From: Acidimicrobiales bacterium
GTDB taxonomy: Bacteria > Actinomycetota > Acidimicrobiia > Acidimicrobiales > Ilumatobacteraceae
Direction of reading: 5' to 3'
DNA length: 42,794 nt
Assembly (NCBI GenBank): GCA_947465505.1
Contig: CANIBN010000003.1
Coordinates: 1-42,794, forward strand
Positions 1 to 42,794 of the stretch are shown piece after piece (position 1 is the stretch's first letter; each line of letters starts with the position of its first letter). A model generated the notes under the pieces. That model worked only from the letters and a program-made list of their open reading frames with translations. It was not told where the DNA came from and did no database searches. Both the position numbers and the translations under genes were made by a program.

Positions 1-151
1 CCGTGCTCGCGAGCGCCACCAGCATCACGGCGTCCGCGGCAATCATGAATGCGTGAGTGACGGCGAGCGACTCGAAGCGGGCTCGACTCTCCAGCGAGCC
101 GGGTTCAGGTGATGACCAGCCACGCACCTGCTGTGCTCGGTCTCGCGCCAT
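1..151 (-). CDS. N-terminal fragment of a probable MFS transporter (runs off window start)
   Basis: Minus-strand reading from ATG at 151: MARDRAQQVRGWSSPEPGSLESRARFESLAVTHAFMIAADAVMLVALAST..., resembling the first TM helix of MFS proteins; no stop before window edge. Confidence 0.45.
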   Translation of the reverse strand, partial: MARDRAQQVRGWSSPEPGSLESRARFESLAVTHAFMIAADAVMLVALAST

Positions 152-195
152 CCGCTCACTGTAAGGGGCGGTGGGCAAGCCGGTTTACCGGTTCC

Positions 196-894
196 TCAGC
201 GAGACTTTTCGTACTTGTAGCCGAGCCCACGGATGGTGACAACCCGAGTGGGGTTAGCCGGATCGGACTCGACACGCGACCGCAGTCGCTTGATGTGCAC
301 GTCGAGCGTCTTGGTGTCACCCACGTAGTCGGTGCCCCAGACACGGTCGATGAGGATGTCACGAGACAGGACTCTCCCCGCATTGGCGAGGAGCAGACGG
401 AGCAGTTCGAACTCCTTGAGCGGAAGACTTACTGACACGCCGCGCACCACGACGATGTGTTGCTCAGGGTCCAGACTCACGTCGCCAACGGAGAGCCCAC
501 CGAGGGGGACCTCCTCTCTGCGATCACCCGGAGTGCGACGCAACACGGCCCGCATGCGTGCGACGAGTTCGCGCATGCGGTAGGGCTTGGTGATGTAATC
601 GTCTGCGCCAACCTCAAGACCCACCACGGTGTCGATCTCTGCCGACTTTGCGGTCACCATGATGATCGGAACCTGAGAGCGCTTCCGGATCTCTCGACAC
701 ACGTCGATCCCGGACACCTTGGGCAGCATGACGTCGAGCAGCACGATGTCCGGACGCACCTCGTCGAAGCGATCGAGTGCCTCAGCGCCATCCCGAGCAA
801 CTTCGACGCGAAACCCCTCGCGCTTCAGCCCCACCGTCAGTGCATCGACGAACGACTCTTCGTCCTCGACGACAAACACGGTCTGAACGGTCAT
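196..894 (-). CDS. regX3: OmpR/PhoB-family response regulator, RegX3-like
   Basis: VFVVEDEESFVDALTVGLKREGF receiver, VLLDVMLP, KPYRMRELVARMRAVLRR, C-terminal winged helix (LDVHIKRLRSRVE..VVTIRGLGYKYE); start chosen at MTVQTVF. Confidence 0.92.
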   Translation of the reverse strand: MTVQTVFVVEDEESFVDALTVGLKREGFRVEVARDGAEALDRFDEVRPDIVLLDVMLPKVSGIDVCREIRKRSQVPIIMVTAKSAEIDTVVGLEVGADDYITKPYRMRELVARMRAVLRRTPGDRREEVPLGGLSVGDVSLDPEQHIVVVRGVSVSLPLKEFELLRLLLANAGRVLSRDILIDRVWGTDYVGDTKTLDVHIKRLRSRVESDPANPTRVVTIRGLGYKYEKSR

Positions 895-904
895 CAACAG
901 CTCC

Positions 905-2086
905 TCATCCGGCAGCCGACATGACGTCATCGCTCTGCCGCACCGATACCAAACCAGAGGCAACAGGGATAGACAACGTAAACGTCGATCCTTCACCTTC
1001 CTGTGAGGTCACCTTTACCTCGCCGCCATGATTGGCGGCTACGTGGCGAACGATCGCAAGACCGAGACCCACCCCGCCGGTATCACGGGATCGAGCGCGG
1101 TCAACTCGATAGAAGCGTTCGAAGATTCGATCGAGGTGCTGCGAGCCGATACCCATGCCGTGATCCGACACGGTGAAGAGCACACGATCGCCCTCGAGGT
1201 GCGCCCGCAGTTCGACGCTGCTGTCCATTTCGGAGTATTTCACGGCATTGTCAACCAGGTTGCCGAGTGCGGACACCAACTGTCGGCGATCGCCAACAAC
1301 GCTCAACGTTGGGTCTGTGTCGTCGATAACCACCTTGATGTGTCGACGCTCTGCAAGGCCCCGAACTCGATCCGCAGCGTCCTCCAGGACTTTTTCGGCG
1401 GAAAGCTCCTCGCGGTTGGCGTCGCCACCGAGTTCGATACGGGAGAGCTCGAGCAAGTCTTCGATGGTGAGCGTGAGCCGCTCCGCCTCCCGAACGATCT
1501 TCCCGGAAAGCCTTGCCACGACATCCGGGTCGTCACAGTCTGCGAGCGTCTCAGCGAGAATCGACAGTGCTCCGACGGGCGTCTTCAGTTCGTGACTGAT
1601 GTTTGCCACGAAGTCGGTACGAACAGCGTCGAGGCGGGCCCGCTCTGTGATGTCCGAGATGGTCGCAATGGCGCCGCCGGCCTCCGCCCGTTGTGCGTGG
1701 ATGAGCAAGACCCGTGCCGGTGGGCCGAACAGTTCCAAGGTCTGACGGCGTTCCTGGCCCTGAAGGGCTGCCTTCAGCAGCACCCCCACGGCTTCGTCGA
1801 CGAGAATGTCGCCGTGGCGCGCTCCCGCAGCATGCAGCGCCATCCGATTCCTCACGACCACCGTCCCGGCGGCGTCGGCGTACACCACACCGATGGGCAG
1901 TGCATCGAGCACAAACCGCACGGGCTCGAGTTCGGTCTGAGCGGGTCCTGGGGCGATCGGCGTTGCGACCGTCTGCACCTGAATTCCGAGGTCGACGGAA
2001 CCGACTTTGTGCACGGTTCGGCGCCGAGCTATCGCACACGCCGTGATGCCCGCCAGAAGGCCGATCAGTACGTAGACCACAGGCAT
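905..2086 (-). CDS. senX3: Phosphate-responsive sensor histidine kinase, SenX3/PhoR-like
   Basis: N-terminal TM, PAS-like region, HisKA ISHELKTPVGALSILAETL, HATPase NLVDNAVKYS, GVGLGLAIVRHVAANHGG; adjacent to regulator and phoU. Confidence 0.9.
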   Translation of the reverse strand: MPVVYVLIGLLAGITACAIARRRTVHKVGSVDLGIQVQTVATPIAPGPAQTELEPVRFVLDALPIGVVYADAAGTVVVRNRMALHAAGARHGDILVDEAVGVLLKAALQGQERRQTLELFGPPARVLLIHAQRAEAGGAIATISDITERARLDAVRTDFVANISHELKTPVGALSILAETLADCDDPDVVARLSGKIVREAERLTLTIEDLLELSRIELGGDANREELSAEKVLEDAADRVRGLAERRHIKVVIDDTDPTLSVVGDRRQLVSALGNLVDNAVKYSEMDSSVELRAHLEGDRVLFTVSDHGMGIGSQHLDRIFERFYRVDRARSRDTGGVGLGLAIVRHVAANHGGEVKVTSQEGEGSTFTLSIPVASGLVSVRQSDDVMSAAG

Positions 2087-2095
2087 CAGCGTGTT

Positions 2096-2845
2096 TCAGT
2101 CATCTTGGTGACGGTCACTCTCACCAGGGATCGGCATACCGGCGAATGGTGTCGGGTCCTGACGGAGACGATGCCGGACAGCGCCGATGTGCTCCGGCAT
2201 CCATCCGTTCACGAGGAAACGAACCTTCTCACCGATGTTCACGGCGTGGTCGCCTATCCGCTCGTAGAAGCGAGCCACGACACCGAGCTGAACCGCAACC
2301 TGCAGATCAATGCTGCCCGAGGCGTGACTCTCGAAGATCACCTGGATGAACTGCCGCTGCAGGCCGTCGAGGTAGTTGTCCATATCGTCGAGAGCGGCAG
2401 CCTTCGCAGGGTCCGACTCGTCGTAGGCCTCCATGGCATTCGCAAAGAGCTGCTGTGCCTGTTCGCTCATCTTTGCGATGATCCCCCGCAGCTTCGGGTT
2501 CATCTCGTGTCCGTAGATGCGTCGCGCTGCCTTGCAGATGTTCACCGTGAGGTCGCCCGAGCGCTCGAGCTCTGCGGTCATCTTCAGCGCAGTGATCACG
2601 GCGCGGAGGTCGCTCGCCACCGGCGCCTGGAGGGCCAGGATCCGGTAGCAGTGCTCCTCGACATCGATACACCTGGCATCGATCTCATCGTCGCCCTGGA
2701 TCATGTAGTCGGCGCCCTCGAGATCCATGTCGAGCAGGATTCGGGTAGCGCGGGGAATTGCTTCGATGACCTGTGCTCCCACGCGCATCAACTCAGCGTG
2801 AACCTCGGCAAGCTCGGTGTGGAACGACTTGCGCAGCTCGGTCAT
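2096..2845 (-). CDS. phoU: Phosphate signalling protein PhoU
   Basis: [30 protein letters not shown]..., [17 protein letters not shown]; next to pstB. Confidence 0.93.
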
Positions 2846-3711
2846 CCGAACCTCCCGGTGACGTAGGCCTCGGTACGTTCGTCCGAGGGCATGGAGAACA
2901 TCTTCTGGGTGGCGTCGAATTCCACGAGTCGACCCGTACGACGATCGCTTTCGGGATTCACCTCGGTGGTGAAGAACGCCGTACGGTCGCTCACCCGAGC
3001 AGCCTGCTGCATGTTGTGCGTAACGATGACGATGGTGTAGCGACTCTTCATCTCAAGCATGAGGTCCTCCACGCGAGCCGTAGCAATGGGGTCGAGCGCA
3101 GAGCACGGCTCGTCCATGAGGATTACCTCCGGCTCAACGGCAATCGCCCTGGCGATGCAGAGTCGCTGCTGCTGACCACCAGACAGGCCGAGGCCCGAGG
3201 CCTTCAGGCGGGTGTTCACCTCGTCCCAGAGCGCAGCACCGCGGAGTGCCTTCTCTACGATGTCGTCAAGCTTCGCCTTGCTCTTCACGCCGTTCACTCG
3301 CGGCCCAAAGGCAACGTTGTCGTAAATGCTCTTCGGAAATGGGTTCGGTTTCTGGAACACCATCCCGATTCGTCGGCGTACCTCGGTGGGTGAGATTCCC
3401 TCGCCGTAGAGGTTGACCCCGTGATACAGCACCTCGCCCCCGACACGGGCCGACGGAATCACGTCGTTCATGCGGTTGAGGCATCGCAAGACGGTGGACT
3501 TGCCGCAGCCCGACGGACCAATGAATGCGGTGATCTCCTTCTCACGGATGTCGAGCGATACGTCACCCACCGCCCGGAACGCGCCATAGTGAACCTCGAG
3601 GTTCTTCAGGCTGAACACCGGTCGGCTGCTCACAGCCTCGACGGCCGGAGAGATATCGGGTTCATTACCGGTCGATTCGGCGGACATCAGGTGCTCCTGC
3701 AACTGGGACAT
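2842..3711 (-). CDS. pstB: Phosphate ABC transporter ATP-binding protein PstB (copy 1)
   Basis: Walker [55 protein letters not shown]. Confidence 0.96.
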
Positions 3712-3714
3712 GGA

Positions 3715-4623
3715 CTATCGGCGCTTCTGGTAGGCCGACGACACGATACGTGCCGTAAGGGTGAAGAGGAATGCGATCCCTACCAGCGTCAACGCAGCAC
3801 CCCAGCCGCGCTCCTGCGCGCCTGGGAAGAGCGACTTGGCGTTCTCGAAGATCTGTGCCGGGAGGGCCGTGTTAGCGCCCTTGAAAATGTTCCCTTGAAC
3901 GGCACGCGCAGCCCCAATGGTGAAGAGCAAGGGCGCGGTTTCGCCTGCGGCTCTCGCGACAGCCAGAAGGCAGCCGCTGACGATTCCGGGTAGCGCGCTG
4001 GGGAGCACCACAGTGAGAATCGTCCGGCTCTTACTCGTTCCCAAGGCGTAACTCGCCTCTCGGAGGTTCCCGGGGACGAGACGCAGCATCTCCTCCGTGG
4101 CACGGATCACGACCGGCAGCATGAGGCATGCCAGCGCAAGCGCTCCGCCGACGCCGGAGAGGCCGAAGCGAAGGGTGAAGATCACGTAGATGAACAAGCC
4201 CATCACGATCGACGGCACACCGGTCATCACGGTTGCAAGGAATCGAATGAGCTTCGAGAGCTTCGTAGTACCGCCGTATTCATGCAGGTACACGGCACCC
4301 AGAATGCCAAGCGGAACGGCTACCAACGTGGCGAAGCCGGTGATGAGCATCGTGCCGACGATTGCGGGGCCCATACCCGGGCCGATGTCTTCACTCTTGA
4401 TCGGAATCTTTTTCGTGAAGAAGGAGGGGAAATCGCGGAATACGACGCCGGCTCCACGGGAGATCACGCTGCCGATCACAAACACCAGGGGAACCACGAT
4501 GACAAGAGCCGCAAGGCCCATGAGCATCACCATGATGTTGCTGCGGGCCTGGCGCCACGAACGCTTCGGCCGCAGATCCTCGAGCACCTGCGCAGTTGAC
4601 TGATCGCTCATCATCGTGCTCAT
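3715..4623 (-). CDS. pstA: Phosphate ABC transporter permease PstA (copy 1)
   Basis: Permease signature EEMLRLVPGNLREASYALGTSKSRTILTVVLPSALPGI. Confidence 0.94.
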   Translation of the reverse strand: MSTMMSDQSTAQVLEDLRPKRSWRQARSNIMVMLMGLAALVIVVPLVFVIGSVISRGAGVVFRDFPSFFTKKIPIKSEDIGPGMGPAIVGTMLITGFATLVAVPLGILGAVYLHEYGGTTKLSKLIRFLATVMTGVPSIVMGLFIYVIFTLRFGLSGVGGALALACLMLPVVIRATEEMLRLVPGNLREASYALGTSKSRTILTVVLPSALPGIVSGCLLAVARAAGETAPLLFTIGAARAVQGNIFKGANTALPAQIFENAKSLFPGAQERGWGAALTLVGIAFLFTLTARIVSSAYQKRR

Positions 4624-5591
4624 CAGACTGCGCCCCGGCTGCGCTTGATCGACCGTTGGACGACGGAGGTGGCAATGACGTTGATGATGATGGTGATGAC
4701 GAACAGGGTGACGGCGACGGCGATCAACGCCGACTTCTTCAGTGCGTCGGCTTCACCCCACTCGGCGGTGATGAGTGAAGGCATCGAGTTGCCCGGTGCG
4801 AGTACGTTGAACGTCAGTTGGCCGAGCGCGCTGCCGATGGTGAGCGCTACTGCAATGGTCTCACCCATGGCACGGCCGAGGCCGAGCATCACGGCGCCGA
4901 CGAGGCCGCCCTTGGAGTGCGGAAACACCGCACCACGAATCATCTCCCATCGGGTCGCACCGAGCGCGAGGGCCGCTTCCTTCTCGGACTGAGGGGTGGT
5001 CTCGAACACCTCGCGGGCAAGAGACGTGATGATGGGAATCACCATGATGGACAGGATGATTCCGGCGGTGAGGAACGAGCGGGTTTGGGGCTTACCAAAG
5101 ATCGAGCCGAGGATGGGCCACGAGTCGAAAGTGGTGTGCAGCCATTTGTACAGACCCTTGATGTGTCGAGCCAGAACGAGCACACCCCACATTCCGAATA
5201 CGACGGAGGGGATGACGGCGAGCAGGTCCATCACATACACCATCGGCTTGCGAAGCCATGCCGGGGCGACCTGTGTCACGAAGAGCGCGATGCCGATACT
5301 GATGGGAACGGCGATGAAAAGGGCGATGATCGCGGTGAACAGCGTTCCCCACATGAGGGCGAGCGCTCCGTAGATCTCCTTCGGAGGTGCCCAACGCCTC
5401 TCCGTGAAGAAGCGGAAGCCCATGTGCCGGAACACCGGACCCGTTCGGCTCGCCATCGTGTAGGTGATGAGCCCAAGGATGACGAGCACGATGAGGCCCG
5501 CCCCGATGGAGACCCAGCGAAACGCCTTGTCGGCGCGCTGGCTTGAGCCGCTGAGGTTCGGTAGTTCGTCGATGTGTTGTTCTGTGGTCAA
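4623..5591 (-). CDS. pstC: Phosphate ABC transporter permease PstC (copy 1)
   Basis: ALGATRWEMIRGAVFPHSKGGLVGAVMLGLGRAMGETIAVALTIG; shares 1 nt with pstA start. Confidence 0.94.
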   Translation of the reverse strand: MTTEQHIDELPNLSGSSQRADKAFRWVSIGAGLIVLVILGLITYTMASRTGPVFRHMGFRFFTERRWAPPKEIYGALALMWGTLFTAIIALFIAVPISIGIALFVTQVAPAWLRKPMVYVMDLLAVIPSVVFGMWGVLVLARHIKGLYKWLHTTFDSWPILGSIFGKPQTRSFLTAGIILSIMVIPIITSLAREVFETTPQSEKEAALALGATRWEMIRGAVFPHSKGGLVGAVMLGLGRAMGETIAVALTIGSALGQLTFNVLAPGNSMPSLITAEWGEADALKKSALIAVAVTLFVITIIINVIATSVVQRSIKRSRGAV

Positions 5592-5625
5592 CTCCGTCCT
5601 CCTCCTGTGCAGCGTACAAATTCAA

Positions 5626-5660
5626 CGAGGGGCCCCCGGTACGGAACCGGGGACCCCTCG
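5626..5660 (-). terminator. Strong stem-loop between pstS1 and pstC1
   Basis: cgaggggcccccggt / accggggacccctcg: 15-bp arms with one mismatch position, 5-nt loop, 15 nt after the pstS1 stop and upstream of pstC1. Confidence 0.7.
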
Positions 5661-5675
5661 TAGGTCATGAATGGA

Positions 5676-6812
5676 TCAGGCGGGGATCACGATGGCGTCG
5701 AGCTGGGCGATCGCCTTGGTGGCGAGCTCGGCCGGCAGCGGGGCGTAGTTCACGTCCTTGGCGAAGGTCTGACCCTCGGTGAGGAGGAAGTTCAGCAGGG
5801 CCTTGACTGCCTCGCCCTTTGCCTTGTCAGTCTGGTTCTTGTAGATGATGATCCAGGTCTGAGCGGTGATCGGGTACGCAGCGTCACCCTCGGCCCACAC
5901 TGCGCTGAACGTGAGGTTGTCCTTCACGGTTGCACCCGCGGCAGCGGCCGAGGCACCCTCAAGGGTTGCGTCGACAAACTTGCCAGCCTTGTTCTGGACG
6001 GCGGCGAACTTCAGGCCAGCCTTGATGGCGTCTGCGAAGTCGACGTAGCCAATTGCACCGTCAGTGGCGGCAATGAGCTGTGCCACGCCACCGTTGCCCT
6101 CGGCCGCCTGGGTGTTCGGGGACCACTCGACGGTGGAACCGGTACCCAGCGTCCAGATGGCGCCGGCGTCGGCGCCAACAGCCTTGTCGAGGAACTTGGT
6201 GAAGTTGCCCGTGGTGCCGGACGAGTCCGAACGGTGAACAACCGTGATGTCGGTGTCGGGGAGCGTCACGCCGGGGTTCTCGGCGGCGATGGCCGCGTCG
6301 TTCCACTTGGTGATCTGCACCTGGAAGATCTTGGCGATCGTGGTAGGGCTGAGCGACAGCTTGTCGACGCCGCTCACGTTGAAGCTCACCGTGATCGGGG
6401 CGACGACGGCCGGGAAGTAGAGGACGTCTCCGCCCTTGAACGTGGGGAGGTCCTCGTCCTTGATGGTGCTGTCAGTGCCAGCGAAGGCGACGATCTGATC
6501 GGCCAGATCCTGGCGGCCCTTGCCGGAGCCGCCACCGGCGTAGTTGATGGTGACACCGCTGTTCGCAGCGGTGAAGCGGGACACGCCTTCCTCAAGGAAG
6601 TTCTTCACGAACGTCGAACCCGAGGCGTCGAGCGTTGCGCTCAGGTTGGACGGGGCGGCCGTGGTCTCGGCTGCGGTCGTCTCCGGGGCGGCGGTGGTCT
6701 CGACCGCTGCCGCAGTGGTGGTGGTCTCCTCGGTCTTCTTGCTGCTGCCGCAGGCGGTCGCCGTGAGGGCGATGGCTACAGCGGCACCGGCGAAAGTGAG
6801 GCGTTTGGACAT
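5676..6812 (-). CDS. pstS: Phosphate-binding lipoprotein PstS (copy 1)
   Basis: MSKRLTFAGAAVAIALTATACGSS lipobox, Thr/Ala-rich linker, LDASGSTFVKNFLEEGV, NYAGGGSGKGRQDL, VVHRSDSSGTTGNFTKFL. Confidence 0.95.
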   Translation of the reverse strand: MSKRLTFAGAAVAIALTATACGSSKKTEETTTTAAAVETTAAPETTAAETTAAPSNLSATLDASGSTFVKNFLEEGVSRFTAANSGVTINYAGGGSGKGRQDLADQIVAFAGTDSTIKDEDLPTFKGGDVLYFPAVVAPITVSFNVSGVDKLSLSPTTIAKIFQVQITKWNDAAIAAENPGVTLPDTDITVVHRSDSSGTTGNFTKFLDKAVGADAGAIWTLGTGSTVEWSPNTQAAEGNGGVAQLIAATDGAIGYVDFADAIKAGLKFAAVQNKAGKFVDATLEGASAAAAGATVKDNLTFSAVWAEGDAAYPITAQTWIIIYKNQTDKAKGEAVKALLNFLLTEGQTFAKDVNYAPLPAELATKAIAQLDAIVIPA

Positions 6813-6877
6813 GGTCACGTTGCTTGCTCTCCTATGGGGGTTGTTAAGCAAGACGCACCGTAAATCTCGCCCGTGTC

Positions 6878-6911
6878 GTTCATCTTCTGTTCAGATGAAC
6901 GAAGAGTGAAC
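6878..6911. promoter_or_regulatory. PHO-box-like element upstream of pstS1
   Basis: Minus strand GTTCACTCTTC-GTTCATCTGAA (11-nt phased, 6911->6890); plus strand also GTTCATCTTCT-GTTCAGATGAA at 6878/6889. Confidence 0.65.
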
Positions 6912-6961
6912 AGGGACCGACAAACGGGCGAACTCCGCACCGGGGCGCCCTCGCGAGCCGC

Positions 6962-7756
6962 TCAGTTGGCGAGTAGTCGACCACGGAGTTGCGACATCGT
7001 TGCAGGTGAGAGGCCATTTCGGGTCAGCCACCCTTCGACTGTGAGGTCGTTTCCCCGGAGTTCACCAAGCGTGCGGCGCATGGTTTCGCCGTCGGCAGTC
7101 ATCAGCTTTCGTGCCTGGTCGCGCCACGCAGGAAGTCCCTCAACGTGACTGCTGAATCGGGGGTCCTCGGCACGAGCGAGGTACCTCGACTCGATGGTGT
7201 GCATCACTTCCGACGTCGCTGCGTAGTCGCCAACCACCTCGGTGTCGGGAACCCCGAGTGCCGAAAGGAGGAGCGCTGCAAGGATCCCGGTTCGGTCCTT
7301 GCCAGCCGTGCAGTGGAACACCAGTGGCGTCGAGTTCTCTGCGATCAATTCGAGCGCCTCGACAAATCGGGGTCCTGCCTGAGAAAGAATCCGCCCGTAG
7401 CGAACGTGCATCGGAACGTCCTCGAGCAACGCCTGCCAGGACTGTTGTGCCGGCTGCGTCTCGTCAATGACAGACAGGTGAATCCAGGTAGCACCGGAGG
7501 AACCAACGGGGCCAATGCCGACCAAGTCCACCTCGCGCTCCGAACGAAGGTCGAGAACAAGGCCGACACCGAGGTCCTCGAACACGATTCCGGCATCCCG
7601 GTCGGACATCTCGTGCAGGGCATCGGCGCGATACACCTCACGCCAGCGAACGCTCGAGCCGCCGATAGTTCGATACCCGCCGAGGTCGCGGAAGTTCACC
7701 GGTCCATCGAGATGGATGCGTCGCGACGGCGTAGCGGACGAGGGGTGCTCGTTCAC
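6962..7756 (-). CDS. Protein tyrosine/serine phosphatase family protein
   Basis: LDGPVNFRDLGGYRT and P-loop HCTAGKDRTGILAALLLSALGV; GTG start at 7756 overlaps upstream stop (GTGA). Confidence 0.88.
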   Translation of the reverse strand: MNEHPSSATPSRRIHLDGPVNFRDLGGYRTIGGSSVRWREVYRADALHEMSDRDAGIVFEDLGVGLVLDLRSEREVDLVGIGPVGSSGATWIHLSVIDETQPAQQSWQALLEDVPMHVRYGRILSQAGPRFVEALELIAENSTPLVFHCTAGKDRTGILAALLLSALGVPDTEVVGDYAATSEVMHTIESRYLARAEDPRFSSHVEGLPAWRDQARKLMTADGETMRRTLGELRGNDLTVEGWLTRNGLSPATMSQLRGRLLAN

Positions 7757-8751
7757 GCAGCAATCCCGAGCCGGTTGACAGTCGGCGGCTTGCGTCTGCG
7801 CACCAGTCGTCGAACCAATCGGAGCACCAGTCGAACGACGAGCGTGAGCACTACGAGACAGAAGATCGCGCCGAGTACGAAGAACAACGTGGGTTGGTTC
7901 TTGGTCGTTGCTGTCGCTGTGGTCGACAGGCCGAATGCTGTCGTGGTCGCCCGCCACACGTACGTACCGTAGATCGGGGACGACAGCCTGAGTCGAACGG
8001 TCTCACGCCAGGTGCCACGCGGGGCGATGTCGTCGACCTTGGGGAACACCACGTCGCTGATCAAGTCCTCGGCGTTGCGGCCAACTCCGACGGAGAGAAC
8101 GGTTCCTTGCACCACGGACGCAGAGGTGTTTTGCACGATGACCGTAACGTCGTACCACGTCGCACCGGCCAGGCTCGTGCGTGCTCTCGCCCACAGCCCA
8201 CCGTCGACCGGTTCGGCGACGAGGGACACCTGCAGTGGGATGGCGCCCTTGCCGCTGTCGACCACCGGCGCGATTGGGTGTCCGAGCAGGGTGAATGCAG
8301 CGACGGCAACCTCGTCGAACCGCTCACTCGCCACCTGCACAATGCAGGGGCACGGCGTGGGTGGCTTGGTGACCGTGAAGTCCGTGAGGAAGATCTTGCT
8401 CTCGCTCGGGACGTCGACGGTTTTTGCGTCCAGGACATTGCAGTCGACCGAACCCTTGCGCCCCTCATTGCCGCATATCTGGATGGTCAGAACCTTTGCG
8501 GTGAAACCACTCAACCGAAGTGACACGGTCGTCCCGACAGCGACCTCTTTGACGACGAGGCCGACCGACGGAACCCGGCCCGCCGACGCGGGCGTACCCG
8601 ATGAGGTGCTCGTCTGTGTCGGCGCAGTTGTTGACGTCGCCGCATCGATCGCGCGCGCAGGTCCCGCCAGAGTTGCGGTCACCACGAGCGACATACCGAC
8701 TGCGACGACGCAGCGGAGCGGCCGGATAGCCGAAACCGAGAGACGGCTCAT
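7753..8751 (-). CDS. Exported protein with C-terminal TM and Arg-rich tail, unknown function
   Basis: Signal peptide MSRLSVSAIRPLRCVVAVGMSLVVTATLAGPARA; C-terminal FFVLGAIFCLVVLTLVVRLVLRLVRRLVRRRKPP. Confidence 0.7.
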   Translation of the reverse strand: MSRLSVSAIRPLRCVVAVGMSLVVTATLAGPARAIDAATSTTAPTQTSTSSGTPASAGRVPSVGLVVKEVAVGTTVSLRLSGFTAKVLTIQICGNEGRKGSVDCNVLDAKTVDVPSESKIFLTDFTVTKPPTPCPCIVQVASERFDEVAVAAFTLLGHPIAPVVDSGKGAIPLQVSLVAEPVDGGLWARARTSLAGATWYDVTVIVQNTSASVVQGTVLSVGVGRNAEDLISDVVFPKVDDIAPRGTWRETVRLRLSSPIYGTYVWRATTTAFGLSTTATATTKNQPTLFFVLGAIFCLVVLTLVVRLVLRLVRRLVRRRKPPTVNRLGIAA

Positions 8752-9881
8752 ACGAGAACAGATTCCTGATCGTCAGAGCTCGAGCCGTCGCCCGGTCCTT
8801 CATCACCCTCGTGCGCGTCGGAATCCCCGGGATTTCGGTAATGGTGCACGATGCGCCACGCGACAAGGAATGCCAACAGCAGCAGAAGGATGAGCAGTGG
8901 AAGAAGCGGGGGCGCAAACGTCTGGGCCGACCGACGTGTTGGCTGAGAGGCGGCCTCGTCGCCACCTGCCTTCGGCGTGACAATGACCGACGCCTTGGCA
9001 ACAAAGAGTGCGGGGACACCTCGCACGTCCTCGGCGAGTTCGATGCTCTGGCCCGGCAGGAGTTCCGGGAACGCTCTCTCACCGAGATCATGCTTCCCCG
9101 TGCCGAAGGCACCCTCCACGGTGAGATGGTACGAACCAGCCTGGCGAACGTTGCCGAGGTTGGCGATACGGAAGCGCACACTCACCTTGCCATTGGAGGG
9201 GTTCAAGCCCCCCTTGTAGGACACCCGGAAGGCCTCCGTGGCGAGGTTCGACCGCAGTTGTCCGTGCACTCGGAGATAGAGCCGCACACCAGTACGCCGA
9301 AACACCAGCAGCGTGTTCTCCTTACCGACCTTCGTGGGCATCTCGTTTGAGGCCACGATGCCACCCACATGATCACCGGGGTCTGCACCAGCAGGAATAG
9401 TGACGGTGTACGGAATCAGAACCTGTTTGCCTGCCGGGATGGTGACGTTCTCCTGTGCAAGCTTGATCCACGAACCCACGTCGACCGGGTTCTGGTCACC
9501 CGAGAGCAGTGCGAAGCTTCCGTCCGGGTTGTTGATTCCGTCGGTGGCATAGACCCGGAGATTCAGTGAGACGTTTCCGTAGTTCTGCACGCTGACGGAG
9601 TCCTCAATGGTGACTCCGCCGTCGGAGTCATAGGAGAAGTAGGCGCGCTGGCCGTCCCCGCCGGGAACGATGGTCCAGCTCTGGATGACCTCGTCGCCGG
9701 GCTTGAGCGGCGCGCCATTCGGCAGCGCCAACGAGGTGGTCGGTGAAGTAGCGCTCGGCGGTGACGTTGCCGGCGGATCGGCGGCAACGGCAGGCCCGGC
9801 ACTGAGGGAAGCAATCAGCGTTCCGATGAGCGCAGCAAGCGTGAGCCGGGAGAGCGGGGCGGTGAAGGATCGTGCGTGCAT
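8748..9881 (-). CDS. DUF916-like (WxL-interacting-type) surface protein with C-terminal TM
   Basis: Signal peptide from MHARSFTAPL; beta-rich VQNYGNVSLNLRVYATDG, DPGDHVGGIVASNEMP, RTGVRLYLRVHG; C-terminal TM PPLLPLLILLLLLAFLVAWRIVHHYR. Confidence 0.65.
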   Translation of the reverse strand: MHARSFTAPLSRLTLAALIGTLIASLSAGPAVAADPPATSPPSATSPTTSLALPNGAPLKPGDEVIQSWTIVPGGDGQRAYFSYDSDGGVTIEDSVSVQNYGNVSLNLRVYATDGINNPDGSFALLSGDQNPVDVGSWIKLAQENVTIPAGKQVLIPYTVTIPAGADPGDHVGGIVASNEMPTKVGKENTLLVFRRTGVRLYLRVHGQLRSNLATEAFRVSYKGGLNPSNGKVSVRFRIANLGNVRQAGSYHLTVEGAFGTGKHDLGERAFPELLPGQSIELAEDVRGVPALFVAKASVIVTPKAGGDEAASQPTRRSAQTFAPPLLPLLILLLLLAFLVAWRIVHHYRNPGDSDAHEGDEGPGDGSSSDDQESVLV

Positions 9882-9905
9882 GGTGTGTCGTCCGTAAATG
9901 CCGGT

Positions 9906-9938
9906 GGCGGTATGGGGCAACTGCCGCCCCATACCGCC
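9906..9938 (-). terminator. 13-bp perfect stem-loop
   Basis: ggcggtatggggc-AACTGCC-gccccataccgcc between the Fn3/WxL-like gene (stop 9971) and the DUF916-like gene (start 9881). Confidence 0.6.
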
Positions 9939-9970
9939 GAACCGACGTGAAGTTGGAAGGTGTGTCTTGC

Positions 9971-11803
9971 TCAGATGAGCGACAGCGTCAGGCTGCCCGT
10001 GTAGACCTGAGCATCTGCCGTGACCGGGATGAGCATGAGCAGTCGTCCATCGATCTGTGCCTCGCCGAGACCTGCTCCGGCCGCGGCCGATGCGAGGACG
10101 TTCGGGGTGGCATCGCCGAGGCCATCGCCGCTCGATACACCGGTACCGGGGAGAACGGTCGCACCTGCGGTGGCAACCTGATCGTACGTATCGTATGCCG
10201 CGGACGTTGCGGTGATCTTCGGGATCCAGCCGAGGTAGTTCCCGCTGAACGAACCGCTGACCGAACCCGTGAGGCTTCCGGCCGTGGCCGTGACGCTCCA
10301 CCCGAGATCGGAGTCGCGGGTGTCGAGCACGGTCACCTGGCTGAGCCGGCCGTTGGCGGTGAAGAAGTTGCCGCCGAGGCTCGCGTCATCGGCCAGACGA
10401 ACCAGTTCGGCCGTTCCCATGTCCAACGTGCACGCAGCGCTGCCGCCACCTGCCTCGGTTCCCGAGCCCGTTGCCGTTGCCGACGCGAGGGTCTTCGGGA
10501 AACCGGGGAACACACCACTCGTTGCAGTGAAGGAGTCGAGTGCACCGTAGACGCCACACTTCACGTAGATGAGCAGGGCGCCTGCCGGCCGGGTGACACT
10601 GTTGTCCTGACCGATGACCTGGTTGGAGTTCGGCGTCGCCTGCACGTTTGCGGCTGTACCGGTGAAGCTTCCACCACCCGTGGGGCTGTCCGAGTATCCC
10701 GACGGCGTGATGGTGAACGTATAGAGCGTGCCACCCGTGAGGCCGGTGATCGTCTCCGACGTGCCGGTAACACCCGTGTACGGGCCGGCGACGAAGGCGG
10801 AAGTTCCGGTGTTCGGGCTGACAGTGATGGTGTATCCCGTCGGGGCCGGGCTCGGCGCGGTCCAACTCAGGGTGACCTCCTCAGCGCCAGGGGTTCCCTG
10901 CAGGTTGGTCACCGCTCCACGCTGAGCGGGGTTCGGCGTCGAGGTACCGGTGCTGGACAGCGTGCTGTTACCAACGCTGTTCGTGGCAAGTGCCTTGAAA
11001 CAGTAGGTCGTGCCGTTGGTGAGACCCGTCACGACGAGCGGGGACGACGCACCGCTGACGTTCTTGGCGCTGTCCTCTGTCGTACAGGTGGAGTCGTACA
11101 CCTTGACCGTGTAGCCAGTGGTCGACGGGTTACCGTCGATCGCCGTGCCAGCGGTGAACGCAACCGACACCTGTCCGTCGCCGGCAGTCCGTGCGCCCAG
11201 CGTCGGGGCGTTGGGCACGAACCCCACCTTGTAGGTGAAGTTGTTCACTCCGCCGGTGCTGTTGTCTGCCGTGATGGTCAGCGGCGTCTTCCAGTACTTG
11301 ACGTTCTCGGTGGTTGTGCCGTCGTTGAGGGCACACGCCACTCCGATCCAGTACTGGCCCGCAGAGACCGACGAGAACGCTGCGTTCTTGAACGACAGGT
11401 TCGTGAGGTTTGCAACAGGGACATCGGCAGTGCTGAGGCCTGGGTTGATGTTCTTGGCCTGCGTGCCGGTTGTGTAGCGCAGGTAGGCCGTGAAGCTCGC
11501 ACCAGTCGGGGCTGCAAAGTTGAACACCATCGCCGCTGGATCCTCCGAACGCGGTGTGATGAATGTCTGCACCGAGTAGTTGCTCGACGCATCGCCAGGG
11601 CACACCTGAGCGCTGTCGAAGCCGAGTGCAAACGTGTCGTCGCTCTTGCCACTGGAGGGAGTAACGGTGACGGTGCCGGTTGCAGATGCCGGGTCGGTCT
11701 GGGCGGCGCTGGCCGTGGTGGCGTTTGCCACCACAACCAGTCCGCCGGCGAGGGCAGAGAGCCCCGCCAAGGTCGCCGCGAGGCGCTTGTAGTTTCGTTT
11801 CAA
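9971..11803 (-). CDS. Exported Fn3-domain protein with N-terminal CPGD-type domain and WxL-like C-terminus
   Basis: Signal peptide; AQVCPGDASSNYSVQTFITPRSEDPA...GQYWIGVACALNDG..YWKTPLTI; two Fn3-like repeats (GYTVKVYDS..VTGLTNGTTYCFKALATNSVG; EVTLSWTAPSPAPTGYTITV); C-terminal VTVLDTRDSDLGWSVTATAG ... AQVYTGSLTLSLI. Confidence 0.7.
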   Translation of the reverse strand: MKRNYKRLAATLAGLSALAGGLVVVANATTASAAQTDPASATGTVTVTPSSGKSDDTFALGFDSAQVCPGDASSNYSVQTFITPRSEDPAAMVFNFAAPTGASFTAYLRYTTGTQAKNINPGLSTADVPVANLTNLSFKNAAFSSVSAGQYWIGVACALNDGTTTENVKYWKTPLTITADNSTGGVNNFTYKVGFVPNAPTLGARTAGDGQVSVAFTAGTAIDGNPSTTGYTVKVYDSTCTTEDSAKNVSGASSPLVVTGLTNGTTYCFKALATNSVGNSTLSSTGTSTPNPAQRGAVTNLQGTPGAEEVTLSWTAPSPAPTGYTITVSPNTGTSAFVAGPYTGVTGTSETITGLTGGTLYTFTITPSGYSDSPTGGGSFTGTAANVQATPNSNQVIGQDNSVTRPAGALLIYVKCGVYGALDSFTATSGVFPGFPKTLASATATGSGTEAGGGSAACTLDMGTAELVRLADDASLGGNFFTANGRLSQVTVLDTRDSDLGWSVTATAGSLTGSVSGSFSGNYLGWIPKITATSAAYDTYDQVATAGATVLPGTGVSSGDGLGDATPNVLASAAAGAGLGEAQIDGRLLMLIPVTADAQVYTGSLTLSLI

Positions 11804-11838
11804 GTTGTTTCCCTTTCGGAGAGTTCGTGCTGTCGTCG

Positions 11839-11857
11839 AACGGCTGGGTCAGCCGTT
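11839..11857 (-). promoter_or_regulatory. Short stem-loop overlapping the stop codon of the secreted PstS-like gene
   Basis: aacggctg-GGT-cagccgtt; stop codon at 11849-11851. Confidence 0.35.
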
Positions 11858-13174
11858 GTTGGCGAGCAGGCCGCCCTGGGTCGTCGTGTTTCCGCAGCCC
11901 GTGGTCGGGTCGCTTCCGAGGCTGTTGAAGCCGAATGCGTTCACGATCGCCTGTGCAGCGCTGCTGCAGATCAGCGAGGTGGAGCCCTTGAACATCTCGA
12001 TGATGGCGGCATCGCCAGTCGAGTTGTCGAGGTTGTCGGTGAGCACAATGTTGTAGACATTGCGGTTCCACGCCGTGTCGCTGTAGCCGTCGGAATTCGG
12101 CGACCACTTGCTGCCAACGGCGGCGCCGCTGTCGTAGGTCACGAACGTCTTGCCACCGGCCTTGCCGAGAGACACACCAGTACCCGGATCAGGCGAGGAG
12201 AGCCCGTTCGACTTGGAGATCCACCCGCTTGCGGCGAAGCCGACAATCACCTGCACGTCATCACAGGCCACAGCGCTTCCACCGGCAACGCCGTCGCAGA
12301 TCGCGTTCGTGGCGGTCAACAGAGCGTTTGCCTTTGCCTTGAGGTCCGGCCCGTGGTTCTCCTGGAGACGTGCGCCGTTCCCGATGCCGTTGCAGAAAGT
12401 GGTACCGGTTGCTTCCTGAGACGAGGTGTTCCCCGTCTTGCCGTACCACGTCTTATAGGTGCCAGACGAGGTCTGGATGCCGCAGGGGACGATCACCGTC
12501 CCGCTCTTCACGAGGACGCCGTCGGTGTACAGGCTCGTCAGTTCCGCCTTCGTGAGCGAGTCGATTGCGTTGTGGTACGAGCCACCGTCGACATCGAGCG
12601 TCTTCGGCTTGCTGTAGGCGAAGGTAAGCGCGTCCTTGCCGAAGGGAAGGGCAGTCAGGTTCGTGCCGACAGCGTTCGACGGGCTCGAGGAGGACCGAGC
12701 GAAGTCGACGAGGCCAGCGATGTTGCGGCTGTTGTTGCAGTTCGCAGCGGTGATGGCTGAGGTCACCGTGAGGCCCGAGTACCACACGCCGCCGGTCTGG
12801 CGGCTGAGGACCTTCTGGCCTTCACCGGAACCATTCGGACGGAGGATGAGCGGCGAACCGAGCTTGGTGGCGATGCACTCACGCTTGGTGGCGTCTGCCT
12901 CGCCGGGGATCGTGGCGTCGAAGTTGACGATCTGCTTGTAGCCGGTTGCCTCGGAGGTCACGAGGGGGGTGTAGGTCTTTCCGTTGGCAAACCCACCCAG
13001 CGCATTCATGACGTCCTGCGTCGTATCGGAACCGAATCCGAAGAGTGGCGCCTTGTACTGCTGGGGTTCGGCGTTTGCCGTGTGCGTGCTGGCGATCCCT
13101 GCGCCGGCCAGACCGGCGAGCGCTGCAGCACCAGCCACGAGGCTGATGATTTTCTTGGTGGTCGGTGACGACAT
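11849..13174 (-). CDS. Secreted PstS-like periplasmic-binding-fold protein (third PstS-type)
   Basis: Signal peptide MSSPTTKKIISLVAGAAALAGLAGAGIASTHTANA; LFGFGSDTTQDVMNALGG, LRPNGSGEGQKVL, VDFARSSSSPS; no C-terminal TM. Confidence 0.75.
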   Translation of the reverse strand: MSSPTTKKIISLVAGAAALAGLAGAGIASTHTANAEPQQYKAPLFGFGSDTTQDVMNALGGFANGKTYTPLVTSEATGYKQIVNFDATIPGEADATKRECIATKLGSPLILRPNGSGEGQKVLSRQTGGVWYSGLTVTSAITAANCNNSRNIAGLVDFARSSSSPSNAVGTNLTALPFGKDALTFAYSKPKTLDVDGGSYHNAIDSLTKAELTSLYTDGVLVKSGTVIVPCGIQTSSGTYKTWYGKTGNTSSQEATGTTFCNGIGNGARLQENHGPDLKAKANALLTATNAICDGVAGGSAVACDDVQVIVGFAASGWISKSNGLSSPDPGTGVSLGKAGGKTFVTYDSGAAVGSKWSPNSDGYSDTAWNRNVYNIVLTDNLDNSTGDAAIIEMFKGSTSLICSSAAQAIVNAFGFNSLGSDPTTGCGNTTTQGGLLANNG

Positions 13175-13271
13175 GGTGGTCGACGTTCCCTTTCGAAAGA
13201 CAAGATGCGCCCGGGTCGTTCCCGGTCGGTCAGGCCGTTCGTGACCCAACGCCTCGCACTGTCTCAGGGCA

Positions 13272-13289
13272 AGGTGTCACCGAGGTGTC
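13272..13289 (-). promoter_or_regulatory. Possible PHO-box-like direct repeat upstream of the secreted PstS-like gene
   Basis: Minus strand GACACCT at 13289 and again 11 nt on at 13278 (GACACCTCGGTGACACCT). Confidence 0.3.
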
Positions 13290-13345
13290 GCCATCGTGTA
13301 CTCAGCGTCTTTCGGCAATGAGTTCATCTGGATGACGCTTGTGCG

Positions 13346-14221
13346 TCAGCCAAATTGACCGGTGACGTAAGCAGCGGTACGGCTGTCCTGCGGCGAACCG
13401 AACATTGCCGATGTCGGCCCGTGTTCGACGATGTGACCGGGTGTTCCATCCTGTGCGAGGAAGAAGGCGCACTGGTCCGACACGCGAGCCGCTTGCTGCA
13501 TGTTGTGCGTGACGATCACGATGGTGACCTCCGACTTCAATTCGGAGATCGTCTCCTCGATCCGGAACGTCGACGTCGGGTCGAGCGCCGAGCACGGCTC
13601 GTCCATGAGGAGCACGCGAGGCCGGATTGCCAGGGCTCGAGCGATGCAGAGTCGCTGCTGCTGACCCCCCGACAGACCACCGCCAGGCTGGCGCAGACGG
13701 TCGCGTACTTCTCGCCAGAGACCCGCCTTGGACAGACACTGCTCAACAATCTCGTCCTTGACCGCGGTGGGCACCTTGAGCCCCGTCAGTCGAAGGCTCG
13801 CAACGACGTTGTCGTAGATCGACATGGCCGGGAATGGATTCGGCTTTTGGAACACCATGCCGATTTGGCGGCGCGCATCGGTGAGTCGACGCGCGGGATC
13901 GTAGATGTCCTCGCCGTCGAGCAGCACCTCGCCTGCGAGCGATGCCGACGGAATCATCTCGTGCATCCGATTCAGGATGCGCAGAAACGTCGATTTGCCG
14001 CAGCCCGACGGGCCGATGAGCGCTGTCACCTCGCCCGCCTGCATGTCGAGCGACACACGGTCGAGCACCTGCCGACTCGAGAACCAGGCAGAGATCTCCC
14101 GAGCCTCGATACCGATCAACGGCTTCGCGGTCGTGACTTGGGCGGTGCCCTGGTCGGAACGACGTCCTCGGCTCCGCTGAGCGTCCTCGATACCCGACTT
14201 CTCGTTTCGTACGGTGATCAT
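13346..14221 (-). CDS. pstB: Phosphate ABC transporter ATP-binding protein PstB (copy 2)
   Basis: [80 protein letters not shown]. Confidence 0.95.
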   Translation of the reverse strand: MITVRNEKSGIEDAQRSRGRRSDQGTAQVTTAKPLIGIEAREISAWFSSRQVLDRVSLDMQAGEVTALIGPSGCGKSTFLRILNRMHEMIPSASLAGEVLLDGEDIYDPARRLTDARRQIGMVFQKPNPFPAMSIYDNVVASLRLTGLKVPTAVKDEIVEQCLSKAGLWREVRDRLRQPGGGLSGGQQQRLCIARALAIRPRVLLMDEPCSALDPTSTFRIEETISELKSEVTIVIVTHNMQQAARVSDQCAFFLAQDGTPGHIVEHGPTSAMFGSPQDSRTAAYVTGQFG

Positions 14222-14242
14222 GGTTTCCTCACTCGATCGTTA

Positions 14243-15193
14243 TCAGACAACGTTGGGGAGCAATCGAAAGAACTCGTCCCACACCAGGTTGCTCACGAGC
14301 AACAGCAGCGGTGTGCCGACGATCCAGGTCAGCGCGTGTCCCCATCTGCGCCACGACCACAGGGAGGCAACGATCGCGACGAGGAGCAGTTGGAGCCAGA
14401 GCACGAGCGCCCACAGTGTTCGAGAGTCGCTCGCTCCGGCCTGTTCCTCGCCCGGCAGGGTTGCCGCCGTGATCACTGCCGCCGGTCCGCCCACCGCGTC
14501 ACCTTGTAGGTCTGCATCCACCCACAGCACGCCGCTCGGGTTGAGCCCACTGCCTCCAGCGGTCGCCAGCACGAGTCGGGATGTACGTCCGCGTGGCGCC
14601 TCGGGTAGTGGATCGCCCGCGCGGCGAACGCCGATCACGGCGAAGCGGAATACGCCCTGTGCAGTGGTTGCGACGATCTCGCTGCCGGGCCGGAGCCTGT
14701 CGAGAGAGGCGAACGGTCCGCCAAACAACAAGCGGCGACCCACGATCACGCTGCGGCCGATCTGTCCGGGAAGCGGTGTGTCGCGCCGATGCCCCGGACC
14801 TGCGTAGAGATTGGAGGACGACGTTCCTTCGACGACGACCTCCTCCACATCGAGTGCAGGTATCTGGAGGTACGCCACGGGAGTCCCTGCGATGACGATT
14901 CGACCATCGCCGTCCAATGGTCCAACCGGAGCGGTGCCCGTGGCGAGGGCACCTCGGAAGCGGTCGTGGAGTCTCTGCTGTGACGCGCCGTGCTGGAAGC
15001 GGCTCACCACGAAGAGGTGAAGAACGGCCGACACCACGAGGACGAAGAGCATCAGGGCAGCACCGCGGACGAGCACAGCGCGCTCGCTCGGTACCGGGGC
15101 AGATGTCGCACTGGGCTTCCCGGCGTCAGGCATCAGGGAGTTATCGGCATCCACCGTTTCGTCGCTCTCGACGACCGTCAGTGAGAAACTCAT
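14243..15193 (-). CDS. Sortase-fold protein lacking the catalytic residues (pseudosortase candidate)
   Basis: LYAGPGHRRDTPLPGQIGRSVIVGRRLLFGGPFASLDRLRPGSEI and RLVLATAGGSGLNPSGVLWVDADL match the class E-type sortase layout, but the His, Cys and Arg positions are substituted; N- and C-terminal TM segments. Confidence 0.75.
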   Translation of the reverse strand: MSFSLTVVESDETVDADNSLMPDAGKPSATSAPVPSERAVLVRGAALMLFVLVVSAVLHLFVVSRFQHGASQQRLHDRFRGALATGTAPVGPLDGDGRIVIAGTPVAYLQIPALDVEEVVVEGTSSSNLYAGPGHRRDTPLPGQIGRSVIVGRRLLFGGPFASLDRLRPGSEIVATTAQGVFRFAVIGVRRAGDPLPEAPRGRTSRLVLATAGGSGLNPSGVLWVDADLQGDAVGGPAAVITAATLPGEEQAGASDSRTLWALVLWLQLLLVAIVASLWSWRRWGHALTWIVGTPLLLLVSNLVWDEFFRLLPNVV

Positions 15194-16104
15194 CAGGACA
15201 CCGTCCGACTTGCTCGCTGTCTGCGAGCGACCGAGAGGGCAGCCGCGGCGAGCAGAAGCGCCGTCCCGATCGCGATGCCGAGCGGTTTGGACAGGTTGTT
15301 TCCCTTGCTCGAATCGAGCGAAGTGACAGTGTCGCGCAACGGCCCTGCCTCGACGACCTGCTCTGCGGCCACCACCCCAACGGCCTGCTCCCGAGCACCC
15401 ACAAGTGCCGTCGTGGTTGGTTCTGTAGCCAAACGATTCTCGGTGGCACTGAGGGTCGTTGCCGGCGCCACTGGGCTCACAGCGGATGGGACTGTTTCGC
15501 TTCCTGCAACTGCTGCGCTATCGCCTTCCGAGGACGTGTCTGCCGGCTCATCGAGCAGCGTCATGAACGCGCCCCGATTCGCTGATGTGGAGATGGCCAC
15601 ACGCCGAGCCCAGAATCGGGTCGTGCGGGTAACCCCCTCGGCATCCTGCTTCGTGCAGGCAACACCGATCCAGTACTCGCCTGTCGGCATGGCATTGAAC
15701 GCCTTTCCCGAGAAGGTCAGATCGTCGGGAGGGATCACTTGTCCGTCGGTCAGTCCCGGATTGCGGTTTCGGACCCAGCTCTGTGTGGTGTCTCGCAGCC
15801 CACTCGTGAAGCCTCTGCCCTTCGGGAGTCCGAGCGAGTACGTCAACGACGCGGGATCATTCCCGATCGGCGTGACGAAGGTATGCCAGAGGTAGCCGGC
15901 CTCGCTGTCGCCCTGACAACGTTGTTGCGAAGCGAACGTCATCGAGAGCACATCGTCCCGCAGCGAGGGCTCGGGCGCAATCAGGAGAACCGGTTCCGTG
16001 GCGGCCTGTGCCGAGTCGATACCGACGTTCAGCATTCCAGCGAGCGACATCGGCAACACACCGGCGAGTACAGCGATGGAGCCGAACCGCTTCAGCAGCG
16101 TCAT
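15193..16104 (-). CDS. Exported single-TM protein of the CPGD-type domain family
   Basis: Signal peptide MTLLKRFGSIAVLAGVLPMSLAGML; QRCQGDSEAGYLWHTFVTPIGNDPASLTYSLGLP...GEYWIGVACTKQDAEG..FW; C-terminal TM LGIAIGTALLLAAAALSVARRQR; ATG overlaps upstream stop (ATGA). Confidence 0.7.
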   Translation of the reverse strand: MTLLKRFGSIAVLAGVLPMSLAGMLNVGIDSAQAATEPVLLIAPEPSLRDDVLSMTFASQQRCQGDSEAGYLWHTFVTPIGNDPASLTYSLGLPKGRGFTSGLRDTTQSWVRNRNPGLTDGQVIPPDDLTFSGKAFNAMPTGEYWIGVACTKQDAEGVTRTTRFWARRVAISTSANRGAFMTLLDEPADTSSEGDSAAVAGSETVPSAVSPVAPATTLSATENRLATEPTTTALVGAREQAVGVVAAEQVVEAGPLRDTVTSLDSSKGNNLSKPLGIAIGTALLLAAAALSVARRQRASRTVS

Positions 16105-16841
16105 CGCAGTGCGTCCTTCTCTGCTGTTGCACGCTGTGCTCGCGACGCCCGCACAAACGTTGCAACGGAACCGATCAGCACCAGGACACAGACCACCGCG
16201 AGCACGATCCAGAGGGTGTTCGATCGTTTGTCGAGGTTCTTCGCCTTCTGGAGAACTGTCCACTGCATGCTGGTGGGTGACGATTCGATAGAGATCAGCG
16301 TGTCCCAATACTGAGCCGTGACCCCCTTGCCGTCGGTACACGCGACCCCCATGCGGTACTCGCCGCTCGGCAGATAATCGATCGGCAGACGTTTGAAGCT
16401 GAACGACGGCAGCTCGATGATCTGTCCCGGTTGGCCTGGGGTGGAATTCGCCCCGAGCAGTTGGTTCATGTACGGACGGCCCTCGGAGGTATAGATCGCA
16501 ACGCGCGCGTCGTTCTCTGGGCCCTCCGGGCCGGTCACCATGTACCGCAAGGATCCGGGGTCATCCGTGCTCGGCACGACGAAACTCTGCACACGCCAGT
16601 CGTCATTCATGCTGTCCCCGGGACACGTTGCGCCACGGGGAAGACGGAGCGAGAACGCTGACTCGTGCGTGCCGGCGGTGAACGGACGAAGTCGGTTGTT
16701 TGCCTGCACGGCCTCGGCATCTCCCGATCTGCGAGCAGCCGCAACTGCCGTGCCGACAGGGATCTGAACCGCGACCGGGAGAGCAGCCAACAGCGCAAGC
16801 GCTGCGAACAGGCGACGAATGGTTTGGACGCTGAGGTTCAT
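16101..16841 (-). CDS. Exported single-TM protein of the CPGD-type domain family
   Basis: MNLSVQTIRRLFAALALLAALPVAVQIP signal; ATCPGDSMNDDWRVQSFVVPSTDDPGSLRYMV...GEYRMGVACTDGKGVTAQYW; C-terminal TM LWIVLAVVCVLVLIGSVATFVRASR. Confidence 0.7.
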   Translation of the reverse strand: MNLSVQTIRRLFAALALLAALPVAVQIPVGTAVAAARRSGDAEAVQANNRLRPFTAGTHESAFSLRLPRGATCPGDSMNDDWRVQSFVVPSTDDPGSLRYMVTGPEGPENDARVAIYTSEGRPYMNQLLGANSTPGQPGQIIELPSFSFKRLPIDYLPSGEYRMGVACTDGKGVTAQYWDTLISIESSPTSMQWTVLQKAKNLDKRSNTLWIVLAVVCVLVLIGSVATFVRASRAQRATAEKDALR

Positions 16842-19480
16842 TGCTGCACCCATCTGGCTGGGAGCCGACGTCGGATCGCTGGGATCAGCGTCTCCCTGGA
16901 TGTCAGTGCGGCGGCGAGTCCTGATCCGGCGAGCAGCGCCAGCAACACAAGCGCCGTGAGACGACTCGAACCCAGCGAGGTTCCCGGCGTGACCGGTCGC
17001 TCGGCTCCACCCAAGGCCAGCGAGGTATCCGGCACGGAGGTGTCGGCGGCGGCTGCAGTGCTCGATGTCGGCGTGGAGGTGTCAGGCACTGTCGAGTCCA
17101 ACGTCTCCGGGATCGTCGTGGTGAAGAACCCCCCGCCACCGCCGCTGTACGGAGCGCGCATCGACACCACCTTCGCTGCAGCTTCGGTTGCCTGGGTCCT
17201 GAGGGACTCCGAGAGGGGGACGAAACCGGGCGGCAGGTCCCCAGGCGCCAGCCCCACTTGTTGCCCCTTGTCCGCCGCGTACTTGAGGAAGGCGGCGTAG
17301 TCGGCGCGTGCCGAGGTGGAGAGGGCCAGCGGAGAGATCGCGGCGTAGGTCAACGTCGTCAACGGATAGGCATCCGGCGCTGCCGTGCTCAGTTTGGGTT
17401 CGAGGAACGAGGGTTCCTCGCCCGGTGCCATTGCCGCAATGCCAGCGACTAGAGCATCGTTGGTCGGGGCGATGAACCGGCGGTCCTCACCGTTGTCGCC
17501 AGGTCGACTGAGCAGCGCCGTCTGCAATCCGTACTGGAAGGCTGAGGGAGTATCTGTCAGCGTCAGCATGGAGCGGTAGCCGGCCGGTTGGGGTGCCTCT
17601 CGCTTCCAGGCGTCCGCTGAGTTCGCTGCGTAAATGTTGAACTCGACCCGTGCACCGTCAGCGGCCGCACGGGTGATCTGTGCACCATTGCTCAGACCAC
17701 CGGTATACGGAAGCCACTCTGTGCCACAGAGCGGGGCGGGAACCACAGAGCCGAGTGAAGGAGCCTGATAGCAATACGGATCGCTCTTCGGGAACGAGTT
17801 CGGCACAGGTTCCCCAAACGCCACCCCCGACGGGTTGATCGCAGCGTTCGCGGCGTACACCGGGTTCACTTTCATCCCCCAGCGATCCGGCGTGCCCGAG
17901 AGCCACAGCTTGGCTTCTGGATCGGCGAGCACGTAGTTCCACAACTGGGTCGCAGCGTCCGATGCGCCCGAGGGGAGTTGTATACCACTGAAGTTTCGGG
18001 GGCTCGAATTCTGAAGGAGAGCGAACTCGGGGTTGAACTGCAGGAAGTCAGGGTCCGTACCGAGGTGCAGCGCATTGTCGTTCAGCCAGGAGAAGCTTGG
18101 GATCTCTCCGTTGATCGCCACGCTTCGTACGTAGGACTGCGTCAACAGTTTCGCGATCAGCCGGGGGGTGAGCTTGATGGTTGCGACTCTGACACCTGCG
18201 AGGTCTTGTTCTTCCTGCGGTGCGTTGACCTTTGGCACCCGCTCGACGTTGAAGCCGATCACCAGACCGGATGCAGTCAGTGGTGCGTACACGATGGGCT
18301 TCGTCGTGTCGTAGGTTCCCGACGCGAGCGGTCGCGACACCACGACGAGGCCCGGCGAACCCTCAACCGGGTTTGCAAGCTGACCGCGTGCAGCGTCGTC
18401 GCCGATCGTTGCGTAGGAGAATGGCGGCAGTCCCCCACCGGTGCAGAGCGCGGGCTGCCAACTTGCGACCGCCGTGAGCGCTACTTCGCTTCCCGCAATA
18501 CGACGATCCTGCTTGCGGATGTCGCACGGTGAGTCCACGGGGTTGAAGCTGAGCGGGATCGCGATCCGATTTGCCCAGACGAGCGGAGACAGAGGTGACG
18601 TGGCGACGCCGAACTGCTCGGGATCTGCCCCGCCAAACGGAGTTCCGGCGTTCTCGTCGGCCGCGGATCCGCGCGGCACCACGACGATCCAGCACTGAGG
18701 AACCTTCTTGCCACCGCCCTCGACGGACTGCACCCGTTGGCCGCACCCGAGCCCCGTGGACTGGTTTCCGGTGTTCACCTGGAACAGTTCTGCGCCCTTG
18801 CCCTGGGCATCCGTGGTCGCCCCAGCGATTTCGTTGGTGGTGATCTCGTTGAAGTACGGGTTCAACCAGTAGTTGCCACCCACGATTGCGGGGTTGAAGT
18901 TTGGGTTCGCCTGGACGTTCACCACGTCGCCCGTTACCGATCGGAACGGCATCCACACGTTCGTTGTCCGGGAGTCGGTGTAGCCAACGGCTGGGTCGTA
19001 GCCAGCCCAACCAGAGCGAAAGATCACGCGGCTTGTTGCCAGCACATTCGGATACACGCCGGCCGGAGGGCCGTTGTAGTTGCCGCCCACCGCGCCCTGC
19101 ACGCACTGTTCGGGTGGCGGTCCCGGATTGTCCGGAACGACCGAGTCATCGTCGCCCCAGCACTGGAAGATCTGCAGGTAGTTCGCAGCAAACCGACCCG
19201 GTCCCTGAACCGTCGGTTCGCCTCCTGTCCACGTGATGGAGACCGCTTGGTTCGTCAGTTTCTCTGTCTGGTTCACCGAGATTCGCAGGGTCGAGAACCT
19301 CCCGCGTCCGTTTACGGTGACACGCGACGCCGTGTTGGGCAGCGCGGTGTCTGTGCCCTGGCTACCCGGCACCGGTGAACCCGTTGCAAAGGAAGCGGTC
19401 ATCCCACCTGCGGTCGCAGCAAGGACCAAGACGGTCGATACAGCAAGGGCAGCACCGGCGAGAGCGCCTCGCCGTTTCAC
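16838..19480 (-). CDS. 880-aa exported, C-terminally anchored protein, probable divergent PstS/PBP-like
   Basis: Signal peptide MKRRGALAGAALAVSTVLVLAATAGG; VATIKLTPRLIAKLLTQSYVRSVAINGEIPSFSW and C-terminal YPLTTLTYAAI..DYAAFLKYAADKGQQVGL resemble PBP segments; C-terminal TM. Confidence 0.65.
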   Translation of the reverse strand: MKRRGALAGAALAVSTVLVLAATAGGMTASFATGSPVPGSQGTDTALPNTASRVTVNGRGRFSTLRISVNQTEKLTNQAVSITWTGGEPTVQGPGRFAANYLQIFQCWGDDDSVVPDNPGPPPEQCVQGAVGGNYNGPPAGVYPNVLATSRVIFRSGWAGYDPAVGYTDSRTTNVWMPFRSVTGDVVNVQANPNFNPAIVGGNYWLNPYFNEITTNEIAGATTDAQGKGAELFQVNTGNQSTGLGCGQRVQSVEGGGKKVPQCWIVVVPRGSAADENAGTPFGGADPEQFGVATSPLSPLVWANRIAIPLSFNPVDSPCDIRKQDRRIAGSEVALTAVASWQPALCTGGGLPPFSYATIGDDAARGQLANPVEGSPGLVVVSRPLASGTYDTTKPIVYAPLTASGLVIGFNVERVPKVNAPQEEQDLAGVRVATIKLTPRLIAKLLTQSYVRSVAINGEIPSFSWLNDNALHLGTDPDFLQFNPEFALLQNSSPRNFSGIQLPSGASDAATQLWNYVLADPEAKLWLSGTPDRWGMKVNPVYAANAAINPSGVAFGEPVPNSFPKSDPYCYQAPSLGSVVPAPLCGTEWLPYTGGLSNGAQITRAAADGARVEFNIYAANSADAWKREAPQPAGYRSMLTLTDTPSAFQYGLQTALLSRPGDNGEDRRFIAPTNDALVAGIAAMAPGEEPSFLEPKLSTAAPDAYPLTTLTYAAISPLALSTSARADYAAFLKYAADKGQQVGLAPGDLPPGFVPLSESLRTQATEAAAKVVSMRAPYSGGGGGFFTTTIPETLDSTVPDTSTPTSSTAAAADTSVPDTSLALGGAERPVTPGTSLGSSRLTALVLLALLAGSGLAAALTSRETLIPAIRRRLPARWVQQ

Positions 19481-21159
19481 TGAGTCCCCCGTTTACCGAG
19501 CCGTCGCCAAGCGAGCGCAGGTACGAAGATCACCGCGAGGATCATGAGGCCCACCAGTAAGCCGATTCCGAGACCTGCAGACTGGCGCTTCAGGGTGGTG
19601 GTGACGACATCGCCGACGGGCACTGCGCCGGCTGAACCGGCCGCAGCGTTACCGCCTTCCGACGTGCCCCCATCGCCTTGATCGACGGCCCCTCCCGGGA
19701 TCGTGTCACCGGTAGCCGGATCACCGCCGGTATCAGTGGTGCCTTCCGGTCCCGTCGCTCCGTCAACTGTCGTGTCCCCGCCAGAACTTGTTCCGCCGCT
19801 TGAGGAACTCCCTCCGCTGGCACCAGAGTTCACCGCTGTCGGCACGTTCTTCAAGCCGCCTGTTCCATTCGGGCATTGCAGCGAACCCTTCTTGTCGCAC
19901 GCCTTCGGTTGGGGTGCCTTCTTGGCGAGCAGGTTGGTTCCGTCCGACGAGAACGTCGGATTGTTGCACTTCGAGATGTCCACCGACTGCAACTCGACGC
20001 CCGGGATCTTGGCGATCTGTTCAAGACTTGCCTGGACGAGGTTCACCGGCATCGGGGAATAGCCCAGCGAGGCAGACTGCTGCTGGGCCTGACACATCAT
20101 GTAGTAGGCGACAGCACCGAGCGTGCGTCCCTTCGCCTCGTTGAACTGGCCGGCCACCTTCGTCGGAAGGATGAAGTACGAGTACGACGACAACTGATAA
20201 CTGCGGGGATCGGCATCGGTGTACACACCCTCGAGCTGTTGCGTGAGGTACATCGCCGGGTTGCTCTCGTCCTTGTTGATCTTTGCCTTGAGCAGCGATA
20301 CCGCAACGTTCTGTGGGGTTGGCTCGGTGTAGAACCCAGCCTTGTTGAGCACCTTCGCAACCGGGAACTGGGCACCGAGCGCGTACGAATAGTTCACGTA
20401 GCCAATAGCGCCCTCGGCGAAGCTCTGGCTCACGTAACCAGCGATGCCCAGGTCACCAGACTGCGCGACAACACCCTTCACGGTCGGGTAGAAGGACGTA
20501 TAGCCGCAGGCAGGTGCCCGGCCAGAACGCTGGCAATAGTCGTCCCAGATCGCTTTGTGCATGGCAATCATCCACTTGGTGAACTGTGCACTCGAGCCCG
20601 AACCGTCGGAGCGAACCACCGGCACGATGTCACGAGCGGGAAGTGTCAGGCCGGGGTTATCAGCAGCGATCGCAGGGTCGTCCCACTTGGTGATCACCCG
20701 GGTGAAGATCTTCGCAACGTTCTCGCCGGACAAGCGGAGATTCGTGACCCGCTTTCCGTTGATCTTCAGGTTGTACATGAAGGACGTTCCGCCGGCGACG
20801 ACAGGGATGTAGGCGTAACTACCCGGTGCCGGGTTCTCCGGGGCGGAGCCGTCCTCTGGCTTGAACTGGAAGGGGATGTCCGAGGCTGCGAAGTCAACCG
20901 TTCCGTTCAGGAAGTTTTTTCGTCCCGACGTCGAGCCGCTCGGGTTGTAGTCCATGGTGATACCGAACTGACGGACGTTGACCCGTACCGCGTCAATTGC
21001 GTTCGCCGCCCACGAGGACCCTTCTCCCGAGATTCGCTGGTAGCCACCGTCAGCCGAGGCGGAGGTGGCGACGACGCTCAGACAACAGACGAGGCCAAGG
21101 GCAAGCGCCCCTGCACGAGCGACGTTTCCGGAACGGCTATGTCTCTGCAGCGCCTTCAT
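19477..21159 (-). CDS. pstS: Membrane-anchored phosphate-binding protein PstS (copy 2)
   Basis: ISGEGSSWAANAIDAVRVNVRQFGITMDYNPSGSTSGRKNFLNGTVDFAASDIPF, VVRSDGSGSSAQFTKWMI; Gly/Thr-rich linker then TM GLGIGLLVGLMILAVIFVPALAWRRLGKRG. Confidence 0.9.
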   Translation of the reverse strand: MKALQRHSRSGNVARAGALALGLVCCLSVVATSASADGGYQRISGEGSSWAANAIDAVRVNVRQFGITMDYNPSGSTSGRKNFLNGTVDFAASDIPFQFKPEDGSAPENPAPGSYAYIPVVAGGTSFMYNLKINGKRVTNLRLSGENVAKIFTRVITKWDDPAIAADNPGLTLPARDIVPVVRSDGSGSSAQFTKWMIAMHKAIWDDYCQRSGRAPACGYTSFYPTVKGVVAQSGDLGIAGYVSQSFAEGAIGYVNYSYALGAQFPVAKVLNKAGFYTEPTPQNVAVSLLKAKINKDESNPAMYLTQQLEGVYTDADPRSYQLSSYSYFILPTKVAGQFNEAKGRTLGAVAYYMMCQAQQQSASLGYSPMPVNLVQASLEQIAKIPGVELQSVDISKCNNPTFSSDGTNLLAKKAPQPKACDKKGSLQCPNGTGGLKNVPTAVNSGASGGSSSSGGTSSGGDTTVDGATGPEGTTDTGGDPATGDTIPGGAVDQGDGGTSEGGNAAAGSAGAVPVGDVVTTTLKRQSAGLGIGLLVGLMILAVIFVPALAWRRLGKRGTQ

Positions 21160-22373
21160 CGTGTACCTCCTTCGACGGTCTCGATTCGCTCGAGATCCTT
21201 TGCTGAGCGCCGCATCGTTCGACGAGCCTGTCGTTTTGACTGTCGACCCGCCGGACGGCCGGCGATCACACGCGCGAGCGTGAATAGGGCAAGCACCAGA
21301 ACCATGAGCACCGCCGCAGTTGCGAACCCTCGCTGTATGAGCGCCTGCTGTGGAGACCGGACGAACTCGAACACGGCGAGCGGGAGGGACATCATCGGGT
21401 TGCGTCGCGGGTTCGAGTTGATCGTTGACGTAATGCCGGACACGAGCAGCACTGGCGCGGTCTCACCCACACCACGCGCAACACCAAGGATCACTGCGTT
21501 GACCAGACCGGAACGCGCCGTAGGGAGCACCACGTGCCAGACAGTTCTCCACTGCGGTGCGCCCGTTGCCTCGGAGGCCTCACGGAGGTTGCCCGGGACC
21601 AAGCGGAGAACTACCTCGGCAGAGCGCACGATGATCGGCAGCATCATGATGCTGATGGCAAGGGAGGCCGCAAAGCCAGATCGCTCAAACCCGAGAATGA
21701 GTACCCACGTGGCGAAGATGAAGAGGCCCGCCAGGATCGAGGGCAGCGCCGTCATTGCTGTTACCACGCTGCGGACGACTCCCCGCATCCGGCTCCGGGT
21801 CTCGTTCAGGAAGACCGCACAGGCAAGTCCGAGGGGGACGGTCACCACGAGCGCCAGTGACACGATGATGACGGTGCCCACTATTGCGTGCAGGATTCCG
21901 CCCTTCTCGAGTGGATCGAGCGGCCCTGCTTGACTCATGTCCTGCACATAGAGGTTCGACTTCAGCAACGCTGAGCGCCCACGCCACAGCGTGAATCCGA
22001 CGACCGATACCAGTGCGGCACCAGCGATGACTGCTGCCGCCGAGAACAACGAGCCCATCACTCGGTCGACGACGGCCGGTCGGTCCTCGGTGAGCGAGAC
22101 CAACAACCCATAGACAACGACGAACAGGGCGAAAGCAACGACGACGAAGCCAAGTCGTCCGCGGAACGGAGCAAGACGGCCAAAGAGCAGTTCGGTGGTT
22201 GCGAGGGATGCGATAGCGGAGCCGAACAGCACCACGAGATCCCGGCGCGAGATGCGACCGATGGAACGACGGACCTGTGGGGTAGTCGGCTGGGCGGAAC
22301 GGGTTGGGACGGTCGTGCGACCCATAGTTGCCGGTCGCGATTCGCCGCCAATCGGGAGCGGAGTGTCGGTCAT
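21156..22373 (-). CDS. pstA: Phosphate ABC transporter permease PstA (copy 2), N-terminally extended
   Basis: VLRLVPGNLREASEATGAPQWRTVWHVVLPTARSGLVNAVILGVARGVGETAPVLL; ATG at 22373 overlaps pstC2 stop (ATGA). Confidence 0.92.
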   Translation of the reverse strand: MTDTPLPIGGESRPATMGRTTVPTRSAQPTTPQVRRSIGRISRRDLVVLFGSAIASLATTELLFGRLAPFRGRLGFVVVAFALFVVVYGLLVSLTEDRPAVVDRVMGSLFSAAAVIAGAALVSVVGFTLWRGRSALLKSNLYVQDMSQAGPLDPLEKGGILHAIVGTVIIVSLALVVTVPLGLACAVFLNETRSRMRGVVRSVVTAMTALPSILAGLFIFATWVLILGFERSGFAASLAISIMMLPIIVRSAEVVLRLVPGNLREASEATGAPQWRTVWHVVLPTARSGLVNAVILGVARGVGETAPVLLVSGITSTINSNPRRNPMMSLPLAVFEFVRSPQQALIQRGFATAAVLMVLVLALFTLARVIAGRPAGRQSKRQARRTMRRSAKDLERIETVEGGTR

Positions 22374-23392
22374 GCTTCGCTCCCAGCGCCCGAGCGGGAT
22401 CGAGCGACAAAGATGGAGGCAACGAAATTCACCACGAGCGTCAGGGCGAACAACGTCAGTCCCGCCGCCATGAGGGCGGAGAGTCCGAATCCGGTTGCCT
22501 CGGGAGTTCGAAGTGCGATGAGCGAGGACACCGAGTTGCTGCCGTTCTCGAGAACGTGGAAGCTGATGTCGAAACGGGGCGAGATGATGAGGTAGACGGC
22601 GATCGTCTCGCCGAGCGCTCGTCCGAGGCCGAGCATGGTCCCGCCGATGATTCCCCCACGGCCGAACGGCAGGGTGACCGTGCGGATCATCCCCCAACGT
22701 GTCGAGCCCAGAGCGAATGCACCTTCCCGTTCTCCGGGGGGCACTTGCGAGAACACCTCGCGCATCACGGAGCACGCGATGGGCATCACCATCATGGACA
22801 CCACAACACCCGCTATGAAGGTGGACGCCGTATAGACGGTGCCACTCGAGATCGGGCTGGTGGGATCGTCACCTGACACGCTGAAGAGCGGGAACCAGCC
22901 GAACCAGGTGGTCAGCCAGCGGGACAAACCGATGATCTGTCCCTGCAGGAAGAACAGACCCCAGAGCCCGTACACCACGCTCGGCACTGCGGCCATGAGG
23001 TCGACGATCGCAATGAATGTCGACCGGAGCCAACTCGGGACGACCTCGACGATGAACAGTGCCGTTCCCATGGCGAGCGGAAGCGCAATGGCGACAGCAA
23101 GCAGAGCGATGAGGATCGTGAAGAGGAGCACCGCTGCAACGCCGAAGACCCTCCGGTCGGGCTGCCATGTCGATGTCGTGAAGAACTTGAACCCGACCGC
23201 GCTGAATGCATCCCACGCCTCAATCGTGAGGAAGAGCCCAACTGCGGCCATCACGGCCAGCACGCTGACGCCAGTCAGCGACAGTCCACGGTTGAAGTTC
23301 CTGTCGCCGAGGCCGCGACGACTGCTGATCTCGCGGGGTGTAGGCGCCGGACGTTCGTCGTCCCGAACGGGAAGCGAGGTGTTTGTTTGCAT
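22370..23392 (-). CDS. pstC: Phosphate ABC transporter permease PstC (copy 2)
   Basis: ALGSTRWGMIRTVTLPFGRGGIIGGTMLGLGRALGETIAVYLI. Confidence 0.92.
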   Translation of the reverse strand: MQTNTSLPVRDDERPAPTPREISSRRGLGDRNFNRGLSLTGVSVLAVMAAVGLFLTIEAWDAFSAVGFKFFTTSTWQPDRRVFGVAAVLLFTILIALLAVAIALPLAMGTALFIVEVVPSWLRSTFIAIVDLMAAVPSVVYGLWGLFFLQGQIIGLSRWLTTWFGWFPLFSVSGDDPTSPISSGTVYTASTFIAGVVVSMMVMPIACSVMREVFSQVPPGEREGAFALGSTRWGMIRTVTLPFGRGGIIGGTMLGLGRALGETIAVYLIISPRFDISFHVLENGSNSVSSLIALRTPEATGFGLSALMAAGLTLFALTLVVNFVASIFVARSRSGAGSEA

Positions 23393-23395
23393 GAT

Positions 23396-23671
23396 CTAGA
23401 CCGCCCAGGCGATGAGGACGATCGCCACGATGAGCAGGGCGACACTGGCGAGAATGACGTCTGCATGAAAGAGAGTCGACAGCCGTCGCGTACGTCGACC
23501 AGTACTGGGGGCCTTGCCTTGACGACGAGCGTCGGTGCTTGTGCCCGATAGTGCTCCTTCGTCCCGGAGCACCGCAGCGATGGCGGTAGCCAAACGCTTG
23601 ATGTCAGCGTCGCTGAGCATTGACCGTCCCTGGTCTGCAGTGTTGGCATCGGGGTCGGAGGTGCTATTCAT
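23396..23671 (-). CDS. Small protein with one C-terminal TM, first gene of the pst2 operon
   Basis: MNSTSDPDANTADQGRSMLSDADIKRLATAIAAVLRDE...HADVILASVALLIVAIVLIAWAV; start chosen at 23671 because the longer ORF would overlap the PHO-like element. Confidence 0.6.
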   Translation of the reverse strand: MNSTSDPDANTADQGRSMLSDADIKRLATAIAAVLRDEGALSGTSTDARRQGKAPSTGRRTRRLSTLFHADVILASVALLIVAIVLIAWAV

Positions 23672-23738
23672 CCTCGGCTCCCGTGACCATTCGTCCGCAC
23701 CCGCAGGGGATCCCACATACACCACGGAACGTAAGGTG

Positions 23739-23760
23739 ACGACGTGACCACAAGGTGAAC
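23739..23760 (-). promoter_or_regulatory. PHO-box-like direct repeat upstream of the pst2 operon
   Basis: Minus strand GTTCACCTTGT-GGTCACGTCGT: two contiguous 11-nt units. Confidence 0.7.
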
Positions 23761-23774
23761 GGAAGGGAACGTGC

Positions 23775-23837
23775 GAGCGGATGTTCGCTGTCGAGTGCAC
23801 GCCCTCTCCGGTCGAGCACCGAGCGAGACATCCGCTC
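23775..23837 (-). terminator. Inverted repeat after the five-Fn3 gene, possible terminator
   Basis: gagcggatgt (23775-23784) / acatccgctc (23828-23837), arms extend with one extra base; downstream of stop at 23846. Confidence 0.4.
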
Positions 23838-23845
23838 CGTCACAG

Positions 23846-25861
23846 TCAGGCGAGCGGCTTCACTGCCTTCGCGGTGGTCAGTGCGGCACCGGTCCCGAGG
23901 AGGTTGCGTGCCGAGACACGCACCTTGTACCCGGTGCCGGCCACCAGACCGGTGATCTGATAGGTGGTCGCTGTGGACACACCGTCGCTCACCGTTGTCC
24001 AGGTAACTCCACCGTTGCTCGAGATCTCGATGACGTAATCGGTGATGTCCGATCCACCATCGGCCGACGGAGCGGCCCATGACACGTTCAGCGACGTGGA
24101 GGCCGCGGTCGCCTTGAGCGATCGGACCTTGCCGGGCAGCACCAGATACGGCTTCACAGCCTTCGCAGTGCCGGCCGTCTTTCCGTAGCCGGAGAACACG
24201 GTGTTCGTTGCCGACACCCGCACCTTGTACCCAGTGCCGTTCACCAGACCCGGGATCGTGTAGCTCAGTGCCGTGCCAGCACTTGCGCTCGACCAGGACA
24301 GACCATCGACCGTCCACTCGACGAAATAGTTGCTGACCGGTTCGCCACCGTCGTCCTTCGGGGCCTTCCAGGTCACCACGACCGAGAGGTTCCTCGGGGT
24401 TGCCTTCACCGATTGCGGAGCAGTCGGCAGGCTGAGATATGGCTTCACAGCCTTCGCAGTGGAGACTGCAGAACCAGTGCCAGCCACGTTCCGTGCAGAC
24501 ACCCGCACCTTGTAACCGGTGGCGTTCACGAGACCGGTGATCGTGTAGCTCGTGCCGGTCGACTCGCCATCGCTGACCGTGCTCCAAGTGGTTCCGCCGT
24601 TCGAGGAGTACTCGATGGCGTAATCGGTGAGCGCCGATCCACCATTGCTCGAGGGCGCAGTCCAGGTCAGGTTCAACGAGGCATTCCGTGCGACGGCTTT
24701 CAAGGAGCGCACCTTGCCGGGGACGCTGCGGGGAACAACGACGTCGGTCACAAGGTAGGACCCGACTTCGGAACCCTTCGTGGCCGCCACCCGGAATTCG
24801 TAGTTGGCGCCGTTTGTCAACTTGCTCACGACGAAGGTGGTGGCCGTCGAGACGACGCTCTTTGCGCTCGTCCAGGCCCCGTCGTTCTTGCGATACTCAA
24901 TCTTGTAGTCCGAGATCGGGCTGAGCGAGGGCCATGCCCCGGCGCTCCACGTGAGCGTGACGCTCGCATTCCCGGGAACCGCAGCAAGCGGAACAATCGG
25001 GGTCGAGGTATTGGTCGACGACAGCGCGCTGTCGCCACGCGCGTTCGACGCTTTCACGGCAAAGCAGTACGTGGTGCCATTGGCCAGCCCGCTCACGGTG
25101 ATCGGACTGCCCGAGCCGGACGCTGAGGTGATCCCCGTGGTACACGTCGCATCCTTCACCACGACCGTGTAGCCGGTGTCATCCGGGTTGCCGGGCACCT
25201 TTGCTGCGGGGGTGAACGCAACGTCGACCTCACCCTCGCCGGCCGTCAGGCTCCCGAGTGTCGGCGCCTTGGGGGTGAAGCCGGTTTCGTACGTGAAGTT
25301 GTTCGTGCCCTGACCACTTGCAGGCGTGATGGTGATCGGAACGGCCCAGTACTTGACGGTCTGGGTGACGAACGAGAGGTCGTCCTGCGTGCAGGCGATT
25401 CCCAGCCAGTACTCGCCAGAGAGAGCGGAATACGTGGCATTGGAGAGCACGACGTTGGTGGGCGGGAGAATCTGTCCGTCTGTGAGACCGGGGGTCTTGT
25501 TGCGGATCCAGGAGTTGACATTGGTGCGCAGGCCCTTGGCTCCAACATCGGAGCCGTCACTCGAACGGGGAAGTCCGGTGTAGTACGTGAACGTTGCGGG
25601 ATCCAGCGATCGTGGGGCGATGAACGTCTGCCAGAGGTAGCCGCTGTTGAAGTCACCCGGGCAGTTCTGGGCGGTGGAGAACGAGAGCGCGATCGTCGTA
25701 TCGCTGTTTCCCGAAGCAGGAGTGACCGTCACCGTGCCCTCCGCCGCGGTGCCACCGGCGAGTGCGTTGGCAGGCGTTCCCCCCTGCAGGCTTACCGCGC
25801 CAACGACCAGCCCTGCTGCCGTCAAGATCGACAATCCGAAACGCTTCGCCTTTATGAGCAC
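23846..25861 (-). CDS. Exported CPGD-domain protein with about five Fn3 repeats
   Basis: Signal peptide; AQNCPGDFNSGYLWQTFIAPRSLDPATFTYYTGLP...GEYWLGIACTQDDLS..YWAVPITITP; repeated VRSLKA..SLNLTWTAPSSNGGSALTDYAIEYSSNGG..YTITGLVNATGYKVRVSARN units. Confidence 0.8.
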   Translation of the reverse strand: MLIKAKRFGLSILTAAGLVVGAVSLQGGTPANALAGGTAAEGTVTVTPASGNSDTTIALSFSTAQNCPGDFNSGYLWQTFIAPRSLDPATFTYYTGLPRSSDGSDVGAKGLRTNVNSWIRNKTPGLTDGQILPPTNVVLSNATYSALSGEYWLGIACTQDDLSFVTQTVKYWAVPITITPASGQGTNNFTYETGFTPKAPTLGSLTAGEGEVDVAFTPAAKVPGNPDDTGYTVVVKDATCTTGITSASGSGSPITVSGLANGTTYCFAVKASNARGDSALSSTNTSTPIVPLAAVPGNASVTLTWSAGAWPSLSPISDYKIEYRKNDGAWTSAKSVVSTATTFVVSKLTNGANYEFRVAATKGSEVGSYLVTDVVVPRSVPGKVRSLKAVARNASLNLTWTAPSSNGGSALTDYAIEYSSNGGTTWSTVSDGESTGTSYTITGLVNATGYKVRVSARNVAGTGSAVSTAKAVKPYLSLPTAPQSVKATPRNLSVVVTWKAPKDDGGEPVSNYFVEWTVDGLSWSSASAGTALSYTIPGLVNGTGYKVRVSATNTVFSGYGKTAGTAKAVKPYLVLPGKVRSLKATAASTSLNVSWAAPSADGGSDITDYVIEISSNGGVTWTTVSDGVSTATTYQITGLVAGTGYKVRVSARNLLGTGAALTTAKAVKPLA

Positions 25862-25922
25862 GCTGACGCACCTTCCACAACGGGGAACGAGAACACTCGG
25901 AGCGTGCCGAACGGACGTAGCG

Positions 25923-25955
25923 ACGACCTGACCGGAAGGTGTGCAGAACCTGAAC
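25923..25955 (-). promoter_or_regulatory. PHO-box-like 11-nt-phased element upstream of the five-Fn3 gene
   Basis: Minus strand GTTCAGGTTCT-GCACACCTTCC-GGTCAGGTCGT. Confidence 0.5.
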
Positions 25956-26005
25956 GCTAGACGTCAACTCGAGGAGACCCAGCCGGCGGCACCGTCCGGC
26001 GGGTC

Positions 26006-28108
26006 TCAGCGTCGCTGGTTGAGGCGGTGGATTCGGTTCTGCGGATGGTTCGAAGAAGAGTCACCGCGTCGGTGCCACTGGCCCTCAGCGTCCAGCTCCC
26101 ACGCAATTGCGTCCTCTGCCAAGAGTTCCTCGAGGACGTTGTCGAGCCGGGTGCGGTGACCACGGTCCCTGATCGGCATGAGCACTTCCACACGACGATC
26201 AAGGTTGCGTTCCATGATGTCTGCCGACCCGATGATGTGCATCGCCTTGCCACGGCCCGAACCGTTGGCGAAGCGGAAGATCCGCGAGTGTTCCAGATAG
26301 CGACCGATCACCGATCGGACCCGGATGTTCTCGGAGAGCCCGGGTACCCCAGGGCGCAGGCAGCAGATGCCTCGGACCAACAGGTCGACACGAACTCCGG
26401 CGCTGCTGGCACGGTAGAGCGCCATGATGAGTTCCGGGTCTGCTACTGCATTCACTTTCGCAACGATGGCTCCCGATGTCCCGTGTGCAATCTCGTTGTC
26501 GATGAGCTCGATGAGGCGCGGGCGCAATTGCGTCGGCGCAACGAGGATCTTGCGATACTTCTCTTCCTTCGAGTACCCGGTGAGATGGTTGAACAACTCT
26601 CCGAGGTCGGCGCCGATCTCTGGATCTGCGGTGAAGAGTCCGAAGTCCTCGTAGACGCGAGCAGTACGGGAGTTGTAGTTACCCGTGCCGATGTGGGCAT
26701 AGCGACGCAGTCCGTCGTCGTCGTCACGGACGACCAGCACACACTTGGAATGTGTCTTCAGGCCGACAAGACCGAACATGACGTGCACACCGCTTTGCTC
26801 AAGCTTGCGTGCCCAGGTGATGTTTGACTGCTCGTCGAATCGGGCCTTGAGCTCCACGAGTACTGCGACCTGCACACCGCGTTCAGCGGCGCGCGCAAGG
26901 CTCTCGGCAATGCGGCTGTCGTCCGACATCCGGTACAGCGTCATCTTGATGGACTGCACCTTCGGATCGTCTGCCGCTGCAGCGATGAACGACTCGACCG
27001 TCTTAGAGAACGATTCGTACGGGTGGTGAACGAGGAGGTCTCGCTCTCGCAGCGTCTCGAACCAGTCGGTGTCGCGCCGGTCGATGGCCTGCACCCTTGA
27101 CGGCGTGGAGCCTTTCCAGGGTTCGTCTCGCAGTGCCGGACGATCAAGAGACGCCACCTGAAACAGCGCAGTGAGATCGATCAACGTACGGTGGCTGGTG
27201 ACGTCGTCCTCGTCGAGGTCGAGTTCCTCGAGCAACAGCCGAAGCAGAGTGTCGGGCATGCCGTGCTGTGCCTCAAGACGAACGGCTCGACCAAATCGCC
27301 GGCGGCGCAGTTCCATCTCCAGCGCCTCAAGCAGGTCCTCGGCCTCGTCCTCGTCAACCGTGAAGTCGGTATTGCGCGTGACTCGGAAGAACCAGTGCTC
27401 CTCAATCCGCATCCCCGGGAACAACTCGCCGAGTTGCGCAGCGATCACTTGCTCGAGCGGCACGAAGCGCACCCCGTCAGAGAGCGCCACCAGCCGCGGC
27501 AGGAGCGAGGGGACCTTCACCCGAGCGAAGCGTCGTTCGCCATCATCGGGGTCGCTCACCATTACCGCGAGGTTGAGCGACAGGTTCGAGATGTAGGGGA
27601 ACGGGTGAGCCGGGTCGACGGCGAGTGGTGTGAGCACGGGAAACACCCGCTCGCGGAACAGTGCCACCACTTCGTTGCGGGCGGAATCGTCGAGATCGTC
27701 CCAATTGACGAGGTCGATACCGGCGTCGTGGAGGGCCGGGAACAGTTCGTCGGAGAGGATCCGTTCCTGCTCGGCGACCAGGTCGGCCACGACGTCGCCT
27801 ACCTCCAACAACACCTGCGTCGGGGGTCGGCCGTCTGCACCGGGAGCCGTGATGCCGGCGTCGACTTGGTTCTTCAGTGCAGACACTCGCACCTGGAAGA
27901 ACTCGTCGAGGTTCGAGGAACAGATGGCAACGAACTTCACGCGCTCCAGCAGAGGAACGTTGGCCTCGCAGGCCTGCGCGAGGACGCGTGCGTTGAAATC
28001 CAGCCAGGAGAGTTCCCGGTTCAGGAGCACGTCGGTAGTCGGTTCCCCCACGACGCGAGAGGGTACCGATCGCTGCACAGCGCGTGCCGGTAGCGGGAGG
28101 GAGTTCAC
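26006..28108 (-). CDS. ppk1: Polyphosphate kinase 1
   Basis: LNRELSWLDFNARVLAQA, SIKMTLYRMSDDSRI, ELKARFDEQSNITWARKLEQSGVHVMFGLVGLKTHSK, RYAHIGTGNYNSRTARVYEDFGLFT. Confidence 0.97.
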   Translation of the reverse strand: MNSLPLPARAVQRSVPSRVVGEPTTDVLLNRELSWLDFNARVLAQACEANVPLLERVKFVAICSSNLDEFFQVRVSALKNQVDAGITAPGADGRPPTQVLLEVGDVVADLVAEQERILSDELFPALHDAGIDLVNWDDLDDSARNEVVALFRERVFPVLTPLAVDPAHPFPYISNLSLNLAVMVSDPDDGERRFARVKVPSLLPRLVALSDGVRFVPLEQVIAAQLGELFPGMRIEEHWFFRVTRNTDFTVDEDEAEDLLEALEMELRRRRFGRAVRLEAQHGMPDTLLRLLLEELDLDEDDVTSHRTLIDLTALFQVASLDRPALRDEPWKGSTPSRVQAIDRRDTDWFETLRERDLLVHHPYESFSKTVESFIAAAADDPKVQSIKMTLYRMSDDSRIAESLARAAERGVQVAVLVELKARFDEQSNITWARKLEQSGVHVMFGLVGLKTHSKCVLVVRDDDDGLRRYAHIGTGNYNSRTARVYEDFGLFTADPEIGADLGELFNHLTGYSKEEKYRKILVAPTQLRPRLIELIDNEIAHGTSGAIVAKVNAVADPELIMALYRASSAGVRVDLLVRGICCLRPGVPGLSENIRVRSVIGRYLEHSRIFRFANGSGRGKAMHIIGSADIMERNLDRRVEVLMPIRDRGHRTRLDNVLEELLAEDAIAWELDAEGQWHRRGDSSSNHPQNRIHRLNQRR

Positions 28109-28130
28109 CGTTCCGCTACCACGGCGTTAC

Positions 28131-28394
28131 TCAGCCTTCGGCTTCGACGAGGCCGAGATCCCACTCCACCGTGATGTTCTCGCGCTCGCCATCACGGGCG
28201 ATGCGCTCACGGTTGCGGCGGAACTGCGGGTCGTCGCGGGGCAGGAGCACCAGGCGGGCGAGGATGCGGGTGCGGAACTCGTCCACAACCTGACGGTCGC
28301 CGTAATCGCCGTAGACCTCCCAGTGGGGCGACACCGGGCCGAGGTACACGATGCGCACGTGGGCGCGGGGGGCTTCGGAGGCGGTATCGCTCAT
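28131..28394 (-). CDS. Small hypothetical protein
   Basis: 87-aa ORF MSDTASEAPRAHVRIVYLGPVSPHWEVYGDYGDRQ.. upstream of ppk1 on the same strand, with RBS-like gaaaggg/aaggag nearby. Confidence 0.55.
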   Translation of the reverse strand: MSDTASEAPRAHVRIVYLGPVSPHWEVYGDYGDRQVVDEFRTRILARLVLLPRDDPQFRRNRERIARDGERENITVEWDLGLVEAEG

Positions 28395-28654
28395 GAAAGG
28401 GACTCCTTGGGACGAAAAATGCCCGGCAACTGCTCGCGAACCGGACGATCTGGGCCAAATCCTACGGGTTCGGGCCGCTCAGGAGACGTCCGTCACGATT
28501 ATTACGAAATCATTGCAATGTAATTTGCGAAGTGCTTGACTACACCTTGCCGGAACCAAACGGGCTGCTCGGACGTCTCACTCCAGTAACCCGCCGTGGA
28601 AACGGTGCCCACCAGGCTCTGGGCGGAGCCACAGAGCAAGGAGAAGGACTCGAC

Positions 28655-28927
28655 ATGGAACTGACCGACACCCCCCCGGCCAGCGAAATCACCGCTTGGA
28701 TGGCCTCCGGCAACTGCCGTGCCTACGCCCCGGCCGTCTTCTTTCCGAGTGACGGCGTCGGCGTCGACCGCGCCCGCAAGATCTGCAAGACCTGCACGGT
28801 GGCCGACACCTGTCTCGAATATGCCCTTGAGAACCGCATCGACCACGGTGTCTGGGGCGGTGCGTCCGAGCGTGAGCGTCGCCGCATCCTGAAGCGTCGC
28901 CGTGTGGAACTGGGCGTTCGCCTGTAG
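28655..28927 (+). CDS. WhiB-family Fe-S transcriptional regulator
   Basis: GNCRAYAPAVFFP...ICKTCTVADTCLEYALENRIDHGVWGGASERERRRI: WhiB cysteines and G[VI]WGG motif. Confidence 0.94.
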   Translation: MELTDTPPASEITAWMASGNCRAYAPAVFFPSDGVGVDRARKICKTCTVADTCLEYALENRIDHGVWGGASERERRRILKRRRVELGVRL

Positions 28928-28951
28928 TCCTCACTCATGACGGACGAACGA

Positions 28952-28977
28952 AATGAGCGCCCTCACGAGCGCTCATT
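28952..28977. terminator. Bidirectional terminator-like hairpin between whiB and tatA
   Basis: aatgagcgc-cctcacga-gcgctcatt between convergent genes. Confidence 0.65.
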
Positions 28978-29046
28978 GTTCGTTTTGGCGCCTCGCCACC
29001 CTGCTCGGCTCCCGTTCGGTTGCACGCAGCGCCGAAGCGCCGGTGA

Positions 29047-29265
29047 TTACTTGTCGTCAGACGTCGACGCGCTGTCGGCGGTTTCGGACTTGGCTGCTTC
29101 GGCCTTGTCCTTGCCCTTCTGACCCTCAGCGAGACCCTTCTTGAACTCCTTCTGGGCCTGACCCAGGTTGCGAGCAAGCTTGGGAAGCTGAGCGCCGCCG
29201 AACAGCACCACAACCACGATGACGATAATTGCCCAGTCGGAGGGCGACTCCAGAATGCCTAGCAT
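29047..29265 (-). CDS. tatA: Sec-independent translocase TatA
   Basis: MLGILESPSDWAIIVIVVVVLFGGAQLPKLARNLGQAQKEFKKGL. Confidence 0.93.
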   Translation of the reverse strand: MLGILESPSDWAIIVIVVVVLFGGAQLPKLARNLGQAQKEFKKGLAEGQKGKDKAEAAKSETADSASTSDDK

Positions 29266-29341
29266 TCGCGTAGTCTGCCACGAATCGCGTGGATCGGGTA
29301 GGTCGGCCCCGGAATTCTTTGTAGGAAGCGCTGGTGCTCCC

Positions 29342-30127
29342 GTGATCGAGTGCGTCGTCAACGTCAGCGAGGGTCGTAGGGCTGAGGTGCTCGCCACCCT
29401 CGGGGCCACTGCCGGTCCGGCCTTGCTCGACGTACATTCCGATCCCTTCCATCACCGCAGCGTGTTCACACTCGCCGGGGTGGACGCGGTTCGGGCTCTG
29501 TCCGTTGCAGCGGTGAATCTCCTTGACCTCAGCGAGCACGAGGGAGTGCACCCTCGACTCGGTGTGGTGGATGTGGTCCCGTTCGTACCGCTCGTCGGGT
29601 CCACAATCACCGAGGTACTGGACGAACGCGACCGGTTTGCGACATGGGCGGCCGATGAACTGGGTGTGCCGTGCTTTCTCTACGGCCCCGAGCGGACACT
29701 GCCCGAAATTCGACGGCGTGCGTGGGTGGACCTCCGACCGGACACGGGTCCGGACAAACCGCACCCCACGGCAGGGGCGATGTGTGTTGGCGCTCGACCG
29801 GTGCTCGTGGCCTACAACGTCTACCTCGACGGAGTTGACCTTGCGGGCGCCCGGCGCATCGCGGCCCGCATTCGAGGCCCACACCTCCGCGCGCTCGGCC
29901 TGCAGGTAGGCGACCGGGTACAGGTGAGCATGAACCTCATCGACCCAGCACTCGTTGGGCCTGCACAGGCCTATGACGCTGTGGCGCAACACGCCCGTGT
30001 GGAGCAGGCAGAACTCGTGGGTTTGATTACCGAAGCGGTGCTGTACGCCATTCCCCGTTGGCGTTGGGTCGAACTGGACCTGGGCCCCGATCGCACGGTT
30101 GAATCCCGTTGGGCACGAATGACGTAG
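29342..30127 (+). CDS. Glutamate formimidoyltransferase-like protein
   Basis: VIECVVNVSEGRRAEVLATL...HSDPFHHRSVFTLAG..NLLDLSEHEGVHPRLGVVDVVPFVP; GTG start. Confidence 0.85.
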   Translation: MIECVVNVSEGRRAEVLATLGATAGPALLDVHSDPFHHRSVFTLAGVDAVRALSVAAVNLLDLSEHEGVHPRLGVVDVVPFVPLVGSTITEVLDERDRFATWAADELGVPCFLYGPERTLPEIRRRAWVDLRPDTGPDKPHPTAGAMCVGARPVLVAYNVYLDGVDLAGARRIAARIRGPHLRALGLQVGDRVQVSMNLIDPALVGPAQAYDAVAQHARVEQAELVGLITEAVLYAIPRWRWVELDLGPDRTVESRWARMT

Positions 30128-30153
30128 CGAACGGTACTGCGGGTAAAAACTGC

Positions 30154-30185
30154 AGAGGGGCCCCCGCTGCTGCGGGGGCCCCTCT
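30154..30185. terminator. Strong bidirectional terminator
   Basis: agaggggcccccgc-TGCT-gcgggggcccctct, perfect 14-bp stem between convergent genes. Confidence 0.85.
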
Positions 30186-30226
30186 TATGCTGAGCAGGTG
30201 AGGCGGTTGAGGCCTCGTTCGGAGGA

Positions 30227-30499
30227 TCAGGCTGTAGCGGTCTGGCGCACCGACAGGGCACGCTGACGGCGCAGACGCCGGCGCTCACGCTCCGACAATC
30301 CGCCCCAAATCCCAAACTTCTCGCCGTTTGCCAGTGCGTACTCGAGGCAGTCAAGCCTCACCACACAGCCACGGCACACTTCCTTGGCCTCCCGGGTGGA
30401 AGCGCCACGCTCCGGAAAGAAAAGATCCGGGTCTACTCCCAGGCAGTTCGCCTGGTCCTGCCAATCCTGTTCAGTCTCATGTCTACGGTCGTCGTACAT
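30227..30499 (-). CDS. WhiB-family Fe-S transcriptional regulator
   Basis: [64 protein letters not shown]. Confidence 0.95.
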
Positions 30500-30650
30500 C
30501 TGTTGCCCTCCCGTCACTGGGTCTGCTCGCACGCCGATGCGTACGAATCTCGTGTGCAACACCCACGCCTGTAATTACAACCGTGCGATTCTCCCCTATC
30601 ACAAACACTTTTCGCAAGTGCGGATGCCAATTTTCCTAGGATTTCTCCTC

Positions 30651-31172
30651 GTGCCCCCCGAGAACCGCCCCGAAACACCCGTACTGGACGTCTGGATGGG
30701 CGACCTCACCACCTTGGCCGTGGACGCCATCGTCAACGCCGCGAACAATGCCCTCCTCGGCGGAGGCGGGGTTGACGGTGACATCCACCGAGCAGCAGGT
30801 CCCGAACTGCTCGCAGCGTGTCAGTTGCTCGGCGGGTGCCGAACGGGCGACGCCAAAGCCACGCCGGGGTTCCGCCTGCCTGCCCGGTGGGTAATTCACA
30901 CCGTTGGCCCGGTGTGGCGCGACGGCCTCTCGGGCGAGCACGACCTCCTCGGTAGGTGCTATCGGCGCAGTCTCGAGGTAGCCGTGGAGATAGGGGCTCG
31001 AACGGTCGCCTTTCCCGCCATCTCTACCGGTGTGTACGGGTTCCCGAAGGACGCTGCTGCGAGCGTTGCGGTGAGCACGGTGCGGGCCTTCCGCGGCCCG
31101 ATCGACGCGGTGACCTTCGTTGCCTTCAGCGCGGACAACCTCAATCGCTATCGCACGCTGCTCTCGCGCTGA
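30651..31172 (+). CDS. Macrodomain protein (O-acetyl-ADP-ribose deacetylase-like)
   Basis: [77 protein letters not shown]. Confidence 0.92.
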
Positions 31173-31190
31173 GCGGTCGCAACCTGCGGG

Positions 31191-33239
31191 CTAGCCCGCC
31201 TGGCGGTCTCCCCGACCCATTCGGGCGTTGCGCGCTCCGTTGCCACCGCGCGACATCTGTCGCTTGTGCTCGACGAAGTCCACGAGCACGTAGTCGCCAA
31301 GCGTTTCGGGATTCGTGAAGAACGCGCGCCCGCCGTTCATGCTGCTCAACTTCTCGATGAACTGCTTGAGGTAGGCGTTGGGGTCGAGCATGAAGGTGTT
31401 GATACGGATGTTCTCCCGCGTGCAGCGCATCACCTCACGCATCGTGGCCTCGATGGTTTCGGCCACGGGCGGGTAGTTGAAGTACACGTCACCGTCGGGC
31501 TCGATGTGCGCGGTCGGCTCGCCGTCGGTGATCATGATGATCTGCTTCGTACCGGTCTGACGTGCCAGCATCTGGCGCGAGAGCAGGAAGCCGTGCTGCA
31601 TGTTGGTGCCGTAGTCGAAGTCCCAACTGACCTCGGGGAGATCCTCGGGCCGGATGACGTGGGCAACCTTGCTGAAGCCGACGATGCCGATGTAGTCGCG
31701 CGGGAACTGCGAGGTGATGAGCGAGTGCAGTGCCATCGTCACCTTCTTCGCCGGGAGGAAGTTCCCCTTCATCGGCATCGACATCGACAGGTCGAGCATG
31801 AGCACCGTGGACGACTTGGTGAGCGTCTCGGTGCGCTCGATCTCGAAGTCGTCGGGCTGCAGACGGACTGGCGTGCCCTGACCGCTGCGGCGGATCGCAT
31901 TACGGATGGTGCGGTGCAGGTCGAGGTTGAACGGGTCGCCGTATTCGTACTGCTTGGACTCGTAGGTGCGCTCGTGACCGATGCCCTGGCGGTCGATCTG
32001 GTGCGTACCCATCTTGTCCTTCGCCAGCTTGGAGAACAGATCCCGCAGCGAGTTCGAGCCGATGGCGCGCAGTCCCTTCGGGGTGAGCTCGAGGCGACCT
32101 TCCTTGTTGTTGATGAGGCCGGCTTCCTCGAGCATCTTGGCGAGTTGCGACAGTTGCTCGAGCGACTTCGCGGCGTCGTCGCCCATCAGGTCCTTCACCC
32201 GATCAAGGTCAACCTCTGCGAGCTGACCCGGTGAGTTGGCGGACTGCAGCATCTGCTCGAGCTGATCGAGATCACCCATGTCCTGCATGGTCTGCATGGC
32301 CTGCTGGAACCCCATCGGGTCCTGGCCCTGCATGTCGTAACCACGCTCCCACGGCAGGCTCGGGAACATCTGCTGCAGGTTGCGGGACAACTGATCGGCC
32401 TGCCAGCTGAGGTCCATGTCGGACATGAGCTGATCGGACAACTGCTGCAACTGCGCCCGCTGTTCGGGCGTCATCGAGTTCATCATCGCCTGCGCAGCGG
32501 CCATGCGCTTGGCGATGCTCTCGAGCAGTTCCTCAACGGTCTCGGGGTTCTCCGGGAAGAAGTCGCCAAACTTCTCCATGAACTCCTCGAAGTGCGGGTC
32601 GTCTCCGTTCTGGTGACGCTCGAGCATCTCGTTGAGGGACGACATCATGTCCTTCATGCGCTGCATCTGCTCGGACGACATGTTCTGCACGCCCTCGCTC
32701 ATCTGATCGACGTATTGCTGCATGAGTTGATCACGCAACTTGTCCATGAGCTGCTCGAAACGCTGTTGCGCCTCGGCGGACGTGAAGTCGTAGTTCTGCA
32801 ACTCGCGCACCCGGCCCGCTAGGTCGTCGGGAAGGAGGTCGAGCTGCATGTGGCGCTCTGCCGCGGCCTGCTGGGCCAGTTCCTGACGGCGCTCGTCGCC
32901 CGCAGCATCGGCCTCGGCCTGCTGACGGTCGATGCCGTGGCGTTCCTCGTCGAGGATGTCGGACAACTCACTGGCGATCTCGTCGTAAACACCGCCGAGG
33001 TTGCCGCTGTCCTTCAGTTCCTGCCGACGTTCACGCAACTTCTGGAGCATCTCACGCAGACCCTGCATGCGGTTGCCGTCCGCATCGCGGAAACCGTTCT
33101 GCAGCATCCGACGCAGCGCCGCATTCACGTCGCCGTGGTACAGCAGATCGTCGGTGATCTCGTCCATGATCTGGTCGGCGTCGAGATCGAAGCCCTTCTG
33201 AGTTCCGTCCCACCTGCTGTACGTGAACCGAACGGCCAT
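31191..33239 (-). CDS. VWA-domain protein
   Basis: C-terminal STVLMLDLSMSMPMKGNFLPAKKVTMALHSLI (MIDAS DxSxS) and long Gln/Met-rich helical N-terminus. Confidence 0.85.
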   Translation of the reverse strand: MAVRFTYSRWDGTQKGFDLDADQIMDEITDDLLYHGDVNAALRRMLQNGFRDADGNRMQGLREMLQKLRERRQELKDSGNLGGVYDEIASELSDILDEERHGIDRQQAEADAAGDERRQELAQQAAAERHMQLDLLPDDLAGRVRELQNYDFTSAEAQQRFEQLMDKLRDQLMQQYVDQMSEGVQNMSSEQMQRMKDMMSSLNEMLERHQNGDDPHFEEFMEKFGDFFPENPETVEELLESIAKRMAAAQAMMNSMTPEQRAQLQQLSDQLMSDMDLSWQADQLSRNLQQMFPSLPWERGYDMQGQDPMGFQQAMQTMQDMGDLDQLEQMLQSANSPGQLAEVDLDRVKDLMGDDAAKSLEQLSQLAKMLEEAGLINNKEGRLELTPKGLRAIGSNSLRDLFSKLAKDKMGTHQIDRQGIGHERTYESKQYEYGDPFNLDLHRTIRNAIRRSGQGTPVRLQPDDFEIERTETLTKSSTVLMLDLSMSMPMKGNFLPAKKVTMALHSLITSQFPRDYIGIVGFSKVAHVIRPEDLPEVSWDFDYGTNMQHGFLLSRQMLARQTGTKQIIMITDGEPTAHIEPDGDVYFNYPPVAETIEATMREVMRCTRENIRINTFMLDPNAYLKQFIEKLSSMNGGRAFFTNPETLGDYVLVDFVEHKRQMSRGGNGARNARMGRGDRQAG

Positions 33240-33348
33240 GACCGGAGGGTACACGGCAGCCAGCGCGTTGCGCCCGACGGGTGTTTACCGTGCATGCAGG
33301 AGATATTCGGCTGTTCGGGCAACCCATCGCCGGTAACCTCCCCGTGAG

Positions 33349-33894
33349 ATGCGAGTACCTCGAACGTTCGTTTTCGTCGACCTCTCCGGGTTCACGAACT
33401 ACACCGCCGCCTATGGCGACGATGCTGCTGGCCGCATCCTCAGCGCTTTTCGGTCCATCACCCGTGAGGTGGCCTCCGAGAGCGGTGTTCGTGTCGCCAA
33501 GTGGCTCGGCGACGGCTGCATGGTGGTGTCGGTGAACCAAGAGGCGGCGGTGAAGTTCGCCATCGACCTCGCAAGCCGTGCCGGCGAGACCTGCGCCCCG
33601 CTCACCGCCCGCATCGGCATGGCCTCCGGCTATGCCCTGCTCTTCGAGGGCGACGATTACATCGGTTCCGCCGTCAACATGGCGGCGCGCCTCTGCGACG
33701 CTGCGGGTCCTTTCGAGATCCTCATTCCCACCATGCAGATCGAGCGCCTGCCGCAGGGCGTCACCGCCCGCCCGCACGAGTCACTCGAGTTGCGCGGTTT
33801 CCCGGGCGAGGTGGACGTCGTCACCCTCGGCGGAACACTGGAATCAGACGGCGCGGACACGGGTGAGCTGTGGACCCGTCCCCGCTTCATGTGA
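33349..33894 (+). CDS. Class III adenylate/guanylate cyclase domain protein
   Basis: FVFVDLSGFTNYTAAYGDDAAGRIL, VAKWLGDGCMVV, DDYIGSAVNMAARLCDAA. Confidence 0.85.
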   Translation: MRVPRTFVFVDLSGFTNYTAAYGDDAAGRILSAFRSITREVASESGVRVAKWLGDGCMVVSVNQEAAVKFAIDLASRAGETCAPLTARIGMASGYALLFEGDDYIGSAVNMAARLCDAAGPFEILIPTMQIERLPQGVTARPHESLELRGFPGEVDVVTLGGTLESDGADTGELWTRPRFM

Positions 33895-35024
33895 CCAGCA
33901 CCGTCGTCCGTCCCACACTCGGAGCGGTACTCACCACCCTCGACTCGCTTGGCAGCGGCTCTCGGTCCAACTGGTCGGGTGCACCAACGGTAGGCAATGA
34001 CTTCGTCCAGCGCTTCGAGGAGGACCTGACGCTCTTTTCGTATCTCGGCATCCGTCAGGTACGTCTCGGTATCGACTGGTCGCGTCTACAACCCGTTCCC
34101 GGGCGCATCGACGACGACTGGCGCGAGTGGTACCTGTCGGTGTTGCTCGCGGCGCAACGTCATGGCGTCGGTGTGTGGGCCGCGTTGCACGAGCACACGG
34201 TGCCCGCCTGGTTCGACGACGAAGGGTCGTTCGCCGACGAACGCGCGTGCGGGCTTGCGTGGCCGCGCTGGGTGGAGACAGCGGCCGAACTGTTCGGTGA
34301 CCATGTGGCCGGGTGGTTCCCCATGGTGGATCCGAGCGGCGTGGCAGCACGGTGGACGAGCGACAGCCGCAAGCACGAGTCTGCGTTGCTGAACGTGGCG
34401 GTGGCGTGGCGGGATTCGTGGCGCATCCTGCGCGGCGGACCGCCGGTGGCAACGGCGCTCGGCGTGCGGATGATCCGTCCCGCCGACCAAACGATGCCCG
34501 CTCTCGAGGCATCGCGCTTCGAGGACCACGTGCGCTGGAAGCTGTGGCTACGCGGGCTGCGCGATGGCGTGATTCGCCTGCCGAATGGAAACGAGCGGGT
34601 CGTTCCGGACCTCGGCGGCGCGCTTGATGTGCTCGGCCTCGTGACCTCGCTTGACGTGCCCGAGGGAACGATCACCGACGACACCCGGCGGCGTTGGGAA
34701 GAACGACTGGGCACGGTGCTCCGACGGGCAGCCGAGGAGGGACCAGACCGGCCGATCGCTCTCGCCGGACTGGACATTCGGTGGGCAAACAGCGAGGAAT
34801 GCCGACTGTTCGTCGAGTCCACGGTGCAGTCGTTGCGCGTGGCAGCCCAGGACGGCATACCGATGCAGTCGGTATTCATCGACCCGGCAATCGGCCCGAT
34901 TCCCGGACCGCGCACGCTCCACGTTGCCTCGGTGGTTGACCGCGATCGAACGACCACCGGTGACACGGCCGCATGGTTGACCCTGACGCCCCCAGCGTCG
35001 GAATCAGGCAGCGGCGAGCGCTGA
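33891..35024 (+). CDS. Glycoside hydrolase family 1-like protein, apparently lacking catalytic Glu residues
   Basis: FLFSYLGIRQVRLGIDWSRLQPVPGRIDDDWREWYLSVLLAAQRHGVGVWAALHEHTVPAWF; GTG start overlaps cyclase stop (GTGA). Confidence 0.75.
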   Translation: MTSTVVRPTLGAVLTTLDSLGSGSRSNWSGAPTVGNDFVQRFEEDLTLFSYLGIRQVRLGIDWSRLQPVPGRIDDDWREWYLSVLLAAQRHGVGVWAALHEHTVPAWFDDEGSFADERACGLAWPRWVETAAELFGDHVAGWFPMVDPSGVAARWTSDSRKHESALLNVAVAWRDSWRILRGGPPVATALGVRMIRPADQTMPALEASRFEDHVRWKLWLRGLRDGVIRLPNGNERVVPDLGGALDVLGLVTSLDVPEGTITDDTRRRWEERLGTVLRRAAEEGPDRPIALAGLDIRWANSEECRLFVESTVQSLRVAAQDGIPMQSVFIDPAIGPIPGPRTLHVASVVDRDRTTTGDTAAWLTLTPPASESGSGER

Positions 35025-35028
35025 TGAA

Positions 35029-35050
35029 CCGTGGGCAACTGGGCCCACGG
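35029..35050. terminator. Stem-loop between convergent GH1-like and cold-shock genes
   Basis: ccgtgggc-aactgg-gcccacgg. Confidence 0.6.
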
Positions 35051-35055
35051 AGTGA

Positions 35056-35256
35056 TCAGACGGCTTCGACGTTGCGAGCCTCGGGGCCGCGACGGCCCTC
35101 GCCGATCTCGAAGTTCACCTTCTGACCCTGCACCAGTGTGCGGCGGCCCGAACCGATGATGTTCGAGAAGTGAACGAAGAGATCTTCTCCGTCTTCCCGA
35201 CTGATGAAGCCATAGCCCTTCTGATCGTTGAAGAACTTGACGGTACCCGTAGCCAT
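35056..35256 (-). CDS. Cold-shock protein
   Basis: [55 protein letters not shown]. Confidence 0.96.
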
Positions 35257-35350
35257 ATCGACTCCTATTTTCCCCACTACCCCCGTGGGAGGTTGGGAGT
35301 GATATTAGTCACACTTTTTTGGCCGCGCTTTCCCGAAAGGTGGGGCGACG

Positions 35351-35372
35351 GAAGGCACCTCGAGGTGCCTTC
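35351..35372 (-). terminator. Palindromic stem-loop downstream of the MoxR-type ATPase gene
   Basis: gaaggcacctcgaggtgccttc, 11-bp perfect palindrome arms immediately after the stop at 35375. Confidence 0.65.
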
Positions 35373-35374
35373 GG

Positions 35375-36793
35375 TTAGGCCCGGCCGCGGTAGGTGGCGC
35401 GGGCGCCTGAGGAGTCCTTGTTGAGGCGCTTGGAGAGGTGCAGACCCTCGAGCACGAACTCCACGGCACTGGCCAGTCCGGCGGGCGACGTGTCGGCTCC
35501 GGCGAGTGTTTTCACCGGTGCCTGCAACGCCGGTACCTGTGCGAGCAGTTCTGCCTCGTCAACGGACGAAACGTCCTCACCCACGTGGGCGACCACACCC
35601 TCCTCGAAGGCGGCGACGACGTCTCGGACCTGATCGAAGGGCAGTCGGTCCTTGAACACGGCGAGGACGGCCTGCCGGAGGAGGTTCTCGACAATGGCTC
35701 CCTCGCGGCCCTCCTCCAGTGCCTCGATCTCCACCTTGCCGAGCGTGGATGCGGGCAGTGCCTCGAGGTCACAGACACGGGGGACGACGTCGCGTTCCCC
35801 GGAGTGCAGAGCACGGCGCAGCGCGTTTGCGCAGAGCACCTCATAGTTCGCCACGCTGAGACGGACACTGACGCCACTTCGCTGATTGACGTTGGGACTC
35901 GTACGCGCCAGTTGGGAGAACGTGGCGATGACGTCCTCGAGGTAATCGGGCACTCGAACAGCGACGTCACCAACGCTTGGCTGACGTGCTTCCTGCCGGA
36001 TAATGGTGACCTCGGTGCTCGCCTCAAGCGGGTAGTGCGTACGGATCTGGCTGCCGAAGCGGTCCTTCAGCGGGGTGATGATGCGGCCGCGATTCGTGTA
36101 GTCGTCAGGGTTTGCCGAGGCGACCAGCAGAACGTCGAGTGGCAGGCGGATCTTGTAGCCGCGTACCTGCACGTCGCGCTCCTCCAGCACGTTGAGCAGA
36201 CCGACCTGGATGCGCTCCGACAGGTCGGGCAGTTCGTTGATGGCAAAGATGCCGCGGTTCGTGCGGGGCACGAGTCCGTAGTGGAGCGTGAGTTCGTCAG
36301 ACAGGTAGCGACCCTCGGCCACCTTGATGGGATCAACCTCTCCGATGAGATCGGCGATCGATGTGTCCGGGGTGGCCAGCTTCTCGCCGAACCGGTCGCT
36401 GCGGTGCACCCACTCGATGGGGGTTGCCTCGCCCTCGAACGCGACGAGGTCGCGTGCATGCTTTGACACAGGGTTGTACGGATCGTCGTTGATCTCGGAT
36501 CCGGCAACGATGGGCATCCACTCATCAAGCAGGCCAGTGAGCGACCGAATCATGCGGGTCTTGGCCTGTCCGCGCTCGCCGAGGAAGATCACGTCGTGCC
36601 CAGCGAGAATTGCGTTCTCCAACTGCGGCATCACGGTGTGCTCATAGCCGAGCACCCCCTCAAACAGCGGCTCTCCCGCAGAGATCTTCGCAACGGCGTT
36701 CTTGCGGATCTCCTCCTTCACGGGCAACGACTTCCAGCCGGATGCCTGAAGCGCGCCGAGCGTGCTGGGGAGGTTTGCGGGGACGTGTGCCAT
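35375..36793 (-). CDS. AAA+ ATPase, magnesium chelatase/MoxR-type
   Basis: VIFLGERGQAKTRMIRSLTGLLDEW, GIFAINELPDLSERIQVGLLNVLEERDVQVRGYKIRLPLDVLLVASANPDDYTNRG. Confidence 0.9.
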   Translation of the reverse strand: MAHVPANLPSTLGALQASGWKSLPVKEEIRKNAVAKISAGEPLFEGVLGYEHTVMPQLENAILAGHDVIFLGERGQAKTRMIRSLTGLLDEWMPIVAGSEINDDPYNPVSKHARDLVAFEGEATPIEWVHRSDRFGEKLATPDTSIADLIGEVDPIKVAEGRYLSDELTLHYGLVPRTNRGIFAINELPDLSERIQVGLLNVLEERDVQVRGYKIRLPLDVLLVASANPDDYTNRGRIITPLKDRFGSQIRTHYPLEASTEVTIIRQEARQPSVGDVAVRVPDYLEDVIATFSQLARTSPNVNQRSGVSVRLSVANYEVLCANALRRALHSGERDVVPRVCDLEALPASTLGKVEIEALEEGREGAIVENLLRQAVLAVFKDRLPFDQVRDVVAAFEEGVVAHVGEDVSSVDEAELLAQVPALQAPVKTLAGADTSPAGLASAVEFVLEGLHLSKRLNKDSSGARATYRGRA

Positions 36794-36854
36794 GGGCGTG
36801 ACCCTATCGGTTCGACGCTGGGGCGTCACCGGCGGCAACGAGCGTCAGCCAGCG

Positions 36855-37595
36855 TCAGCGCTGCAGTTTCTCGCGGAAGAAGTCCAGCACCCGCCGCACG
36901 CCGTCCTCCACCCGTTGTTCGGTGACAACGCTGTGGTCCTTCTTCGAACTGCTCGGGTACTCAACGGCGATGAAGCCGTCGCCGAGTTCCCTGCGCAGCG
37001 TGTCAAAGCGCGTACCCACCAACTTGTCCTGGTCGAAACGCAGGCCGAGCACCTGGCACCCGTCGGCAACTCGCTGTTTCACCGTGGCGAGATCGCTGAC
37101 GGACAGATTGATGTCTGCTGCCCGCTGCGTACCGACGGCGAACGGGAGTGACGGTTGACTGAGCACCGGGGCGACGACGTGACCGTTCACCATCATCCCG
37201 AGGGCGAAACCCCCGCTGAAACACATGCCGATGGCGCCGACACCCGGGCCACCACACTGCTCGTGCACGTCACGGGCCAGGTCCTGCAGAAACCCGGTGA
37301 TCGCTGAGGTCTCACCGGTGGCCCACGTGGTGAACTCCCGTGCCACGCAAATCTTCGTCATCGACTGCAACAGGTAGCGCTGCGACAGTTCCTTGCCGGG
37401 CTCACCGACGAGCGACGGCATGACCACCGTGAAGCCGGCATCAACCACTTCGTTCGCGAACCCGATGACCTTCGGCGTGATGCCCGGGATCTCGTGAATG
37501 ACGATGACGCCAGGACCGCGACCGCGCGTGTACGTGGCGCGTGTAATACCGCCGCCGGTGAAGGAGTCGAGGGTCCAATCAGCCAGCAGCGACAT
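36855..37595 (-). CDS. Dienelactone hydrolase family protein
   Basis: GVIVIHEIPGITPKVIGFANEVVDAGFTVVMPSLVG, VGAIGMCFSGGFALGM. Confidence 0.9.
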   Translation of the reverse strand: MSLLADWTLDSFTGGGITRATYTRGRGPGVIVIHEIPGITPKVIGFANEVVDAGFTVVMPSLVGEPGKELSQRYLLQSMTKICVAREFTTWATGETSAITGFLQDLARDVHEQCGGPGVGAIGMCFSGGFALGMMVNGHVVAPVLSQPSLPFAVGTQRAADINLSVSDLATVKQRVADGCQVLGLRFDQDKLVGTRFDTLRRELGDGFIAVEYPSSSKKDHSVVTEQRVEDGVRRVLDFFREKLQR

Positions 37596-37600
37596 AGTGG

Positions 37601-38623
37601 TTACCGAAGGTTCTTCAGCAGCTCGAGTGCCCAGTCGACGCGAGTATCGACGGAGTTCTTCATGCTCTCCATGTCGGGGAGCTCGTCGGCCATTGCGCCG
37701 TTCAGATAACGGGCGTAGACACCTTCACCGATCACCGCAAGGCGATACGCAGAGAATGCTCGGTAGTAGGCAATCTGGCTGACGTCTCGACCGGTCTTCT
37801 GTGCGTACCGCTCCACGAGTTCGCTGTAGTACGGGAACCCCTCGATGCCGGTGGGGTCGTTGCCGCCCACGAGTTCGTCGCCCGGGTCACGCCAGTAGAT
37901 GCCGATGTAACCAAGGTCTGCAAGCGGATCGCCGAGCGTGCACAGTTCCCAGTCGAGGACGCCGACGATCTTGCCGGCGGCGGTGTCGGTAAGGCAGTTG
38001 CCGAAGCGATAGTCGCCGTGCGCGATGGAAGCGCCTTGCTGCACGGGCATGTGGTCCTGCAGTTTCTTCACGAGTACCTCCATGGTGGGCATCTCGCGCG
38101 TCTTGCTGTTCGCCCACTGCGTCGTCCAGCGCTTCAACTGGCGCTCGATGTAACTGTCGCGCCGGGCCAGGTCGCCGAGGCCGATCGCGTCGACGTCAGC
38201 GGCGTGCAGGTCGGCGAGTACGTCGATGAGATCGAACGATGCCGCACGTCGGTTCTCGAGCGACATCACCGATGCCTTCTCGGGCGAGTCGAGCACCGTT
38301 CCCTCGACGAACGACATTACGTAGAACGGCGCACCGTTCACCTCGACGTCGGTGCAGAGCCCCAGCGTTCGCGGAACCGGAACGGGGGTCTTACCGACCG
38401 CCGTGATGAGACGGTGCTCGCGGGCCATGTCGTGTGCCGTAGCCAGCACGTGACCGAGCGGCGGTCGGCGCAGCACGAACCTCGTGCCCTGCGCATCGGC
38501 ACCCCGATAGGTGACGTTGGAGCGCCCACCGGCGATCAGTTCGAAGGTGTACGGACCGCTCAGGCTCTCGACGTTGGCGTCGAGCCAGGCAGTGACCTTT
38601 GGTTCATCGATTCCCAGTACCAC
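37601..38623 (-). CDS. Aminoglycoside phosphotransferase-like (APH) family protein
   Basis: LIAGGRSNVTYRGADAQGTRFVLRRPPLG, SIAHGDYRFGNCLTDTAAGKIVGVLDWELCTLGDPLADLGYIGIYW; GTG start inferred at 38623. Confidence 0.88.
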   Translation of the reverse strand: MVLGIDEPKVTAWLDANVESLSGPYTFELIAGGRSNVTYRGADAQGTRFVLRRPPLGHVLATAHDMAREHRLITAVGKTPVPVPRTLGLCTDVEVNGAPFYVMSFVEGTVLDSPEKASVMSLENRRAASFDLIDVLADLHAADVDAIGLGDLARRDSYIERQLKRWTTQWANSKTREMPTMEVLVKKLQDHMPVQQGASIAHGDYRFGNCLTDTAAGKIVGVLDWELCTLGDPLADLGYIGIYWRDPGDELVGGNDPTGIEGFPYYSELVERYAQKTGRDVSQIAYYRAFSAYRLAVIGEGVYARYLNGAMADELPDMESMKNSVDTRVDWALELLKNLR

Positions 38624-38690
38624 GGGGTGAACCGTAGCCCTCCCCGGGGTCCGGTTAGAATACGGATCACGCGGGCGGCGGATCCCCACC

Positions 38691-39938
38691 ATGAAACGCG
38701 CCCTCACTCTGCTCCTCACCGCTGCCCTGCTTGCGGCCGCCACCCTCGGCCTGTCTGCGGGTGTGAGCACTGCGTGGAGCGCCGTCGGCCGCACGGAGGC
38801 CAAGAAGGACCCGGCAGACCCCCAGACCAAGCGGGACAAGGTTCGGCGCCAGCGAGCGGCCTCCGCGGCCAAACTCGACGCACTGAAGGCCGACGCCGAT
38901 CAGGTAGACCGTGCCATCGCTGATCTCGAGGCCAACACCAAGTCCCGCCAGTCCGAACTGGCCGCGGCGAAATCCGCCGAGGAACAGGCGGCCAAGAACG
39001 TGGCCGACGCCCAGGCCGAGGTGGACGCCGTCTCAGCCCGAATCGGCACGCTGGCCCAAGCAACCAAGAAGGCGGCGATCCTCGCCTTCACCTCGGGCGG
39101 AGAGTCGGAACTGTTCTCGAGCATGTTGACCGGCGGCTCGAACCAGGCGCCGTCGCAGGACCTGTACTACAACCTTGCCGTCGGCGACCTCCAGGGTGCG
39201 CTCAACGAACTCGAGGCCGCCCAGCACCAACTGCAGCGAGCCAAGGCCAAGGCCGAACGTGCGGCGCAGGCCGCCACAAAGCGCCGCCAGCGTGTTGAGC
39301 AGAAGATCGAGGACCTGAACACCGCCATCGCCCAGCAGGAACAATTGGGCTCATCCCTCGAGAACCGCTTCGAGGACGCGCTTGCCGAAGCCGAAGGGCT
39401 TGCCGAACTGGACTCCGCGTTGAGCAAGCAAATCTCCCAGCGGGAGAAGGCCATCATTGCCCGAGCGCGGGCCGCTGGGATCAAGGGCGCCACCGTGGAC
39501 AAGAAGGGCAAGATCAAGGTGCCGGTCATCCCCACGTCAGCCAACGGACTCGTCCGGGTGAACGGGGTGCTCATGGACCGCAGCATCGGCAACGCGTTTG
39601 CCCGTCTGGTCGCCGAGGCGGCGGCGGACGGCATCAATCTCACGGGTGGTGGCTATCGGTCGGCGCAGGCCCAGATCAACCTCCGCCGCGGCAACTGCGG
39701 CCCCACCGATTACGACATCTGGGAACGGCCGCCGTCGGAGTGCAGTCCGCCGGCCGCACGCCCGGGGCATTCGCTCCACGAGAAGGGCCTTGCCATCGAC
39801 GTCCGCTGCAACGGCCGCCTCATCAGCCGCTATTCGGATCCGTGCTTTGCGTGGATGGCCGAGCACGCCCCGAAAGTGGGGCTGCACAATGACGTCACGC
39901 ACCGCGAGGCGTGGCACTGGTCAATCAACGGCAACTAG
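38691..39938 (+). CDS. Secreted coiled-coil protein with C-terminal M15/VanY-like carboxypeptidase domain
   Basis: Signal peptide, long Ala/Lys/Gln coiled coil, C-terminal GGGYRSAQAQINLRRGNCG..SLHEKGLAIDVRCNG..HREAWHWSIN. Confidence 0.85.
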   Translation: MKRALTLLLTAALLAAATLGLSAGVSTAWSAVGRTEAKKDPADPQTKRDKVRRQRAASAAKLDALKADADQVDRAIADLEANTKSRQSELAAAKSAEEQAAKNVADAQAEVDAVSARIGTLAQATKKAAILAFTSGGESELFSSMLTGGSNQAPSQDLYYNLAVGDLQGALNELEAAQHQLQRAKAKAERAAQAATKRRQRVEQKIEDLNTAIAQQEQLGSSLENRFEDALAEAEGLAELDSALSKQISQREKAIIARARAAGIKGATVDKKGKIKVPVIPTSANGLVRVNGVLMDRSIGNAFARLVAEAAADGINLTGGGYRSAQAQINLRRGNCGPTDYDIWERPPSECSPPAARPGHSLHEKGLAIDVRCNGRLISRYSDPCFAWMAEHAPKVGLHNDVTHREAWHWSINGN

Positions 39939-39964
39939 CCGGATGCGGGCCCGCTTCAGGATCT

Positions 39965-40005
39965 CCGGTCGGCCGCTGCGGAGGGGGGTAGCTGCGGCCG
40001 ACCGG
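39965..40005 (+). terminator. Stem-loop downstream of the M15 peptidase gene
   Basis: ccggtcggccgc (39965-39976) / gcggccgaccgg (39994-40005), perfect 12-bp arms. Confidence 0.6.
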
Positions 40006-40076
40006 ACGAACCTAAGGGGTATGACAGGTAGAACGACCCCTACCGCTGGCTTATTCCCGGCCGTAGCGTTCTTTCC

Positions 40077-40286
40077 ATGAGCGAACTGCGATTCCAGGTT
40101 CCCGGGATGACCTGCGGGCACTGTGTCAATGCCGTGAGGACTGAACTGACGGGCGTCGCCGGGGTGGACTCCGTGGAGGTCGACCTCGATTCCAAGCAGG
40201 TGGTCGTGCACGGCTCGGCGGTCGACCTGCAGGCCATCCTCGCCGCGGTCGACGAGGCCGGGTATGAAGCCGTCGGCATCTCCTGA
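40077..40286 (+). CDS. copZ: Heavy-metal (copper) chaperone, HMA domain
   Basis: LRFQVPGMTCGHCVNAVRTELTGVAGVDSVEVDLDSKQVVVHG. Confidence 0.9.
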   Translation: MSELRFQVPGMTCGHCVNAVRTELTGVAGVDSVEVDLDSKQVVVHGSAVDLQAILAAVDEAGYEAVGIS

Positions 40287-42561
40287 GGCTGCCGATTCCC
40301 CCGATGCTGTCCTGACGGCATCCGAGCCCGTTGATGCGCGGGTACACCTCAGCGTGTCGGGCATGACGTGTGCTGCCTGCGCGCTGCGTATCGAGAAGAA
40401 ACTCAACAAGCTGGAGGGCGTCTCGGCGTCCGTCAACTATGCAACCGAGAAGGCGAGTGTCGCGTTCGACGCAACACGCATCGGGCCTGACGAGCTCATC
40501 GCTGTCATCGAGGCAACCGGCTACGGCGCAACGCTCCCGGCGCCCGTGCGAAGCGCGTCGGATGACAAGCAGCCTGATGGTTCGGTCGAACGTGCGCGCA
40601 GCCTGCAGCGCCGACTCATCGTGTCGACAGTGTTCGGCCTACCCGTGCTCATCATCTCGATGGTGTCGCCGCTGCAGTTCTCCTACTGGCAGTGGGTCTG
40701 CCTTGGACTGTCGGCGCCGGTTGCCAGTTGGGGTGCATGGCCGTTCCACCGTGCGGCGTTCGTCAACCTGCGCCACCGGGCGACGACGATGGACACGCTC
40801 ATCAGTGTCGGCGTCCTGTCGGCGTTTCTGTGGTCGCTGTGGGCACTCATTTTCGGCCATGCCGGCATGGCCGACATGAAGATGGGCTTCTCGTTCAAGG
40901 TCGATCGTGCTGCGGGCACGGAGCACATCTACCTCGAGGTGGCCTCCGCCGTCGTGGTGTTCATCCTTGCTGGTCGCTATTTCGAGGCGCGCGCGAAGTC
41001 ACGCGCGGGCTCTGCGCTGCGCGCACTCGTTGCTCTCGGGGCAAAGGACGTGTCGCTGCTTCGACCCGACGGGCAAGAGGTGCGCGTCCCTGTCGAGGAA
41101 CTGGTTGTCGGTCAGCGATTCGTCGTACGCCCCGGCGAGAAGATCGCCACCGACGGTCTCATCGAATCGGGTGAGTCGGCAGTGGACCAGTCGCTCGTCA
41201 CCGGCGAGAGCGTCCCGGTAGATGTGGGCCCCGGGCACGCGGTGATCGGCGCAACGGTCAACACCAGCGGACTCCTCACGGTGCGGGCCACTCGTGTGGG
41301 GGGCGACACCGCCCTTGCCCAGATGGCGCGTCTCGTCGAGGCGGCACAGTCTGGCAAAGCTCCGGTTCAGCGCCTTGCGGATCGCGTTGCGGGTGTCTTC
41401 GTGCCGGTCGTCATTGCACTGTCTCTCGCCACGCTCACGTTTTGGTGGGTGAAGGACGGCAGCGCAACCAACGCGTTTACCGCAGCGGTCGCCGTGCTCA
41501 TTATCGCCTGCCCCTGTGCGCTTGGCCTGGCAACACCAACAGCGCTGCTCGTCGGAACGGGCCGCGGCGCGCAGCTCGGAATCCTCATCAAGGGGCCTGA
41601 GGTGCTGGAGAGTACGCGCACTGTGGACACGGTGGTGCTCGACAAGACAGGGACGGTGACGACCGGCCGCATGAGTCTGCACGGTGTGGTGGTGGGCGCT
41701 GGGACCGACGAAGTGGGAGCACTGCGCCGTGCCGGTGCAGTGGAATCCGGGTCCGAGCACCCCATTGCGCAAGCCATTGCCACCGCCGCTCGCGAGCGCA
41801 CGGGTGAACTGCCCTCACCCACCTCGTTCGAGAACGTGCCGGGGTTGGGCGTGCGTGCGCAGGTAGACGGCCACACGGTTGCCGTCGGCAGGCTGCGCTG
41901 GTTCGTCTCCCTCGGGTGGACGGTTGATGACACCCTTGCCCGGCAGTCGCTCACTGAGGAAGCGCACGGGCGCACCGTGGTCGCCGCCGGTTGGGACGGT
42001 GCCGTCACCGCGCTGCTCGTGGTGAGCGACACCGTGAAGCCCACCAGCAGGGAGGCCATCGCATCGCTGCGCTCACTGGGGCTTGCCCCCGTGCTCCTCA
42101 CCGGCGACAACGAGGCAACCGCGCGGGCAGTCGCAGCCGAGGTCGGGATCGACGAGGTCATTTCTCAGGTGCTGCCGAGCGACAAGGTCGCCGTGGTGCA
42201 AGGACTGCAGGATGCCGGCCGCGTGGTTGCCATGATCGGTGACGGGGTTAACGATGCCGCTGCACTCGCCCAGGCCGATCTCGGTATTGCGATGGGCACC
42301 GGCACGGACGTCGCCATCGAGGCGTCGGACCTCACGCTGGTGAGCGGCGACCTTCGCTCCGCCGCCGTTGCGGTTCGGCTCTCACGGCGCACTCTTGCGA
42401 TCATCAAGGGCAACCTGTTCTGGGCCTTCGCCTACAACGTTGCGGCGCTGCCGCTCGCTGCGGCTGGCTTGCTCAATCCCGTGATTGCGGGCTTTGCGAT
42501 GGCCGGCTCCAGCGTGTTCGTGGTGTCGAACAGCCTCCGCCTCCGCCGCTTCCGCCCCTAA
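40264..42561 (+). CDS. copA: Copper-translocating P1B-type ATPase
   Basis: HMA GMTCAACALRIEKKLNKL, TGESVPVD, CPC motif IACPCALGLATPTALLVGTGRGAQLGILIKGPEVLE, DKTGTVT, SEHPIAQAI, MIGDGVNDAAALAQADLGIAMGTGTDVAIE. Confidence 0.96.
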   Translation: MKPSASPEAADSPDAVLTASEPVDARVHLSVSGMTCAACALRIEKKLNKLEGVSASVNYATEKASVAFDATRIGPDELIAVIEATGYGATLPAPVRSASDDKQPDGSVERARSLQRRLIVSTVFGLPVLIISMVSPLQFSYWQWVCLGLSAPVASWGAWPFHRAAFVNLRHRATTMDTLISVGVLSAFLWSLWALIFGHAGMADMKMGFSFKVDRAAGTEHIYLEVASAVVVFILAGRYFEARAKSRAGSALRALVALGAKDVSLLRPDGQEVRVPVEELVVGQRFVVRPGEKIATDGLIESGESAVDQSLVTGESVPVDVGPGHAVIGATVNTSGLLTVRATRVGGDTALAQMARLVEAAQSGKAPVQRLADRVAGVFVPVVIALSLATLTFWWVKDGSATNAFTAAVAVLIIACPCALGLATPTALLVGTGRGAQLGILIKGPEVLESTRTVDTVVLDKTGTVTTGRMSLHGVVVGAGTDEVGALRRAGAVESGSEHPIAQAIATAARERTGELPSPTSFENVPGLGVRAQVDGHTVAVGRLRWFVSLGWTVDDTLARQSLTEEAHGRTVVAAGWDGAVTALLVVSDTVKPTSREAIASLRSLGLAPVLLTGDNEATARAVAAEVGIDEVISQVLPSDKVAVVQGLQDAGRVVAMIGDGVNDAAALAQADLGIAMGTGTDVAIEASDLTLVSGDLRSAAVAVRLSRRTLAIIKGNLFWAFAYNVAALPLAAAGLLNPVIAGFAMAGSSVFVVSNSLRLRRFRP

Positions 42562-42570
42562 CCCCCTCTC

Positions 42571-42619
42571 GTTCTCGGTCCCCAAACTGCACGTTTTGAG
42601 CGTTTTCGAGACCGAGAAC
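42571..42619. repeat. 49-bp palindrome-ended repeat, copy 1
   Basis: gttctcggtccccaaactgcacgttttgagcgttttcgagaccgagaac; terminal inverted repeat gttctcggtc/gaccgagaac. Confidence 0.9.
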
Positions 42620-42633
42620 GCAGGTGTCTGTTT

Positions 42634-42682
42634 GTTCTCGGTCCCCAAACTGCACGTTTTGAGCGTTTTCGGGACCGAGAAC
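42634..42682. repeat. 49-bp palindrome-ended repeat, copy 2
   Basis: gttctcggtccccaaactgcacgttttgagcgttttcgggaccgagaac; one base different from copy 1, 14-nt spacer between them. Confidence 0.9.
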
Positions 42683-42794
42683 AACGGGGATTTCCGGACG
42701 GAGACGGTCGTGCACCCAGTAGGGGTATGGACCTACAACCACTTCGCGCCTGCGCGAACGCTCAACACGGTGTCATCGCCTTCTCCCAAGCCAA

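Follow-up and report, generated by a model that had tools for sequence, protein, structure and literature searches.

A conserved actinobacterial pst module with anchored PstS-fold proteins and a sortase-fold protein lacking catalytic residues

Organization of the pst2 locus

The window, the whole 42.8-kb stretch of DNA analyzed here, carries a canonical pst1 block and a second locus, pst2, whose features are listed in Table 1. All nine ORFs that the initial annotation had assigned to pst2, from the small TM protein to pstB2, are present on the minus strand as described, and the reported stop/start overlaps are confirmed by the sequence. These join pstC2 to pstA2 (22370-22373; the true start of pstA2 is the ATG at 22373), pstA2 to pstS2 (21156-21159), pstS2 to the gene for the 880-aa protein P880 (19477-19480), P880 to CPGD protein A (16838-16841), CPGD protein A to CPGD protein B (16101-16104), and CPGD protein B to the sortase-fold gene (at 15193). 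The sortase-fold gene and pstB2 do not overlap and are separated by 21 nt. The end of the system had been placed at 13346, a boundary that is not borne out, as the conserved module continues to the genes for a further PstS-fold protein (PBP466), a CPGD/fn3 WxL-type protein, and a WxL-interacting protein. The small TM protein has no Pfam or NCBIfam match and is conserved only among close relatives. Comparison with a congener gives dN/dS values of 0.02-0.23 for the locus genes, with the exception of CPGD protein B (0.54), and places the locus genes under purifying selection.

Table 1. Features of the pst2 locus, in order of transcription
Feature	Coordinates	Strand	Basis or characteristics
PHO-box-like direct repeat GTTCACCTTGTGGTCA, preceding the pst2 operon	23745..23760	-	pattern match
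Small single-TM protein at the head of the gene run	23396..23671	-	ORF
pstC2, phosphate permease subunit	22370..23392	-	TIGR02138, 239 bits (cut-off 196 exceeded)
pstA2, phosphate permease subunit	21156..22373	-	TIGR00974, 205 bits (cut-off 193 exceeded)
pstS2, phosphate-binding protein	19477..21159	-	PF12849, 1.8e-33; PDB PstS matches
P880	16838..19480	-	N-terminal extra domain, PstS-fold domain, C-terminal TM helix
CPGD protein A	16101..16841	-	signal peptide, beta-sandwich, C-terminal TM helix
CPGD protein B (CPGD_303; 303 aa)	15193..16104	-	C-terminal TM
Pseudosortase, class-E-derived sortase fold	14243..15193	-	PF04203, 1.4e-12; PDB sortase E matches; residue table
pstB2, ATPase	13346..14221	-	TIGR00972; readable motifs
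PBP466, secreted PstS-fold protein, remodelled pocket	11849..13174	-	PF12849 in family; PDB profile matches
CPGD + fn3 protein, putative WxL-type C-terminal domain	9971..11803	-	fn3, 2.7e-13
WxL-interacting protein, peptidoglycan-binding domain	8748..9974	-	PF06030, 29.5 bits (cut-off 27.3 exceeded)
Secreted protein	7753..8751	-	ORF; 4-nt overlap with the WxL-interacting protein gene

Phosphate importer components

The permease and ATPase proteins of pst2 have the family features of PstC, PstA and PstB in a PstSCAB importer. PstB2 scores 340.7 bits against TIGR00972, just below the curated cut-off of 343.2 but by far its best family, and the Walker A, signature, and Walker B motifs are readable in its ORF. 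The phoU gene is common, not universal, in pst operons; pst2 lacks one, and the PhoU of the window is encoded within the pst1 block (2099-3052).

PstS2 differs from the PstS of a standard importer in its attachment: a Ser/Gly-rich linker and a C-terminal TM helix stand in place of a lipobox, and its score against TIGR00975 is 175 bits, under the cut-off of 205. The ligand pocket retains Ser38, Arg135, Asp137, Ser139, Gly140, Thr/Ser10, Thr/Ser141, and an acidic residue at position 56. Across the family, R135 is found in 75 of 76 members and G140 in 76 of 76, while S38 and D/E at position 56 are each kept in all 73 aligned sequences; in most members outside the Acidimicrobiia, Asp56 is replaced by Glu. 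PstS2 thus keeps the phosphate pocket of a PstS.

Two further PstS-fold proteins

The initial annotation described the 880-aa product as PBP-like. Its PstS fold is well supported: the AlphaFold2 model (pLDDT 93.2, pTM 0.92) matches PstS structures in Foldseek with a TM-score of 0.77 on the target, and a profile-profile comparison with PstS2 gives an E of 1.6e-9. Capture of phosphate by P880 itself is not supported, since its pocket is degenerate, with the PstS ligand residues absent in the profile alignment; for the same reason P880 was rejected as a plain PstS. PBP466 is a core member of the module beyond the originally drawn interval. PF12849 is detected in 13 of 39 members of its family (best 1.1e-9), and its PDB profile matches are phosphate-binding proteins. 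The equivalents of Asp56 and Arg135 are lost in PBP466, and other residues (R114, S118, R162, and S239) are invariant. Pi may not be the only substrate of the system, as P880 and PBP466 could bind a different ligand.

Mycobacterium tuberculosis likewise encodes more than one PstS-fold protein, PstS1-3, which are separate Pi-binding lipoproteins. Both P880 and PstS2 match the PstS1-3 structures, but P880 differs from them in its additional domain, its degenerate pocket, and its TM anchor.

A sortase fold without catalytic residues

The product of 14243..15193 had been called a sortase-fold protein. The fold stands (PF04203, 47.9 bits against a cut-off of 26.6), and its PDB sequence matches include the SrtE structures 5go5 and 5go6; the loss of the catalytic residues had been overlooked. 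Like class E sortases such as SrtE1 of S. coelicolor (PMC5148588), the protein combines the sortase fold with an N-terminal TM segment. Unlike them, it has two extra C-terminal TM segments, as read from the sequence, and His251, Cys320, and Tyr229 are replaced; against the NCBIfam class E model NF033747 it reaches 57.9 bits, below the cut-off of 160. Position 251 is Arg in 63 of 63 pseudosortases and Arg or Lys in six of six variants, so that His occurs in none of the 69. Cys320 is likewise absent from all 69, with Ala, Ser, Thr, Gly, or Val in its place. By comparison, 14 of 15 control sortases, most of them taken from the same genomes, keep both H and C. The sortase-fold protein is therefore predicted to be catalytically dead, and an active sortase role was rejected on the absent residues. 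The class-E substrate tyrosine, Tyr229, which we matched to the Tyr of GHY via the mutagenesis primers in PMC5148588, is found in none of the 69 pseudosortases (Arg or other residues instead) and in nine of 15 controls. Without Tyr229, the groove may be unable to accommodate LAxTG peptides.

Phylogenetic analysis places the pseudosortases and one further dead sortase in a single clade (support 0.946). The additional member, found independently, also lacks catalytic residues and also adjoins pst genes. All eight inactive sortases whose neighborhoods were read from the sortase search adjoin pst genes, and neither of the two active class-E sortases read alongside them does; pseudosortases, unlike class E sortases, were found in pst loci only. 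Separate class-E-type sortases are retained in every genome checked.

CPGD and WxL-type proteins

Several products of the locus appear to be directed to the wall. CPGD protein A yields a confident AlphaFold2 model (pLDDT 91.6) that has no PDB match at E<=0.001. Many relatives of CPGD protein B carry LPxTG/LAxTG-type sorting signals, and the copy in the window is without one. Such signals occur in 20 of 56 CPGD proteins and at about 27 of 44 other loci, often just upstream of the sortase-fold gene. In minimal versions of the locus (Cellulomonas, Curtobacterium, and Nanopelagicales), the stretch from P880 to pstB encodes no LAxTG protein. This, together with the loss of Tyr229, weakens the candidate role of the pseudosortase as a holder of LAxTG peptides.

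PF13731 (WxL) is detected in five of 15 homologues of the CPGD/fn3 protein (best 2.9e-7), the window's own member not among them. In WxL gene clusters of Firmicutes, a WxL-domain protein adjoins a WxL-interacting protein with a C-terminal TM (PMC9772566, PMC10599100). A comparable arrangement, with a putative WxL-domain protein, is seen at pst2, but here the pair lies in an actinobacterial phosphate-transport operon and is optional, being missing from minimal versions. The secreted protein gene follows the gene for the WxL-interacting protein in several Acidimicrobiia, and its product has no Pfam match.

Conservation and distribution of the module

Seven genes form a core that recurs across many orders, including in Acidimicrobiia, Streptomyces, Actinoplanes, Cellulomonas, Amycolatopsis, and Nocardioides: pstC, pstA, a C-terminally anchored pstS, P880, PBP466, the sortase-fold gene, and pstB. 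Among P880 loci with enough flank, pstC and pstS are each present in 68 of 68 and pstA in 66 of 68; the pseudosortase and PBP466 are each present in 51 of 51, and pstB in 50 of 51. Order-scrambled, divergently transcribed variants (L014, L117-L119) retain the gene set, as do rearranged variants reached independently by starting from sortases. Such a gene set far exceeds chance expectation, and a chance neighborhood was rejected by this recurrence and by the rearranged variants. Conservation of the non-pst genes beside pst2 was the test that the initial annotation had set for its proposal, and these counts uphold it strongly. PstCAB, anchored PstS2, P880, PBP466, and the pseudosortase form one conserved module. 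Its distribution is patchy: a single-protein search of the phylum found full-length P880 in about six of 247 genomes. A separate canonical pstC is also present in nine of 10 genomes, so pst2 is an accessory system, usually second to the canonical pst of the same genome.

Pho-type regulation

The PHO box consists of 11-nt direct repeats with a GTTCACC core (PMC4415409). The repeat upstream of pst2 is a PHO box as a sequence match only; it is also present in the congener. Three matches to GTTCAYCN4GTTCA with at most one mismatch occur in the window, where 0.41 are expected, and the remaining two are found close upstream of canonical pstS1. A TTCGTCCGTTGTTCA-type element precedes pstC at 13 of 69 loci, against 0.8% of control slices; in most Streptomyces copies the scans detected nothing PHO-like ahead of pstC. 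These exact-pattern scans, run with controls, gave a clearer picture than searches based on a simple core pair or a unit matrix, whose signal was weak. The window also holds phoR, phoB, and ppk in addition to pst1 and phoU.

An anchored phosphate importer and its alternatives

We consider it probable that the locus is an accessory, Pho-regulated, high-affinity phosphate importer built on a membrane- and wall-anchored extracytoplasmic assembly rather than on one free lipoprotein. PstC, PstA, PstB, a PstS with Pi-binding residues, and an upstream PHO-box-like repeat align it with the PstSCAB importer; the C-terminal TM anchor of PstS, the strict linkage of P880, PBP466, and the pseudosortase, and the lack of phoU set it apart. 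PstS2 would bind Pi and pass it to PstCA. At the permease, P880 and the pseudosortase would together serve as a docking platform without catalytic activity, one that keeps the anchored binding proteins in place and, in richer loci, would be linked to the wall-facing CPGD, WxL/WxL-interacting, and LAxTG proteins. Such an assembly could concentrate phosphate, or relay it from the thick wall to the permease, during starvation. We infer both the scaffold role of the pseudosortase and phosphate transport by the locus. An envelope-anchored capture system of the kind originally proposed, here specific for Pi, fits the C-terminal TM anchors, the PHO-box-like repeat, and the phosphate pocket kept by PstS2. 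The conserved linkage of the non-pst genes holds, and exported scaffold proteins may feed the permease; an enzymatic sortase role, the boundary at 13346, and Pi capture by P880 are not supported. More tentatively, and at somewhat less than even odds, the dead sortases may have arisen once and been recruited as an obligate structural subunit of the importer that forms, with P880 as a pseudo-binding protein, a membrane-anchored capture and relay complex across the actinobacterial wall, a new architecture of ABC import.

The three PstS-fold proteins of the operon could instead be alternative receptors for different phosphorus compounds or oxyanions that share one PstCAB, with the pseudosortase a minor structural part. 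PBP466, with its substituted pocket positions and its own invariant residues, is what would be expected of a re-specialised pocket. However, P880 lacks the PstS ligand residues, and strict conservation of a dead sortase is left unexplained; we regard this reading as rather unlikely. That the second Pst complex chiefly informs PhoR of the state of external or wall phosphate is quite improbable: the Pho genes of the window and the PHO-like box at pst2 favor it, but pst2 contains neither phoU nor a kinase, the flanks retrieved for most other loci include no Pho regulator, and the ATPase motifs are intact. The abundance of wall-directed parts (WxL, WxL-interacting, fn3, and CPGD) could suggest an ABC transporter that energises or regulates the assembly of a wall structure and does not import phosphate. 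This we judge very improbable, as the permease and PstS2 are genuine components of a Pst importer and the Pi pocket is retained, and the wall parts vary whereas the pst genes do not. Finally, an enzyme that anchors CPGD proteins to the wall beside pst genes that are mere neighbors would account for the sorting signals found so often just upstream of the sortase-fold gene. Its chance is close to nil: catalysis is refuted at the sequence level by the missing His and Cys, minimal loci have no LPxTG/LAxTG substrate, and the separate class-E sortases of these genomes could process such signals.

The proposed importer would apparently be a surface-anchored form of phosphate uptake new to the literature; in the open-access library searched, we found neither a pst operon accompanied by a sortase-like gene nor a dead sortase of this kind. 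If the model is correct, a nutrient importer that ranks among the best studied would gain a multi-protein form not described before, together with a protein family in which the fold of a wall-anchoring enzyme became a non-catalytic partner of a transporter. It would also flag a set of 'sortase' annotations as not sortases, and it raises the question of how actinobacteria with thick walls, among them cultured Streptomyces, Actinoplanes, and Cellulomonas strains, catch scarce phosphate outside the membrane.

Gene content and upkeep of the second Pst operon

The nine minus-strand genes that the initial annotation joined into a second Pst operon (pst2), with short overlaps between neighbours, are borne out by the sequence. 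Family models recognise PstC2, PstA2, PstB2, PstS2 and a sortase domain; neither the 880-aa protein (P880) nor either CPGD protein has an above-cut-off match in Pfam. dN/dS against a congener is 0.02–0.23 across the pst2 genes (0.54 for CPGD_303, the 303-aa CPGD protein B), and the pst2 genes are therefore maintained. Since the window also holds a canonical pst block (pst1), pst2 is an extra system, and together with ppk the two make the window a phosphate island. A separate canonical pstC occurs in 9/10 checked module-carrying genomes.

Coordinates of the features discussed
Feature	Position	Description
pst1 block	196–6911	pstS1, pstC1, pstA1, pstB1, phoU, histidine kinase, PhoB-type regulator; PHO-box-like repeats at 6878–6911
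PhoB-type regulator	196–996	pst1 block
Histidine kinase	908–2095	pst1 block
phoU	2099–3052	pst1 block
pstS1	5676–6851	pst1 block; lipoprotein
PBP466	11849–13174	Secreted PstS-fold protein
pst2 operon	13346–23671	Nine genes
CPGD protein	16101–16841	Modelled
GTTCACCTTGTGGTCA	23745–23760	74 bp upstream of first pst2 gene
671-aa protein	23846–25861	CPGD N-terminal domain, five fn3 repeats; paralogue of 9971–11803 protein
ppk	26006–28108	

Conservation and core of the module

Searches with P880 returned first four other Acidimicrobiia lineages with an identical gene order and, more widely, 80 loci in Acidimicrobiia, Streptomyces, Actinoplanes, Catellatospora, Cellulomonas, Curtobacterium, Nocardioides, Amycolatopsis, Saccharothrix, Actinokineospora and others. 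Where the fetched DNA reached far enough, these loci contained pstC (68/68), pstA (66/68), pstS (68/68), the sortase-fold protein or pseudosortase (51/51), PBP466 (51/51) and pstB (50/51). Because this set had been picked by P880, an independent search was run with the sortase-fold protein over 248 genomes belonging to the order. Neighbourhoods were read for eight inactive sortases, and every one of these adjoins pst genes, several in a divergent layout with P880-pseudosortase running one way and pstC-pstA-pstB-pstS the opposite; two active class-E sortases read in parallel have no pst neighbours. Linkage from both sides thus defines a core of PstC, PstA, PstB, anchored PstS, P880, PBP466 and pseudosortase, with PBP466 undetected in some divergent variants. 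The co-occurrence envisaged by the initial annotation is borne out for the sortase-fold, 880-aa and pst genes. The short TM-anchored CPGD proteins were recognised in Acidimicrobiia only; about two-thirds of the loci elsewhere carry WxL-type and WxL-interacting proteins. Distribution is patchy, with full-length P880 in ∼6/247 genomes across the phylum. Two MAGs (L027, L041) are titled 'Bifidobacterium breve', but their loci resemble Acidimicrobiia-type and Actinoplanes-type versions, and the records are probably mislabelled.

A sortase fold lacking catalytic residues

The catalytic residues of Streptomyces coelicolor SrtE1 are His251, Cys320 and Arg329, and Tyr229 is the proposed reader of the LAxTG signal (PMC5148588). 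His251 is replaced by Arg in 63/63 pseudosortases and Cys320 by Ala, Gly, Thr or Val; six divergent variants carry Arg or Lys for His and Ser, Thr or Ala for Cys, and no pseudosortase of either set has Tyr at position 229. His and Cys are retained in 14 of 15 sortase controls, the majority from pseudosortase-carrying genomes; the lone exception (L115) is a further dead sortase adjoining P880-like and pst genes. Judged by these residues, the sortase-fold protein of the module is catalytically dead. The 69 pseudosortases and L115 form one clade (support 0.946), consistent with a single inactivation event followed by unbroken pst association. The surroundings of the former active site are strongly conserved (GPGHRRDT-PGQ-G-S--GRR--GGPF), and the site may therefore be kept for a non-catalytic purpose. 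Two divergent pseudosortases (L117, L118) lack His and Cys but still show the class-E strand, in which Arg follows the former Cys position (TLVTSDP...RRL); they are possible intermediates of inactivation.

Regulation

Allowing ≤1 mismatch, the only PHO-type repeats in the window (PHO box as defined in PMC4415409) are GTTCACCTTGTGGTCA and two sites upstream of pstS1, against 0.41 expected. A TTCGTCCGTTGTTCA-type element occurs at 13/69 loci versus 0.8% of control slices, mostly 77–131 bp upstream of the conserved pstC start.

CPGD and sorting-signal proteins

The CPGD proteins are secreted, fold as beta-sandwiches and carry a TM segment at the C-terminus. The modelled member is a confident beta-sandwich (pLDDT 91.6) that matches no fold in the PDB at E ≤ 0.001, and it shares invariant Cys, Gly and Trp with its paralogues, which suggests an unclassified secreted domain of Acidimicrobiia. 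The 671-aa protein is also present in the congener; its position upstream of pstC is not generally conserved elsewhere. LPxTG/LAxTG-type tails occur on 20/56 CPGD proteins and, in ∼27/44 other loci, on proteins directly upstream of the pseudosortase; these may be substrates of the host genomes' active class-E sortases. In four Streptomyces loci (L062, L065, L077, L090) the upstream protein has an LAxTG-type tail with a common GLLTF/GLLNF-like end after a basic stretch, an ending unusual among sorting signals.

Binding proteins and proposed function

The phosphate ligands seen in E. coli PstS are retained in PstS2, where position 56 is Asp or Glu. The C-terminus of PstS2 is hydrophobic and TM-like in those relatives that were inspected. 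Within the family, Glu replaces Asp56 in 53/73 members, chiefly outside Acidimicrobiia, a possible shift of oxyanion preference. P880 is confidently predicted (pLDDT 93.2, pTM 0.92); its second half resembles structures of PstS, with a TM-score of 0.77 on the target and a profile-profile E of 1.6e-9 to PstS2, but shows no conservation of the Asp56 and Arg135 loops. PBP466, which belongs to the PBP_like_2 family, has a remodelled pocket. The main rival reading of such a set is an importer with multiple receptors and several P-compound specificities.

The pst2 transporter itself is of the Pst kind, to which the module adds obligate pseudosortase and pseudo-PBP partners, with no description in the open-access literature searched. 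In the mechanism we propose, the module would import Pi under starvation, P880 and the pseudosortase would form a docking platform that holds the anchored binding proteins at PstCA, and the optional wall-facing parts would carry capture into the wall.
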